Source: a virus. Taken from it: 48,460 bases of DNA. The notes below the pieces were generated by a model that worked only from the letters and a program-made list of their open reading frames with translations, did no database searches and was not told where the DNA came from. Shown here piece by piece: positions 1-48,460 of the stretch. The stretch lies in the IMG/VR virus record IMGVR_UViG_3300023196_001102, positions 1 to 48,460 of that record; one strand, 5' to 3'. The position numbers and the translations under genes are program-made. Every line of letters starts with the position of its first letter. Positions within the stretch are counted from its first letter, which is position 1.

Positions 1-1
1 A

Positions 2-907
2 GGTAACGATTTAAATACAAAACAAACAGTTACGTATCAGTTGATTGACATGACTACTCTTCCGTTGCCTGACTACAGTGATATTAATTGGGAAGCATAT
101 GAAGGCGACAATGAAGTGTATATAACAGGTTCACGTGGTTGTGTTAAGTCATGTACGTTTTGTAATGTCAGTGATATATGGCCAAGATATGTTAGTCGTA
201 CTGGTCAACAAATTGTTGATGAGATAATTTATTTACATAAAATGTATGGTAGAAAAATATTTAGATTCACTGACAGTCTTATTAACGGTAATATGAAAGT
301 ATATCGTGATTTCGTTACAAAACTTATACAGTCAGAAATAATAGACGACATTCAATGGTCAAGTCAGTGGATTGTTAGAAACAAAAAAACTACACTAGAA
401 TCTGATTTCCAATTGGCTAAAAAATCAAACTGTAAAGACTTGGAAATCGGAATAGAACATTTTAGCCAAGAGCCTCGCTGGCATATGGGTAAAAAGTTTA
501 CTGATGAAGATATGTGGCATACGTTTGATTTAATAAAACAGTATAGAATACCAAGTAGCATTCTAATGATTATAGGTTATCCAACTGAGACAGAAGAAGA
601 TCATCAAACTCAACTAAAAATATTAAAAAAGCTGTTTAAAGAAGGATATACAATCAACGCAAATTCAGGAAACCAAATAATGCACTTCAGTGCAACACCA
701 ATGCTTTTAGATGGACAAATATATGACATGGTAAAAAATGAGTTAACTGATTATCATGATTCAATAAATTGGACACTGGGAAATAATACAACTAAAGTAC
801 GCCAGCGCAGGTATCAAGAATGGGTAGACCTTCTTAGTGAGTTGTCAGGACACGATAAGGAGTGGATGAGTAATAAAAATATAAGGTTGTACGATGCTGA
901 AATGTAA
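2..907 (+). CDS. Radical SAM protein, 5'-truncated by window edge
   Basis: The frame is open from base 2 to the stop at 907 with no in-frame stop upstream, so the gene almost certainly starts outside the window. A TTG at 41 or ATG at 50 would be poor starts with no ribosome binding site. The phrase PLPDYSDINWEAY followed by SRGCVKSCTFCN is typical of the linker and radical SAM motif (CxxxCxxC, near 140-163) of B12-binding-domain radical SAM enzymes, so the missing N-terminus may be a cobalamin-binding Rossmann domain (inference). The protein should bind a 4Fe-4S cluster and cleave SAM. Its substrate is unknown. Its 3' end overlaps the next gene by 14 nt, indicating translational coupling in the cluster. 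Confidence 0.85.
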   Translation, partial: GNDLNTKQTVTYQLIDMTTLPLPDYSDINWEAYEGDNEVYITGSRGCVKSCTFCNVSDIWPRYVSRTGQQIVDEIIYLHKMYGRKIFRFTDSLINGNMKVYRDFVTKLIQSEIIDDIQWSSQWIVRNKKTTLESDFQLAKKSNCKDLEIGIEHFSQEPRWHMGKKFTDEDMWHTFDLIKQYRIPSSILMIIGYPTETEEDHQTQLKILKKLFKEGYTINANSGNQIMHFSATPMLLDGQIYDMVKNELTDYHDSINWTLGNNTTKVRQRRYQEWVDLLSELSGHDKEWMSNKNIRLYDAEM

Positions 908-2096
908 GTATGCTTGGAGCCATTTAGACTTCCTTCAAGGAGAATATGCACCTTGCTTTAGATACAAAATTAAACGTCAGCCTATTGCTAGTATGAGCGA
1001 TACGTTACCAAGCGAAGCAGTTAATCATCCAAACATGCTAGCAGTTCGTGATAGTTTAATTCGTGGCGAGTTTCCAGCTGGATGTGAAGACTGTCAATAC
1101 AAAGAAGAAAATGGTGTAAAAAGTTATAGACAAAAAAGTCTTAATAATAAACACTGGGACGACAGTTCAATAGACTATACTACTCCAGTTTCAACAGGTA
1201 TACTAGATTTAGAACTTAAATTCAGCCGCACTTGTAATTATTTTTGTAGACATTGTATGGCAGATAGTAATAGTCAGTTTGAACAACTGGGCAAGAAAAA
1301 TACTGAAACACATAAAATGTTGTTACAGGCAGGATTTGATCATATTGGACCTGCAGACTCACCAATACAAACAATAACTCCTGAACATTTAGAAGATATT
1401 ATACAAAATATAATTCAGGGTGTTAATAGGATAACATTTAGTGGTGGCGAACCATTATATCATATAGGACATTATCGCTTTTTAGAAAGGCTTATTAATG
1501 AACCAGACATTGATACCAGTAAACTTACTATTGCGTATAACACAAACATGAGTATGATAGAGTTTAAAAGTTATAAACTTAGTGATTTGTGGAGTCACTT
1601 TGGTGGAGTAGACTTAACAGTTAGTATGGATGGTACACATGAACTGTTTAATTATTTTAGACAAGGTGGCGATTACAACCAGGTTGTTGACAACTTGTTT
1701 AAAATACTCAGCACAAGTAACAATATACTTGGTGTATATTTGGTATGTACTAGCACTGCTTATCATGCGTTCTATGCTAGTGAAACATTCCGTGACTTAA
1801 ATAAATTAGTAGACCAAATAAAAGCCATGGGCATTTCAGCTCATACTGATGCTACATTTGTACACTATCCCGCAGGTTTAGATATAGCAAATTTACCAGA
1901 CAATGTCAAGAGCTTTTTAACTGATTTACATGGTACTGATAATCCTATAATAAAGTATATGAAAACACCACAAACTGCTGACGCTGAACTATTTAAAACA
2001 ATTGTACGTCAGCAAGACCAGCTTTATTTTAAAACTTGTGAAAAAATGTTACCAAGAATTACTGATTATGTTTATAAAAATAAACTTATTGGTTAA
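894..2096 (+). CDS. Radical SAM protein with N-terminal Cys-rich segment
   Basis: This is a 400-residue protein. It has the radical SAM cluster motif CNYFCRHC at residues 114-121 and the SAM-binding GGEP motif at 184-187. An N-terminal segment carries C21 and the pair C64/C67 (GCEDC), followed by SYRQ. This segment recurs in the two radical SAM proteins downstream and resembles the auxiliary Cys segments of the 'twitch domain' radical SAM family that I associate with marine phages. Such enzymes generate a 5'-deoxyadenosyl radical. The substrate cannot be told. The start overlaps the previous gene by 14 nt. It ends just before a late promoter box at 2100. Confidence 0.88.
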   Translation: MLKCKYAWSHLDFLQGEYAPCFRYKIKRQPIASMSDTLPSEAVNHPNMLAVRDSLIRGEFPAGCEDCQYKEENGVKSYRQKSLNNKHWDDSSIDYTTPVSTGILDLELKFSRTCNYFCRHCMADSNSQFEQLGKKNTETHKMLLQAGFDHIGPADSPIQTITPEHLEDIIQNIIQGVNRITFSGGEPLYHIGHYRFLERLINEPDIDTSKLTIAYNTNMSMIEFKSYKLSDLWSHFGGVDLTVSMDGTHELFNYFRQGGDYNQVVDNLFKILSTSNNILGVYLVCTSTAYHAFYASETFRDLNKLVDQIKAMGISAHTDATFVHYPAGLDIANLPDNVKSFLTDLHGTDNPIIKYMKTPQTADAELFKTIVRQQDQLYFKTCEKMLPRITDYVYKNKLIG

Positions 2097-2099
2097 TTG

Positions 2100-2107
2100 T
2101 ATAAATA
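2100..2107 (+). promoter_or_regulatory. T4-type late promoter box
   Basis: An exact TATAAATA lies 27 nt before the ATG of the nitroreductase-like gene at 2135. A strong GGAGG ribosome binding site sits at 2121-2125. TATAAATA is the late-promoter -10 element of T4-like phages and needs no -35. The same arrangement precedes the paralogous gene at 7681. Confidence 0.7.
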
Positions 2108-2134
2108 TATATATCGTATAGGAGGAAAACATCA

Positions 2135-2767
2135 ATGGAATTAACAACCGTAGATATTAAAAAAGCAGTTCTACGCAGTCAACACTGTCAAAGAAACTTT
2201 GATTTAGATCAAAGTATTCCTGAAGCTGATATTGATACACTAGTACATGCTGCAACAAACTGCCCAAGTAAGCAAAATGTTGCTTTTTATAAGTTACACG
2301 TCATTACTGATCGTTCAATTATTGAGCAAGTGCATAATTTAGCAACAGGCACACACACTTATGACAAAGATAATAACCAGATTGAAAGTACAAACAGTCA
2401 AGTATTAGCAAATGTGTTATTTGTATTTGAACCAAATGAAATTGAAGACTTGACAGATAAAAGTCGTGCACGTTGGGAGCAAAAAGATGCTGCTGACCGT
2501 GAAGTATTTAAAAGAGACGTAGCTACAGCAATTGGTATTGCAGGCGGCTATATTAACTTAACAGCAAGTATTCTTGGATATAGCACTGGTTGTTGTCAGT
2601 GTGGTAAAATGGATGCTATCCGTGACGTACTAGGACTTAAAAACCGTCCAGCAATGTTACAAGGTGTGGGGATTAAAGACTCAACACGTAACAGACGTTT
2701 ACATCACGAAACTGGATTTATGTTTCCAACAAACAAAAAAGAAGATATTGCAGTTAATCGCATTTAA
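2135..2767 (+). CDS. Nitroreductase-fold flavoprotein, copy 1
   Basis: This is a 210-residue protein of the nitroreductase superfamily. The N-terminal helix pattern KKAVLRSQHCQRNFD and the CPSKQN motif at residues 43-48 correspond to the FMN-binding RRSxRxF and APSxxN motifs. Ser/Cys-rich residues GCCQCG follow in the second half. Family members are FMN-dependent oxidoreductases. Some of them dehydrogenate heterocycles in peptide natural products. The substrate here is unknown. The gene has its own late promoter, a GGAGG ribosome binding site and a hairpin terminator, so it may be a separate strongly expressed late unit within the radical SAM cluster. A paralogue lies at 7681. Confidence 0.82.
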   Translation: MELTTVDIKKAVLRSQHCQRNFDLDQSIPEADIDTLVHAATNCPSKQNVAFYKLHVITDRSIIEQVHNLATGTHTYDKDNNQIESTNSQVLANVLFVFEPNEIEDLTDKSRARWEQKDAADREVFKRDVATAIGIAGGYINLTASILGYSTGCCQCGKMDAIRDVLGLKNRPAMLQGVGIKDSTRNRRLHHETGFMFPTNKKEDIAVNRI

Positions 2768-2785
2768 CAGCTAAAGAACTAGAAC

Positions 2786-2811
2786 ACAGTCGCCGTTATG
2801 GCGGCTGTTTT
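2786..2811 (+). terminator. Rho-independent terminator after nitroreductase copy 1
   Basis: A 9-bp stem (ACAGTCGCC paired with GGCGGCTGT, with one G-T wobble) and a GTTAT loop are followed by TTTT. It lies 18 nt after the stop codon. It contains the ATG at 2798 that would otherwise be taken as the start of the next gene. Confidence 0.75.
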
Positions 2812-2830
2812 CACGAGTATAAGTAATATT

Positions 2831-3955
2831 ATGAAAACAGCATGCAGCAAAAGCTGGACTGATGTAAACATAGATTTTGCAAATAGATTAATAAGAAACT
2901 GTTGTAGGTCCAAGGCATATCCAATGCCTGATGATTACGATATAGATTTTTTTAATAACAGTCCTCAAATACAGCAAAGAAGATCTAGCACACTGTCTGG
3001 TGAACAACACCCAGATTGTACACACTGTTGGGAAAGTGAAAACGCTGGCATACCCAGTTATCGTTCACAACAAAATAAGTGGCAAGACTTTAGTACAGTA
3101 ACTCGTGATCCACACACAACATATATTGATGTAACACTTGATACTACATGTGACCAGAGCTGTTTATACTGTGCCGCAGATGCTAGCAGTCAAATAGCTC
3201 AAGAAGAAGGTGTGCCTATACGTGATGACGGTACTGAGCATGACTTTGAAACATTTAAACGTTGGGTATCAACACTCAGTGGTAGCATAGTATTTAATTT
3301 TTTAGGTGGTGAACCAACTGCCAGTAAACGTTTTGCTCCAATGGTAGAGTATATAAACACATTACCTGTTGATGCAAAGTTTGAAATCTGTACAAATTGT
3401 AATACAAAAGCACCTATGATGGAACGATTATTAAAAACTATACGTGGCAGTGGCAAACCTTGGAATATTGCTATTAGTAATGAAACATTTGGTACTGATG
3501 CAGAGTTGTCAAGGTATGGACTAGATTGGGAAAGATTTAAAACTAATTTTATTACCTATGCTACTACACCAGAGGTTAGTGGTATTACACTAGCACCTAC
3601 TACTAATGCACTTAGCATAAGAGGACTAGCTGATTATATTGAATGGGTGCATGAAACAATGTTAACTGTTGCACCTGATAAGTCATTTAGTTGGCATGGA
3701 AGTTATATCACCAGACCCAGTGTAATTGATATAAAGAACTTAGATACCGATCATCGAAAACATATAGTAAGAGCACAAGAAGTTTATGCTAGATATCATA
3801 ATCAACATTCGAGATACCATCATGCTCAAAGATTTACGAATTACTTACAAAGTATGTATGATAGAATAGGCACTGGTACCAATCGCACAACTGTTAAAGA
3901 TTTTATACTAGACAAACAAAAAGTAAAAAATAAAGATTTGAGTAAACTATTATGA
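2831..3955 (+). CDS. Radical SAM protein with N-terminal Cys-rich segment
   Basis: This is a 374-residue protein. It has the radical SAM motif CDQSCLYC at residues 107-114, GGEP at 159-162, an N-terminal CC pair at 24-25 and the pair C63/C66. I place the start at 2831 (MKTACSKSW) because the earlier in-frame ATG at 2798 sits inside the terminator stem, and related proteins in the cluster begin directly at the Cys-rich segment. No strong ribosome binding site precedes either start. It is homologous in layout to the proteins at 894 and 3952. It overlaps the next gene by 4 nt. Confidence 0.86.
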   Translation: MKTACSKSWTDVNIDFANRLIRNCCRSKAYPMPDDYDIDFFNNSPQIQQRRSSTLSGEQHPDCTHCWESENAGIPSYRSQQNKWQDFSTVTRDPHTTYIDVTLDTTCDQSCLYCAADASSQIAQEEGVPIRDDGTEHDFETFKRWVSTLSGSIVFNFLGGEPTASKRFAPMVEYINTLPVDAKFEICTNCNTKAPMMERLLKTIRGSGKPWNIAISNETFGTDAELSRYGLDWERFKTNFITYATTPEVSGITLAPTTNALSIRGLADYIEWVHETMLTVAPDKSFSWHGSYITRPSVIDIKNLDTDHRKHIVRAQEVYARYHNQHSRYHHAQRFTNYLQSMYDRIGTGTNRTTVKDFILDKQKVKNKDLSKLL

Positions 3956-5073
3956 CTAATTTTTGTGTACATAGCCAAGTTGGCGTTAGTGTTGTTGATA
4001 GCCGTGGCGCAATACGTCCATGTTGTAAGTATAAAAATCCTGCAATCTTACCTACTATATTTGATATAGATAGTTTAGACGGGCTACATCAGTCACATCC
4101 TTATAATGATATAAAACGTAACCTTAATAGTGGACAATGGCCTACTGGTTGCCAAATGTGTCAATTAGCAGAGCAAGGTGGTGCTGAAAGTCGAAGAGTT
4201 TGGTCAAATAAGTTTTATGGAGAGCACAATTTATTCCAACCTGCTACTATACAGGATTTAGAAATAGCACTAGACTATACTTGTAATATGAGATGCCAAA
4301 TATGCAACCCTGGTGCTAGTAGTAAATGGAGTACTAATACGGAGTTATTAAATGATTTAGATCGTGCTGGAATTGATTATGATAAAAATAATCATTATCG
4401 TAACTATCAGGATCGTATGAAACTAGTATTGTCAAATACCGATTTAAGTCAAGCAAGGCATATAAAAATAGAAGGCGGTGAGCCGTTTTATGCTAAACAT
4501 TTAAGTTGGTTTATAGATAAACTACAACAAGAGGTACAACACCCTAATAAACTATTTTTAAATATTACAACAAACGGCAGTGTATATCCAGACGAACAAG
4601 TTATACGTCAATTGGAATACTTTCCAAATAGTGTTGTATCATTTAGTTTAGATGGTACAGAAAAACTAGCAGAAGTTACACGTTGGGGTGTTAAGTGGGA
4701 AATTATTGACAGAACTATCAGGCGTTTTAGTAAAACTAATATTAATCTTTACGCTAGTTGTACAGTAAGTATACTTAACTTTAATAAATTATGGGCATTA
4801 CAAGATTATCTTAAAGATTATAATATACCAGTTAGTTTTAGTGAATTAACAGATCCAAAACATTTAAGTATATACCAATTACCATTATCAGTTAGAGAAC
4901 AATTTGTAACTGGTAACTCAGAGTTAGATCGTATACTAACAGCAGACATTACAATTGACAATCAGTTAACCACAACTCGTGATTATATTAATATTATGGA
5001 TCGACACCAAAAAACAGATTTTAGTAGTGTAAATAAACAAGCATGGGAGATAATAAATGCTAATATCAGGTAA
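3952..5073 (+). CDS. Radical SAM protein with N-terminal Cys-rich segment
   Basis: This is a 373-residue protein. C5, the CC pair at 24-25 (RPCCKYK) and C67/C70 form the N-terminal segment. The radical SAM motif CNMRCQIC is at 111-118 and a GGEP motif (IEGGEPFY) lies near 165. It is the third of three proteins with this same layout, which suggests duplication followed by specialisation. The start overlaps the previous stop by 4 nt (ATGA) and the end overlaps the SDR-like gene by 17 nt. The substrate is unknown. Confidence 0.87.
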   Translation: MTNFCVHSQVGVSVVDSRGAIRPCCKYKNPAILPTIFDIDSLDGLHQSHPYNDIKRNLNSGQWPTGCQMCQLAEQGGAESRRVWSNKFYGEHNLFQPATIQDLEIALDYTCNMRCQICNPGASSKWSTNTELLNDLDRAGIDYDKNNHYRNYQDRMKLVLSNTDLSQARHIKIEGGEPFYAKHLSWFIDKLQQEVQHPNKLFLNITTNGSVYPDEQVIRQLEYFPNSVVSFSLDGTEKLAEVTRWGVKWEIIDRTIRRFSKTNINLYASCTVSILNFNKLWALQDYLKDYNIPVSFSELTDPKHLSIYQLPLSVREQFVTGNSELDRILTADITIDNQLTTTRDYINIMDRHQKTDFSSVNKQAWEIINANIR

Positions 5074-5614
5074 TCCTGAACAAGGGGTAGCACAATCGTT
5101 ATCCCGGTTATATCCAGATGCCATCTTTATGAGTAGAAGTACTGGACATGACTTGGTAGAAAAATCAGGAAGAACGGCATTTGCTCAAGAAGCACTTAAT
5201 CATGACGTTATTATAGTTAACAGCGCACTATGGCAGTTTCAACAAACTGTGCTACTAGATACAGTGTACAAGAGCCTAAAGGATGCCAAGAAACTAGCAC
5301 ATATAGTAGTTATTGGTAGTACCACGGACCGTGTTAAGAACGGCAAGGCATGGTTATACAATGCTGAAAAGAAAGCACTACGTGATTACAGTAATACACT
5401 TAGTATTGGAGGTGTATGGAGTCGTATGCCCAAAGTAAGTTACATTAGTTTTGGTACACTTAGCAATAATGAACACAAACACCCTGATAGACGATGTATG
5501 GCGATTGATTCAGCCGCAGATTACATTAAATGGATAATAGATCAACCAGCACATATTAATATAAATGAATTAAGTGTTGACCCTGTGCAGGATGCCTATT
5601 GGTATGCCCTTTAG
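5057..5614 (+). CDS. Short SDR-like NAD(P)-binding protein
   Basis: This is a 185-residue protein with alternating beta-alpha character. A GST motif (VVIGSTTDR) is followed by YNAEKKAL, which matches the Ser...YxxxK catalytic signature of short-chain dehydrogenases/reductases. SDRs are normally about 250 residues, so this is a shortened version. The N-terminal ISGNPEQGVAQSL may be the equivalent of the glycine-rich nucleotide loop, but it does not match the classical TGxxxGxG. It is embedded between radical SAM genes, with overlaps at both ends. A redox role in the same pathway is inferred. Confidence 0.6.
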   Translation: MLISGNPEQGVAQSLSRLYPDAIFMSRSTGHDLVEKSGRTAFAQEALNHDVIIVNSALWQFQQTVLLDTVYKSLKDAKKLAHIVVIGSTTDRVKNGKAWLYNAEKKALRDYSNTLSIGGVWSRMPKVSYISFGTLSNNEHKHPDRRCMAIDSAADYIKWIIDQPAHININELSVDPVQDAYWYAL

Positions 5615-6278
5615 TAAAGATATTAGCTATTTACATTTTGGTCTGACAAGTAAATGCACTCTGTCTTGTCCAGAGTGTGTACGTACAATGAGCAATCCTA
5701 CGATTAATACATTATGGCGTGATATTAAAGAGCAACGACAAATTGATTGGCATCAATATCGTGGAGTTATTAAAGATTTATCATACCAATCTATACTATT
5801 TTGTGGTAATTGGGGAGATCCAATATACTATCCTGATCTAATAGAGTTTATCGCTTATATTAAAACTGTTACTGATGTGCCTATCTATATTCATACAAAC
5901 GGAAGTTACAAAGATGCTGACTTTTGGTATCAGTTAGGAACAGTACTACAACCACTGGACCAAATATTGTTTAGTATTGACGGTCTATTAGAAGACGACC
6001 AGTATCGTGTTAATAACGATGCTCGGAGCAGACAGTTGGGAGTTCAGACACTTGTCAGTATGCCACCTGAAACAAGACCATTAGTAGTACAAAAACTTTT
6101 AGTATTCAGTTATAACGAAAACAACATTCTTAAAATTATTGACCAAAGTAGACAACTAGGCTTTGATGTAATTAGAGTAAAATATCCTATTGTTGAAGAA
6201 AATCCACATCTAGAACCATCATATCGTGGCACAGATTTTGAGGTGTTGTTTACAGAGAAAGGTGGACATCGTGAGTAA
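5604..6278 (+). CDS. Radical SAM core protein without auxiliary domain
   Basis: From the chosen ATG the protein has 224 residues. The motif CTLSCPEC is at residues 18-25, and GNWGDP at 68-73 stands in for GGEP. Starts at 5574 or 5592 are also open. I prefer 5604 because it overlaps the upstream gene by only 11 nt and gives a start just before the first core strand. The protein stops straight after the core barrel, and the next ORF supplies a Cys-rich auxiliary domain. Core and auxiliary domains are usually one chain in the SPASM/twitch family. Confidence 0.8.
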   Translation: MPFSKDISYLHFGLTSKCTLSCPECVRTMSNPTINTLWRDIKEQRQIDWHQYRGVIKDLSYQSILFCGNWGDPIYYPDLIEFIAYIKTVTDVPIYIHTNGSYKDADFWYQLGTVLQPLDQILFSIDGLLEDDQYRVNNDARSRQLGVQTLVSMPPETRPLVVQKLLVFSYNENNILKIIDQSRQLGFDVIRVKYPIVEENPHLEPSYRGTDFEVLFTEKGGHRE

Positions 6279-6549
6279 TATTGATCCAAAATGTCAAACG
6301 ACTGACGTTAATTACCATATTGAAATAAACGGAATGTTTTTACCATGCTGTTGGCTAGCCACACATCGTGAAAGTATTGATTATCTACGTGAAAAATTAG
6401 GCGATGATTATGACCTTTTGTTTTTGACAAATAACAATCCTTATAGTATAATGGACTTATGGGAAAAATATATTGAAGACAGTTGGTCAACAACTAGTCC
6501 TGTTCCTATATGTACAATGCAGTGTTCCAGAAAGACATTAAATGACTGA
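6271..6549 (+). CDS. Stand-alone SPASM/twitch-like auxiliary domain
   Basis: This is a 92-residue protein from a GTG start at 6271, which overlaps the previous stop (GTGAGTAA) and has a GGTGG ribosome binding site. It carries C8, the phrase INGMFLPCCW with a Cys pair, and the C-terminal pattern PICTMQC. This resembles the auxiliary iron-sulfur domain of SPASM/twitch radical SAM enzymes (CxxxGxxxPCC). It lies in a different frame from the upstream core. It therefore either encodes a separate subunit that assembles with that core or is joined to it by frameshifting. An ATG at 6226 is open but would give a longer overlap. Confidence 0.65.
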   Translation: MSNIDPKCQTTDVNYHIEINGMFLPCCWLATHRESIDYLREKLGDDYDLLFLTNNNPYSIMDLWEKYIEDSWSTTSPVPICTMQCSRKTLND

Positions 6550-7654
6550 CGATTTAAAATGGAGTGAATATGACTTTACTAAAATACCCTTTGACGACCT
6601 TGTTAGTGTTGGTCAGCGTACTTTGTTGTATCGTGATCTATTTACAGTCAGTTGGCTACTGGGAAGATTCTGTAATTACAAATGTAGTTACTGTTGGCCT
6701 TACGCACGTTCAGATAGAAAAGATCATAGACCAACAGAACTATGCATTAGCACAATTGATGAGATAAAGAGGCAAGCACGTGGCAACAGTTTTAATAGCT
6801 TTCATTTTAGTCTTTCTGGCGGTGAGCCTACTTTTCACCCAGGATACTTGGATATTTTACAGCATTTGGCTGATGATGTTGATAACACTAATTATACCTC
6901 TGTGCATATGACATCAAACTGTAGTCGCAATATGCGATGGTTCGAAGACTATGTAGAACGGGTAAAACCTTTCCATAGAGCTAGTATAACCGCTAGTTTA
7001 CACACAGAACACTTAAATACAGTTGAGAAGATGCAAGACTTTGCAGACAAATTAATCTTCTGCCAGGAGCATGATGTTCAAGTTACGATCAATATGGTTA
7101 TGGTTCCGGACTGGTTTGAGAGGGACTGGGAAAACGCCTTGTTCTTCCACAAGCAAGGAATCAATGTCACACTCAAGCCCCAGAGTGACCCAACGGCATC
7201 AAGAGTCGTGGACGGTTATACAGACGAGATGTTACAGCGATTGTGGAACGGTATGCCGCAAATGGCGTATACTGAGGCAAAACGCAAGTGGGCAGATCGC
7301 CCAAGGCCTAGTTTCGAACTGCCGCCGTATACAATAGGTGATAATGATAAAAGTGTGCCCTGGCACATGCAGATTGAATTTAAAGATTCAACTGGCAAAA
7401 AATGGTATATGGATCAAGCAGAACGTTTTAACGCATTTAATTTTAATAAGTTCAAAGGCTGGAGTTGTAATGCTGGCTATCAAGGTATTATTATACGTGA
7501 ACCAGATGGCAGTGTAAAGCGTAGTTATAGCTGTGCTGATGTACCATTGGGTAATATTGAAACAGGATTTAAACTGTTTGATAAGCCCATGCCTTGTATT
7601 AGCGATAATTGTGTAAGCAGTGCTGACAGTAAAATTCCCAAACGTAAACTATAA
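6542..7654 (+). CDS. Radical SAM protein with C-terminal SPASM-like domain
   Basis: This is a 370-residue protein. It has the radical SAM motif CNYKCSYC at residues 44-51, GGEP at 93-96 and a long core. A C-terminal segment reads GWSCNAGYQG, then PDGSVKRSYSC, then CISDNC, which is the pattern of a SPASM-type auxiliary cluster. Unlike the proteins at 894, 2831 and 3952, its Cys-rich segment is C-terminal. Bases about 7081-7320 are near 50% G+C by my count, clearly above the flanks, suggesting a mosaic gene. The stop codon is inside the late promoter box that drives the next gene. Confidence 0.87.
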   Translation: MTDDLKWSEYDFTKIPFDDLVSVGQRTLLYRDLFTVSWLLGRFCNYKCSYCWPYARSDRKDHRPTELCISTIDEIKRQARGNSFNSFHFSLSGGEPTFHPGYLDILQHLADDVDNTNYTSVHMTSNCSRNMRWFEDYVERVKPFHRASITASLHTEHLNTVEKMQDFADKLIFCQEHDVQVTINMVMVPDWFERDWENALFFHKQGINVTLKPQSDPTASRVVDGYTDEMLQRLWNGMPQMAYTEAKRKWADRPRPSFELPPYTIGDNDKSVPWHMQIEFKDSTGKKWYMDQAERFNAFNFNKFKGWSCNAGYQGIIIREPDGSVKRSYSCADVPLGNIETGFKLFDKPMPCISDNCVSSADSKIPKRKL

Positions 7655-7657
7655 ATA
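7650..7657 (+). promoter_or_regulatory. T4-type late promoter box
   Basis: An exact TATAAATA overlaps the stop codon of the preceding radical SAM gene. It lies 23 nt before the ATG at 7681. AGGAG at 7668-7672 is the ribosome binding site. The layout is the same as at 2100. Confidence 0.7.
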
Positions 7658-7680
7658 TAGTATATATAGGAGAATTTAGT

Positions 7681-8298
7681 ATGGAATTAACTGAATCAAG
7701 CATTAAAAAAGCTGTAATTAGATCGCAACATTGCCAACGTAATTGGAATTTAGAAAAAGAAATCCCACAAGCGGATTTACAAACAATGGTACATGCTATT
7801 ACAAATTGTCCTAGTAAGCAAAACGCCGCCTTCTATAATGTATATACTATTACTGACAGAGACACAATTGAGCGTATCCATGAGAAAACTGAAGGGTTTT
7901 ATCACAGAGATGAAGAGAAAATGATTAGCAACAGTCAAACCCTTGCTAATGTATTATTTGTGTTCACTAACAATACAGAAAAAAGTAATAGATTAAATAA
8001 AAAACGTGACAGTTATGGCGACAATGAAGCTAGTGTTGGCAGAGATTTACATATGGCAACTGGTATTGCTGCAGGATATTTAAATTTAACTTCAAGTTTA
8101 ATGGGGTACAACACAGGTTGTTGTGCATGTTTTGAAGGCGAAGAGATACAAGAAATATTGAACACCGAAGACGAGATTGTGTTGCTTATGGGTGTTGGAC
8201 ATAAAGGCGACATTCCTAGAAGAATACACCACGCAGATAATAGTTTAACATTCCCTGCGATTCCAAAAGAAAATATAGCGGTAACTTATATAACATAA
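7681..8298 (+). CDS. Nitroreductase-fold flavoprotein, copy 2
   Basis: This 205-residue protein is a paralogue of the one at 2135. It shares KKAVIRSQHCQRNW at the N-terminus, CPSKQN in the FMN-binding region, TGCCAC in the second half and RRIHH near the C-terminus. All motifs expected for FMN binding are kept in both copies, so both are probably active. It too has its own late promoter and a strong AGGAG site. The conserved unusual CPSKQN, where most nitroreductases have APSxxN, places the pair in one subfamily. The substrate is unknown. Confidence 0.82.
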   Translation: MELTESSIKKAVIRSQHCQRNWNLEKEIPQADLQTMVHAITNCPSKQNAAFYNVYTITDRDTIERIHEKTEGFYHRDEEKMISNSQTLANVLFVFTNNTEKSNRLNKKRDSYGDNEASVGRDLHMATGIAAGYLNLTSSLMGYNTGCCACFEGEEIQEILNTEDEIVLLMGVGHKGDIPRRIHHADNSLTFPAIPKENIAVTYIT

Positions 8299-8299
8299 T

Positions 8300-8980
8300 A
8301 TGATAACAACTGAACAACAGTACTTGGAAATGCACACTGCACCCTTGATTCCACTTGACATGAAAGCAAATATGACATTGTTTTCAGAGTGTATGCGTGA
8401 GTACCAACATGCGTTTAGAGCATGGGGTGTTAAACATCTAGAACATCAACGTTATGGATTACCATTAGTAAATGCCAATGGGAAGTTATATAACAATCCA
8501 GAACCAGTTTGTTATCCGCTAGACCAGTGGAATGCGCAGCTAGCAGATGCTGACCGTGTTAGAGATCATAGCTTTCAAGTACCAACCGAGATACTTTCCC
8601 ATATAGCATTTGATTTTTTAGAACCACTTAAAGATTGCATATTGCGCAGTTGTATACTAAAATGGATGGATAATAGTATGTTTTATCCTCATACTGATAC
8701 TAAATTACAAGGACGTATACTAAGACTATGGGGTACAGATAGACCAGACATGGTTAAGTTACGTTTTGATCGTAATGGTGCTAGAAGCAATCCCAGAGAC
8801 GTAGACAATACAGAGTTTGATTTAGCCGCACCAGACTGTGAAGTTGAAGCTGGGCGTATGTATTTAATTGACACAAACATTATACACGATGCACACAGTT
8901 ATGCTAATAATACATATCAATTCTTTCTTAGCTTTGACAGAGATAAAAGTTACAAAACTATACAACAATTAAAATTATGA
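8300..8980 (+). CDS. Aspartyl/asparaginyl beta-hydroxylase-like oxygenase
   Basis: This is a 226-residue protein. The second half shows a double-stranded beta-helix oxygenase pattern. HTD (in YPHTDTK) supplies the HxD of the iron site, and a later His in IIHDAHSY could supply the third ligand. RLWG and GRMYLIDT resemble the Asp/Asn beta-hydroxylase (Fe(II)/2-oxoglutarate) family. The first half is helical and not recognised. It starts 1 nt after the previous stop and overlaps the next oxygenase-like gene by 4 nt. It probably hydroxylates a product or intermediate of the cluster (inference). Confidence 0.62.
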   Translation: MITTEQQYLEMHTAPLIPLDMKANMTLFSECMREYQHAFRAWGVKHLEHQRYGLPLVNANGKLYNNPEPVCYPLDQWNAQLADADRVRDHSFQVPTEILSHIAFDFLEPLKDCILRSCILKWMDNSMFYPHTDTKLQGRILRLWGTDRPDMVKLRFDRNGARSNPRDVDNTEFDLAAPDCEVEAGRMYLIDTNIIHDAHSYANNTYQFFLSFDRDKSYKTIQQLKL

Positions 8981-9561
8981 AATATTTTACACCACTAGAT
9001 TTGCCGCAATATGATTTATTCAGTTGTATGAACCAGTTATTACAACAAGAAAAAATTGACTGGGGTAGACACGGACAAATTTGTATTAATACTACACCTG
9101 ATCAGCCTGACAACCATCATCATGGCGATGCTAGTTTAAAATATGATTGGAATAATACCACGGACAAAGTAGACAAGGACGGTAATATAACAAATTTTAC
9201 TGTACCATTACGAAATAAAAGTTTAAGAGAAAAACACTTTACTCAGTTATGTACAGTATTTGAAAACACTATATTTGCTGATGTATACGAACAGTTAACT
9301 AGTCAGTATACTGTTGGTAGAGTTAGATTAATGAAGTCACCGCCTAAAACATGTTTAACTTGGCATCAAGATAGTACTAATAGAATACACTATCCACTAG
9401 TTACTGATCCAGGATGTCAAATGGTAATTGAAGATGAGGTTTTACACATGCCAGAAAATACTTGGTGGTTAACACAAACTGAACAGCATAAACACACAGC
9501 ATTTAATGCTAGTACAGACAATAGAATTCACTTAGTGGCGGTGGTTAGAAATGCTAACTAA
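8977..9561 (+). CDS. 2OG-Fe(II) oxygenase-like protein
   Basis: This is a 194-residue protein. RLMKSPPKTCLTWHQD supplies an HxD iron motif, followed by HYPLVTDPG. A late HTAFN supplies the distal His and RIHLV a candidate 2-oxoglutarate-binding Arg. This is the layout of a small Fe(II)/2-oxoglutarate beta-helix oxygenase. An HHHG stretch is present in the N-terminal half. It sits between another oxygenase-like gene (4-nt overlap) and a GNAT-like gene (11-nt overlap). Confidence 0.6.
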   Translation: MKYFTPLDLPQYDLFSCMNQLLQQEKIDWGRHGQICINTTPDQPDNHHHGDASLKYDWNNTTDKVDKDGNITNFTVPLRNKSLREKHFTQLCTVFENTIFADVYEQLTSQYTVGRVRLMKSPPKTCLTWHQDSTNRIHYPLVTDPGCQMVIEDEVLHMPENTWWLTQTEQHKHTAFNASTDNRIHLVAVVRNAN

Positions 9562-10057
9562 ACGTATTGACAATCAAAATATTGTACAAGTAGGCGAGTT
9601 TGTGCGTAAATGTGAAAAACTTGGATACAACAATAACTCCAGCCTACAAAATATGAAATGGGATTGGTGTTTGGAATCTGGTGCTTGGTTTGCCACATAT
9701 ATAGACGACAATATCATAAGTTTAAGTGGTATACATCCGTTTGAGGATGGATATAGAGCTTTATTTAGAGGTGCACAATTAAGATCACGTAACGTTGGAC
9801 TAAACAGATACCACATGCAAAGTTACTGTTTTAGTACACAGTTGCCATTACAATTAGAATATGCTCATGATAAACCTGTGTATATTACTACAAATACGGA
9901 TAACGATGCCAGCGGTAAAATGGGAAGTGTTAATCGAACATTTTATCATTTAGCCAAATATGGTATTGTAGATTTTGTAAGAGCTGATGAAGTATTTTAT
10001 ACACAACAAAATATATGGAAATTAAATAATGAAAAATACAAAAATATTAGACTTTAA
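9551..10057 (+). CDS. GNAT-like acyltransferase (tentative)
   Basis: This is a 168-residue protein. The order of segments is GNAT-like: a central strand pair GAWFATYIDDNIISLSGIH, then VNRTFYHLAKYGIVDF near the C-terminus as the usual last helix and strand. The acetyl-CoA loop (Q/RxxGxG/A) is not clear, so activity is uncertain. It overlaps the upstream oxygenase by 11 nt and the downstream membrane protein by 29 nt. A role transferring an acyl group within the pathway is only inferred from context. Confidence 0.45.
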   Translation: MLTKRIDNQNIVQVGEFVRKCEKLGYNNNSSLQNMKWDWCLESGAWFATYIDDNIISLSGIHPFEDGYRALFRGAQLRSRNVGLNRYHMQSYCFSTQLPLQLEYAHDKPVYITTNTDNDASGKMGSVNRTFYHLAKYGIVDFVRADEVFYTQQNIWKLNNEKYKNIRL

Positions 10058-10250
10058 ACACCTCAAAAAAGCTGGTGCTGGTTATTTTAAACACTTGACT
10101 TTTGCTACATATTATAATATACTAGCATTAGGTGTGTTAGTAACAGGAATAATTCACAGTTTTATACCGTGGCTATTTCCGTTTACTCCTTACTATCTAG
10201 CCAAGAGGATTGTAGATGGCACTGAACGAAACTTTAAAAAAGATAATTAA
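10029..10250 (+). CDS. Small DUF6356-like membrane protein
   Basis: This is a 73-residue protein. FKHLKKAGAGYFKHL is followed by a single long hydrophobic stretch and IIHSFIP, matching the H-L...H-L...IHxxxP pattern I associate with DUF6356. A protein with the same pattern lies in the endolysin region at 45658. One membrane segment is predicted, with a positively charged C-terminal tail. The function is unknown. It may tether cluster enzymes or substrates to the membrane (inference). It overlaps both neighbours. Confidence 0.6.
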   Translation: MKNTKILDFKHLKKAGAGYFKHLTFATYYNILALGVLVTGIIHSFIPWLFPFTPYYLAKRIVDGTERNFKKDN

Positions 10251-10902
10251 CACTGGTACAGCATTGCCAACCAGTGGTACTACTGGTGCGCCTAGACGTA
10301 TATTTCAACCCCCACATAAACTACAAGCCGCTAATAGTGTAGCTAGACAAGTACAAGATATTACTGTTAACAGTCGTATACTAACAGTGTGTACACTAAC
10401 ACATGCTGGCGGACTGCTTGCGCAAACATTACCTGCTGTAGAAGTTGGTGCCCTAGTTGACATACAAAAGTTTAATCCTTATAGTTGGGTTAGACAGATT
10501 ACAGACTACACACATAGTCATTTGACACCAGATATGGCTCGTGCTGTAATAAAAACTCGAGGATTTAATAATATAAACCTGAGTGGCATAACTGTTATGT
10601 GTGGTAGTGATAGGGTACACAGTCGTATTATTCAATCATTTATTGATCGTGGCGCCACTTTTATTGCTAATTGGGGCATGACAGAAGTAGGCCCAGTAGC
10701 AATTAATAGTACGTTTGCTCCAGGAGATATAGTCACAGTAACTGAAAGTATAATGGGTAACCAAACACATTGTGATACAACGATTGTAGACGGTGAATTG
10801 TTGGTTAAAGGTGACATTTGTGTATATGACGATTGGTATCACACTGGCGACCTAGTAACATATAATAATGGAGTTTACTATTATCTCGGACGTATACAAT
10901 AA
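10216..10902 (+). CDS. Minimal adenylate-forming enzyme (AMP-binding domain)
   Basis: This is a 228-residue protein. It carries adenylation core motifs in order: TSGTTGAPRR at residues 19-28 (phosphate loop), WGMTEVG (adenine/Mg region), YHTGDLV (ribose-binding Asp) and YYLGRIQ at the very end. ANL-superfamily enzymes usually have 500 or more residues. This one lacks about 150 N-terminal residues and the entire C-terminal domain with the catalytic Lys. It probably still binds ATP and could activate a carboxylate to an acyl-AMP, possibly handing it to another protein. It overlaps its neighbours by 35 nt at each end. Confidence 0.72.
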   Translation: MALNETLKKIINTGTALPTSGTTGAPRRIFQPPHKLQAANSVARQVQDITVNSRILTVCTLTHAGGLLAQTLPAVEVGALVDIQKFNPYSWVRQITDYTHSHLTPDMARAVIKTRGFNNINLSGITVMCGSDRVHSRIIQSFIDRGATFIANWGMTEVGPVAINSTFAPGDIVTVTESIMGNQTHCDTTIVDGELLVKGDICVYDDWYHTGDLVTYNNGVYYYLGRIQ

Positions 10903-11605
10903 TCCTAACTTTGTTTTTGTAAGTTTTGAACCTGGTAGTAGAGGACACACTATCGGGCGTGTCTTGTGCAGTTTACCAGAAGTACATTGGTATAGTAATT
11001 TAGACAACGGCATTAATCCTTGGAACATAGCACATAAAAGTGACTGGATAATTCAACGTCAAGTAGCCCTTAAACATTTTGATAGGACTATGCCTAATGG
11101 AGAAGTATTGCCACCAACTTGGGATTATGTAAAGGATTTTGTTGACTGTGACACATATTATCATGACTTATTTCCAGCACAGTTTGAAAAAGCACAAGGT
11201 CAAAAATATCTAAATACACATCGGTTATTATACTGTACGCATAGTTTACCACAAGAAATACTGACACAGTTTCCTAATAGTCGTGTAATTAATATTGTAG
11301 CAGGTGTTGATGACATAGTAAATAGATATATGCACACAACGGCGAAATTTCCTGCCTATCTTAAACTTGAGTGGATGAATGGTAGCGAAACTGAATATGG
11401 TAAAATGCTATATCAATTAAGTAAACGTTGGGGATTGTTTTTTACAGTACAAGATGTCTGGGAGCATTTACACAGTGGAAGTTTTTATCAGCATATAGAA
11501 ACACAAATAAAAAATAATATGGCATTGAGGAATCAGACTAATAACAGCCGTGTACTCAATGTTAGCTATAGAGAATACCGAAAGATGAAAGAGTTTATCG
11601 TATGA
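10868..11605 (+). CDS. Sulfotransferase-like P-loop protein
   Basis: This is a 245-residue protein. Near the N-terminus, FVFVSFEPGSRGHTIGR resembles the 5'-phosphosulfate-binding loop of PAPS-dependent sulfotransferases, and NSRVINIVAGVDD in the middle resembles the second (3'-phosphate) binding strand. It is more divergent than the two sulfotransferase-like proteins at 12015 and 14409, so the assignment is tentative. The start shown overlaps the upstream gene by 35 nt, and no better downstream ATG keeps the P-loop. Confidence 0.5.
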   Translation: MEFTIISDVYNNPNFVFVSFEPGSRGHTIGRVLCSLPEVHWYSNLDNGINPWNIAHKSDWIIQRQVALKHFDRTMPNGEVLPPTWDYVKDFVDCDTYYHDLFPAQFEKAQGQKYLNTHRLLYCTHSLPQEILTQFPNSRVINIVAGVDDIVNRYMHTTAKFPAYLKLEWMNGSETEYGKMLYQLSKRWGLFFTVQDVWEHLHSGSFYQHIETQIKNNMALRNQTNNSRVLNVSYREYRKMKEFIV

Positions 11606-12018
11606 AATATAAATTTTTAGACTTGCCTGCTGTACCAGAGCATTTAATATTACCAGTTGAACAAGTATTAGAACTTGAAAATATATTTGGTGGGCGTAGC
11701 CCTAATTACACTATACACGAATGTCAAGCGGAATTGGCGGACTATCTTCAAGAACAGTTTCCTGAATATACAAAGTTTCGTTATCAAACACTAGTACATG
11801 GTGTACCTGTACACAAAGACAGAGGACGCACAACAGCTTTAAACTATATTATTGATCCAGGTGGCACCAATGTACACACTATTTGGTATGCTGAAGATCA
11901 AGTAACACCCACATGTGATGTTGTACTAGGTAAAAATCAGTGGCATATATTAGAAGTTGATTCATATCACACTGTTATGAACATAGAAAAGAGGCGCTTT
12001 GCGATTACAATAGCATGA
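11602..12018 (+). CDS. Small 2OG-Fe(II) oxygenase-like protein
   Basis: This is a 138-residue protein. VPVHKDRG gives an HxD motif, LNYIID follows, WHILEVDSYHTV provides a distal His and RRFAITI a terminal Arg. This is the spacing expected of a compact Fe(II)/2-oxoglutarate beta-helix. At 138 residues it is near the lower limit for the fold. It starts within the last codons of the sulfotransferase-like gene (ATGA overlap) and overlaps the next gene by 4 nt. Confidence 0.55.
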   Translation: MKYKFLDLPAVPEHLILPVEQVLELENIFGGRSPNYTIHECQAELADYLQEQFPEYTKFRYQTLVHGVPVHKDRGRTTALNYIIDPGGTNVHTIWYAEDQVTPTCDVVLGKNQWHILEVDSYHTVMNIEKRRFAITIA

Positions 12019-12722
12019 TAGATACAAATAAAATAATATTCTTTACTGGAGCACCAGGAAGTAAATGGAGTGGCGCTAGTGTATTACTAGCCAATACTCC
12101 ACTAATAGATATAAACATTAGTGATCGTACACCAGAGCGTGAGTATGATCATGGTCCACAGTTTAATGGCGTTAAACACATGGGCGCATATTTTGGTCCA
12201 GGATTTGAGTTTGGTGAATGGTTTCATGAACTGTACACTGGAAAATATACTCGTGAACAAGTAATTGCTGAAATAGAATCCGCTTATCCAGAACATGATG
12301 GATATATTATGGTAAAATGTCATCAGTTTGTTTACAGTTTAGATTGGATTGCTGAAACGTTTCCTGAAAGTAAAATTATGATTGTTATGCGACATCCAGA
12401 CGCATGTTGGGATGGTTGGCATGGAGTAGGTGGTATTAAAATTCCATACCCTGATTATACTAAGTTTTATAAAACAACTGAACAAGCAAAAGAGTTAATT
12501 AACCATGAATGTATGTTAGCACGTAAATGGATTTACGAACGTGATTTAGCAGTACATACCAGTACACCTAGACATTGGCGTGATATTTGGCAACTAGACG
12601 ATGCTGATGAAAATCGTCAGTATAATCATAGCCTAATAGGATATCATAATAAAAATGATAATCCAACTGAAAGATTACGTTATGATGTACAAATTAGTTA
12701 CTACAATTTTGAGAGAAAATAA
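12015..12722 (+). CDS. Sulfotransferase-like P-loop protein
   Basis: This is a 235-residue protein. TGAPGSKWSGA near residue 11 matches the sulfotransferase PAPS loop, and IMIVMRHPDACWDGW matches the conserved RxP 3'-phosphate strand. GVGG...YPDYTKF is shared with the protein at 14409, so the two are paralogues. The likely reaction is sulfonate transfer from PAPS to an unknown acceptor. An APS-kinase-like gene that could feed this reaction lies at 16442 on the other strand. Confidence 0.68.
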   Translation: MIDTNKIIFFTGAPGSKWSGASVLLANTPLIDINISDRTPEREYDHGPQFNGVKHMGAYFGPGFEFGEWFHELYTGKYTREQVIAEIESAYPEHDGYIMVKCHQFVYSLDWIAETFPESKIMIVMRHPDACWDGWHGVGGIKIPYPDYTKFYKTTEQAKELINHECMLARKWIYERDLAVHTSTPRHWRDIWQLDDADENRQYNHSLIGYHNKNDNPTERLRYDVQISYYNFERK

Positions 12723-13817
12723 ATGGATTGTGTTGTAATAGTTAAATCAGGAGATGCGTGGTGGGATGATATTGCTCTAAACTATAGTCAGTTAAGTATT
12801 GATCATAGTGTAAGCAGTAGATATAGCCAAAGCAAATATGATTACTGTTTAACAGATGAATTTAATTCAGCTGATTATATTAAGTATGATCGTGTTTTAA
12901 TTATTCAAGCAGGTACTATATTGATATGGGGAAATTATGAAAAGAACATTATTCCCAGACTAAAAAATTATGAGAACATAAACATTTGTAATGGTGCTAC
13001 AGTCTGGCAACCAATGGGAGACGGTGATACTAGTCTTGATATGAATATTCAATCAATTGATACTACTACTGTACAAACATTTATAAACAGTCATAGTGCT
13101 GCGGTTACTAATCTAATAGATGATAGTAATATAAGTTACTTAATGCATAACGAACTTCCAAAATATAGTTCAGTGACTGGCGCAGTGGATTGGGCAATTA
13201 CTTTAAGTAGTGGATTCTTTATCAATGGAATATTAAATCATCACGGTATACACAGTGACACTGTAATACATCATATGGACATAAGCAAGATAAGTTTAGA
13301 TGTTAGAAAATATACTATCCAAGTATGGGATGGTACAGATATAAAAAGTTGGATTAAACACTTACAACAAAAATATCCTAGTATGCAGTTGTTTAATAGA
13401 CACAAGTTTACTGACAGAGATAATGATTATATGGTTATCTGGGAAAATCTACAAGCTGAATTTTCTGATTGGCAGTCACATTGGAAACAATATCAAAGTT
13501 TAGAGCATCACTACCATCGAGTAAACATCAGTAACAAGGCAGATATAGATAAATTATTATCAACTATTACACCTGGTGCGGGTGTAATATGGTGGAACGG
13601 CGCACTGAAACGCATGCCAGGAAACTTACTAAAAGACAGTAATGCCAGTCATCAGTCAGCTATCGAATTTGTACGAACAATAGCAGAGCATAATCCAAAT
13701 ACAATATGTTATGGAAGCGATCATTGTGATAAACAGTTCAATGGCGAACTAGCAAGTACAGTAGCAAATTTAGTAGCAGAGAATAATAGTAGAGAATTGT
13801 TGTGGCAAAAAAAATAA
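12723..13817 (+). CDS. Unknown 364-residue protein of the biosynthetic cluster
   Basis: I do not recognise this protein. The N-terminal part (YDRVLIIQAGTIL) has a weak glycosyltransferase-like feel, but no DxD metal motif is clear. A central hydrophobic segment TLSSGFFINGILNHHG is followed by many His residues. A C-terminal part reads VIWWNGALKRMPGN and then CYGSDHC. No signal peptide is seen. It starts directly after the previous stop (TAA ATG) and overlaps the PP-loop gene by 16 nt, so it belongs to the same transcript. Confidence 0.75.
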   Translation: MDCVVIVKSGDAWWDDIALNYSQLSIDHSVSSRYSQSKYDYCLTDEFNSADYIKYDRVLIIQAGTILIWGNYEKNIIPRLKNYENINICNGATVWQPMGDGDTSLDMNIQSIDTTTVQTFINSHSAAVTNLIDDSNISYLMHNELPKYSSVTGAVDWAITLSSGFFINGILNHHGIHSDTVIHHMDISKISLDVRKYTIQVWDGTDIKSWIKHLQQKYPSMQLFNRHKFTDRDNDYMVIWENLQAEFSDWQSHWKQYQSLEHHYHRVNISNKADIDKLLSTITPGAGVIWWNGALKRMPGNLLKDSNASHQSAIEFVRTIAEHNPNTICYGSDHCDKQFNGELASTVANLVAENNSRELLWQKK

Positions 13818-14416
13818 AATTATTAATATTATTTTGGTTATTAACCAAAATAAAATTACCCACAGGACCTATAGGCATATATCTAAGTGGCGGTAGTGAC
13901 AGTGCAATATTATTTTGGTTAATAGCGTCACAAAGACAGCATGAAGTTGTATTACTTACAGTTGCTAGCGATGATAAAAAATTTAATATAGAGCCTGCTC
14001 TAGCAGTAGTCGAGTGGGTTAATAGCAACACATCAGTAACAATACTAGAGCATTGTGTAACAATAGCGCCAAACTTAGAATCACGCAAAGATTATAGAGA
14101 TCAAGCTACTAATAGTTTAACTAAGCAATGGAATTTAAGTTGCTGGGTAAGTGGAAAAACACTTAATCCAGATGTAAAATTAAAGCATCATGAACAAAGA
14201 AAGACGGACAGAGACACAGTAATGCCTAGAGTAATACACGATCATTTCTATAGTCCGTTTTATAATATTAATAAAAGCCACTTAGCATTGTTGTATAAAA
14301 AATATGAATTAAGTAAACTACATAGTCTAACAGTAAGTTGCGAAACTAGTTACCCACCGTGTGGAGATTGTTGGTGGTGTGCAGAAAGAGAATGGGCATA
14401 CGGCAATTATGTATAA
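13802..14416 (+). CDS. PP-loop ATP pyrophosphatase with QueC-like zinc tail
   Basis: This is a 204-residue protein from a GTG start. SGGSDSA at about residues 29-35 is the PP-loop of N-type ATP pyrophosphatases. The C-terminus (SCETSYPPCGDCWWCAER) keeps the four-Cys zinc site and the following Arg of QueC, the 7-cyano-7-deazaguanine synthase. The DYGQ/RH segment that usually follows the PP-loop in QueC is absent, and the first 30 residues are hydrophobic and basic. It could be a diverged QueC completing the preQ0 pathway with FolE, QueD-like and QueE on the other strand. It could instead be an amidating or thiolating enzyme of this cluster. Confidence 0.65.
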   Translation: MAKKIKLLILFWLLTKIKLPTGPIGIYLSGGSDSAILFWLIASQRQHEVVLLTVASDDKKFNIEPALAVVEWVNSNTSVTILEHCVTIAPNLESRKDYRDQATNSLTKQWNLSCWVSGKTLNPDVKLKHHEQRKTDRDTVMPRVIHDHFYSPFYNINKSHLALLYKKYELSKLHSLTVSCETSYPPCGDCWWCAEREWAYGNYV

Positions 14417-15083
14417 AGGTAAAGATTTAATTATAGCAACTGGCACACCAGGCAGTCGTTGGAGCGGAGCAATTCGATGTATACAAAGTCATACAGCTAT
14501 TAATATCTCAGATGAAGTAAACACTGATAGTTATACCAACGGTGCAAAAGGCTGGCACAGAGGTGCGTATTGGGGGCCAGGACACAATTATGGTACAAAT
14601 TTTGATCGTCTAGATCAATTAAATCGTGACGATGTAATAGCACAATTTCAGGAACCTTTTGATGATTGGGATAGTGGCGTTAAAATAGTTAAAAGTCATT
14701 GGTTTAGTTATCATATACCTCAACTGCGTGAATGGTTTCCTGAAGCAAAGTTCTTAGCATTTTGGATGCCGGATGACTTTTGTTTTGATTGGTGGCATCA
14801 AGTAGGAGGTTGGAATATAACTTATCCTCACTATACTTGGTATGAGAATGACAAGCGTATGAGAGAACAAATTGCTATAGAGAATAAATTTATCCAACAG
14901 CATTTTGATTTACAACAAAATAGTCTAGTAGAACTATTACATAAACTAGGACTGGATAATCAGTTACACAACGAAAAAGAACTTTGTAAACGAGATACAA
15001 AGTTCCAAGATCTTGCAAAAAATAAATCTATTGATCGAGTTTTAAACGACACTGTTCAACGAATTTATACTGGTGTTCTTTAG
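14409..15083 (+). CDS. Sulfotransferase-like P-loop protein
   Basis: From the ATG at 14409, which overlaps the upstream stop as ATGTATAA, the protein has 224 residues. TGTPGSRWSGA near residue 11 is the PAPS loop. WHQVGGWNITYPHYTWY is shared in pattern with the paralogue at 12015. In the second motif, the RHP of the paralogue is replaced by WMPDD, so the 3'-phosphate-binding Arg may be missing. An earlier ATG at 14361 is open but would overlap 56 nt. This is the last gene of the plus-strand cluster. Its TAG shares bases with the stop of the convergent gene ending at 15080. Confidence 0.65.
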   Translation: MYKGKDLIIATGTPGSRWSGAIRCIQSHTAINISDEVNTDSYTNGAKGWHRGAYWGPGHNYGTNFDRLDQLNRDDVIAQFQEPFDDWDSGVKIVKSHWFSYHIPQLREWFPEAKFLAFWMPDDFCFDWWHQVGGWNITYPHYTWYENDKRMREQIAIENKFIQQHFDLQQNSLVELLHKLGLDNQLHNEKELCKRDTKFQDLAKNKSIDRVLNDTVQRIYTGVL

Positions 15084-15340
15084 TCTTCAGTTTCACTAAT
15101 TACTACACCATCAAATTTATCGTTAGCTGGACGCTGAGAGCGTTCAAGGTCTCTTACTGCCTTCATTGGCCAAACTACAGTTCGTGTAATTGATGTACCG
15201 CCTGCATCTAATACAGCATTCCAACTAGTATAACCTTCGCTAAGTTGTCCACAACTTCCGTGTGCATCTAACCAAGCCTCTACGGTGTCAAATGTGTCAC
15301 TTGATGTAGTTGTAAGTCTACTTACATGTGTATAAGCCAT
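15080..15340 (-). CDS. Hypothetical protein, 86 aa, under a late promoter
   Basis: The protein is 86 residues, unrecognised, soluble and rich in Thr and Ser (SRLTTTSSDTFDTVEAW). It has an AGGAG ribosome binding site close before the ATG and a late promoter box at 15363-15370. It is therefore likely expressed late and abundantly, perhaps as a small virion protein (inference). It is convergent with the plus-strand cluster, and the two stop codons overlap. Confidence 0.7.
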   Translation of the reverse strand: MAYTHVSRLTTTSSDTFDTVEAWLDAHGSCGQLSEGYTSWNAVLDAGGTSITRTVVWPMKAVRDLERSQRPANDKFDGVVISETED

Positions 15341-15362
15341 GTTATTCTCCTGTTAGTACATT

Positions 15363-15370
15363 TATTTATA
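15363..15370 (-). promoter_or_regulatory. T4-type late promoter box
   Basis: An exact TATAAATA on the minus strand overlaps the last codons of thyA. It lies 22 nt before the ATG of the 86-residue gene that starts at 15340. Confidence 0.65.
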
Positions 15371-16262
15371 CTGCCATTGGTGCTTTAATAGTGTCCATTG
15401 GATTATATCCTACAAGTTTATAATCACTTGGTTTAGTAGCTAGTAATTCTTCTAGTGTAGTAAACTCTGGCATCTCTAGTATAGGACCACTTACAGGTTG
15501 ACGCTCTAGTTGTTGCTTTACTTGTTCCATATGGTTATTGTATATATGACAATCTCCACCAGTCCATATAAATGTACCTACTTCTAACCCGCATATCTGT
15601 GCTAACATATGTGTTAGCAGACTATAACTAGCAATGTTAAACGGCACACCCAAGAACATATCAGCACTACGCTGATACAATTGACAACTTAGTTTGCCGT
15701 TCATTACTCTAAATTGTGCTAGTGTATGACATGGTGGCAATGTCATTTTGTCAAGTTGGTTAGGGTTCCAAGCACTTAGTATAATACGTCTTGAATCTGG
15801 ATTAGTTTTTATCTCATTAATAATCCAGCTAATTTGATCTGTACCACGTAAGTGTGGTGTACCAACCCAGTACTCTCCGTCAAAGTTGCGCCATTGATGT
15901 CCATATACTGGACCAAGCCGTTTGTAGGTTTGATCATCATCTTTTACGTAACCCAAGTCTTTTGCTTGTTTGTTGGCGTTGGCAGTCCAGATGGTATTCT
16001 TATCCGACAGTTGTTCTCGATCTTTCTCAAATGTGATCTCTGCTAATCTACGTTCATCTGTATTGCCTTCCAAGAACCATAACAGCTCTCCTACTACGCT
16101 ACGCCACGCTAGTTTTTTTGTAGTGACAGCTGGAAAATTACTGTAGGATAATGGAAAACGCATTTGGTATCCAAAGATAGTACGAGTGCCAACTCCAGTT
16201 CGGTCATTAACATCTTCTCCGTCATCTAAAATACATTGTAGTGCTTCTAAGTATTGACGCAT
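15366..16262 (-). CDS. thyA: Thymidylate synthase
   Basis: This is a 298-residue ThyA-type enzyme that makes dTMP from dUMP using methylenetetrahydrofolate. DRTGVGT near the N-terminus, the catalytic Cys in LPPCHTLAQF, YQRSADMFLG and NIASY (dUMP phosphate and base binding) are all present. The length fits a full enzyme. DHFR, which regenerates the folate, lies three genes upstream in the same transcript. This forms a nucleotide-precursor module typical of large phages. The start overlaps the stop of the 58-residue gene by 1 nt (TAATG). Confidence 0.97.
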   Translation of the reverse strand: MRQYLEALQCILDDGEDVNDRTGVGTRTIFGYQMRFPLSYSNFPAVTTKKLAWRSVVGELLWFLEGNTDERRLAEITFEKDREQLSDKNTIWTANANKQAKDLGYVKDDDQTYKRLGPVYGHQWRNFDGEYWVGTPHLRGTDQISWIINEIKTNPDSRRIILSAWNPNQLDKMTLPPCHTLAQFRVMNGKLSCQLYQRSADMFLGVPFNIASYSLLTHMLAQICGLEVGTFIWTGGDCHIYNNHMEQVKQQLERQPVSGPILEMPEFTTLEELLATKPSDYKLVGYNPMDTIKAPMAV

Positions 16263-16438
16263 TAGTCTTCGATCCTTTGCCAGTGTAACCCACCATCTTG
16301 TGGAAGTTTGCCTCTATATTCAACGCCTGTTTCTTCATCTATCAGACGCCATTTAGTTGGACATTTAGTAACTACTTTAAGTTCTATTGCTATGTCTAAA
16401 GCAGGTACTATAGTACCATCTTGTAGTGTTCTATTCAC
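16262..16438 (-). CDS. Small conserved-type ORF, 58 aa
   Basis: This GTG-started ORF of 58 residues fills the gap between thyA and the APS-kinase-like gene. Its stop overlaps the thyA start (TAATG). It reads MNRTLQDGTIVPALDIAIEL at the start and WRLIDEETGVEYRGKLP later, like a small beta-rich domain. No function is recognised. The tight packing and lack of any other use of this stretch support it as a real gene. Confidence 0.6.
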   Translation of the reverse strand: MNRTLQDGTIVPALDIAIELKVVTKCPTKWRLIDEETGVEYRGKLPQDGGLHWQRIED

Positions 16439-16441
16439 TCT

Positions 16442-16873
16442 TTATTCTTTCTTATTATTAATCCCCATCCAACGCTGTACTACTGGCATTAGTTGATTGT
16501 GAGCATTGTCGAACCATTTCTCTACATGGTAGTCTATAAGCTCTGGCGTTTCAAACAAATCGTTTGTGTCTTCAAAACGGCAGCGAGAAATAGTATCCAT
16601 CCACACAGTATAATCTGGATTAAACTCTAATCGTGTAAGATGAGTTGGACAAACAAAGTCAGCAACAGCAATCTTACCTGCTTTAACAACACCATCTGCT
16701 AAGTATTTCATTCTAGATGCTTGTCTGTTTCGACCTTCAAGACTAAAGTCCCAGTCGTTATATTCTGTTCTAATAGCATCAGCGTTTATATGTACTCCGC
16801 CAATTAGATCTGCAAAAGGTTTTGCTAATGTACTTTTACCACTACCTGGTAATCCAAATATTAATATCTTCAA
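16442..16873 (-). CDS. Adenylylsulfate-kinase-like P-loop kinase
   Basis: This is a 143-residue protein. GLPGSGKSTLA is the Walker A motif. HINADAIR and then VADFVCPT follow the layout of APS kinase (DGDxxR and the FxxP strand). APS kinase phosphorylates adenylylsulfate to PAPS, the sulfonate donor. It is shorter than bacterial CysC (about 200 residues) but close to the short phage versions I recall. It sits between DHFR and thyA, so a nucleotide-kinase role is also possible. Three sulfotransferase-like genes on the opposite strand make PAPS supply attractive. Confidence 0.7.
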   Translation of the reverse strand: MKILIFGLPGSGKSTLAKPFADLIGGVHINADAIRTEYNDWDFSLEGRNRQASRMKYLADGVVKAGKIAVADFVCPTHLTRLEFNPDYTVWMDTISRCRFEDTNDLFETPELIDYHVEKWFDNAHNQLMPVVQRWMGINNKKE

Positions 16874-17361
16874 CGTTTACTCCATACATCAACATAAACA
16901 TCGCCTTGAAATTGGCTTGATGTTAAACTATAGTTTTCTTGTATTAGTGTACTAGGTAAAAATGTATCACAGTTATATGTACCATTGATTTGACTTAGAT
17001 GGAATTCATCAATATAATCCATCATGCCGTTAATTAATCCAGCACCACCAATAATCCATAGATCATCTTCCATTGATTGAAGACGTTTTATATAATCTTC
17101 AGCTCGCATAGTCTCAAAAGATGAGCGCATATGATCTTTAAGATCTTTGCCATCAATATCGCTACTAGTAACTATTATATTATGTCTGTTTGGTAATGGT
17201 TTAAATGGTAAACTATCCCATGTCTTACGACCCATTACAACTGTATGGCCTGATGTCATCTCTTTAAACCATTTAAGGTCAGCAGGGTTATGAGGCCAAG
17301 GAAGGGCACCGGATTTACCGATGCCCCAATTTTCATCACATGCTAGTATCGCTCTGATCAT
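16870..17361 (-). CDS. folA: Dihydrofolate reductase
   Basis: This is a 163-residue protein. NWGIGKSGALPWP at the N-terminus, VVMGRKTWDSLP and the IIGGAGL NADPH-binding motif are the standard DHFR signatures. It reduces dihydrofolate to tetrahydrofolate and supports the thyA gene downstream. The start overlaps the upstream gene by 26 nt and the end overlaps the kinase by 4 nt. Confidence 0.96.
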   Translation of the reverse strand: MIRAILACDENWGIGKSGALPWPHNPADLKWFKEMTSGHTVVMGRKTWDSLPFKPLPNRHNIIVTSSDIDGKDLKDHMRSSFETMRAEDYIKRLQSMEDDLWIIGGAGLINGMMDYIDEFHLSQINGTYNCDTFLPSTLIQENYSLTSSQFQGDVYVDVWSKR

Positions 17362-17671
17362 TGTCTTTACCCTTGTTTAATAATTTTTCAGTAAAACTAC
17401 GTACTTCAGCTTCTAATTTATTATAGTCAATAACTATTTCTAAATCTCGAACTGGACTACCATAATCTTCTTCCATATCATCTACTGCAGCTAGAATAAA
17501 AAGTATTATACTTTCTTCTTCAATATCTCGAATATCGTCACCTTCAAAGATTACACGATCTCCGTTTTCCAATACTAGTATAAGACGTTCAATGTATTCT
17601 AATGGAACATTACCAATGTCAACATCACGTATTATATTTTGAAAAGTACGATCTTTCTTACGTATTGGCAT
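17336..17671 (-). CDS. Hypothetical protein, 111 aa
   Basis: I start this at MPIRKKDR (17671), which overlaps the upstream stop by 14 nt. A start nine codons earlier would lie deep in the upstream gene. The protein is acidic, with a central hydrophobic stretch (IILFILAAVDDMEED). No family is recognised. It is cotranscribed with DHFR. Confidence 0.7.
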   Translation of the reverse strand: MPIRKKDRTFQNIIRDVDIGNVPLEYIERLILVLENGDRVIFEGDDIRDIEEESIILFILAAVDDMEEDYGSPVRDLEIVIDYNKLEAEVRSFTEKLLNKGKDNDQSDTSM

Positions 17672-18314
17672 CAGCAGTTGCCTTTTTAGGGCGACCACGT
17701 TTTGGCTTTAAACTAGGGGCCATGTCGTATGCTTCATTTCGAAGACGTTCTGCTTCTGCTAAAAAAGTATCAGCTTGGCTTAATAAAGTTTTTGCCATAG
17801 TTGTTTCGTCCAATACTTGCTCACTAGTATTGACTGCTTGGTCAATAGTTTGTGTTGGATCAAATGAAGTTTGTGTCCGTGGCGGAGAGTCAGTATCATT
17901 TACCATTGAATTAGTAATATCTCTTTCATTCATGCCAGAAGATTGCTTACGAACGATTTCATTAATATCACTTAACTTAACACTAGTATGATTATTTGGT
18001 GTCATGCTAATATTATCTGTTGGGTGTTTTTTCAACAGACCAGACCCTACTAGTTTTTTTAGCATATTACTGCCATCGCTAAACATACTACGATGCGCAA
18101 TCTGATAAAACTCCGCAGCGTCTTGTGCTTCAGGTGACTGTACTACACGTACCACATCATCATGCTCCATATCTGGAAGTCTTTCAGTTTCTATAACAAG
18201 GCAGTTTTTGTTGTCAACAACGTTCCCTCTTTCATCATAGATTTCACGGAAAACTACAACACACTTCATGCCAGTGTTACTAATTTTTCCTATATGTTTC
18301 ATATTCTTCGCCAT
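17658..18314 (-). CDS. Hypothetical protein with C-terminal AT-hook-like motif
   Basis: This is a 218-residue protein. The N-terminal part is globular (CVVVFREIYDERGNVV), the middle is Ser/Thr/Asn-rich and probably disordered, then comes a helix with Ala/Leu heptad character. The C-terminus KPKRGRPKKA contains the GRP core of an AT-hook, so minor-groove DNA binding is plausible. A similar KRGRP motif occurs in the 60-residue protein at 34078. I associate proteins of this layout with T4-like marine phages. The function is unknown. Confidence 0.75.
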   Translation of the reverse strand: MAKNMKHIGKISNTGMKCVVVFREIYDERGNVVDNKNCLVIETERLPDMEHDDVVRVVQSPEAQDAAEFYQIAHRSMFSDGSNMLKKLVGSGLLKKHPTDNISMTPNNHTSVKLSDINEIVRKQSSGMNERDITNSMVNDTDSPPRTQTSFDPTQTIDQAVNTSEQVLDETTMAKTLLSQADTFLAEAERLRNEAYDMAPSLKPKRGRPKKATADANT

Positions 18315-18326
18315 TGGATTTACTCC

Positions 18327-18620
18327 TTACTGTGCTTCCGTTGCTGGTGCTTCGTCTACAGCTTCAGCTGATTTTCCGTCACCTTGTTGTTCTTGAACAC
18401 TTTGAATAAATGCTGCAAGACGGTTGAATACTGTTCCAACTTGTGCCGCTTCTGCCGCACGAAATGCGCCACGTGTTACCGCAACATCAATTACTTGTGC
18501 TGCATTTTGTAGATCAACTACGCCCAATGTTACTGGTGCTGGTTGTTCTACTTCTGGTAGTTCAGGTGATGCTGAATCTGTTGTGATTGGCTCTTCAGCT
18601 GTCTGGGTTTCATTAGTCAT
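18327..18620 (-). CDS. Hypothetical acidic protein, 97 aa
   Basis: The protein has an acidic, Glu/Pro-rich N-terminus (TAEEPITTDSASPELPEVEQ) and an Ala-rich helix (AQVIDVAVTRGAFRAAEAAQ). AGGAG precedes the ATG, and a late-type box lies upstream at 18661. Its composition resembles small proteins seen in cyanophage virion regions, but no function can be given. Confidence 0.75.
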   Translation of the reverse strand: MTNETQTAEEPITTDSASPELPEVEQPAPVTLGVVDLQNAAQVIDVAVTRGAFRAAEAAQVGTVFNRLAAFIQSVQEQQGDGKSAEAVDEAPATEAQ

Positions 18621-18659
18621 ATTATTCTCCTATATTGACTTACTTTATTATATACGCAT

Positions 18660-18941
18660 TTATTTATCATTGTCAGAAGACATGCTCATCTTATACGCAA
18701 TTATTGTAGAGTAAAATGCTTCACCATCAGTAGGTTTTTCAAACCAAAACTGATACAGTTTACTCTTTAAACTTTTTATATGATAGAAACCTTGGCAACC
18801 ATTAAAATCTAAACTGTCAATGTCAGGAGTATCATCAAACTCTACAACGTAACGATGTTTCATCATTGATGAAACTATACGTGTATCTAACATTAGCATA
18901 TCTTGTTCGCTCAAGGCATATTTTTGTTTTATTATCTTCAT
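18660..18941 (-). CDS. Hypothetical protein, 93 aa
   Basis: This is an unrecognised soluble 93-residue protein with an N-terminal basic segment (MKIIKQKYALSEQDMLMLD) and a C-terminal part rich in aromatics (LYQFWFEKPTDGEAFY). It begins 6 nt after the stop of the VWA gene. The usual ribosome binding site is replaced by CATAAATAATA directly before the ATG. Confidence 0.7.
   Translation of the reverse strand: MKIIKQKYALSEQDMLMLDTRIVSSMMKHRYVVEFDDTPDIDSLDFNGCQGFYHIKSLKSKLYQFWFEKPTDGEAFYSTIIAYKMSMSSDNDK
18661..18668 (-). promoter_or_regulatory. Late-type promoter box (GATAAATA)
   Basis: GATAAATA on the minus strand fits the relaxed NATAAATA late consensus. It lies 40 nt before the ATG of the 97-residue gene and overlaps the last codons of the gene upstream. 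Confidence 0.4.
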
Positions 18942-18947
18942 TATTAT

Positions 18948-20165
18948 TTATGCTGCCTGTTTTTGTGATTGTGCTTCATAGTAAACACTTTGTCCAAATG
19001 GCGCGACAGGTTTGCTCCATGGGTTCTTAATAAGGAACATTGTATCGCAATAGTCTGGATCTCCCCAACTATTCCATGGTTCGCCATCTGTAAACATAAT
19101 AAACTGGTCTGGTTCAATACCACGTGACTTCATAAAGTCCCAATTTGGCATAAATTTAGTACCACCGCCACCAGTTATCTCAAACTCAGTGATCGAACGA
19201 CCATCATCATCTGTAAACACTTCGTATCCACTAACTTGTGTATCAAAGCACCAGATATGAATGTTATAGCTTTGAAACTGATCCATAATGCCTTGTACTT
19301 CACTTAGGAAGTCACGAGTGTCAATATCACTAATAGATCCGCTAACGTCTAGCGCAATAGCAATATCAATTTGTTGATCTTTTAACATGCCAGGTAGCAC
19401 TACATTGTTAAACTGACTTTTACGGTTAGGTGTCATAAACGTAAAGTCACTAGTAAGGTTGCTCTCCAGTGTAACACGGATCATCTGACGCCAGTCCATT
19501 TTAGGCTCAGTAAGCTCACCAATCATGCGGCGTATGTCGCCTGGTACATTACCAGCACCAACACTTTGTGCCGCTTGTATAATGGCATTTTTAAGTTCAT
19601 CACTAATAGCTTTAGCATCATCTTTAAGAATAATAGGACGACCGCTTGCATCCTTGCCGTTACTACCTTCGTTACTGTCACCTTCACCTTCTACATCCAA
19701 GTGAACATCTAGTGTTTCTTGTGGGGCTGTGCCATCCGCAATTAATTGATCGTATATATTTTCAGTCCACCAATCATCACTTTCAAATTTTGGATCATAC
19801 AATGGCTTTACTGTAGTGATAAGACGTCCAATCTTTTCACGTACTAGCATGGCGTTAATTTTATAATCTCCTGCCATATTCCAGATTTGTGGATTACGGG
19901 AACCTCTGCGGAGAAAATGCTCATATACACAGTGTCCTACTTCATGTCCTACAAGGAATACTGTTTCATCTAAATCTAACTTGTTAACAAAATCAGCATT
20001 ATAATAAAAATTACGACCATCTACAGCGGCAGTGCCGCACCAATCTTGATCAGTAACGTCTATTAACTGTAAGCGACACGCAATGTTTCCAAAAAACGGT
20101 TGCTTAAACAGCATTTTAACACGAGCTGTAACTAGTTTTTCTTTTGCTGATTTAAAAGTCTGCAT
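18948..20165 (-). CDS. VWA-like metallopeptidase-type protein (DUF2201-like)
   Basis: This is a 405-residue protein. HEVGH near residue 93 is a zinc-peptidase HExxH. The C-terminal half has a von Willebrand A fold with the MIDAS motif DVSGS near residue 275 and FTDGEPW later. This is the layout of VWA-like proteins paired with MoxR-type ATPases, and the gene directly upstream is such an ATPase. The pair may act as an ATPase/adaptor chaperone that remodels protein complexes or inserts metals. It has its own sigma70-like promoter and follows a strong terminator, so it is transcribed separately from its partner. Confidence 0.82.
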   Translation of the reverse strand: MQTFKSAKEKLVTARVKMLFKQPFFGNIACRLQLIDVTDQDWCGTAAVDGRNFYYNADFVNKLDLDETVFLVGHEVGHCVYEHFLRRGSRNPQIWNMAGDYKINAMLVREKIGRLITTVKPLYDPKFESDDWWTENIYDQLIADGTAPQETLDVHLDVEGEGDSNEGSNGKDASGRPIILKDDAKAISDELKNAIIQAAQSVGAGNVPGDIRRMIGELTEPKMDWRQMIRVTLESNLTSDFTFMTPNRKSQFNNVVLPGMLKDQQIDIAIALDVSGSISDIDTRDFLSEVQGIMDQFQSYNIHIWCFDTQVSGYEVFTDDDGRSITEFEITGGGGTKFMPNWDFMKSRGIEPDQFIMFTDGEPWNSWGDPDYCDTMFLIKNPWSKPVAPFGQSVYYEAQSQKQAA

Positions 20166-20190
20166 AGTATTCTCCAGTTGTTATACATAT

Positions 20191-20219
20191 ACTATAAACG
20201 ATAATATACTGTATGTCAA
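20191..20219 (-). promoter_or_regulatory. Sigma70-like promoter for the VWA gene
   Basis: TTGACA (20214-20219), a 17-bp spacer and TATAGT (20191-20196) lie 25 nt before the ATG at 20165. The spacer contains TTATCGT just before the -10, also seen in the promoter at 31832-31860. Confidence 0.85.
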
Positions 20220-20233
20220 GTGCTAATTTTAAT

Positions 20234-20274
20234 TATTTGATAAAGAAGTAGGGTACCCGCCGATACCCTACTTC
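20234..20274 (-). terminator. Strong rho-independent terminator after the MoxR-type gene
   Basis: A perfect 11-bp stem (GAAGTAGGGTA, 20245-20255, with 20264-20274) and an 8-nt loop are followed on the minus strand by TTTATCAAATAATT. It lies 21 nt after the stop of the ATPase gene and directly before the promoter of the VWA gene. Confidence 0.85.
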
Positions 20275-20295
20275 ACCAGGAGTGACGTAACTGTG

Positions 20296-21387
20296 TTACG
20301 CCATTTCAATCAGCGTACCGTACTTGGCAATAAAGCCTTTCCAGTTTTTTAGCTGATTAAACTTTGGACGAATTGCGTATTTTCCTAGCGCAATTGTACA
20401 AGCCATAACAACCATTTCTGCTTCAAAGTTGTTTTGTACAAACTCAAGGAAGTTATCGAAACGGTTCATTTCGTCCGTTTTATTTTGAAAGCTATCTTTA
20501 AGCTCATAACATAGCGCAGTAGTAAGTGAATATTTTGCGCTGATATTATCAGTTTTCAGTTCTTTCACCTTACCATCCAGGATGTCTGTAGGGTTAGGCA
20601 ACTGACTTGCTACAGCACGGTGTGCTTTAAACTTAAGAGCAATACCTTCGCCAATACCAGCGGCAACCATATCAGTTACTTCTTCTTCAGTAAAGTCGTC
20701 TACATCCTGAATAGTATCTGAGATAAATGCCCAAGTACGTGGTGTAGCAAACGAACGTTCAGCACTACTTGCGTCAAAGTTATACAAGTCGTCTTTAAAC
20801 GTAGTAACATAACCAATTACGTCAGGATGCTGGGTATTAGTAACAGCCCAGTCAAACCAATCATTAAAATCTACACGTACTTCATAGTGTAGGAAACGGT
20901 TAGCAAGCGGCTTAGGCATACGATATGTAACACCCTTGTCAGTCTCACGGTTACCTGCGGCGGCAATAACTACATTGTCTGGTAGTTTGTATTTGCCAAT
21001 AGCACGGTTAAGGATCAACTGGTAAGCAGCAGCCTGTGTAGCAGGAGCAGCACCGTTAAGTTCGTCTAGGAACAGTACAATAATATCGTACTCTGCAGCT
21101 TCAGCTTCTGTAGGAAGTTCGTCTGGAGAGCTAAAGCTCATCCGGTTAGTTTCCTTGTTGTAGTAAGGATAACCTTTAAGGTCAGTTGGATCCCATAATG
21201 ACAAGCGAGCGTCAATTAGCTTCGCTTTTTTACCTTCAGCAATATAGGAATCTGTAATCTGTTGAAACGTTTCAGACTTACCAATACCTGGTGGTCCCCA
21301 GACCATCATAGGACGTTTGGTACGGAAGTGATGCTTTACATACTTTTTAAGTTCTGAAAGTTTTACGGTGCGTGTTTGTAAATCCAT
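20296..21387 (-). CDS. MoxR-type AAA+ ATPase
   Basis: This is a 363-residue protein. GPPGIGKSE near residue 31 is Walker A, IIVLFLDELN is Walker B, AAAGNRETD is sensor 1, and PLANRF is the Arg-finger region. The length and motif order fit the MoxR branch of AAA+ ATPases, which work with VWA-domain partners, and such a partner follows downstream. It would use ATP hydrolysis to remodel a target complex. It has its own promoter (TTGACA-17-TATACT) and terminator and a CCAGGAG ribosome binding site. Confidence 0.9.
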   Translation of the reverse strand: MDLQTRTVKLSELKKYVKHHFRTKRPMMVWGPPGIGKSETFQQITDSYIAEGKKAKLIDARLSLWDPTDLKGYPYYNKETNRMSFSSPDELPTEAEAAEYDIIVLFLDELNGAAPATQAAAYQLILNRAIGKYKLPDNVVIAAAGNRETDKGVTYRMPKPLANRFLHYEVRVDFNDWFDWAVTNTQHPDVIGYVTTFKDDLYNFDASSAERSFATPRTWAFISDTIQDVDDFTEEEVTDMVAAGIGEGIALKFKAHRAVASQLPNPTDILDGKVKELKTDNISAKYSLTTALCYELKDSFQNKTDEMNRFDNFLEFVQNNFEAEMVVMACTIALGKYAIRPKFNQLKNWKGFIAKYGTLIEMA

Positions 21388-21418
21388 TTTATATCTCCTG
21401 GTTGGATGTTATGCCTAC

Positions 21419-21447
21419 AGTATATAGACATTGGCGGACGGTGTCAA
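21419..21447 (-). promoter_or_regulatory. Sigma70-like promoter for the MoxR-type ATPase
   Basis: TTGACA (21442-21447), a 17-bp spacer and TATACT (21419-21424) lie 31 nt before the ATG at 21387. The promoter overlaps the end of the upstream gene, which stops at 21444. Confidence 0.82.
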
Positions 21448-21674
21448 GCAAAAAGTTTACCCATGTTTTCGAACACTACGTTATAAGCATTTACTTCATA
21501 TTCATAGGTGTCATAAAATGTATCATCTTCATCGCCTGAAGCACAATGCTCTTCCCAAACACGGTTCATAGCGTTCATGCCTTCAAGAGCATCGCCACGA
21601 CCAAAGTTTGTAATTGTGTTCCAAGCAGTTTTAAAGTCTACTGTATCTTTGTAAAATGATGGGATTCTAAACAT
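21444..21674 (-). CDS. Hypothetical protein, 76 aa
   Basis: This is a 76-residue soluble acidic protein (MFRIPSFYKDTVDFKTAW at the start, EEHCASGDEDDTFYDTYEYE in the middle). No family is recognised. It has a CGGAG ribosome binding site and a dedicated sigma70-like promoter with an operator-like palindrome (21708-21736). It may therefore be an early regulated gene. Its end overlaps the promoter of the ATPase gene. Confidence 0.72.
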   Translation of the reverse strand: MFRIPSFYKDTVDFKTAWNTITNFGRGDALEGMNAMNRVWEEHCASGDEDDTFYDTYEYEVNAYNVVFENMGKLFA

Positions 21675-21707
21675 ATCTAACTCCGTGTTTGCTTAACTTA
21701 TACATAC

Positions 21708-21736
21708 TTTATAACACCAAAACGTCTTGGTGTCAA
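21708..21736 (-). promoter_or_regulatory. Sigma70-like promoter with operator-like palindrome and A-tracts
   Basis: TTGACA (21731-21736), a 17-bp spacer and TATAAA (21708-21713) precede the gene at 21674. The spacer is filled by the near-perfect palindrome CACCAA-AACGTC-TTGGTG (21715-21732), a natural repressor site. Upstream, two A7 tracts repeat with a 10-bp period (21748-21767), as in a curved UP element. Confidence 0.8.
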
Positions 21737-21747
21737 GCCCTAAAAGG

Positions 21748-21767
21748 CACTTTTTTTCACTTTTTTT
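21748..21767. repeat. Tandem 10-bp repeat of CACTTTTTTT
   Basis: Two exact head-to-tail copies of CACTTTTTTT form T7 tracts spaced by one helical turn. They lie in the divergent intergenic region. Upstream of the minus-strand promoter they read as phased A-tracts. Confidence 0.9.
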
Positions 21768-21843
21768 GCTAAAATCAGATAAGTAGTAGTACAGAAAGCA
21801 GAATATCGCTTTTTGTACAACGAAAGAGAAAGGGAGAAGTATC

Positions 21844-22077
21844 ATGGATATTTTGAACAAAGTAAAAGAGTGGGCAGGCGCATTAGCAGAAGTTGGTGTT
21901 AGTTTAGCGGCTCTAGTGATCATCGCAGAAGTACTAGGTATGGGCAATATGCCATTCATGCCATCAGGACTATCTGTAGTAGACAACGTAAGTGCAATGT
22001 TAGCATCTCTAGGTGCTCAGGGCGTTATGGGTCTGATCGCAATATGGGTCTTATGGGGAATTTGGAACCGTAAGTAA
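21844..22077 (+). CDS. Small two-segment membrane protein, lone plus-strand gene
   Basis: The protein is 77 residues with two hydrophobic stretches (VGVSLAALVIIAEVLGMG and GVMGLIAIWVLWGIW) separated by a short loop and ended by RK. It has a strong GGGAGAAG ribosome binding site and an extended -10 (TGCTAAAAT, near 21767-21775) about 70 nt upstream. It is the only plus-strand gene within 33 kb of minus-strand genes, so it is regulated separately. The size would suit a holin or an inner-membrane effector, but no family is recognised. Confidence 0.8.
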   Translation: MDILNKVKEWAGALAEVGVSLAALVIIAEVLGMGNMPFMPSGLSVVDNVSAMLASLGAQGVMGLIAIWVLWGIWNRK

Positions 22078-22089
22078 TTAACCCTACTT

Positions 22090-22117
22090 GGCTGAAAACC
22101 TGTTAAGGAAATCAGCC
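22090..22117. terminator. Possible hairpin between convergent genes
   Basis: GGCTGA pairs with TCAGCC, with a symmetric AAA/AAA internal loop and an inner CCT/AGG stem capped by GTTA. It sits between the stops of the plus-strand membrane gene and the minus-strand gene ending at 22123. No clear T-run follows, so termination is uncertain. Confidence 0.4.
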
Positions 22118-22122
22118 CCACT

Positions 22123-22482
22123 TTAATCTAAGTTTGTTTCCATATGTTCTACCCAAGCATCTAAATCATGACCATATAATTTATACAGCATACGATCTTC
22201 ACTTCCATATAAAATTAATTCACGTCTAGTAATATAATAAGGATACTGGTTATATCTATCTAGTAATGTTCTGAGCTTGGCAGTAAACACTGGCGGATCT
22301 TTAAGTATAAACCTTTCAGCCTCTACTCCCATGTCCATCAAGACTAAGACCCCAAACTTAGTTAAGTTGAGGCCTTTACCATTGCGGTAGTTTTTAAAAA
22401 TGTTGCGTAGATTAAATGTGTCACCATATTTCATAGTTTTAGCGTGAGCTAATACTTGTTTATAAAAATCCGGTGTCATCAT
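22123..22482 (-). CDS. Hypothetical protein, 119 aa
   Basis: This is a 119-residue basic protein (KYGDTFNLRNIFKNYRNGKG) followed by KFGVLVLMDMG and YYITRRELILYG. No family is recognised. The look is of a small winged-helix or nucleic-acid-associated protein, but no signature supports that. It overlaps the upstream gene by 23 nt. Confidence 0.75.
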   Translation of the reverse strand: MMTPDFYKQVLAHAKTMKYGDTFNLRNIFKNYRNGKGLNLTKFGVLVLMDMGVEAERFILKDPPVFTAKLRTLLDRYNQYPYYITRRELILYGSEDRMLYKLYGHDLDAWVEHMETNLD

Positions 22483-22768
22483 CCTCTTTAATTATTGTTC
22501 CATCTGAAAGTTTGACAACTGTAAATTCAGTTGTTTTGAATAACTTATTGAGTCTTTCCGCTAAATTAAACGCATGACCACTATTACTAAATGAAACTTT
22601 CTTATACTTGGGTCCTGGATAGTTCGTTAAACTATTTAAACTACGTAAGTTAATTGGTTTATTGTTGTGAAATACTGCGTATATTGCTTCAGCGGCCAGT
22701 AACTGTTCACTACGAAATGTCTTTGGATCAGTAAACTCCATTAAGATTGTTGGTTTGGGTCGAGCCAT
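22460..22768 (-). CDS. Hypothetical protein, 102 aa
   Basis: This is a 102-residue protein. LRSLNSLTNYPGPKYKK and GHAFNLAERLNKLF resemble conserved proteins of unknown function in T4-like marine phages. The ribosome binding site is AAGGA. A late-type box (AATAAATACTATT) precedes it at 22798. Confidence 0.75.
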   Translation of the reverse strand: MARPKPTILMEFTDPKTFRSEQLLAAEAIYAVFHNNKPINLRSLNSLTNYPGPKYKKVSFSNSGHAFNLAERLNKLFKTTEFTVVKLSDGTIIKEDDDTGFL

Positions 22769-22797
22769 ATTGCGTCCTTTTTATACTATGTTAATAG

Positions 22798-22805
22798 TAT
22801 TTATT
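22798..22805 (-). promoter_or_regulatory. Late-type promoter box (AATAAATA)
   Basis: AATAAATA followed by CTATT on the minus strand resembles the T4 late promoter TATAAATACTATT. It lies 29 nt before the ATG at 22768. Confidence 0.5.
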
Positions 22806-22819
22806 AAAGTAGCACTAAA

Positions 22820-23008
22820 TTATAGCTCTTCATCAAGTAAGTTAATACAAATTGCTTGTTGTCCTGCTTTAAAGTATCCATTACCTTTACCTACTTCACT
22901 TGCTAATGCTTCTCTCGCATGAAAACATTCTACCATACTTGTATGTACAGTGACAGGTTCAACGTAAGGAGTTCTGTCATAAAAGTATATAAAAACTAAT
23001 GCCCACAT
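22820..23008 (-). CDS. Hypothetical 62-aa protein with hydrophobic N-terminus
   Basis: The 62-residue protein begins MWALVFIYFYDRTPY, a short hydrophobic stretch that could be an anchor. Two Cys follow (ECFHAREAL and AICINLL). Its start overlaps the previous stop by 1 nt (TAATG). No family is recognised. Confidence 0.65.
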   Translation of the reverse strand: MWALVFIYFYDRTPYVEPVTVHTSMVECFHAREALASEVGKGNGYFKAGQQAICINLLDEEL

Positions 23009-23373
23009 TAAAGATTATCCTTGGGGGCATAAGGCTGCCCACCTGCGTATGGTTCAAAGTCTTTTCCGTTTGCTACTAAACAAGCAATACCATCACCATA
23101 CACACTAATTAATGACCATGTTCCTGTATCCTGATTAACAAAGAAGAAAGCACCGCCGTTATATGGGCTTCCATCTCCAGCACTAAATTGTACTCCTTCT
23201 CCAGTAAACAACATTCTTTCACCGTATTTTGCTGGTTTTCTGACCACAACCGCAAATGGAGCACAAGGCTGTTTTGTAATGAATGTTTTCATATCATTTG
23301 GTTGTGGCATAGTCTCTTGTGTACTTGCGCTGCTTACTGTGAGTATTAAACTAAGTGCTATTAGATATTTCAT
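23008..23373 (-). CDS. Secreted hypothetical protein with signal peptide
   Basis: This is a 121-residue protein starting MKYLIALSLILTVSSASTQE, a standard signal peptide with cleavage probably near residue 18. The mature part is compact and Gly/Phe-rich (GEGVQFSAGDGSPYNGGAFF) with two Cys that could form a periplasmic disulfide. I recall similar exported small proteins in pelagic phage genomes. A periplasmic role such as host-envelope modification is inferred only. An AGGAG site precedes the ATG, and the start overlaps the upstream gene by 23 nt. Confidence 0.78.
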   Translation of the reverse strand: MKYLIALSLILTVSSASTQETMPQPNDMKTFITKQPCAPFAVVVRKPAKYGERMLFTGEGVQFSAGDGSPYNGGAFFFVNQDTGTWSLISVYGDGIACLVANGKDFEPYAGGQPYAPKDNL

Positions 23374-23821
23374 TCTCCTGTGCTTTCCTTTTTATCGCCA
23401 TGTTAACGTCTGTTTGTGACTTAAACGGACCAATAAATTGATATGTTTCTAACGTATTTAGTCGAGGACAAAACGCATCGCTCCAACCAAGTCGTGGAAA
23501 CTTAATCCCATAGTAACCAGCCGCAAAATGTTGTGTACTTGTGGCTGTCTTCTTAAAAATAGGCACTGTATCTTGTAGTGAAATATCGTGCGCTTGTTCG
23601 GTATTAGCACTATACCCGTAAACAGTGTCGTTGATGTATGTTCTAGTTATTTTCTCTTCAATAGTAAAATTTGATAGATCACTATATTCAACTTCGGAAC
23701 CATCTACATTATTATAGAATACATATCCTGACGAAGCACTCTTTAATGTTCCAATTTTACTGCCTTTGGATTCTACAATCCAAAACTTATCTTTAATCAC
23801 TACTTTTGCTTTGTATTTCAT
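23351..23821 (-). CDS. Hypothetical protein, 156 aa
   Basis: This is a 156-residue soluble protein. The N-terminal half is beta-rich (KYKAKVVIKDKFWIVESKGS), the middle contains AAGYYGIKFPRLGWSDAFCPR and the end looks helical. It is probably a conserved marine-phage protein. The function is unknown. It overlaps its neighbours by 23 and 29 nt. Confidence 0.75.
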   Translation of the reverse strand: MKYKAKVVIKDKFWIVESKGSKIGTLKSASSGYVFYNNVDGSEVEYSDLSNFTIEEKITRTYINDTVYGYSANTEQAHDISLQDTVPIFKKTATSTQHFAAGYYGIKFPRLGWSDAFCPRLNTLETYQFIGPFKSQTDVNMAIKRKAQENEISNST

Positions 23822-24044
23822 TTTGTGGCCACATTAATTTATATTTTATATATGTTTCGGTATCTAATTCTACTTCAATGATTGAGCTAAAATTGGCGTT
23901 GTCTGTATCTACTTCCATGTGATAGGTTATGTTTTTTCCATTATCTTGTATCCATAATCCTACTTCACTTTCTAACCATACATCAAAATGATCAGCATCT
24001 CCACTAAGTGGAAACACTGCTACTTTAGTTTTAGTAGGACGCAT
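23793..24044 (-). CDS. Hypothetical acidic protein, 83 aa
   Basis: This is an 83-residue acidic, beta-rich protein (DHFDVWLESEVGLWIQDNGK). No family is recognised. It overlaps the exonuclease gene upstream by 14 nt and the following gene by 29 nt. Confidence 0.7.
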   Translation of the reverse strand: MRPTKTKVAVFPLSGDADHFDVWLESEVGLWIQDNGKNITYHMEVDTDNANFSSIIEVELDTETYIKYKLMWPQNEIQSKSSD

Positions 24045-25011
24045 TCAGATATTCTGAATGTGCTTCTGCTTGATCACTTATACGTTGTAAATCATGTTTA
24101 CCACAGAACTTCATAAAGTGAATACCTACTTGTCCTTTAGGATCCTTTTGTACTTGATCAACAATTGTCTCATCAAGTGCTTCTTTAATACCTACAGGTT
24201 GTGCTGTTAAGTCAATTAGCTCAAGATTACGATGATAGTCGTCTAGTACACGATGTTCATTACCATCATGATCAACCCACTTTTGTAACATAAAGTTATT
24301 CCAGTTAAAGCCTTTGTCATTCTTGTCAGCAAATGCTTCAAGCATACCAATCTTGTTTTTAGTGCCTTTCTTACGAGCACCAGGATACGCACTAAACACG
24401 TTATCACTTGTGTCGCCACGTATACACTTCTCAAATAGTAACCATGAAGGGTCACCAATTTGCTTTTGCTCTTTAGTCTTCTTGTCCATAACAGGCTTAC
24501 CACGGTCATTATAAACACCGTCTAAACAAATATGTTGATTAGTAATACCATTGTATTGTGTTACATTCTCATTAATTAGCTGATAAAAGTCACTATCACT
24601 ACTAATAATAACATGCTTATCATCAGGATGATTCTGTATAAACCGAGCAATAAAGTCATCTGCTTCACACTGTTTATGTTGTAATACTGTACAGTTAGAA
24701 CGTTTCTCAATAAAGGCTTTTAGCTCATCAAATGCTTCAAAGAACTTTTGATCCTCTTCTTGCTCACGTGGAGTAAGAGCATCACGAGCTACTTTACGAT
24801 TTGCTTTATATGGCGTAAAGTGATCCTTGCGCCAGCTACGACCTTCAAAACAAAATACAACATGACTGCCTTCAAAGTCACGCCATGCTTTATTAATAGC
24901 ACTAAACATAATGTGATATGCCATGCCAATTTTAGTTTCAATATCATCACCACGCACTACGTGTCTAGCACGATAAAACATGTTAAGTGAGTCTACTAGG
25001 ATATAAGTCAT
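24031..25011 (-). CDS. rnh: 5'-3' exonuclease, T4 RNase H type
   Basis: This is a 326-residue FEN-family protein. LVDSLNMFYRARH at the N-terminus, VVFCFEGRSWRK, CEADDFIARF and VIISSDSDFYQL supply the acidic metal-binding residues of the flap-nuclease fold. T4 RNase H (305 residues) removes lagging-strand RNA primers. The same role is expected here, alongside the gp43- and gp45-like proteins farther upstream. The start overlaps the upstream stop by 4 nt. Confidence 0.93.
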   Translation of the reverse strand: MTYILVDSLNMFYRARHVVRGDDIETKIGMAYHIMFSAINKAWRDFEGSHVVFCFEGRSWRKDHFTPYKANRKVARDALTPREQEEDQKFFEAFDELKAFIEKRSNCTVLQHKQCEADDFIARFIQNHPDDKHVIISSDSDFYQLINENVTQYNGITNQHICLDGVYNDRGKPVMDKKTKEQKQIGDPSWLLFEKCIRGDTSDNVFSAYPGARKKGTKNKIGMLEAFADKNDKGFNWNNFMLQKWVDHDGNEHRVLDDYHRNLELIDLTAQPVGIKEALDETIVDQVQKDPKGQVGIHFMKFCGKHDLQRISDQAEAHSEYLNASY

Positions 25012-25229
25012 TCAGCGTCGTCCTCTCTAGGTTTAATTAATAGTTTCTCATCTGCCTGTCCCTTTAAATCTATAATAGCATCGTTCTTTATAATGTCAAT
25101 GATATTATTGTTTAAAGTAATCTCACGTCTAAGCCAATATAATCTTTCCTCAAGTTTCTTTAGTTCTTTTTCATAAAATTCAAGTTCACGTTCTTTGCGT
25201 AATTTTTGCTCTATAACGTCAGTGAGCAT
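25008..25229 (-). CDS. Coiled-coil hypothetical protein, 73 aa
   Basis: The protein is highly charged and almost wholly helical, with heptad-like KELKKLEERLYWLRREI. I take the ATG at 25229 because AAAGAAAG precedes it. The ATG at 25253 overlaps the upstream stop and is equally possible. No function is recognised. Confidence 0.65.
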   Translation of the reverse strand: MLTDVIEQKLRKERELEFYEKELKKLEERLYWLRREITLNNNIIDIIKNDAIIDLKGQADEKLLIKPREDDAE

Positions 25230-25245
25230 AATAATCTTTCTTTCA

Positions 25246-25506
25246 TTATGCATTTGTAATTACAGTATCCCATCTAAAACTGCGCCATCCTTTTGCGTTG
25301 ACATCATATACAACACAAACTTCTGGATTAACCTTGCGTACTTTCTCTTCAGTAAGTGGATCTTTCTTAGTTGCCTTTGGGATAATATCTTTACTAAGTG
25401 TACATGTCATTTTACGGTAATCGCCGTTTATTTTAGTAAACTCAATAACAACTTCTCCTTCTTTAAGTTGTTGGCTAATCTCTACTTTACGATCTTCAGT
25501 AATCAT
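25246..25506 (-). CDS. DUF2693-like small protein (SH3/WYL-type fold)
   Basis: This is an 86-residue protein. VIEFTKINGDYRKMTCTL followed by VYDVNAKGWRSFRWDTV matches the pattern of DUF2693 proteins, common in T4-like phages, with a conserved RxMxCTL and a Trp-Arg-x-Phe at the end. These are thought to adopt a small beta-barrel. The molecular role is unknown. Confidence 0.72.
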   Translation of the reverse strand: MITEDRKVEISQQLKEGEVVIEFTKINGDYRKMTCTLSKDIIPKATKKDPLTEEKVRKVNPEVCVVYDVNAKGWRSFRWDTVITNA

Positions 25507-25508
25507 TA

Positions 25509-25724
25509 TTAACGTCCTTTTGGTCTTTGAATTTCCCTTGGTCCTGGTGTAGTAAATTCCATGCCAGCCATATTGCCTACATAAATTTTACCGTTCCATC
25601 TCAGGTGAATTTTATTATGAGCAAGAAATACATCAAGTGATTCATGATGTCTCACATTGTCTACTTCTGCTTCTACACCTTGGTTGTTGCGTGTATTCGT
25701 TATAATTGTTGTTTTTTCATACAT
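25509..25724 (-). CDS. Hypothetical protein, 71 aa
   Basis: This is a 71-residue basic protein with ESLDVFLAHNKIHLRWNGK and a Pro-rich tail (TTPGPREIQRPKGR). It belongs to the type of short conserved proteins seen around replication genes of marine T4-like phages. The function is unknown. Confidence 0.72.
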   Translation of the reverse strand: MYEKTTIITNTRNNQGVEAEVDNVRHHESLDVFLAHNKIHLRWNGKIYVGNMAGMEFTTPGPREIQRPKGR

Positions 25725-25727
25725 TAG

Positions 25728-26354
25728 TTAATCCCACAGTGCTTCAAAATATTTTCCAAAAAGACGGAAGCCGTTGGTCATTCGAGTTTGATGTTCTTTC
25801 ATCCCATCATGATCAACCCATTCAAAACTACCAGCCATTGAACCATTCTTCGGATCTTCAATATATGGACCGTAAAAGTCACCTTCCCAATCATCTCGGC
25901 ACTTTTGTTCAAATGCCCAGATCATTTCACCTAATACCCAATCCCAACGCTCAAAGTATTTAGGATCAGTTGTGCCATCACCTTCGTATGCTTTTTTCCA
26001 TTTAGTAGTAGGACGTAATTCTTTTGGAACATCCTTTGGATCTACGTTAGGTGCGCCGTGCTTAGTAGCTTTAAGTTGTACAAGCATAGGTAGGATAATA
26101 GGAGCAAGGGTATGATCCATACTCCACGTATCCCAACGATCAATGTGTATCTTTTTCTTCTGATCAGAAAGACTTTCAAGAATCAAATTGATGCTATGAT
26201 TATAAATCCATTGTAGAGCGTCTTCTAGTTTCTGGAGTAACAACTCAAAGCGGGTGTTGTTTTCTTCCCAACGATAATCGTATTTTTTGTTCATATAATC
26301 ATAATGAACTTGACTAGTCCATTGACTACGATATTTTCCAATTTTAACTTTCAT
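25728..26354 (-). CDS. Conserved phage protein, 208 aa
   Basis: This is a 208-residue protein. The phrase DTWSMDHTLAPIILPML followed by VDPKDVPKELRP, and a C-terminal Trp-rich part (WDWVLGEMIWAFEQK), match a conserved T4-like phage family that I know only as unknown function. The high Trp and acidic content suggests a soluble globular protein. It overlaps the upstream 52-residue gene by 11 nt. Confidence 0.82.
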   Translation of the reverse strand: MKVKIGKYRSQWTSQVHYDYMNKKYDYRWEENNTRFELLLQKLEDALQWIYNHSINLILESLSDQKKKIHIDRWDTWSMDHTLAPIILPMLVQLKATKHGAPNVDPKDVPKELRPTTKWKKAYEGDGTTDPKYFERWDWVLGEMIWAFEQKCRDDWEGDFYGPYIEDPKNGSMAGSFEWVDHDGMKEHQTRMTNGFRLFGKYFEALWD

Positions 26355-26502
26355 GATGACCCCTAAGTTTTTTATCCTTTAAGAATACTTTAAGTGTTTT
26401 TCCATCGTCTTGATAGCTCAACTCCACACTCACGTCATACTTAACTATAGCTCTGCCGGTTTCGTCAATTACTTCAAAACGGGTTACTTTGTCATTCTTC
26501 AT
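26344..26502 (-). CDS. Small ORF, 52 aa
   Basis: An ATG at 26502 with GGAAG upstream opens a 52-residue frame that ends inside the start of the next gene (ATGAAAGTTAA). It fills an otherwise empty gap of about 150 nt. The peptide reads KVTRFEVIDETGRAIVKYDV and then charged Lys-rich sequence. It looks like a small beta-hairpin domain of unknown role. Confidence 0.7.
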   Translation of the reverse strand: MKNDKVTRFEVIDETGRAIVKYDVSVELSYQDDGKTLKVFLKDKKLRGHHES

Positions 26503-26504
26503 AT

Positions 26505-26768
26505 TCAACTTCCTTCATAACTAATTGTTCTGCCAGTATCTTCATACACCATTGACCATCCGCAACCATACGCAGGAACAATTTCTACAAACTTCGGCAT
26601 CATATTATCATCCTTTGGGCCATGACCACCAGATAAGAAATAAGCACCAGTTATGTCTGGCTTTGCGTGTTTATAACGATTGCGTTCACGCTCATAGATT
26701 TCAAGGGCTTTGCGCAACTTCTCATTTTCTGCAACTAATTCTGCTACACTTTTATCTGAATTACTCAT
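26505..26768 (-). CDS. Hypothetical protein with N-terminal coiled coil, 87 aa
   Basis: The N-terminal helix has heptad character (VAELVAENEKLRKALEIYE). It is followed by a globular part, GAYFLSGGHGPKDD. No family is assigned. The start overlaps the upstream stop as ATGA, indicating translational coupling. Confidence 0.72.
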   Translation of the reverse strand: MSNSDKSVAELVAENEKLRKALEIYERERNRYKHAKPDITGAYFLSGGHGPKDDNMMPKFVEIVPAYGCGWSMVYEDTGRTISYEGS

Positions 26769-26893
26769 TTGTATGCTTTCCCAAATCCTTCTACGTACAG
26801 GTGATCCATTTGTTCAAAACGATAAACATTAAAGTCACCGAACATACCATACATTATAGCGCCTTTGTCAGCCTTGTCAAATATATTCAGCAT
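26765..26893 (-). CDS. Small ORF, 42 aa
   Basis: This 42-residue frame (MLNIFDKADKGAIMYGMFGD and on) ends as ATGA on the start of the next gene and begins inside the preceding small ORF. Overlapping both neighbours is the normal arrangement in this region, which supports it. It could also be the frameshifted second half of the small ORF at 26877-27005. Confidence 0.5.
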   Translation of the reverse strand: MLNIFDKADKGAIMYGMFGDFNVYRFEQMDHLYVEGFGKAYK

Positions 26894-27005
26894 CCAGTTT
26901 ACTGGCAAAAGTTTCAGGTTCTAAGTCCCAACAATGGCGGTCAGTATCTTTGGTTATATAAATCCAATCAGCATCACTTAGTCTTATTTTAACTGCGTAT
27001 TTCAT
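26877..27005 (-). CDS. Small ORF, 42 aa
   Basis: This 42-residue frame reads MKYAVKIRLSDADWIYITKD and ends at KLDAEYI. It starts as ATGA on the stop of the upstream gene. Its end overlaps the next small ORF by 17 nt. The two together would make one 80-residue protein after a single frameshift, so one broken gene is an alternative reading. Confidence 0.55.
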   Translation of the reverse strand: MKYAVKIRLSDADWIYITKDTDRHCWDLEPETFASKLDAEYI

Positions 27006-27268
27006 TCTTCACCAGTCGCATCCAATGCTACACTACGACATAAGTCATTGAACCATAAGTCGACAATTGCTTCTGGGTTAGCGCCGGCATAACCAGCTTC
27101 CCCTAGTAGGCCAACAAAGTCATCGTTCCAATCTAACTCAAAATAACCTTGTGTGGGGTTGTCTTTATTGAAGTGTACTTCTACTACTTTGACCCATGGG
27201 CCTTTAGCATTTTCTTTAGTTTCTACTTCTTTACTTTTATTAAAGATGTTTTTTAGTTTATCAAACAT
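27002..27268 (-). CDS. Conserved small phage protein, 88 aa
   Basis: I start this at MFDKLKNIF (27268), because an 18-bp sequence directly upstream is repeated before the gene at 27480 with the start codon in the same relative place. A start at 27277 is also open. The protein has GPWVKVVEVHFNKDNPTQG, FELDWNDDFV and WFNDLCR, features I associate with a conserved marine-phage family of unknown function. Confidence 0.78.
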   Translation of the reverse strand: MFDKLKNIFNKSKEVETKENAKGPWVKVVEVHFNKDNPTQGYFELDWNDDFVGLLGEAGYAGANPEAIVDLWFNDLCRSVALDATGEE

Positions 27269-27269
27269 T

Positions 27270-27287
27270 CCATCCAATCCTTTCCCA
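27270..27287. repeat. 18-bp direct repeat, copy 1
   Basis: On the minus strand this reads TGGGAAAGGATTGGATGG and lies 1 nt before the chosen ATG at 27268. The identical 18 bases occur at 27483-27500, 213 bp away. It contains the AAGGA ribosome binding site. Confidence 0.85.
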
Positions 27288-27297
27288 CCGCTTCATT

Positions 27298-27480
27298 TTA
27301 ATACTCCACCGTTTGTTTTAAATATTGTATTTCAATTTGTTTAGCACTAACTTCTTCACTATAGCCATCAGCGATTCTATAGGTTACTCCTTGCTTATAC
27401 AATTTGATATTTAGTTTGTTAAGATCTTTAATAAGTGTATTAAGTTCCTTAACCATATCTGCTACTGTTGGATCTTTCAT
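27298..27480 (-). CDS. Hypothetical protein, 60 aa
   Basis: The chosen ATG at 27480 overlaps the metK stop (TAATG). An earlier in-frame start lies inside metK. The 60-residue protein is helical (VADMVKELNTLIKDLNKLNI), probably a short coiled coil. Its ribosome binding site is within the last metK codons, in the second copy of the 18-bp repeat. Confidence 0.72.
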   Translation of the reverse strand: MKDPTVADMVKELNTLIKDLNKLNIKLYKQGVTYRIADGYSEEVSAKQIEIQYLKQTVEY

Positions 27481-28571
27481 TACCATCCAATCCTTTCCCA
27501 TGGAACATCTTTGTCGCCAAAGTGTCCGTATGTGCAATTTTCGCTATAGTTAGTATAGTTGAATAAATCAAATCTGTCAATGATTCCTTTTGGTGTCAAA
27601 TCAATCTCACGTTCAATAAAACGTGCAATACTTGCATTGTGTCCATTTGAATCAACATATATGCTTGTGGGTTCTTTAACACCAATAGCATAGCTCAGCT
27701 GAATATTACACCAGTCTGCCATACTGTCTGCTACTACATTCTTCGCAAGCCATCTTGCCATGTAGGCTGCACTTCTGTCGACTTTTGTTGGGTCTTTGCC
27801 ACTAAACGCACCGCCACCATGAGGAGCAAAACCCCCATAAGTATCAACAATAATTTTTCGCCCAGTAACACCAGCATCACCGTCAGGACCACCAATAACG
27901 AAATTTCCAGTAGGGTTAAGATGCCATGTAGTTCTTTCATCGACTAAGTCTCCTAGTTCTTCCATTGCGGCAAGTTTACAAATATGTCTTGCTTCTTCCA
28001 CATTGCCTTGTGTATGCTGTGTACTTATAACAACTTGGTCAATGCGTTTGATTACACCGTCACGTCTTGCACCATAATACTCTACGCTTACTTGACTTTT
28101 AGCATCTGGGCCTAGTATAGCACCACGTTTACTTTTCAAGTTCTTTAGAATTTCGTGACTGTAATGGATAGGTGCTGGCATCATACTGTCTGTATGATTA
28201 CAAGCATATCCAAACATCAAGCCTTGATCACCTGCACCAAAGTCGTCTGTACCTAGAGCAATGTCTCCACTTTGTGCGTGGATCTCATTATAGATATTTA
28301 AATTGTCCCAATGGAATCCATCTTGTTCGTATCCAATTTCTCGAACTTTATCACGAACGATTTGTTTTACTTCGTCCTTGCTTACATTAAAGTTCTTTAC
28401 CTCACCCGCTAACGTTACGTGGTTAGTGGTTACAAGTGTTTCAACAGCAACACGAGTTGTCTCGTCTCCGTTAGCTAGTCCAGCATCCACAAGAGCATCA
28501 GATATCTGATCTGCTACTTTGTCTGGATGACCATCACTTACACTTTCGCTTGTAAAAATATAGTTGTTCAT
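27480..28571 (-). CDS. metK: S-adenosylmethionine synthetase
   Basis: This is a 363-residue protein, slightly shorter than bacterial MetK (about 384). SESVSDGHPDKVADQISDA at the N-terminus, GAGDQGLMFGYA, GGPDGDAGVTGRKI and HGGGAFSGKDPTKVDRSAAY are the hallmark substrate, metal and ATP-binding motifs, and all are intact. It makes SAM from Met and ATP. It lies directly downstream of two DNA methyltransferases and the radical SAM enzyme QueE. A six-member radical SAM cluster lies elsewhere in the window, so a phage-encoded SAM supply makes sense. Confidence 0.97.
   Translation of the reverse strand: MNNYIFTSESVSDGHPDKVADQISDALVDAGLANGDETTRVAVETLVTTNHVTLAGEVKNFNVSKDEVKQIVRDKVREIGYEQDGFHWDNLNIYNEIHAQSGDIALGTDDFGAGDQGLMFGYACNHTDSMMPAPIHYSHEILKNLKSKRGAILGPDAKSQVSVEYYGARRDGVIKRIDQVVISTQHTQGNVEEARHICKLAAMEELGDLVDERTTWHLNPTGNFVIGGPDGDAGVTGRKIIVDTYGGFAPHGGGAFSGKDPTKVDRSAAYMARWLAKNVVADSMADWCNIQLSYAIGVKEPTSIYVDSNGHNASIARFIEREIDLTPKGIIDRFDLFNYTNYSENCTYGHFGDKDVPWERIGW
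27483..27500. repeat. 18-bp direct repeat, copy 2
   Basis: This is identical to 27270-27287. Here it encodes the last residues of MetK and also serves as translation initiation region for the 60-residue gene. Confidence 0.85.
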
Positions 28572-28583
28572 TTATTAACCTTT

Positions 28584-29690
28584 TTATTTTGTAAAGACGT
28601 ATACGCCTTCAAACTTTTCTCGACCTGCTAGTTTATCATTACCAACACCAGGCCGTGTGTTAAGCATCATCTTAATTGTTTCTTTGTGTTTAAATCCAAG
28701 TTTTTCTGCGGTACTAATCCAGCGATCTACAACCTTGAATTCGTCTTTTGTAGTTTTATAGTCTGCTATATTAGTGGCAAATATACCATCACTGTTAAGT
28801 CCATCGTATATACGCCGCATAGTTGGAACAGTATAGCCTTCAAACCATTCGTCCAGTGTGTTAAATTGTACCATACATTGTGTAGGCTCGTCACTATACT
28901 TTTCCAAGTTAAAGTAAGGAGGGCTACTAAACGCTAAGTCTATATCTTCTGGTTGAAAGTCTTGTGATGTTTCACAGTGTATTTCAGCATTACTGCCAAT
29001 AATACTATTTAAATAGTTTAAGTAATGATATGTTTCTGTATTAGGATCTGTACCAATATACTTATAACGCATGTTACTACTGGTTGTTCCTAGTAGTCTT
29101 CCACCATATCCACAACTATAATCATATACTGTACCCCAAATAACTGGGCATAAACGTTCAACAATAGCTTTGGCATTTTGTGCTTTGAAGTTAGTTACAT
29201 TTTCACCTGTAACTAGTTCTAAACTTCGGCGCATTGCTGTGGGATAGCATAGTTTGTTGCCTTCTCTAAACTCAAAACAAATACGGATAGCACGTTTAAG
29301 TTTGGCATCATCAAAGAACCTATCTTTAAGACTGTTACTTCCACGCCCTTTAGGTTCTGCTGTTTGCATATTAGTAAAGATAAAACGATTAATAGTTTGT
29401 CCAGCATTGTTGCCTAACCCTAATCTATCGCCGTCTACTTTTGTATATGACTTATTACTAAAGTTGCTTACAGCATTTTTAAGTCCTACTTCTGTGTAAT
29501 ACAGAATAGGAACAATACCTCTTGTACGATAAAGATTAAAAACAGCATCAATAGTACCAGCAGGATCTCGTTCATAAGTTTCTGTCGTGTGTTTATCAAA
29601 CTCTGGATACAAGTCTTCGTATCCTGTAAACTCATCACCAAAGATGTATTCAGACTTTATATTCCAGAACTTGTATATTTTGTCGATCAT
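28584..29690 (-). CDS. DNA methyltransferase-like protein with SPPY motif
   Basis: This is a 368-residue protein. YDYSCGYGGRLLG is the SAM-binding glycine-rich motif, and FSSPPYFNLE is the catalytic motif IV; SPPY is typical of N4-cytosine or some N6-adenine DNA methyltransferases. Motif I precedes motif IV. About 180 N-terminal residues come before the catalytic core and may be a recognition domain. The protein at 30870 has the same organisation (paralogue). The target base and sequence cannot be told. It starts by TAATG overlap with a 28-codon ORF. Confidence 0.82.
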   Translation of the reverse strand: MIDKIYKFWNIKSEYIFGDEFTGYEDLYPEFDKHTTETYERDPAGTIDAVFNLYRTRGIVPILYYTEVGLKNAVSNFSNKSYTKVDGDRLGLGNNAGQTINRFIFTNMQTAEPKGRGSNSLKDRFFDDAKLKRAIRICFEFREGNKLCYPTAMRRSLELVTGENVTNFKAQNAKAIVERLCPVIWGTVYDYSCGYGGRLLGTTSSNMRYKYIGTDPNTETYHYLNYLNSIIGSNAEIHCETSQDFQPEDIDLAFSSPPYFNLEKYSDEPTQCMVQFNTLDEWFEGYTVPTMRRIYDGLNSDGIFATNIADYKTTKDEFKVVDRWISTAEKLGFKHKETIKMMLNTRPGVGNDKLAGREKFEGVYVFTK

Positions 29691-29776
29691 TACAGTTGTT
29701 TACGTATCTTCTCATAATTGATTGGTGCTTGCATTGCTTTACGCAATTGTTCGTTCTCTTTAAGTCCCCCAGGCAT
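29690..29776 (-). CDS. Possible mini-ORF between queE and methyltransferase
   Basis: This 28-codon frame (MPGGLKENEQLRKAMQAPIN and on) starts inside the end of queE and stops by TAATG on the methyltransferase start. Its main support is the coupling geometry. It may only serve to carry ribosomes from queE to the next gene. Confidence 0.35.
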   Translation of the reverse strand: MPGGLKENEQLRKAMQAPINYEKIRKQL

Positions 29777-30656
29777 TTCCGAATAGCGAAATATGCAATC
29801 TTGGGGTGAATCGCCATCCTTTTTCCATACAGACTTGCGCGACTTCTTGAACATTGAGAACATACTCTTCCGAGCGTCCTCCAAGCGGCATACAATATAC
29901 TGGACACTCAACGCCGATGTCACGATATGCTTGAACAGCTCTCCCAGCTTCTTCAATGTCTGCACGATCAGCAACAACAAATTTAAAATAAATGTCACTG
30001 CCAGCAACAGTGGAATAATTAAGAGCAACATCAGGTTTGATAGCGTCTTCCCAAGATTCTCCACTAACGCTAAGTTTAGGGCTACAACTCCATGTGACTG
30101 TAATTCTGTCACTGTCATTGAGATAGTTGTAGAGGTCGTCGTGTAATACTTGTGTAGTGTTTGTTTCAAATGTGACATTTTTTAAATCCTTCATACGTGG
30201 ATGTTCGAACAGCTCTACGTAAAGTCGTTGCCACGCTAACAACGGCTCACCACCTGTCATAATAAGATGGATATCCTGACCGTTATCCATTGTCCACTTG
30301 CCTTCTGGAGTAAGCGACAGCAGATGTTCTACTACTTCTTCAATCTCTGCAAGTCGGTTAAAGTCTTTAAACTCGGGATAGATACTAGCATAAGTGTCGC
30401 AACCTGTATGAATAATAGGTAAGTCTGTAAACTTTTCAGTTCGTTCAACAATGCCATCATCTAGCAAGTCTTTTACTTCTTGATTGTATCGTTGTCCTGC
30501 TTCATGTTTCTCTGCACGACTAGGCTCGTCACGACCAAGTCCAAAGTTCATACAACGAAAATTACAACCGAAGGTGCGTAGGAATACACTGGGTACTCCT
30601 ACAAACTTACCTTCACCTTGTACGCTATAAAATGCTTCACTATATCTAAGTTTCAT
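29760..30656 (-). CDS. queE: 7-carboxy-7-deazaguanine synthase, radical SAM (QueE)
   Basis: This is a 298-residue protein from MKLRYSEAF. An upstream ATG is open but lies in the preceding gene. SVQGEGKFVGVPSVFLRTFGC, the GGEP motif (MTGGEPLLAW) and the C-terminal RLHISLFGNAWG are diagnostic of QueE, which converts carboxytetrahydropterin to CDG. The cluster motif is unusual: CNFRC is followed by MNF instead of a third Cys two residues on. A candidate third Cys occurs about 50 residues later in HTGCDTYAS, a variation I recall in phage QueE proteins. It is flanked by two DNA methyltransferases. Confidence 0.9.
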   Translation of the reverse strand: MKLRYSEAFYSVQGEGKFVGVPSVFLRTFGCNFRCMNFGLGRDEPSRAEKHEAGQRYNQEVKDLLDDGIVERTEKFTDLPIIHTGCDTYASIYPEFKDFNRLAEIEEVVEHLLSLTPEGKWTMDNGQDIHLIMTGGEPLLAWQRLYVELFEHPRMKDLKNVTFETNTTQVLHDDLYNYLNDSDRITVTWSCSPKLSVSGESWEDAIKPDVALNYSTVAGSDIYFKFVVADRADIEEAGRAVQAYRDIGVECPVYCMPLGGRSEEYVLNVQEVAQVCMEKGWRFTPRLHISLFGNAWGT

Positions 30657-30876
30657 CTTCGTCTTTCTTTCGTACACTGTAGCCGCCATGCTCTAATTCT
30701 TCCCAAATCAATGTATCGCCTACGCCCCATCCTATTTGATTAAGAGAATCAGGGGGAAACTCTATAAAGAGTTCTTTTGTTTCTGTTTCACCGTTCTCTT
30801 GAATTTCAATAATCCAGCTATTATCACTTATTCTACTATATGTATACTTTTTTGTCAATTTAATTCCTTTCAACAT
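30646..30876 (-). CDS. Hypothetical protein, 76 aa
   Basis: The start at MLKGIKL overlaps the upstream stop (ATGTTGA). The sequence ELFIEFPPDSLNQIGWGVGD followed by LIWEE resembles the small AbrB/SpoVT-like pattern FPPxxLxxLGWxxGD common in marine phages, so weak DNA binding is possible. It is coupled between the methyltransferase and queE. Confidence 0.72.
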   Translation of the reverse strand: MLKGIKLTKKYTYSRISDNSWIIEIQENGETETKELFIEFPPDSLNQIGWGVGDTLIWEELEHGGYSVRKKDEDET

Positions 30877-31793
30877 TTCCAAATATATATTTTGTCTTGT
30901 TTCTTTTTGCCTGTTTGTTGGCCCAGTTGTTGCTTTAAATCTTCTTCATCATCACATACTGGTAGTCCGTTTGCCACAGCATCATCATACATTTTAGGAC
31001 TAATGTTAAAGCACACATGTCCTCCTGCTTGTATATTATCAACACACTTTTGCCAGATAGGAATAAAGAATCCTTTATAAAATGCTTCATCACTATCCCA
31101 TACTTCCATGTGTTCATATATTTCTAGATTAACATATGGAGGACTTGTTAATACAAAGTCATAATCTAACTTACTAAAGTCTACATCAAGTGCGCTTTGC
31201 CAAATCATTTCTAATTTACCAGATTGTTCTTCTTCTATTAGTGGATTGTTAAATTCACTATAGCCGCTAAGATATTTAATCATACGATCATATGCTGATT
31301 TCATATTAGTATTTGTATCAATGCCAGTGTAGTTAATGCCTAATGCCCAAGCACCAAGCATACGCCCGCCCCAACCTGCTGTAGGATCTAATACACTCTT
31401 AACTGAATACTTCTTGTATAGATACTTAGCTGTTGTACTTTTAAACATTACAATGCTACCAAGATTAATTCTAAAGCACTCAAAAATATTACCAGCGGCA
31501 GTACGTCCGCCTCTGTTACGCTTACGTGCGCTATCTATAAGTTTTTTCCATGCTGGTTTATCAGCATATAGCTCATGAATAGTTTTACCTTTTTCACGCT
31601 TACAGTTTAGTAAGTTTTTAAATTGAAAGTGATATAGGAAAGGATTACCATAAAAGTTATTGCGATTTTCATCAGCATCAAAGTTCTTTAAGTTTTTAAG
31701 ATCTCGATTTAGTTCATCATTACTAATCAGTTTGTGATCTTCCACATCTGTTATTGTGACACTATCTAGATTTTCATTAACTGGTTTAAGCAT
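30870..31793 (-). CDS. DNA methyltransferase-like protein with SPPY motif
   Basis: This is a 307-residue protein. LDPTAGWGGRMLG is the SAM-binding motif and LTSPPYVNLE the catalytic motif IV. It is related in layout to the protein at 28584, which has the same GGRxLG and SPPYxNLE phrases. It is the first gene after a clear sigma70-like promoter and is probably early, heading the operon that continues through queE, the second methyltransferase and possibly metK. It could protect phage DNA or methylate host targets. Confidence 0.83.
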   Translation of the reverse strand: MLKPVNENLDSVTITDVEDHKLISNDELNRDLKNLKNFDADENRNNFYGNPFLYHFQFKNLLNCKREKGKTIHELYADKPAWKKLIDSARKRNRGGRTAAGNIFECFRINLGSIVMFKSTTAKYLYKKYSVKSVLDPTAGWGGRMLGAWALGINYTGIDTNTNMKSAYDRMIKYLSGYSEFNNPLIEEEQSGKLEMIWQSALDVDFSKLDYDFVLTSPPYVNLEIYEHMEVWDSDEAFYKGFFIPIWQKCVDNIQAGGHVCFNISPKMYDDAVANGLPVCDDEEDLKQQLGQQTGKKKQDKIYIWKC

Positions 31794-31831
31794 TGTTGTC
31801 CTGTAGTCATTATGACACCTTGTATATTAAT

Positions 31832-31860
31832 ACTATACTACGATAACTTTTAATTGTCAA
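31832..31860 (-). promoter_or_regulatory. Sigma70-like promoter for the methyltransferase/queE operon
   Basis: TTGACA (31855-31860), a 17-bp spacer and TATAGT (31832-31837) lie 38 nt before the ATG at 31793. The spacer contains TTATCGT, as in the promoter at 20191-20219. Confidence 0.88.
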
Positions 31861-31878
31861 GATATTTTTATATTAGAA

Positions 31879-33057
31879 TTAATCTACTGGAACCCAGGCC
31901 ATGCCTTCAGGATTCGCTAAATTCTGGGCACTTGCTGTAGCATTTGACGCAAATAAACCGTTTCTCCAACGGAGGTATATTTGTACTGACGCACTATCTT
32001 GTATATCAGATTCTCTTGGTCCAACTGTTAATTTCCATAGTTGGCCTGTTCCGTCAGCGTTCATATATGTTACTTCTTTTGCTTCTAACATTCCAGTTTT
32101 AAACTCTGGAACAAAGAATAATTTTTCATCGTTAGCATAGTAATAAGGAACATCTTCGATTTGTAATACACTTTTAAGGTTTTCGTCGTTTGATAAATGT
32201 TCTTTAATTATGCTAGTAAACTGTTTTGCTACTGTTATTGCTACAGGTTGCATAAGTTTTTTAACTATACCATCACTAGCAGAGAAGTTTTCTTGGAACC
32301 AATCACCAAATACACGTTGCCATATTGCGTTCTTAACTGCACCTTCAAGTATGTTTTCAGCAGATAAGTTGTTACGATCTTTGCCATCTTTACTAGTAAT
32401 ATTATATGTATTAGATTCTTGATTGTAAGTAATGGAACTGTGTGATGAATTTTTATATTGTAGTGATTCGCCTGGCTTTGATTGTGCTTCAGCCATAACC
32501 TTATTCATAACTTGACGTTTAAGCTCTATAAAAGCATTACCGCCACCTTCTAATTCAGAATAGAATTGAACTATGTCTATACCTTTATCTCCTACTAACC
32601 CTAAGTGTTTAGGATATAAGTTAGATAGTGTAATACCCGACTCTGCTTTAAGTGATATACCTGATATTCTATTATCCATAAATTCTATATCAGCAACAGG
32701 CCCAGCGTTCGCTCCACCTACCCAATTAAACTGTGTAGGCACTTCGCCTCTGCCTGTACTACCAATATCAGCAACTACTCTAGCATACATGGTCTTACCA
32801 ATACCAATCCATCTGTCAAACATTGCTTCGTCGTATACTTCGTCAGTTAAGTGTTGATTAACTTGACTTTTTACACTTGCTGGATTGCTTAATGCTGAAT
32901 CATAATCACCATTATCAAATGCTTGCTTAGTAGGGTTAGCATCGCCTGACGTAATACCAGCAAATGCTACTAGTACTCCTAGTTCAGTATTGTTTCTAAT
33001 ACCGTCGCTTTTGCCGCCTTCGTTAATAGTATTGGGTTTAAATTGTGTATATCTCAT
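31879..33057 (-). CDS. Unknown protein with possible nuclease-like motif, 392 aa
   Basis: The protein is read from MRYTQFKPNTINEGG. A longer frame into the upstream gene is open but improbable. Around residue 145, ADIEFMDNRISGISLKAESG has the spacing of a PD-(D/E)xK restriction-endonuclease core (Asp... S-L-K), and the preceding Gly/Asn-rich loop fits. The rest is unrecognised. A structural or internal virion protein is an alternative. The start has no Shine-Dalgarno sequence but an exact TATAAATA 5 nt upstream. It is followed by two DNA methyltransferase genes. Confidence 0.7.
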   Translation of the reverse strand: MRYTQFKPNTINEGGKSDGIRNNTELGVLVAFAGITSGDANPTKQAFDNGDYDSALSNPASVKSQVNQHLTDEVYDEAMFDRWIGIGKTMYARVVADIGSTGRGEVPTQFNWVGGANAGPVADIEFMDNRISGISLKAESGITLSNLYPKHLGLVGDKGIDIVQFYSELEGGGNAFIELKRQVMNKVMAEAQSKPGESLQYKNSSHSSITYNQESNTYNITSKDGKDRNNLSAENILEGAVKNAIWQRVFGDWFQENFSASDGIVKKLMQPVAITVAKQFTSIIKEHLSNDENLKSVLQIEDVPYYYANDEKLFFVPEFKTGMLEAKEVTYMNADGTGQLWKLTVGPRESDIQDSASVQIYLRWRNGLFASNATASAQNLANPEGMAWVPVD

Positions 33058-33062
33058 GTTAT

Positions 33063-33070
33063 TATTTATA
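33063..33070 (-). promoter_or_regulatory. T4-type late box next to a start codon
   Basis: An exact TATAAATA on the minus strand is separated by only 5 nt from the ATG at 33057. If it is active, the transcript would begin at or near the ATG, giving an almost leaderless message. Confidence 0.45.
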
Positions 33071-33076
33071 CGTATA

Positions 33077-33832
33077 CTATGATGATTCTTTTGTTTCTTC
33101 GATTTCCTCGTCATAGTATTCCCAACATTCGTCCCACATTTCTTTGTCAGTCAACTCATTGATGCCGCCGTCTTCCCAACGTTTGTTAAACCAAGCTACG
33201 CTAGCATAGTAACCTTTACCACGACTATCAACGTGGTCATAATTACATTCCAGTTCTTCTTTATTATACCACAAACGTTCAACCATCTCGCCGTGATCTG
33301 TTTCACACACTGAAACTGCGACTAACTTTGGATTAAATTCTTCACCATCTTTTAGTTCTACAATCCATCCGCCAAAATCTCCTTTTTCTGAGCTATAAAA
33401 ATTTAGCACAGGAACACTGTTGTCATCTGGATTGCCATCTTGCGGTTCTTCTTGTGTATATACTTCACGTGAATACAAACAATGTGGATCTATCTCAATA
33501 CGATTTTCCCATTCATACTCAACAGCACCATATTCAGTTATTTTTTCAATTTCAAACGCCATTAGTTCATTACCGTTACTGCTAGTGTGGTGATGAATAT
33601 CTTCAACGTCATGCCATCTTTCGTAGTATTCGTCATCTGGTAAAATGCTAGGACTGTCTGGATCAAACCCTTCTTCAGCACCAGCTTCGTCGCCTTCTTC
33701 AAGAGCTATCAAATGATCTAAAAGCTCATCTTCATCACGGCCTTGCCAGTAAGTAACAAATTCTGGTGTTACTGTACCAATAGTATGTTCGCCACCATAG
33801 TTACTGCCACGTATATAATATTTCTTAGTCAT
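33077..33832 (-). CDS. Hypothetical very acidic protein, 251 aa
   Basis: This is a 251-residue protein rich in Asp and Glu (DEDELLDHLIALEEGDEAG; DECWEYYDEEIEETKES at the C-terminus) with a cluster of His (DIHHHTSS). The middle part (GWIVELKDGEEFNPKLVAVS) looks globular. Strongly acidic phage proteins can act as DNA mimics, but nothing specific supports that here. The function is unknown. It overlaps the upstream gene by 8 nt. Confidence 0.78.
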   Translation of the reverse strand: MTKKYYIRGSNYGGEHTIGTVTPEFVTYWQGRDEDELLDHLIALEEGDEAGAEEGFDPDSPSILPDDEYYERWHDVEDIHHHTSSNGNELMAFEIEKITEYGAVEYEWENRIEIDPHCLYSREVYTQEEPQDGNPDDNSVPVLNFYSSEKGDFGGWIVELKDGEEFNPKLVAVSVCETDHGEMVERLWYNKEELECNYDHVDSRGKGYYASVAWFNKRWEDGGINELTDKEMWDECWEYYDEEIEETKESS

Positions 33833-34076
33833 TGATAGTCTCCCGATCGTATTTTACATCTTCATATCGCATCATTAGATTGTTTATACCTATTTGCATA
33901 ACACTATATTCATTTAGTTCTGATGCGAATATTTCAATTTCAGAAACTTGACTGTCAGTAAGTTGTTCTAGTTCTTCTACACCATAGTATTCGAAAACAT
34001 ATTCATCTACTGATTCAATAATTTCACGTTCAAAGTTATCTTCATACTTGTGTATTTTATTCCATTCAAACGACAT
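33825..34076 (-). CDS. Hypothetical acidic protein, 83 aa
   Basis: The start at MSFEWNKIH (34076) lies 1 nt beyond the previous stop. An earlier start is inside the upstream gene. It is helical and acidic (EYYGVEELEQLTDSQVSEIE). No family is recognised. Confidence 0.7.
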   Translation of the reverse strand: MSFEWNKIHKYEDNFEREIIESVDEYVFEYYGVEELEQLTDSQVSEIEIFASELNEYSVMQIGINNLMMRYEDVKYDRETIND

Positions 34077-34077
34077 G

Positions 34078-34260
34078 TTACTTGTCCTTTGCTGGAGGAT
34101 TTGCTGCTGGTCTTCCACGCTTGCCTACTTTAAAAGTATACACTATATCATCTGGATCTGTTCTTGCGTGTGCTGGTAACACAGTTACTTTATTACCTTT
34201 TTTAGCTAAAAATTCTTTTACTAATCTTGCGTCTTCTTCTGTTTTTTCTGCCTTAGCCAT
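34078..34260 (-). CDS. Small basic protein with AT-hook-like KRGRP motif
   Basis: This is a 60-residue protein. KEFLAKKGNKVTVLP is followed by KVGKRGRPAANPP. The KRGRP core suggests minor-groove DNA binding, as in the larger protein at 17658. I associate similar short proteins with T4-like marine phages. It may be a regulator or nucleoid-type protein (inference). Confidence 0.68.
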   Translation of the reverse strand: MAKAEKTEEDARLVKEFLAKKGNKVTVLPAHARTDPDDIVYTFKVGKRGRPAANPPAKDK

Positions 34261-34591
34261 TGTAGTTTCCTTTCTCTGGTATTACGTGACGTACACCGCC
34301 ACTGGGGTCTTCCATATCACCCGTTCTTCTTGGAATGAGATGGATGTGTGGATAAGCAACAGTTTGTCCTGCGGCCTCACCTACATTTTGTCCTATGTTG
34401 AACGCATCACAATATCCACGGTCAACCCAATCGTAGCCCCATTTATATGCGGCTTCGAAACATTTACTTAAATCCTGCCAACTTTGTTCTTTTGGGACAA
34501 AAAGAATATGTCCTTCTGTAACAGGAAATCCGTCTTTGTAGACTGTAAAATCTTTAGTATCTATTAGTACGTCAGTCCACGGTTTATTCAT
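34253..34591 (-). CDS. HIT-family nucleotide hydrolase/transferase
   Basis: This is a 112-residue protein. The catalytic His triad appears as YPHIHLIPR near residue 82, preceded by NIGQNVGEAAGQTVA, the classical HIT lead-in. HIT proteins act on nucleoside phosphoramidates or dinucleoside polyphosphates. The GGVRHVIPE tail resembles a bacterial HIT subgroup. The start at MNKPWTDV (34591) is chosen over an ATG four codons earlier. A phosphoribosyltransferase gene precedes it, so it may take part in nucleotide salvage. Confidence 0.87.
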   Translation of the reverse strand: MNKPWTDVLIDTKDFTVYKDGFPVTEGHILFVPKEQSWQDLSKCFEAAYKWGYDWVDRGYCDAFNIGQNVGEAAGQTVAYPHIHLIPRRTGDMEDPSGGVRHVIPEKGNYNG

Positions 34592-35177
34592 AATCAGCAA
34601 CATTCTCCCAGGGATATACTAACCAAACATCCTCTTCTGCTTTATTAATTTCATGACAAGTATAAGCACATTGCCCTCTAAATTCACTAGCTAAGTTATC
34701 TGTTAGTGTGGCAAATCTTACGTTTTGTCCCCAAACTGATTGCCAACGATCATTGCCTGGTAAACAACTTGATTCCCAGTCATCTATAATCCAGTTAAAT
34801 GTAGCACCAGTATCGTTAATGTCGTCTATAATTAAAATATTTTTTCCGTTAATGGGAAATTGGGTAATTTCTTCGCCAGCACTTGCTTGGATGTCTGCTT
34901 GATAGTCACGTAATTTATATTCGTCGTATCCAAATGCATCTTCTGCCATCCAAAGATTACTTTCTGGACCCATATCTCTACCGTCATCACGTAAACTTAC
35001 TTTAAGTGCTTCGCAACGTATGCCAGTCATATTACTAATAATAGTAGCAGGTACATTGCCGCCTCTTGTGAGTCCTACAATGTAATCAGGACGCCAATTG
35101 TCGGTGTACATTTGATTAACAATGCTTACGCACATACGTTCAACGTCAGTCCAGCTATAATAGTGTTTTTTAATCAT
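34584..35177 (-). CDS. Phosphoribosyltransferase-family protein
   Basis: This is a 197-residue protein. IVGLTRGGNVPA is the first active-site loop, and ILIIDDINDTGATF is the PRPP-binding motif of type I phosphoribosyltransferases. The substrate base is not obvious; xanthine/hypoxanthine-type or a regulator-like PRTase is possible. It lies between FolE/HNH and HIT genes in a nucleotide-oriented region. The start overlaps nothing upstream, and the end overlaps the HIT gene by 8 nt. Confidence 0.88.
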   Translation of the reverse strand: MIKKHYYSWTDVERMCVSIVNQMYTDNWRPDYIVGLTRGGNVPATIISNMTGIRCEALKVSLRDDGRDMGPESNLWMAEDAFGYDEYKLRDYQADIQASAGEEITQFPINGKNILIIDDINDTGATFNWIIDDWESSCLPGNDRWQSVWGQNVRFATLTDNLASEFRGQCAYTCHEINKAEEDVWLVYPWENVADYE

Positions 35178-35178
35178 G

Positions 35179-35475
35179 TTATCTCCCGTGGTATTGCCAC
35201 ATTACTGCATTACATATAGCATGTACTGCTCCCTCTGTCAAGTCAGAAATGTGATCATGTTGTAAATGAATAGGATTTTTTAGAAAGCCAGGAGGGAAGA
35301 GTCGCCAGTTAATCTTCTTTTCTGTTATGTGTGATGGAGCATTACTAAGTAATGACTCCTGGCACCAATAACACTTCCCATCTTGTTCTTGTATATACTG
35401 CTCACGGATCTTCCTGCGATGATGTGGCGTACATTCAGTATACTTTACTGGTAGAGTATAAGGAGCCTTGCTCAT
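35179..35475 (-). CDS. HNH-like endonuclease, 98 aa
   Basis: GKCYWCQESLL provides one zinc-type Cys pair, and HLQHDHISDLTEGAVHAICN provides the DH...N pattern of an HNH/endonuclease VII-like ββα-metal core. The second Cys pair expected for a full zinc site is reduced to a single Cys (AICNAV). It may resolve DNA branches like T4 endonuclease VII or be a nicking enzyme. It starts on the last base of the folE stop. Confidence 0.7.
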   Translation of the reverse strand: MSKAPYTLPVKYTECTPHHRRKIREQYIQEQDGKCYWCQESLLSNAPSHITEKKINWRLFPPGFLKNPIHLQHDHISDLTEGAVHAICNAVMWQYHGR

Positions 35476-36161
35476 TATCTCGGAGCAAATTGTTGCTGAA
35501 GTTTAATATTATCAAAAAACTCTTGTTTACATCCTGGGTCGCTGTGAAAGCTGCCTTTGAGTACAGTTGTCTGTGTAAGACTACTGTGTGCCATAATACC
35601 ACGGTTCTCACAACAACCATGTGTGGCTTGGATATAAACGCCTACATCTTTACTGCCAGTTGCTGTCATTATTTCACGAGCAATATCTGTCGCCAACTCT
35701 TCTTGTAGTGTACCTCGACGTGCGCACCATTGCGCTATACGAGTATATTTAGATAGTCCAATAAGTTTATCAGCAGCAATAATACCTATATACGCTACAC
35801 CACTCACAGGCTGATGATGATGTGAACACATACTTTTAAGTTCACTGCGTACTACTAACATACCTTCATAGCGATCATCACTGTCATTAGGAAATGCTGT
35901 TGCTGGCGGCATAGTCTCATAACGCCCAGCCATTAGTTCATTAAAATACATTTTTGCTAAACGTTTAGCTGTGCCTTTTGAATTAGGATCATTCTCACGA
36001 TCAATTAGCAGCGCATCTAATACGCTTTCAAATGCTACAGTTGCGTCTTCAATCAGTTCTTCTTTGTCGCCTTTGCGCAATACTTTACTGATGTTGTCGC
36101 CTGCCCAATGCCGAATGTTTGCTTCTAACAAACGTTGTTTAATTTCGGAAGTCTTTGTCAT
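35475..36161 (-). CDS. folE: GTP cyclohydrolase I
   Basis: This is a 228-residue protein. MCSHHHQPVSG carries the zinc Cys and His residues, GLSKYTRIAQWCARRGTLQEELA is the conserved core, and HGCCENRGI supplies the second zinc Cys. It converts GTP to dihydroneopterin triphosphate, the first step toward preQ0. In phages with QueD, QueE and DpdA genes, this enzyme feeds 7-deazaguanine DNA modification, and all three types are present nearby. An AAGGAAC ribosome binding site is present. Confidence 0.95.
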   Translation of the reverse strand: MTKTSEIKQRLLEANIRHWAGDNISKVLRKGDKEELIEDATVAFESVLDALLIDRENDPNSKGTAKRLAKMYFNELMAGRYETMPPATAFPNDSDDRYEGMLVVRSELKSMCSHHHQPVSGVAYIGIIAADKLIGLSKYTRIAQWCARRGTLQEELATDIAREIMTATGSKDVGVYIQATHGCCENRGIMAHSSLTQTTVLKGSFHSDPGCKQEFFDNIKLQQQFAPR

Positions 36162-36174
36162 ATACTATGTTCCT

Positions 36175-37236
36175 TTATTTTAATATGTTGTCGATCATAA
36201 CACTACTATTTAGATAATCTCTAATAAGAATGTTACGTTGTTCTTCTAGTTTTTCTGTATACTGATCAAAGTTATCTAGTTTATCTTGGATAAAGGCTAC
36301 TAGCTGTGTTCTATTTTCCACATATGCTACATAGTCTTTAGTCCACTCACTTGGATATTTAAACTCTGGCAGATACATTTCGCTGTAACTACAGCGATCC
36401 GGCACGATTGGAATAGCACCTGTTAGTACTGCTTCCATTACACTAATGCCTAGGTTTTCATGTAAAGCACAACTAAAAATTGCTTTACACCCTCCCATCT
36501 TAGCATAATATTCAGATTTGTCAAGGTTCATTTTTTGTGTAATGACCATGGCAAAGTCGTTAGATAAGTCTTCAGCAATTGCTGGTTGTTTATCATCGTT
36601 ATAACGATGTGGCCACATAACTGTATTTGTTTTAGCTGTAGTTTGATACTGCGTTAAGTTATCAACAATGAGCTCGTGTGGTTGTCCACTACGAATAGCT
36701 TTATTATAATTACCTTGCGGAATATTTAAGTTACGTAAGAACATGTCTTTGTGGAAGTCTGTAGCATAGTAATTATAATCACTACTATGATACCAGCTCT
36801 TCTCAACATGGTTAGGCCAGTCTGGTTGCATCTTATATCCAAGTATGTCACTAGGATCGTATGCTCCGGCATGCCAAATGCTGTGTATCTCTACTGGAAT
36901 ATCTAGTAAGTCACTCATGTATTTGATAGGAGTAATAATAAAGTTCCACGCATCAGTTATCAGAAACTTATCACCTGCTCGAACTTTGCCATTACTAAAG
37001 AGCTTACTTACCGCTGTAGTCTGTGTTGATTTGTATACGTTAGTAGCACCAAAGTCAAGGAACGCACCTTCTGTTCGCACATCAGGTTTAAAGTCCTCGC
37101 CATCAATTGTTACTACATGATAATTTAAATTACGTTCAGCTATCTGCTGTTCCAGTACTAGTGGAATATTATCATACCATTGCTTAGAATAACGTTGGTC
37201 AATCGGTTCTATCGGTATAATATAAATTGTGTTCAT
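36175..37236 (-). CDS. GT-B glycosyltransferase
   Basis: This is a 353-residue protein. The C-terminal half contains SCALHENLGISVMEAVLTGA and then PIVPDRCSYSEMY, the nucleotide-sugar-binding EX7E-type motif of GT-B enzymes. The phrase ALHENLGISV...PDRCSYSE resembles that of the tRNA-queuosine mannosyltransferase family (DUF3524/QTMAN). It sits between folE and the nucleotidyltransferase-cupin gene, next to dpdA. Transfer of a sugar to a 7-deazaguanine in DNA is an attractive inference. Virion or host-surface glycosylation is the alternative. Confidence 0.82.
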   Translation of the reverse strand: MNTIYIIPIEPIDQRYSKQWYDNIPLVLEQQIAERNLNYHVVTIDGEDFKPDVRTEGAFLDFGATNVYKSTQTTAVSKLFSNGKVRAGDKFLITDAWNFIITPIKYMSDLLDIPVEIHSIWHAGAYDPSDILGYKMQPDWPNHVEKSWYHSSDYNYYATDFHKDMFLRNLNIPQGNYNKAIRSGQPHELIVDNLTQYQTTAKTNTVMWPHRYNDDKQPAIAEDLSNDFAMVITQKMNLDKSEYYAKMGGCKAIFSCALHENLGISVMEAVLTGAIPIVPDRCSYSEMYLPEFKYPSEWTKDYVAYVENRTQLVAFIQDKLDNFDQYTEKLEEQRNILIRDYLNSSVMIDNILK

Positions 37237-37991
37237 TAGTCTCTTCTTTCAATATCAAGTTCGGATAGTTCATTACCCATCCATACTTCAATTACTTTTG
37301 CGACACCCTTGCCAACATTAGTTGCTTTGTGCCAAGTGTGTACAGGAATATCAATACTTTGTCCTGATGTATACAGTATACTTGATTTGTCGCCATTGTC
37401 AAACTCTAAATCCATACGTATATCGCCTTCAACTACATGCCAGTGTTCACTACGTATAAAGTGTCGCTGATCGCTTAGTGGCGTTTCAGTACCAAATGCT
37501 AGTTCTTTAACAGCCCAACCTGGACCATTATGTAACACTGTATAACTACCCCAAGCACGTTGTGTTGTAGGCTGACTCCACTCTTTAAGGATCCAACTAC
37601 TACTATTCTTTTTGTCTTCTCCACCAACACCAAAAGCAAATTCAACTTCATCATAAACCATTTCTGGAATATTGTCTGAAGTGCGATCCCCGCCATTGGC
37701 AAAGATTACAGTGTCACTTCTTGTTTTAGTAGATAGTATTTGAAAGATTGCGTTACATGCTGTATCGTCATCGTCGTTAAATCCAATCACTTGATCAACA
37801 CAAGATAGCTCTTCAATAATATTACAACGTTCATGGAAAGGCATAAATGGCCTACCCTTTTTACGGGTAAGCCACTCATCTGAGTTAACAGCAACTACAA
37901 GTTTGTCTCCAAGTTTTCTAGCTGACTTAAAGTATGCGATATGTCCTGAATGTAATGGATCAAATCCACCAGATACAACTACAATTTTCAT
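37236..37991 (-). CDS. Cytidylyltransferase-cupin fusion protein
   Basis: This is a 251-residue protein. Residues 1-150 form a nucleotidyltransferase domain with GGFDPLHSGHIAYF (the HxGH motif) as in glycerol-phosphate cytidylyltransferase and RfaE. Residues about 165-245 form a cupin: RSEHWHVVEG, then DIPVHTWHKATN, with metal-binding His as in mannose-6-phosphate isomerases. The fusion points to activated sugar or polyol synthesis, probably as donor for the next gene, a glycosyltransferase (1-nt overlap). A second stand-alone cytidylyltransferase lies at 40564. Confidence 0.84.
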   Translation of the reverse strand: MKIVVVSGGFDPLHSGHIAYFKSARKLGDKLVVAVNSDEWLTRKKGRPFMPFHERCNIIEELSCVDQVIGFNDDDDTACNAIFQILSTKTRSDTVIFANGGDRTSDNIPEMVYDEVEFAFGVGGEDKKNSSSWILKEWSQPTTQRAWGSYTVLHNGPGWAVKELAFGTETPLSDQRHFIRSEHWHVVEGDIRMDLEFDNGDKSSILYTSGQSIDIPVHTWHKATNVGKGVAKVIEVWMGNELSELDIERRD

Positions 37992-39499
37992 ACAGTACTC
38001 TCCATTGATTCCAAGAAGTCAATTGCTTCAGCTTCTTGTTCAGCTGACATTTCATTTGACTCTTCTGATACTACATCATCTACTTCAAATAAGTTATTAA
38101 AACTACCTGCGCTTGATGTTTGTAATTTCTGACCACTGAAGTTAGCAAGCATTGACTCTGCTTCATCCAGCATTGTCATAGGTGTCTCACTGCGGAACAG
38201 TTGATCAATAAATTGTGTCATGTAAACAATGTTACGTGGCACATATGGACTAAACACTTCATCTTTACTAGTTGCTTTTAGTTTACGCCATTGTCTGTAG
38301 TCTGTACTTACAGTAGCATTTACCATATCAGTTAGTGCGTTAGCACGTTGTACACTTTCAATATGACTGTACACATTGTGCGACATTAGTAGCATATAAC
38401 TAAAACTATCCCAACTTGTCTTGCCTTCTTTGCCAATCTTATTCAGCATACCTGGCGCATAGTGACAAATGTCACCCAAGTTAAGTCTTTCACCAATTGG
38501 ACTACCAAACGGAAACTGTTGTGTGCTACCAGCTAGGTTTTTACTGTCCATTGCTTTGTCCATAACATAACCAAAGCGGTCATTCTTATGTACGTGTTGT
38601 GTGTACATTGTACCATTTGCTGTTGCTAAGAAAGGACTCGCACAGTCAAACATAACATTGATGTCTTCGTTAACATGCTCACGTAAACTGCGTTGGATTG
38701 CTGTATACGCTGCTGCCCATTCCAGTCTACCAATACCCAAGTAGTGTAACACATCACGTTTACCACGCTCTAGTTGCTGGTCATCACGCATCTTAATAAG
38801 TGTACGTAGTACAATATTAATATCGTTCTTAGCACTACCACCAAAAGCAAAGCCTTCAAGATCATGATGTTTCATACTCTCGTACCAGTGTTCTGCTTCA
38901 GCCCAATTGCGCCCTTGCATAACATTAAGATACTTTGTCTGGTATTTGCGGTTTTTCTTAAACCAGTTTACATTAAAGTCAGTGTACTCTAAACATTCAT
39001 TAAATGATGAAATACCTGTGCGCTCTGTAAATGTAGGATCTGCCGCTAGTGTTGGAATATCCAGGATCATACTATAATCACCTGTGTGTTCCAACCAGTT
39101 TAAGATCTTCTGCCGCAAACTATCATCAGTTTTAAAGTTATCCCAATCGCATTGGATAACACCTTTAATAATCTGAAAGCCGCCACTGTCACAAAGCATA
39201 AATGTTTTGTCACGATCACGGCCTTGTACCATTGCGTCTGATTCATTAGCTTTATCTAGATTAAGTTGAGCATGACCTGCGGAGTATAACCCCCACTTAT
39301 AACTATAGTAGGCATCCTTCTCGTTGAGAAAGTTCATGCCTTCCATACCAGTTTCAAAACCTGCTGGCATACGATCAGCAGGCACATAGTTAGGATCAGC
39401 TTTTTGTTTTGCGATAAAGTTATTGTAGAACGTACTAATACTAGGCAAAAATACTGCGTAGTCCTTGTTACGTTCTGTTAGGTTTACACGAGTTGACAT
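37988..39499 (-). CDS. dpdA: DpdA-like DNA deazaguanine transglycosylase
   Basis: From MSTRVNLTER the protein has 503 residues. It is related to tRNA-guanine transglycosylases. MLCDSGGFQ at residues 101-109 is the TGT substrate-pocket motif with the catalytic-type Asp, GFAFGGSAKN is the second motif and GIGRLEWA with MFDCASP follows (second Asp). This phage branch exchanges guanine in DNA for preQ0 or related 7-deazaguanines. FolE, QueD-like and QueE in the same window supply precursor steps, and a QueC-like protein is at 13802. It overlaps the next gene by 4 nt. Confidence 0.88.
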   Translation of the reverse strand: MSTRVNLTERNKDYAVFLPSISTFYNNFIAKQKADPNYVPADRMPAGFETGMEGMNFLNEKDAYYSYKWGLYSAGHAQLNLDKANESDAMVQGRDRDKTFMLCDSGGFQIIKGVIQCDWDNFKTDDSLRQKILNWLEHTGDYSMILDIPTLAADPTFTERTGISSFNECLEYTDFNVNWFKKNRKYQTKYLNVMQGRNWAEAEHWYESMKHHDLEGFAFGGSAKNDINIVLRTLIKMRDDQQLERGKRDVLHYLGIGRLEWAAAYTAIQRSLREHVNEDINVMFDCASPFLATANGTMYTQHVHKNDRFGYVMDKAMDSKNLAGSTQQFPFGSPIGERLNLGDICHYAPGMLNKIGKEGKTSWDSFSYMLLMSHNVYSHIESVQRANALTDMVNATVSTDYRQWRKLKATSKDEVFSPYVPRNIVYMTQFIDQLFRSETPMTMLDEAESMLANFSGQKLQTSSAGSFNNLFEVDDVVSEESNEMSAEQEAEAIDFLESMESTV

Positions 39500-39500
39500 A

Positions 39501-39839
39501 TTATGCTGCTCGTTTCTGATACACACCTACATGAATCTTTAGTTTCTTATCACTACGTTCTTGTGACATTTTGATACTTACGTCATATGTAATAGCGTTA
39601 TCACGGATATTACTATAGATGTTAAAGTCATTAATTAGACCTACGTATCTAAGATCATTCAAATACGTTGTAAATAGACGGCGAACAGTTCGTTCACTTC
39701 CGTCATTGGTTGCAAGAATACCATCATATGGTTCGATAATCTTAATAAGATCCCATTTGATGTCGTTAACGCTTACTCGCCCTTGGCGAAGTTCACGGAT
39801 ATTTGTGCCTAGACTATACATAGCTACACGTTGCTCCAT
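39501..39839 (-). CDS. Conserved hypothetical protein, 112 aa
   Basis: The start at MEQRVAMYS (39839, with GAGG upstream) is preferred. The ATG at 39821 gives a shorter 8-nt overlap with the queD-like gene and is possible. SLGTNIRELRQGRVSVNDIKW, then ERTVRRLFTTYLNDLRYVGLIND and KKLKIHVGVYQ look like a helical DNA-associated domain, but no family can be named. It sits between the QueD-like protein and DpdA and is translationally coupled to both. Confidence 0.72.
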   Translation of the reverse strand: MEQRVAMYSLGTNIRELRQGRVSVNDIKWDLIKIIEPYDGILATNDGSERTVRRLFTTYLNDLRYVGLINDFNIYSNIRDNAITYDVSIKMSQERSDKKLKIHVGVYQKRAA

Positions 39840-40257
39840 TTTCCCCATCCTCACTAATAGTGATTGTCATTTTGCGGTTGGGATATTTTGTGTTAATTGT
39901 ATCTGCAAGATCATCACAAATCATCTCACAGGATTTAAAATCAAGTTGCAGAGTTCCGTCTGCATAGAGGCTTTCCAACCATCTTTTGAATTGGATAAAT
40001 TCAACATCTCGATCGTCATGAAATACTTCAAGTTCTACCTTAAAGTGGAAAATATGTCGATGTATGTATCCTAGGAAACTTACATCTTGTTCATCACCAG
40101 TTGCCAACTTAGGGTCATCTAGTGCTGCTGGATATTTGTGTAAACCTTCTTTGCGGAATGTTACCCAAATGTTAGTGCTTGATTTCTTCATCTTAGCATC
40201 CTCTTCTCTCATACGCCTAAGCATATAATCATAATAACCTTCACGATTAGTCGTCAT
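39814..40257 (-). CDS. QueD/PTPS-like protein
   Basis: From MTTNREGYY the protein has 147 residues. GLHKYPAA and YIHRHIFHFKVELEV supply three His in the position of the QueD zinc site (H...HGH). EFIQFKRWL corresponds to the conserved DFxxLK, and SCEMICDDLA with ISEDGENGA to the C-terminal active-site Glu region. The catalytic Cys that normally lies four residues before HGH is absent. It probably makes carboxytetrahydropterin, feeding QueE, but the missing Cys leaves that open. It overlaps the upstream gene by 11 nt. Confidence 0.72.
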   Translation of the reverse strand: MTTNREGYYDYMLRRMREEDAKMKKSSTNIWVTFRKEGLHKYPAALDDPKLATGDEQDVSFLGYIHRHIFHFKVELEVFHDDRDVEFIQFKRWLESLYADGTLQLDFKSCEMICDDLADTINTKYPNRKMTITISEDGENGATCSYV

Positions 40258-40426
40258 TTTCTGAAACGTCGATTTTCTTTTCAAGACGTTGAATAGTTTG
40301 CAACAACTCCCAGAGTTTCCAATCTACAGCTTTTGCAAGTTCCATCACCTGTGTTCGAAATGCCGCATCAGTCATTTCATCAGGAATTACTGACGAATCT
40401 TCAATTACACGTATTTTTTTAACCAT
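40247..40426 (-). CDS. Small coiled-coil ORF, 59 aa
   Basis: This is a 59-residue gene with a strong AGGAG ribosome binding site. It begins MVKKIRVIEDSSVIPDEMTD and ends with a helix (WKLWELLQTIQRLEKK). Its stop overlaps the queD-like start (ATGACGACTAA). The good initiation signals and coupling make it convincing. The function is unknown. Confidence 0.8.
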   Translation of the reverse strand: MVKKIRVIEDSSVIPDEMTDAAFRTQVMELAKAVDWKLWELLQTIQRLEKKIDVSENDD

Positions 40427-40607
40427 TATGTTCTCCTAATTGGTTAGTTAGTTTTACTATCTCCTGTTTTAGGAGCAGTTTTTCTTTCTTAAGTTTTTTA
40501 ATACTAAGTTCAGCACTAGTATGTTTATACAACTGATCTATCTGTTTGTCAAGCTCTTTGTGCTTACTTTCTAAACTTTTTAACCGGTGTTCGATTTTTG
40601 GGGGCAT
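40419..40607 (-). CDS. DUF465/YdcH-like coiled-coil protein, 62 aa
   Basis: This is a 62-residue helical hairpin. EHRLKSLESKHKELDKQID followed by KKLKKEKLLLKQEIVKL is the DUF465 pattern, ending in LKKxKLxLKxEI. Such proteins are small and of unknown role in bacteria. It overlaps the cytidylyltransferase gene upstream by 44 nt and the next gene by 8 nt. Confidence 0.72.
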   Translation of the reverse strand: MPPKIEHRLKSLESKHKELDKQIDQLYKHTSAELSIKKLKKEKLLLKQEIVKLTNQLGEHNG

Positions 40608-41010
40608 TTTCCACCCTTTCCCTTAAATCACTTGTACTGAACCTATGATCTCTTCTATTGAAGTGAAGTTCAATACCTCGTTTACGACAAGTTTCCTTGC
40701 CAGTGAAATCCTTTTCTCGATATTCATCACCTAACATGCGTACATTTATATTATACATATTTAGAATATCAATCAAGTCTTGTTCAGTCTGATATGTGAT
40801 AATTTCATCTACATACTTAACTGCGCTTAGTTGTAAATGTCGTTCAACTAAACTTTGTACTGGTGTATTTTTTTGATCCGGTCTATCAATAGTTGGATCA
40901 GTTTGTAATCCAACTATTAGATATTCACAATGCTCTTTAGCTTCACGTAACATAGCGATATGCCCTGCGTGAAGCAAGTCAAATACACTACACGTAAACC
41001 CAACTCGCAT
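40564..41010 (-). CDS. Cytidylyltransferase, TagD-like
   Basis: This is a 148-residue protein. TCSVFDLLHAGHIAML contains the HAGH nucleotide-binding motif, and HRFSTSDLRERV corresponds to the RTxGISTT region. This is a complete small nucleotidyltransferase of the glycerol-3-phosphate cytidylyltransferase type. It activates a phosphorylated alcohol or sugar with CTP. It sits directly behind the sliding clamp gene (1-nt overlap) and may serve the glycosyltransferase pathway at 36-38 kb. Confidence 0.88.
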   Translation of the reverse strand: MRVGFTCSVFDLLHAGHIAMLREAKEHCEYLIVGLQTDPTIDRPDQKNTPVQSLVERHLQLSAVKYVDEIITYQTEQDLIDILNMYNINVRMLGDEYREKDFTGKETCRKRGIELHFNRRDHRFSTSDLRERVENAPKNRTPVKKFRK

Positions 41011-41729
41011 TAGCTTTGTGCCGGGAAGATGTATTCGTACACAGCCATGCCGTTGTCTACATCAATCTTTAACGCACCTGCGTCACTAAATCGCATAGTG
41101 ATATCACCATTAAGATTTAGTACACTTTGTACTTCAGCAACTGGATATTTCCAGCTTTGTTTAAGCTCACCAGATACACTAGCTTCAAATGTAAAGTTAC
41201 CAGTGTGTCCACTGTCATCACCAAAATAAAACTTTAGTGAATCACCATCTGTTTTCGCAATAAAGACATTCTCTTCACTGTTTGCTTGTGCTTGCATCTT
41301 AAATCGTGCTACACTAGCACTATGTGGAGCAACTTCTACGTCCCAATTAGCACCTTTAAACCGTACTTCTGGAATACGTTGTGTAATAAGTTCTTTGCTC
41401 ATAAAGCGGAAGTCATTTTTAAAATCACCACCTGCGTTTACAAACTTCATAGTAAATGGTACTTCTTCACCATTACGCTCACGCATCTCAACACTGATGT
41501 TTGCGTTTTCCGCATATTCAGAAATGTTAAGGATAACGTTTAGTTTATCCAAGTTTGGCAATCCAATTACACCAGCCAATTCGCTACGTGCGGTTTTGTA
41601 AGTTGCCTTTACAATTACTTTGTTGTCGTCATCCTTAGCTTCAATAACACTTCCGTCAGTAACCTTTACTGCGTCAATATTACCTACGTTACGGGTATGC
41701 TTTACGATGTCGAGAAGATAGTCTCTCAT
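41010..41729 (-). CDS. 45: Sliding clamp, T4 gp45-like
   Basis: This is a 239-residue protein. The size and the C-terminal pattern (ITMRFSDAGALKIDVDNG, then YEYIFPA) match T4-type clamps. The first half has the clamp repeat, including LPNLDKLNVILNIS. It would encircle DNA as a trimer and tether the polymerase, and in T4-like phages it also activates late transcription, which fits the late boxes in this window. No clamp loader is seen in the window. It overlaps the Smr gene by 4 nt. Confidence 0.86.
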   Translation of the reverse strand: MRDYLLDIVKHTRNVGNIDAVKVTDGSVIEAKDDDNKVIVKATYKTARSELAGVIGLPNLDKLNVILNISEYAENANISVEMRERNGEEVPFTMKFVNAGGDFKNDFRFMSKELITQRIPEVRFKGANWDVEVAPHSASVARFKMQAQANSEENVFIAKTDGDSLKFYFGDDSGHTGNFTFEASVSGELKQSWKYPVAEVQSVLNLNGDITMRFSDAGALKIDVDNGMAVYEYIFPAQS

Positions 41730-41968
41730 ACTGTTTTCCTTTTCTTTAGTATTACGTTATAACTGCCTTGTGTGCGGATATTAAATCTATATTCTCGCAC
41801 ATGTTTATTTAGATGTAACCAAGTTTCTATTTCGTTACGAATTAAGCCTTGACCACATATTACTTCACAACGTTTAATATTACTATAATAACACTCACTT
41901 ATGAATCTGTCAACACTTTTCCACGCTTCATGTATATGTTTTCCATGTAAATCTAAACTTGTTTTCAT
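41726..41968 (-). CDS. Smr-domain protein, 80 aa
   Basis: LDLHGKHIHEAW at the N-terminus and the CEVICGQGLIRNEIETWL and GSYNVILKK segments are the Smr (MutS2 C-terminal) signatures. Stand-alone Smr domains act as small endonucleases or nucleic-acid-binding modules. It lies between DNA polymerase and clamp with 4-nt overlaps on both sides, so a DNA-processing role is likely. Confidence 0.85.
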   Translation of the reverse strand: MKTSLDLHGKHIHEAWKSVDRFISECYYSNIKRCEVICGQGLIRNEIETWLHLNKHVREYRFNIRTQGSYNVILKKRKTV

Positions 41969-44646
41969 CCAAAATCAAACAGACTCTCAAATGTAGTCTT
42001 GTCCTCTGCTTTTGATAAGTCAATTGGTAGTACACCAAGTAAGTTATCAATCTTTTTAGTGATAATTGTTTCTTCCATGAGATCTACGTCAAACGGAAGT
42101 TCTTTGAACCAGTCTGGAGGGACTAGTGAATCTGTAGGGTATCCTATGCTAGTGAATCCCATTGGATTCGGTTTCAGTTTACAGACAATAGTTTTCATAC
42201 CATCAACAATGTCTGGACTGTATTTATCGTTGTTAATTCCCTTGAGTCTATTGTAGTTGATTGCGGCTCTTACGTGTCCAGGCATGTTTGCTTTACCAGT
42301 GTACACGCCCTTTTTCCACTCAAGACCAGTATAGTGTGTAAGTTTGTTAACACGTTTAGGTGTACCAATTAACCAAGGATCCTTTTGTCTAAACTCTTGA
42401 CGAAATTCAATAATACGAGTAATTAAGTCTTCATCAGTTGTTCCTGTTAGTGTTTTTAACAATAACTCGCTTAAAAATTCTTGCATAAACGGCGGCGTAT
42501 CACTACGCTTTAAGTCCAAGCCCATGGCTTTAATCTTACCTGGCTTGTCGTCTTTGTCTTCTCTATAGCCCTCGTTATCATATACTAGGATAGCATAACG
42601 TTTCTTTTTAATAAAGATACCAGACAAGGCAACCATTTCACGAGCGGCGGCAATAATCTCACCTTGCGCAGGGTCAAGTACATTATGTGCTTGTGCCATG
42701 TATCCAGGAAACGTTGTGTTTGCTTGATCGCATACAGTGTCATAAAGTTCAGTAACCTTATCTTTATTCCACTCAAACTCGCCGCTTTCAATCTTGTCTT
42801 TAAATATAGGGTAAGCACTAAAGTAGATACTATCAGTATCGCCATAAACAATTGTATCGCCTACGTGATTATATTCTCCAGTAAACAGTTCATTAACACT
42901 AGCACCCATGTGTCTAGCAATAGTACGTCCTGTTAGTGTTGTTGATTGTCCCATACGTGGATCATTAAAACGTGATCCTTGGTTAAGTAACGCACCATAC
43001 AAACTGTTCAAGTTAATCTTTTTAACTAGCTGACGTTTATCCCAATAGCCAAACTTGGCATCATCTTTGCCTTGTACAGCTCTAGCTTCTTTCTGCATAA
43101 CTTTACGTTCAGCATACCAACGCTCTAGCAAGCCAGGAATGATACCTTTTTTGTCTTGTCTAATAATAGTAGCATTACTACTAATAACCCAAGGCTGATC
43201 GCTCTCAAAGATAATGCTGTATATTTCAGCACCAGTAGCCATTAGTTCTTCGCCGTTCTCAAAGTCAATCCACAACTGCGTTTCAGTATCTTTTGCCATT
43301 ACAAGTTCATACTCTGGACAAGCAAACTTGCCTTCCCATGCTCTTGCAGCTTCCCATTTGTATTCCTGTAGTAGTGGTACAGTTAATGTGTGTCTAACTT
43401 GTCCTACAATAGTCTCTGTACTCAAGTTAAGGCTACGTAGGATACTTGGATACAGACTGTTCAAGTCCATACTGCCAATCCATTCATGTCTACCTCTTAC
43501 TGGAGTAGCAACGTAAGCACCTGCGGCTTGTGTTGATTGTGGATAATGCTTTTGTACTTTATCACGCACTTTATCAGGAACAATAAGTCCACGATGGTGT
43601 GCTTCATTAATAATAGCTTGGTCAGTAACAGCAACAGCACCCATTGTTGTTTGTATCAATACTGTGTTATCGTGCGCAATAACGTTTGCTAAGTCAATAA
43701 ACTGTAGCTTGGCATCTAGCTTAACTAATAGCTCAACGTCTTGTCTGTTGTAATCAATAAACGTATGGAAGTCATTGTTATATAGCTGATCCAGAGTACC
43801 TTTATACTCAATTTTGCGCTCGTTAAGTTCATACTCGCCAATAGCATCCAAACTATAACTGTGCATTTCATGATATGTATACTTTTGATACAGTGCCATG
43901 TAATCCAAGTGTAGGCGTCCAATTGTATCAAACGTCTCTTGTGCTTTACCATACTTCTCAAACTCTCGCCGCTTGGGATACTGGTCCCATAAGCAAAACT
44001 TTTTAGTATACTCTTTACCAATTGTTCTGGAAATACGGTTTACTGTGTATGGAATGTCGAAGCCTTCGCTGTTCCATCCACTCATTACATCCGCATCATC
44101 AATTAATTCAAGGAAAGTTTTTAGTAGTTCTTCTTCAGTATCCATTAACATAGTGTCTGGAAAGCGACTACATATCTCTGACGCATCTTCACGACTAAGT
44201 GTATCTGGCTTACACACCAAACATACTGTAGTTTTAAGCCAACTAAGATGAACTGCGATTGCTGTAATAGCGTTAAACGGATCCTCAGGCGGAGCAAACC
44301 CTACATCTTTATCAAAGTCAACCTCAATATCAAAAAAGGCTAAGTTTAAGTTAGGAGTATCTTTACCTAAGTAGTTGTCTGCTAAACACTTAAACGTGCG
44401 GTTTACATCACTTTCAAAAAGTTTCTGTCCGCCGTACATCTTCTTTTCTTTTTTAAACGCTCTGCCATTAGTTGTAGCATAGCGTGATAGTTTGTCACCA
44501 AAAATACTGTCGTATTTTCCACGCTGATCCTTATAATAAAATCCATAGCTAGCAGGATACTCACGGTATACCCGCCGTCCTTTTTCATCACGTTCAGTAA
44601 CGTGTATAATATCTTTGTTTTGATCGAAGTAAGCGTCTACATACAT
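41965..44646 (-). CDS. 43: DNA polymerase, family B, T4 gp43-like
   Basis: This 893-residue protein matches T4 gp43 in length (898). Residues 104-109 (FFDIEV) are exonuclease motif I. MDLNSLYPSI is polymerase motif A, the KINLNSLYGAL segment is motif B and YGDTDSIYF is motif C with both catalytic Asp residues. No disruption is seen. It is the replicative polymerase with proofreading activity. It is coupled to the ferredoxin reductase upstream (1-nt overlap) and the Smr gene downstream. Confidence 0.97.
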   Translation of the reverse strand: MYVDAYFDQNKDIIHVTERDEKGRRVYREYPASYGFYYKDQRGKYDSIFGDKLSRYATTNGRAFKKEKKMYGGQKLFESDVNRTFKCLADNYLGKDTPNLNLAFFDIEVDFDKDVGFAPPEDPFNAITAIAVHLSWLKTTVCLVCKPDTLSREDASEICSRFPDTMLMDTEEELLKTFLELIDDADVMSGWNSEGFDIPYTVNRISRTIGKEYTKKFCLWDQYPKRREFEKYGKAQETFDTIGRLHLDYMALYQKYTYHEMHSYSLDAIGEYELNERKIEYKGTLDQLYNNDFHTFIDYNRQDVELLVKLDAKLQFIDLANVIAHDNTVLIQTTMGAVAVTDQAIINEAHHRGLIVPDKVRDKVQKHYPQSTQAAGAYVATPVRGRHEWIGSMDLNSLYPSILRSLNLSTETIVGQVRHTLTVPLLQEYKWEAARAWEGKFACPEYELVMAKDTETQLWIDFENGEELMATGAEIYSIIFESDQPWVISSNATIIRQDKKGIIPGLLERWYAERKVMQKEARAVQGKDDAKFGYWDKRQLVKKINLNSLYGALLNQGSRFNDPRMGQSTTLTGRTIARHMGASVNELFTGEYNHVGDTIVYGDTDSIYFSAYPIFKDKIESGEFEWNKDKVTELYDTVCDQANTTFPGYMAQAHNVLDPAQGEIIAAAREMVALSGIFIKKKRYAILVYDNEGYREDKDDKPGKIKAMGLDLKRSDTPPFMQEFLSELLLKTLTGTTDEDLITRIIEFRQEFRQKDPWLIGTPKRVNKLTHYTGLEWKKGVYTGKANMPGHVRAAINYNRLKGINNDKYSPDIVDGMKTIVCKLKPNPMGFTSIGYPTDSLVPPDWFKELPFDVDLMEETIITKKIDNLLGVLPIDLSKAEDKTTFESLFDFG

Positions 44647-45344
44647 TAGCCGACAAATGCCCTTTCTTGTACAAACGTTCCTTGTGTACGCTTGTTGCCT
44701 TCGTTAAATCCGAGGCTGTTAAAGTGTTCTTTTAAATCATTGTTAAATTCTACACTTCCACATAACATTATACGTTGTTCTACAGGATTGTCAATCTGTA
44801 CTGTGCCGTCTGCCATAAACTTTTGTATACGTCCATGTAGTTCAGCAGGCTCTTGTGTAACTGTGCTAATATATTCAACGGGCATCTCATTCAAGAAGTC
44901 TCGGTAACAGTCCTGTTCAGCATGTAGCCTTGTTGTCCATGTTACTGTAATGTTATCAAATAAGTCGTATGTTTCTGGTTCACGCAATAAACTAATAAAC
45001 GGAGCAATACCAGTACCACTTGCCATCATTACTAGATGTCCACCTAGTTCTAAGTTAGCAAGTATAAGTGTGCCTGTTGGCTTCTCACCTACACGAATAT
45101 TATCGCCTACTTCAATATGTTGTAGTTTACTTGTTAGTGGACCGTCCTGTACTTTGATACTATAAAACTCTATGTAGTCGTCATATGGACCACTAGTAAT
45201 ACTATACGCTCTGCTTGGAGCATCTTCTAATCCAATCATAACGAACTCCCCCGCAGTAAATCTATAACTGCGAGGTCGTTCTGTTCTAATTCTAAAAAGT
45301 TTATCTGTATAGTGTTGGACTTCAATAACTTTTAAGTCTAGCAC
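44646..45344 (-). CDS. Ferredoxin/flavodoxin-NADP+ reductase
   Basis: From the GTG at 45344 the protein has 232 residues. An ATG at 45431 is open but lies deep in the previous gene, while the GTG is just after that gene's stop. SRAYSITSGPYDD is the FAD-binding RxYS motif, MMASGTGIAPFISLLR is the NADPH-binding motif and the C-terminal region reads MLCGSVEFN. It transfers electrons between NADPH and a ferredoxin or flavodoxin. Radical SAM enzymes need such electrons, so it may serve QueE and the plus-strand cluster (inference). Confidence 0.9.
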   Translation of the reverse strand: MLDLKVIEVQHYTDKLFRIRTERPRSYRFTAGEFVMIGLEDAPSRAYSITSGPYDDYIEFYSIKVQDGPLTSKLQHIEVGDNIRVGEKPTGTLILANLELGGHLVMMASGTGIAPFISLLREPETYDLFDNITVTWTTRLHAEQDCYRDFLNEMPVEYISTVTQEPAELHGRIQKFMADGTVQIDNPVEQRIMLCGSVEFNNDLKEHFNSLGFNEGNKRTQGTFVQERAFVG

Positions 45345-45345
45345 A

Positions 45346-45603
45346 TTAATGTCCTTTGCCGACAGCCGCCAATAGTTCTTCCAATTCGCTGAAATCGTCT
45401 GATACTTTTGCGAACTCTTGTTTGTAAGCAATACGTATTGCTTTGTTAATAGTTGCTGGCTTCATATCTAGCTCTTCCGCAACTGCGGTAACAGTATCTT
45501 TAAGTCCACCTTTAAGTGTTTCCACCTCTGATGTTACTTGGATACCCTCGTTAATAATTTGTTTAAGTTTCGTAATTTCACTATCACTAAATGCTCGTGA
45601 CAT
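45346..45603 (-). CDS. DsbA-like dsDNA-binding protein
   Basis: From the second ATG (MSRAFSDSE), which has AAGGAG at good spacing, the protein has 85 residues. LKQIINEGIQVTSEVETLKG, then LKDTVTAVAEEL and IRIAYKQEF follow the layout of T4 DsbA, a small helical double-stranded-DNA-binding protein that influences late transcription. It has its own sigma70-like promoter. It is the first gene before the reductase and polymerase. Confidence 0.7.
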   Translation of the reverse strand: MSRAFSDSEITKLKQIINEGIQVTSEVETLKGGLKDTVTAVAEELDMKPATINKAIRIAYKQEFAKVSDDFSELEELLAAVGKGH

Positions 45604-45632
45604 ATTCATCTCCTTTAGCTTGTTATCCTACT

Positions 45633-45661
45633 ACTATATGTTAGATTTGTTAGGTTGTCAA
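45633..45661 (-). promoter_or_regulatory. Sigma70-like promoter upstream of dsbA-like/polymerase genes
   Basis: TTGACA (45656-45661), a 17-bp spacer and TATAGT (45633-45638) lie 29 nt before the ATG at 45603. The promoter overlaps the end of the DUF6356-like gene. Confidence 0.86.
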
Positions 45662-45858
45662 GTCTTTTTACGAGTGTTTAATATACCATTTATAACATTA
45701 CTTGCGGTGTGAGTAAAGCATCTTGGCGCAATACTATGTATAATTAGTGCTGGCACCAAGAGTTGTAGTTTAACTGCTGTCTTTAATGCTAGCCACATAT
45801 GTGTTAGCTTTGTTTCATTAACTTCATTTAAGTGTGCGTTACATTGTTTACTAAACAT
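45658..45858 (-). CDS. DUF6356-like small membrane protein
   Basis: This is a 66-residue protein. AHLNEVNETKLTHMWLALKTA is followed by a hydrophobic stretch and LIIHSIAP, matching the same H-L...H...IHS..P pattern as the protein at 10029. It starts as TAATG on the previous stop. A membrane location is predicted. The function is unknown, though its place behind endolysin and small membrane proteins could suggest a link to lysis. Confidence 0.68.
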   Translation of the reverse strand: MFSKQCNAHLNEVNETKLTHMWLALKTAVKLQLLVPALIIHSIAPRCFTHTASNVINGILNTRKKT

Positions 45859-46133
45859 TATTTTTCTAGTTCCTTTAGTCTTTGTTCTATCGCATCTATT
45901 TTTGCTGTTATTTTTGGGTACTTTTTACGCCATGCATCTTCTGGTTGTTCTAACCAAGTCCAACCATAACGCTTAACAAGATAGTCCATTCCATTATCTA
46001 CTTTGGCATAAAACCAAAGTCCAGCTCTAGTAGTACTCAAGTACGCTAAACAGATCGCACCTAATATACTGCCACCTATACTTGTGTAAATCCACAAACG
46101 ATTGGTGGCCATGTCACTAACAATATCCCACAT
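45858..46133 (-). CDS. Membrane protein with one TM segment, 91 aa
   Basis: The start at MWDIVSDMA (46133) follows the upstream TAG by 1 nt. A hydrophobic segment YTSIGGSILGAICLAYLS is followed by a charged cytosolic-type tail with helical KIDAIEQRLKELEK. No family is recognised. It belongs to a set of small membrane-protein genes downstream of the endolysin. Confidence 0.75.
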   Translation of the reverse strand: MWDIVSDMATNRLWIYTSIGGSILGAICLAYLSTTRAGLWFYAKVDNGMDYLVKRYGWTWLEQPEDAWRKKYPKITAKIDAIEQRLKELEK

Positions 46134-46134
46134 A

Positions 46135-46287
46135 CTATTCAGATTTCCAAATAGTCCATGCTCCGTAAGCAATCATAGCATACGCAATTAAGTTTACAGG
46201 TACCAATATCATTGCTATACCTGAAGCTACTAGTACAACACCATCAAGTGTCGTTCTCTCTTTTAGTCTGTTCTTTAACCAACTCAT
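46135..46287 (-). CDS. Small membrane protein, 50 aa
   Basis: The ATG at 46287 has a strong GGAGGAG site. An earlier in-frame start would be inside upstream genes. The protein has a hydrophobic stretch GVVLVASGIAMILVPVNLIAY and then MIAYGAWTIW, probably two membrane passes. It may be a holin-type or other lysis-related protein by position (inference). Confidence 0.72.
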   Translation of the reverse strand: MSWLKNRLKERTTLDGVVLVASGIAMILVPVNLIAYAMIAYGAWTIWKSE

Positions 46288-46381
46288 CGTTATATCTCCT
46301 CCAATAGTTGTTTCGCTCATTAGTACTAGTATGTTCCGCTTCATGACGTTTATATACTGTTAAATAATGAGCCATATCCAT
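46244..46381 (-). CDS. Small ORF, 45 aa, overlapping the next gene by 44 nt
   Basis: This 45-residue charged frame (MDMAHYLTVYKRHEAEHTST, then NNYWRRYNDELVKEQ) starts 1 nt after the previous stop with GGAGAG upstream. The YWRRYNDEL phrase resembles conserved small proteins I recall in marine phages. Its last 44 nt also encode the start of the 50-residue membrane protein, so this DNA is read in two frames. Confidence 0.68.
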   Translation of the reverse strand: MDMAHYLTVYKRHEAEHTSTNERNNYWRRYNDELVKEQTKRENDT

Positions 46382-46382
46382 G

Positions 46383-46577
46383 TTACTCTCCAAACATGTT
46401 TATCAATTCTGGACCAAAGCTACCTGCGGCCCATCCTAATGCTACAATACTAATTACTCCAATTAGTAACCATTTCATTTTAAAATCATCAACTGACATC
46501 TTTATAGCAACTAATTCGTTACCTAATACACGTAGTTGTATTTCCATTTTACCTTTATCGTCTACTTCTTCAGCCAT
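46383..46577 (-). CDS. Small membrane protein, holin-like position, 64 aa
   Basis: The start at MAEEVDDKG (46577) lies 1 nt beyond the endolysin stop. The N-terminal half is charged and helical (QLRVLGNELVAIKMSVDD), then comes one membrane segment (WLLIGVISIVALGWAAGSF). Its position directly behind the endolysin and its single TM segment fit a holin or spanin-type component, but this is inference. Confidence 0.75.
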   Translation of the reverse strand: MAEEVDDKGKMEIQLRVLGNELVAIKMSVDDFKMKWLLIGVISIVALGWAAGSFGPELINMFGE

Positions 46578-46578
46578 T

Positions 46579-47427
46579 CTATTCTCCAAACATCATTGCA
46601 AGACTAACTGGACCCATAACACCGTCTGGTGTAAGTCCATTCTCTTCTTGCCAGTGCTTAATGTGTGCTTCAGTACCTCTACCAAAAACACCATCTGCCC
46701 CGATTTCTAATTCTTCTTGTACTGCTCTAACTGTCGGTCCTCTTGACCCTACACGAATAGTTTCGTATACCATTTTACTTGGAGCCCAATGTCCGCCTAA
46801 CACTTCCATTGCGTGTTTGTAATGCTTCTCACGATCTTCAAGACCAATGTATCCACCGTTAATACGCTTCGTAGCACCTTTAACATCACGACTGTCGCAA
46901 TACTTGTTTAAGTCGTTTGTATCCCAGAACCAACAAGCACTGTCTAGTGCGCCTTTTTTCGTGCGTACATACTCTACTGCCGCTTCTGGGGACATTTCGA
47001 CATCTTGACCGAACTTTGTATAATTGTAACGTCCTGTAAGTTGTAGAATGCCACCGCCCCTAAATGTCCAACCATCGCCTGAATCGGTGTCGCCGTTGTC
47101 CATTCTATTTGCGTATATAACATTCGCAATTTTTCTAGGCTTTCTGTGATAAGGTTCTGCATCTCTACCTGCCCTTTCGAAATATTTCGGAAAAATTGCA
47201 TTAAGTGCTTTTGCACTATAGTTTAAATTTTCGCTTAGTACTTTAAAGTTATTAGACTCATGTCCGCACTGTGCGATAAACATTGCTACACGTTCTGGTG
47301 TATCTACTTCCCATAGTGGAAGTATTTCACACATTGCGTCATACCAATCTTCTGCTTCTTCGTTTCCGCGAAGCATTTCGATTACCATTTCTTCTGTAAA
47401 TTCAAATTCAAAATCTTCTAGTGCCAT
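46579..47427 (-). CDS. GH19-type endolysin with peptidoglycan-binding domain
   Basis: This is a 282-residue protein. Residues about 40-200 are a glycoside-hydrolase-19 (chitinase-like lysozyme) domain, with catalytic Glu in CGHESNNFKVLSENLNYSA and the FRGGGILQLTGRYNY motif. Residues about 220-280 are a PG_binding_1 domain (VGSRGPTVRAVQEEL, then DGVFGRGTE and DGVMGP). It cleaves cell-wall glycan at the end of infection. There is no signal peptide, so a holin would be needed for export, and small membrane proteins follow directly. A late-type box lies 27 nt upstream. Confidence 0.93.
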   Translation of the reverse strand: MALEDFEFEFTEEMVIEMLRGNEEAEDWYDAMCEILPLWEVDTPERVAMFIAQCGHESNNFKVLSENLNYSAKALNAIFPKYFERAGRDAEPYHRKPRKIANVIYANRMDNGDTDSGDGWTFRGGGILQLTGRYNYTKFGQDVEMSPEAAVEYVRTKKGALDSACWFWDTNDLNKYCDSRDVKGATKRINGGYIGLEDREKHYKHAMEVLGGHWAPSKMVYETIRVGSRGPTVRAVQEELEIGADGVFGRGTEAHIKHWQEENGLTPDGVMGPVSLAMMFGE

Positions 47428-47454
47428 TTTACAAATCCTTGTTTTATGTATGTG

Positions 47455-47462
47455 TATTTATT
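47455..47462 (-). promoter_or_regulatory. Late-type promoter box (AATAAATA)
   Basis: AATAAATAC on the minus strand lies 27 nt before the endolysin ATG. It fits the relaxed NATAAATA late consensus. Late expression of an endolysin is expected. Confidence 0.5.
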
Positions 47463-48057
47463 TTATAAACGCTCCTATGCGTCCATGAACATCTGGATCA
47501 TCTACATATCTGTATCCATCTGGCGGAGTTTGGTCTTGTCCTTGCCATACAGGTATGTACTCAGTTTGCCCGTCAGGGAAATCTGGATTATGTCTCAGAT
47601 GTAATTCTATTAGATTACCGCCTATGTACTCTGCGTTTATCTTACTGTATTTATTTTTAATATAATCTAAACAACTAGGTAATGGTATTTGAACATCTAC
47701 TTTTACCCAACGATCCCATTGTGTATATGTTGCTGGATTTTTATGTCCTTGTACTGCTAGTACTTGTTCGCCGTTAAGATAATCTACACTAATATGATTG
47801 CCTTCAAATATTTCACACCAAAAATGTCCTAGTGTTAAGTGATCTGTAAAATCTTTAATGTAGTGTTTTTGAGCACCAAGCCCAAGTCCTATAGCATTTA
47901 CACAAGGTCTTACAATATAGTAATCTGATTGCGAAACTCTAGTTCCTACTGGACCACAAGTATAACCAAGATGTCTTGCTAGTATAAGTTTATCGAATAT
48001 CCATAAGTCCTCAGGAGCAGTTGTCGCCCATGCTATTTCTTCTGTACAAAGATTCAT
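47458..48057 (-). CDS. ATP-grasp-like protein (tentative)
   Basis: This is a 199-residue protein. YYIVRPCVNAIGLGLG, then GHFWCEIFEGNHISVDYLNG and the C-terminal INAEYIGGNLIELHLRHNPD resemble an ATP-grasp fold, where the last segment would supply the metal-binding Glu and Asn. Walker motifs are absent, as expected for that fold. If correct it would ligate an unknown acid to an amine or thiol. It starts by ATGA overlap on the Cys-rich mini-gene. Confidence 0.55.
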   Translation of the reverse strand: MNLCTEEIAWATTAPEDLWIFDKLILARHLGYTCGPVGTRVSQSDYYIVRPCVNAIGLGLGAQKHYIKDFTDHLTLGHFWCEIFEGNHISVDYLNGEQVLAVQGHKNPATYTQWDRWVKVDVQIPLPSCLDYIKNKYSKINAEYIGGNLIELHLRHNPDFPDGQTEYIPVWQGQDQTPPDGYRYVDDPDVHGRIGAFIK

Positions 48058-48227
48058 AGCATTTGTTCTGCACCACTATCCTGCCATGGCCATATCTTTG
48101 CTTCATATTCAGCTAAAGTTTTAGATTCACAATCGCAATGTCCACATATATCATTAACACACTCAGGACAGGTTACTTTGTCACAATGACAAACATGTCC
48201 ACATTTTGTACAAGTTTTTGTATGCAT
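48054..48227 (-). CDS. Cys/His-rich mini-protein, 57 aa
   Basis: This is a 57-residue frame with an AAGGAAA ribosome binding site. It carries nine Cys in the first 33 residues (CTKCGHVCHCDK, then CPECVND and CGHCDC), arranged as several CxxC/CxC pairs plus His, like a zinc-ribbon or double zinc knuckle. The C-terminal tail is LAEYEAKIWPWQDSG. It overlaps the next gene as ATGA. Metal binding is probable. The role is unknown. Confidence 0.78.
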   Translation of the reverse strand: MHTKTCTKCGHVCHCDKVTCPECVNDICGHCDCESKTLAEYEAKIWPWQDSGAEQML

Positions 48228-48236
48228 ATTGTTTCC

Positions 48237-48460
48237 TTATAACCAAATTCTTTTAGGTGTACTTGGAGTGACCCCGTGTGTTTCATTTAGTGCTTCTACA
48301 GCTTCTCTGACTTCATCACCTATTAAACGGATATTCACATGCCAACCATCTAAGTCTTGCATCTCAGGATATTCCATGTCATTATCATCTGTTAGTGTAT
48401 TGCCTGTAGGTTCACTTAGTGTTCCTACAATATCAATAGCATAGTTAGCTGTGTTTGATA
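48237..48460 (-). CDS. 3' part of a gene truncated by the window edge
   Basis: An open minus-strand frame runs from the window edge to a TAA at 48237-48239. It encodes at least 74 C-terminal residues ending GVTPSTPKRIWL. The part WHVNIRLIGDEVREAVEALNE followed by TPxRxW resembles the C-terminus of a conserved phage protein I cannot name. An internal ATG near 48376 is possible, but the frame continues to the edge. Confidence 0.65.
   Translation of the reverse strand, partial: SNTANYAIDIVGTLSEPTGNTLTDDNDMEYPEMQDLDGWHVNIRLIGDEVREAVEALNETHGVTPSTPKRIWL

Follow-up and report, generated by a model that had tools for sequence, protein, structure and literature searches.

The plus-strand operon of the window

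The window, as we call here the whole stretch of viral DNA that was analysed, is 48,460 bases long and contains phage replication genes, including a DNA polymerase (phrog_262). Its + strand has a run of genes between 9551 and 15083, each overlapping or abutting the next, and the genes of the – strand converge on this operon at 15080. A first-pass annotation had placed here three sulfotransferase-like ORFs on the + strand (10868, 12015 and 14409) and an APS-kinase-like ORF on the – strand (16442), proposing that together they might form a phage route of sulfation; all four ORFs are real at these positions. The conserved unit is the + strand operon, in particular the genes for a half-length AMP-binding enzyme of the ANL type, for the proteins starting at 10868, 12015 and 14409, and for a GNAT-like and a QueC-like protein. 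Its conservation is described by the comparison of 58 loci bearing sulfotransferase genes with 76 marine phage loci fetched by means of the APS-kinase-like gene; among the contigs compared, some are near-identical, which inflates the counts, and most are fragments, and all the counts given below are to be read as indicative.

The first gene of the operon encodes a GNAT-like protein (p9551, 9551..10057, + strand as all those that follow), a conserved partner that is found as a neighbour in many loci and in whose family 5 of 21 members match Acetyltransf_1 weakly; in two phages (L116 and L119) the alignment reveals a fusion of a GNAT-like protein of this type with one of the 10868 type. A small conserved ORF of 73 amino acids (10029..10250), whose family occurs in 18/58 sulfotransferase loci and 0/76 background loci, lies between the GNAT-like gene and that of the half-length ANL enzyme (10216..10902), which carries the motifs A3, A5 and A7 and matches PF00501 with E=5e-14. 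Inside this AMP-binding gene starts the one for a remote third sulfotransferase-like protein of 245 amino acids (C type, 10868..11605; Sulfotransfer_3, E=0.0026), followed by a small conserved operon protein (11602..12018) with no match in Pfam and with relatives in 6 of the 58 sulfotransferase loci versus 1 of the 76 background loci. Next come a sulfotransferase-fold protein of the A type (12015..12722, 235 aa), in which K101, H103 and R126 are all present, and a conserved protein of 364 aa (p12723, 12723..13817), with 15 homologues and many invariant residues, for which family and structure searches, including a PDB sequence search, gave nothing significant; its candidacy as a methyltransferase was rejected (hhalign probability 0.2%). 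The last two genes encode a QueC-like PP-loop ATPase with a Cys-rich C-terminus (13802..14416; PF06508, E=1.5e-6, above the cut-off; phrog_1550) and a sulfotransferase-fold protein of the B type (14409..15083, 224 aa), in which the equivalent of H103 is kept and that of R126 is a Met. For the latter, an alternative longer frame with a GTG at 14361 was judged less likely.

The upstream part of the same strand (2..9561) encodes six radical SAM enzymes, two nitroreductases and an Asp/Asn-hydroxylase-like protein, and radical SAM genes also adjoin the module in six other loci (L117, L118, L127, L129-L131). PADLOC recognised no defence system in the operon, returning only the QueC model for 13802; elsewhere in the window, its viperin model matched 6542 as a generic radical SAM protein. 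The signals obtained by scanning for promoters and terminators were not clearly above chance. The gene at 37988, by eye, may be DpdA/TGT-like; the PDB search with it gave no match.

Sulfotransferase-fold proteins of the A, B and C types

The proteins 12015 and 14409 are both members of a single phage family, for which a query built from a ten-sequence alignment found at least 434 related loci in IMG/VR. The family is otherwise scarce: about 85,000 prokaryote species genomes yielded 3 loci, and among 50,697 phage records a match (28-35% identity) was obtained only in the single-cell marine virus AG-345-D19, on two contigs. Both proteins were recovered in two near-relatives of the window with 91-96% identity. 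The conservation of the family is far beyond chance; in fact, 83 distinct sequences share the invariant elements TGxPG(S)xWS, D37, HxGxY(xGPG), H103, W135 and Y148, while K/R101 is present in most of them and R126 in 63. The invariant histidine of the K-x-H motif, H103 (83/83), is presumably the counterpart of the SULT catalytic histidine, to which we match it by motif position.

The assignment of these proteins to a known family is less direct. Against Sulfotransfer_3 (PF13469), whose cut-off is 27 bits, all the proteins of the window are below threshold: 12015 reaches 21.8 bits (E=2.5e-4) and 10868 reaches 18.5 bits, and the search of 14409 gave no match. Within the 12015/14409 family, 20 of 75 members match this profile at E<0.01, the best with an E-value of 1.2e-4, and profiles of the sulfotransferase family, searched against the PDB sequences, gave nothing significant. 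The AlphaFold2 model of 12015 (pLDDT 95.2, pTM 0.93) is closest, by VIA-align, to tyrosylprotein sulfotransferases, with Z from 10.4 to 9.5 over a kinase background of about 7, and superimposes on the best of them with an rmsd of 3.7 A over about 174-180 residues; Foldseek against the PDB gave weak E-values of only about 0.02. The best match in BFVD, with 30% identity and E 5e-17, bears the name 'Sulfotransferase family'. The resemblance to TPST1/2 (PDB 5wrj, 3ap1-3) concerns the fold of the model and the arginine that comes after a strand at the 3'-phosphate site; unlike them, the phage-borne protein 12015 has only 235 aa and the P-loop TGAPGSxWS, shows 13-15% identity and misses the Ser after the arginine. 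Taken together, these data support the description of 12015 and 14409 as divergent proteins of predicted sulfotransferase fold, a name that rests on fold and catalytic motif rather than on Pfam membership.

The arginine of the 3'-phosphate site is what separates the two paralogues. The loss of the RHP-type motif attributed to 14409 is borne out, a Met standing in place of the arginine. In a maximum-likelihood tree, the A clade (36 rows, including 12015) is distinct from the B clade (21 rows, including 14409), and R126 is kept in 36/36 rows of the former and missing from 17 of the 21 sampled rows of the latter; moreover, many phages carry A and B types in the same genome. The A/B split is thus old, and the loss of the arginine is common to most of the B clade and not a recent decay in the window. 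At this site, 12015 has R126 and, eight residues on, G134 in place of the Ser, whereas 14409 has Met and Trp instead of Arg and Ser. Since the Ser that pairs with the 3'-phosphate arginine is seen nowhere in the family, which has G, W or T at that position, the binding of PAPS is putative.

The protein 10868 represents another family, of which 29 proteins were aligned; these have an invariant H125 and a conserved Arg located at +8 of the usual position of the 3'-phosphate arginine and not at +0. The two families are related by hhalign with a probability of 90.7% (E 1.3e-6). For the AF2 model of 10868 (pLDDT 93.4), Foldseek gives probabilities up to 1.00 for sulfotransferases, and VIA gives Z 8.6 for these versus 8.7 for kinases, the latter being adenylate and guanylate kinases. 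The proposed trio of sulfotransferase-like genes in one operon is supported, with 12015 and 14409 as clear members and 10868 as a remote one, whose fold match is tied with nucleotide kinases. The label of 'divergent third' suits 10868 fairly well, and its identity as a sulfotransferase is putative.

The APS-kinase-like gene and the partners of the operon

The P-loop kinase encoded at 16442..16873 on the – strand (143 aa, TTG start) lies outside the module, in a neighbourhood of DHFR and thymidylate synthase genes, and, being convergent, it cannot share the transcript of the + strand operon. It passes the Pfam APS_kinase cut-off (29.1 vs 21.1 bits) over positions 5-90 of 152 only, and fails by far that of the NCBIfam apsK equivalog (23.8 vs 138.7 bits). 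In its family R35, F43 and R48 are invariant, and we take them to line up with APS-binding residues of APS kinase. The C-terminal lid region, which we sought as what we assume to be the KARxGEIKxFTGI motif of APS kinase, is absent from 16442 and its family. Thus, the resemblance to APS kinase (CysC, TIGR00455) concerns the N-terminal P-loop half and several positions of the substrate site; the difference lies in the equivalog score, in the missing lid and in the partner of its relatives, an HxGH nucleotidylyltransferase.

Hundreds of marine phages carry such APS-kinase-like genes, and the viral loci with one number at least 527. In 71 of 80 loci the gene is followed by that of the nucleotidylyltransferase, once as a fusion (L138), and neither the window nor its 151-kb relative has this partner; the possibility that the partner is an ATP sulfurylase was ruled out by score (best 15.7 vs 24.3 bits). 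No sulfotransferase of the 12015/14409 family is present in the flanks of 76 other loci with the APS-kinase-like gene, and 10 of 18 large contigs with this gene are devoid of any member of the family; conversely, 4 of 11 sulfotransferase contigs are without the APS-kinase-like gene, and in two contigs of 306 kb and 342 kb the gene and the sulfotransferase set are more than 150 kb apart. A search for ATP sulfurylase, in which the controls were detected, found none in 14 sulfotransferase-bearing records, which may be fragments. The first-pass annotation had indicated that the occurrence of the APS-kinase-like gene in many relatives lacking the cluster would refute a link between the two; this gene is indeed common on contigs without sulfotransferases of this family, and the proposed link fails the test. 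With the apsK score, the lack of linkage in both directions and the lack of an ATP sulfurylase, the route from APS kinase to sulfotransferases is not sustained: 16442 is a member of another gene pair, which has no relation to the sulfotransferase module.

The nearly constant companion of the 12015-type genes is the half-length ANL enzyme. It starts at A3 (SGTTGxP), continues through A5 (GMTE) and A7 (TGD) and ends at the A8 hinge, covering positions 170-374 of the 384 of the PF00501 profile, so that both the N-terminal third and the C-terminal domain are missing. Its 31 homologues, 25 of which were aligned, all measure 223-248 aa and end at about A8, and the C-terminal domain with the catalytic lysine (A10) is absent from every one of them. 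The matches in the PDB are acyl-CoA synthetases, with which the enzyme shares A3, A5 and A7 and from which it differs in spanning A3 to A8 only, throughout its family.

The half-ANL gene occurs in 30/58 sulfotransferase loci versus 0/76 comparison loci, and the same counts are obtained for the 10868/GNAT-like cluster. Also enriched in the sulfotransferase loci are a methyltransferase (38/58 vs 1/76), an oxygenase-like protein (28/58 vs 0/76) and the transporter proteins TctC and TctA (27 and 25 of 58, respectively, vs 1/76 each); for QueC-like genes the enrichment is modest (12/58 vs 3/76). On whole contigs, 14 of 16 with 12015-type genes also carry the half-ANL gene, as do none of 14 APS-kinase-bearing comparison contigs (p=8e-7) and none of four that bear only other family members and no 12015 type; the 10868 type is found in 13 of 20 sulfotransferase records versus 0 of 8. 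Half-ANL and 10868-type genes run in the same direction in 31 of 35 loci and are at most 150 bases apart in 23 of the 35, and neither is found in any of the 50,697 phage records. The association of half-ANL, 10868-type and 12015-type genes, with or without the 14409 type, is thus shown to be tightly conserved, and for the most part it does not depend on the presence of the APS-kinase-like gene. In uncultured marine phages, a truncated substrate-activating enzyme and two or three enzymes resembling sulfotransferases make up a conserved set.

Possible chemistry of the module

Several explanations can be considered for this set of genes. That 16442 converts APS into PAPS to feed the three sulfotransferases, as its Pfam score and its invariant R35, F43 and R48 would suggest, is extremely unlikely in view of the apsK score, the missing lid, the convergent strands, the lack of linkage either way, the lack of an ATP sulfurylase in the 14 records and the absence of the usual partner in both the window and its 151-kb relative. 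A generic P-loop resemblance, with the proteins being kinase-like or other P-loop enzymes, would agree with the weak Foldseek E-values and with the tie of 10868 between adenylate/guanylate kinases and sulfotransferases. It is nevertheless distinctly unlikely, in that tyrosylprotein sulfotransferases are ahead by about 3 Z units for 12015, independent sequence matches point to Sulfotransfer_3 and Sulfotransfer_4, and TGAPGSxWS is without the Walker A lysine-Thr/Ser signature. The QueC-like gene 13802 could link the operon to a nucleic-acid modification of the 7-deazaguanine type, and genes for GTP cyclohydrolase I (35475) and for a QueE-like protein (29760) do occur in the window; yet these two genes are on the other strand, 14-20 kb off, QueC-like genes are only modestly enriched and the remaining genes of the module have no known role in such a modification, which makes this explanation highly improbable.

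A different possibility is that the fold has been re-used, the A, B and C proteins binding, in place of PAPS, an acyl-adenylate that the half-ANL enzyme supplies, and transferring its acyl group. The half-ANL gene is nearly obligate with A-type genes and is paired with C-type genes too, and the PAPS genes were not found. Furthermore, as the 3'-phosphate arginine is needed for PAPS and not for an adenylate, its loss in B and its absence from the usual position in C favour this chemistry. On the other hand, R126 is kept throughout the A clade, and the C-terminal domain of ANL enzymes carries the usual adenylation lysine, so that a half enzyme lacking this domain may not adenylate at all; we know of no precedent for acyl transfer from an adenylate on a sulfotransferase fold. 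For the A, B and C proteins as a whole we consider this re-use unlikely. That PAPS has been abandoned for another adenylate at least in the B branch is also doubtful, slightly more so; in that case, the duplicated sulfotransferase-fold proteins and the minimal half-length adenylate-forming enzyme would represent a new chemistry.

The reading that we tentatively prefer, as a serious possibility that falls somewhat short of being probable, is that the operon (about 9551 to 15083) encodes a phage-specific tailoring, or biosynthetic, pathway in which the A types sulfonate the product by means of host PAPS. The A-type enzymes would move the sulfuryl group of host-made PAPS onto a product of the pathway, with the invariant His103 possibly acting as base and K101 as catalytic lysine, and the acceptor may be activated or acylated by the half-ANL and GNAT-like proteins. 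The B and C types could act on a related substrate, use an altered cofactor or serve as partner subunits. The product would probably be a small molecule or a decoration of the surface or of the virion, and 16442 would not serve the phage as a source of PAPS.

Phage sulfotransferases have repeatedly been reported as auxiliary metabolic genes, for example in OM43 phages and in Synechococcus phage S-SRM01, in a paper that calls their role in phages unclear (PMC10580990), and in glacier-ice viruses (PMC8290583). Those reports concern single genes, whereas the window holds a multi-gene module, and our literature searches found no description of the module or of its half-length AMP-binding partner. 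The module offers a testable context for phage sulfotransferases, with fixed partners, a minimal adenylation domain and a pair of paralogues, 12015 and 14409, that differ at one predicted cofactor-binding arginine. An 'APS kinase' annotation near marine-phage sulfotransferases is no evidence for sulfation. Outside phages, a copy on a bacterial chromosome (Tahibacter, L171) speaks for the tailoring pathway: as read by eye from the translations, its neighbours are a methyltransferase, genes resembling those of sulfotransferases and sulfatases, and a MATE-like exporter, and these surroundings look like a biosynthetic cluster.

The kinase and its nucleotidylyltransferase partner

The APS-kinase-like kinase is directly followed, in 71 of 80 loci, by an HxGH nucleotidylyltransferase; the pair lies at 10001-10829 in the compared locus L035 and at 9977-10835 in L048, and in L138 (6315-7187) the two are found as one fused protein. 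In its layout the pair is reminiscent of PAPS synthetase, CoA synthase or NadR. The place of the nucleotidylyltransferase in relatives corresponds in the window to the gap between thyA and the kinase (16262-16442), and is occupied there by an unrelated short frame. This open frame is of about 58 codons and has no obvious start.

Genes accompanying the sulfotransferases

Clustered with the sulfotransferases in several loci (L035, L117, L128, L140 and others) are genes encoding TctC/TctA transporters of the tricarboxylate type, an oxygenase-like protein and a methyltransferase. In the near-relative L002, the stretch from the 15080-type gene to thyA contains these genes as an insertion (about 13400-17360), whereas the window holds nothing at this site. 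A methyltransferase of the same kind also adjoins a chromosomal relative of 12015 in Tahibacter aquaticus (L171), together with sulfotransferase-like, sulfatase-like and MATE-like genes, and this region (5197-12618) is possibly a natural-product cluster.

Radical SAM and possible 7-deazaguanine-type genes

One radical SAM protein of the window (6542-7654; counterpart in L117, 17501-18613) shares 78-83% identity with copies in phages for which sulfotransferase identity is no more than about 36-43%, and weakly matches prokaryotic viperin models. A QueE-like protein (29760-30689) and GTP cyclohydrolase I (35475-36161), both on the minus strand, possibly form a 7-deazaguanine pathway with the QueC-like protein of the plus-strand operon.

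Follow-up and report, generated by a model that had tools for sequence, protein, structure and literature searches.

A candidate phage DNA-hypermodification module that pairs a DpdA-like transglycosylase with a queuosine mannosyltransferase-like glycosyltransferase

The 7-deazaguanine marks known from phages are small (nitrile, amine, amide, carboxyl, methyl, and formyl derivatives). DpdA enzymes in other phages act on DNA (PMC6884629), and the word "glycosyl" does not occur in the text of that paper. The tRNA-queuosine alpha-mannosyltransferase, QTMAN (PF12038), also modifies a 7-deazaguanine (PMC12518689). The deazaguanine system of Pseudomonas phage PA5oct has already been noted, with no mention of its glycosyltransferase (PMC7824862). 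In a literature search that left out two key papers, we found no description of a glycosylated deazaguanine in DNA.

We analyzed a linear virus record of 48,460 bases (IMGVR_UViG_3300023196_001102; "the window"), in which a glycosyltransferase (GT) gene lies close to a gene for a DpdA/TGT-like guanine transglycosylase. Like the phage DpdA systems described before (Hutinet 2019, PMC6884629), this system has FolE, QueE, often QueD, and a DpdA/TGT-like enzyme; unlike them, it usually has no QueC and includes an extra QueD-like T-fold protein and a QTMAN-like GT. We consider it probable that these genes form a DNA-hypermodification module in which the GT glycosylates a DpdA-inserted 7-deazaguanine after replication.

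All module genes are on the minus strand, in the transcription order sliding clamp, second nucleotidyltransferase (CT2), T-fold protein, small ORF, DpdA, a nucleotidyltransferase-cupin fusion (CT-cupin), GT, and FolE. The gene for FolE, a GTP cyclohydrolase I that carries out the first step to 7-deazaguanines (35475-36161; PF01227 E 1.2e-38), starts 3′ of the GT gene (36175-37236, 353 amino acids) after a gap of 13 nt. The GT gene overlaps that of CT-cupin (37236-37991) by 1 nt (TAATG), and CT-cupin overlaps DpdA (37988-39499) by 4 nt. FolE, GT, CT-cupin, and DpdA thus make up a tight operon. The first-pass annotation placed GT and CT-cupin between FolE and DpdA with overlaps of 1-4 nt, and its coordinates and junctions are exact, as is its DpdA end (the start codon is an ATG at 39499). 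A small conserved ORF (39501-39854) lies between DpdA and the T-fold gene (39814-40284, start codon uncertain); the latter, a third core gene, was absent from that annotation. Downstream of FolE are, in order, an ORF that weakly matches endonuclease VII, a phosphoribosyltransferase similar to xanthine phosphoribosyltransferases (34584-35177; PF00156 E 2.9e-8), and a HIT-family hydrolase (34253-34603; PF01230 E 2.9e-10). Farther on is a QueE-like radical SAM enzyme, a predicted 7-carboxy-7-deazaguanine (CDG) synthase (29760-30656; phrog_2076 E 1.4e-49), which NCBIfam QueE models match below their cut-off. Promoter-like sites were no more numerous in the window than in shuffled sequence.

The GT has a weak Pfam match (PF00534 E 0.011), and its AlphaFold model (pLDDT 91.3, pTM 0.88) has a GT-B fold, with MshA (3c4q, E 4.1e-10) and BshA (5d00, E 4.4e-10) as Foldseek matches. 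The Arg/Lys phosphate-binding pair and the E-x7-E motif of GT4 retaining enzymes are present; R211, K216, and E260-x7-E268 are invariant together with H122 (alignments A1/A4, 28 and 32 sequences). Searching PDB sequences with profiles of the GT, DpdA, and T-fold families turned up no useful relative.

The first-pass annotation had pointed out that the GT resembles queuosine mannosyltransferase. Scanned for the GT family, 84,980 species of bacteria and archaea yielded nine close and five remote relatives, and all four of the remote relatives tested are QTMAN (PF12038 E 1e-54 to 1e-62; L068-L071). Because that scan ran on motif patterns, a separate GT4 profile control was added, in which the GT profile was run against every long ORF at the QTMAN loci and at the loci, in six genomes, that encode about 28 other GT4 proteins. 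QTMAN was the sole match of the GT profile (E about 1e-17 to 1e-19), and none of the roughly 28 other GT4 proteins matched. Alignment of the GT and QTMAN profiles with hhalign (probability 99.4, E 2.7e-21) covers 146 columns in the donor-binding half. By these comparisons the resemblance is real and specific, and the phage GT appears to be related in its donor-binding half to QTMAN rather than to other GT4 enzymes. In the phylogenetic placement that the annotation had called for, QTMAN (support 100/99) neighbors the phage GTs; the phage group itself is weakly supported (80/42) and branches are long, so we draw the link from the profile tests, with which the tree agrees.

The two families share a GT4-type donor-binding half with the motif WxHR...DKxPE, a G-[IL]-S-V-x-E stretch, and PDRxxYxE. 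In contrast, the N-terminal half of the phage GT is different: QTMAN_N (PF12038) has no match in the window GT or in the six relatives scanned. We therefore regard the phage GT as a sister family and not as QTMAN itself, and acceptor recognition by QTMAN is not transferable to it. No queuosine-specific enzymes were noticed at the phage GT loci, which is a further difference.

The DpdA/TGT-like protein belongs to a divergent subfamily that is weakly linked to TGT by its sequence matches (TIGR00449 E 3.6e-4 and PF01702 E 0.053, both weak and below the curated cut-off); its profile has no PDB match by sequence. In an alignment of 20 sequences (A2, residue numbers omitting the first Met), DSGGxQ, D146, G195, and D284 are invariant and Q194 nearly so. 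We take the DSGG and Asp residues to correspond to TGT catalytic motifs, including the nucleophile Asp. Comparison by hhalign with a 424 amino acid DSGG protein next to the GT of Acidovorax phage ACP17 gave a probability of 93.6. We know of no member of this subfamily with a published activity; by analogy with other phages, we infer that it inserts a 7-deazaguanine into phage DNA.

It could instead act with the GT on tRNA, remodeling the anticodon base of a host or phage tRNA, which would then be glycosylated in the manner of QTMAN. The substrate of QTMAN is tRNA, the transglycosylase is a TGT relative, and the GT is specifically QTMAN-related, all as this reading predicts. We nevertheless judge it improbable, since hosts usually carry a TGT already, the GT lacks QTMAN_N, and the module genes adjoin DNA polymerase and sliding clamp genes in most lineages. 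The DpdA enzymes of other phages, moreover, act on DNA (PMC6884629); that precedent and the replication-gene neighborhood make DNA the favored substrate.

When IMG/VR was scanned, the profiles of GT, DpdA, and T-fold protein each matched at least about 600 stretches. We called a locus well flanked if 8 kb or more of sequence was available at both ends, and counted partner genes within 10 kb. Of the 60 well-flanked GT loci among the matches listed, 57 have DpdA, all 60 the T-fold gene, 57 FolE, 56 QueE, and 46 the phosphoribosyltransferase. The GT is therefore not a routine gene of phages without DpdA, the finding that the first-pass annotation had named as one that would refute its proposal. 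Conversely, the GT was present at 22/22 well-flanked loci in the DpdA scan, and in the T-fold scan the GT was present at 31/32 and DpdA at 32/32, again among the matches listed. GT and DpdA are on the same strand in all 231 of the listed loci that have both, and DpdA is upstream in 228. Among the exceptions, the GT lies elsewhere in the genome in L205, and DpdA does so in L250 and in Sinorhizobium phage Phosso; for L245 and L249, no DpdA was found.

Loci share ancestry, and we also counted lineages (GT identity below 85%, flanks of at least 5 kb, partners within 8 kb). Among the matches listed, 70 of 77 GT lineages have DpdA, 76 have the T-fold gene, 69 have FolE, and a minority (23) have the HIT protein. 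With about a hundred phage lineages showing the GT/DpdA association, the arrangement goes far beyond chance.

Two close relatives of the window, L351 and L352 (clamp 77%, polymerase 74%, and MT2 94% identical), lack DpdA, GT, the T-fold protein, and FolE, but keep CT2, CT-cupin, the small ORF (74% identity), and the phosphoribosyltransferase. Searched throughout, their contigs (57 and 91 kb, perhaps incomplete) contained no GT and no DpdA. Going by this joint absence, GT, DpdA, T-fold protein, and FolE act as one unit, to which the nucleotidyltransferases do not belong. The comparative case that the QTMAN-like GT acts with DpdA is strong, and because such a GT is nearly always beside DpdA, the DNA of these phages probably carries a sugar-coated guanine analogue.

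The same data bear on the idea that the GT builds or modifies surface polysaccharide, lipopolysaccharide, or a glycan of the virion, and that it came to lie beside DpdA by accident in a hotspot of auxiliary genes. Polysaccharide building is common among GT4 enzymes, nucleotide-sugar genes are close by, and such clusters occur in cyanophages (PMC7824862). An accident of this kind is very hard to reconcile with a near-universal linkage to DpdA and the T-fold gene across diverse phages and two bacterial islands, with loss of the GT together with DpdA while nearby sugar genes remain, and with kinship to a GT that acts on a nucleobase and not to the other GT4 enzymes; we hold it to be highly improbable.

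CT-cupin combines an HldE-C-like domain (PF01467 E 3.9e-16) with a mannose-6-phosphate isomerase type cupin (PF01050 E 1.6e-18), and CT2 (40564-41010) is an HldE-C/TagD-like nucleotidyltransferase (PF01467 E 5.2e-13). The gene at 40564 had been called a further cytidylyltransferase; the nucleotidyltransferase domain stands, but the best score is to HldE/RfaE domain II. For both proteins that domain (a sugar-1-phosphate nucleotidyltransferase) scores best and TagD next, all below cut-offs (TIGR02199 E 2e-21 for CT-cupin and 1e-21 for CT2, at 76-77 bits versus a cut-off of 181.5). TIGR01518 is also below its cut-off, and no equivalog-level match names a substrate for either protein. The two had been proposed as dedicated partners of DpdA and the GT. 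Both persist in L351/L352, from which DpdA, GT, the T-fold protein, and FolE are missing, and the CT domain has relatives in cyanophages. By the first-pass annotation's own criterion, occurrence in phages without DpdA, this counts against CT-cupin; we reject both proteins as core partners and treat them, with the small ORF, as accessory.

At least one nucleotide-sugar family is found within 8 kb of the GT in 55 of 77 lineages among the matches listed, a count that stands without a matched GT-free background. By family these are SDR epimerase (24 lineages), nucleotidyltransferase (21), UGD (14), phosphomannomutase (9), MocA (9), ADH (9), and DegT (7). The sugar may vary between phage lineages, and the L351/L352 deletion indicates that some nucleotide-sugar genes have other uses. 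A 176 amino acid protein family without a Pfam or PHROG match is frequent near the GT in relatives and was not seen in the window.

The T-fold protein (phrog_17812) has no PF01242 match. Its predicted model (pLDDT 86.5) has the order beta-beta-alpha-alpha-beta-beta of a T-fold, and the best Foldseek match is E. coli QueD (4ntk, E 1.2e-4); the hhalign comparison with QueD is weak (probability 39.6). It shares with QueD/PTPS the fold, a conserved His triad, and a C-terminal Glu (H49, H75, H77, C119-E120, and E145 are invariant), but it lacks the catalytic Cys and Asp-His of QueD, which are invariant (C29 and D72-H73) in alignment A7. Also unlike QueD, it often co-exists with a true QueD.

T-fold genes occur with FolE and with QueD and/or QueE in Cellulophaga phiST, Aeromonas Ahp1, and Rhizobium RHph_I1_18, where no GT was recognizable near the T-fold gene, and a T-fold gene adjoins FolE in Vibrio phages Bakedbeans and D479. 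The T-fold protein therefore seems to belong to QueC-less systems in general, with the GT as a decoration added in a subset. It may correspond to the CDG decarboxylase DpdL. DpdL, DpdM, and DpdN are reportedly described in Cui 2023. The literature that we found, an incomplete coverage with Cui 2023 and a 2024 review outside it, contained no text joining these names with deazaguanine.

QueD is present in 22 of 37 records. QueC scored over its cut-off in one of the 37 (records that are possibly fragments, and whose hosts may supply QueC); the exception is a PP-loop ORF in the window (13802-14416), which fails the QueC equivalog. With QueC absent from almost all relatives, the inserted base may not be preQ0 but CDG or one of its derivatives. 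PreQ0 would form if host QueC supplied the missing step; otherwise the base would remain CDG-like or undergo decarboxylation. CDG would offer a carboxylate as a possible acceptor, and a decarboxylated base would have no obvious handle. QueF was considered as the source of an amine handle and rejected (0 of 19 records over cut-off).

In the proposed pathway, CDG would be made by FolE and QueE, with QueD from elsewhere in the genome or from the host. The T-fold protein would probably process or deliver the CDG-level base, in place of QueC. The DpdA/TGT-like enzyme would swap this base for guanine in replicated phage DNA, and the GT would then move a sugar onto the inserted base from a nucleotide-sugar donor, which may be a host NDP-sugar or a product of sugar-nucleotide enzymes that the phage encodes. 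The analysis establishes the genes, their intact catalytic motifs, predicted folds, and kinship, and the co-occurrence and joint loss; from these we infer DNA as the substrate and this order of steps, as well as the donor, an acceptor atom on the base, and protection from restriction.

The order could also be reversed, with the GT adding the sugar to free 7-deazaguanine or to a nucleotide precursor before DpdA inserts the decorated base. The DpdA and GT genes are adjacent and sometimes overlap, and the frequent phosphoribosyltransferase neighbor could suggest base or nucleotide chemistry. QTMAN, however, acts following queuine insertion, and we know of no other deazaguanine system that inserts a glycosylated base, so that glycosylation ahead of insertion seems unlikely.

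Several phage isolates carry both genes. DpdA and GT are adjacent in the Pseudomonas PA5oct/Paride group. The GT of Acidovorax ACP17 has its DSGG/DpdA-like neighbor, that of Xanthomonas X1 a neighbor annotated as queuine tRNA-ribosyltransferase, and GT and DpdA also occur in Sinorhizobium Phosso and Synechococcus BUCT-ZZ01 (in the last, DpdA was judged by the DSGG motif alone). In two bacterial islands, on chromosomal contigs of Aurantimonas sp. VKM B-3413 and Devosia naphthalenivorans, DpdA and the GT accompany a Vut_1-like transporter that scores below the Pfam cut-off. PA5oct, Paride, ACP17, Phosso, and X1 have all been cultured, and in the first four the annotation of the GT gene reads hypothetical or just glycosyltransferase; the Paride paper has no mention of deaza, base modification, or nanopore. 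More tentatively, and with less than even confidence, we suggest that a large phage family and some bacterial islands carry in their DNA an undescribed glycosylated 7-deazaguanine that is made from CDG and bypasses preQ0. Its sugar would be specific to the lineage (uronic, amino, heptose-like, or polyol), with an unusual linkage enabled by the T-fold protein.

If the proposed modification exists, the DNA that carries it would be expected to resist restriction and nucleases, and anti-phage enzymes specific for the sugar would have a target. The logic of tRNA base glycosylation would be reused on DNA, the proposed substrate of the phage GT, in contrast to the tRNA substrate of QTMAN. Post-replicative glycosylation of a modified base would be shared with the T4 alpha- and beta-glucosyltransferases and with phage cytosine arabinosylation (PMC13216743, PMC13390438). 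Those systems modify cytosine and use other GT families, whereas here a QTMAN-like GT would modify 7-deazaguanine, and the sugar would make it a bulky purine counterpart of the glucosylated cytosine of T4.

The genes for DpdA, the QTMAN-related glycosyltransferase (GT), the QueD-like T-fold protein, and FolE are jointly missing from two close relatives, L351 and L352 (10001-18400), which retain both nucleotidyltransferases (CT-cupin and CT2); this is a natural deletion of the DpdA-GT-T-fold-FolE module. The T-fold protein gene adjoins FolE in Aeromonas, Cellulophaga, Vibrio, and Rhizobium phages (L336, L341, L335, L337, and L340), some of which also have QueD and/or QueE, and no GT is recognizable near the pair in these loci. 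In about half of the lineages a gene for a 176 amino acid protein (L283:8273-8800 and relatives, alignment A8) sits between DpdA and the T-fold gene. This family has neither a Pfam nor a PHROG match and was not seen in the window; a match to it is present in ACP17.

The window encodes a PP-loop protein (13802-14416, + strand), seldom present in relatives, with an SGGSDS motif and a CxxCxxC at its end; it passes PF06508 (QueC) and does not pass the QueC equivalog. QueE is close to MetK (27480-28571, - strand) and to genes for two N4/N6-type DNA methyltransferase-like proteins with SPPY motifs (28584-29690 and 30870-31793, - strand), which are found in few relatives. On the + strand, opposite to the module, a series of roughly 18 genes (2-15083) looks like a biosynthetic cluster carried by the phage; several of its products are radical SAM proteins and two are nitroreductase-like, and an AMP-ligase-like fragment is among the others.

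Chromosomal contigs of Aurantimonas (L064:7685-11062) and Devosia (L065:8078-11041) encode DpdA, a Vut_1-like protein of the queuosine-precursor transporter family, and GT, with a phage integrase gene nearby in Aurantimonas. These loci are possibly a bacterial version of the system.
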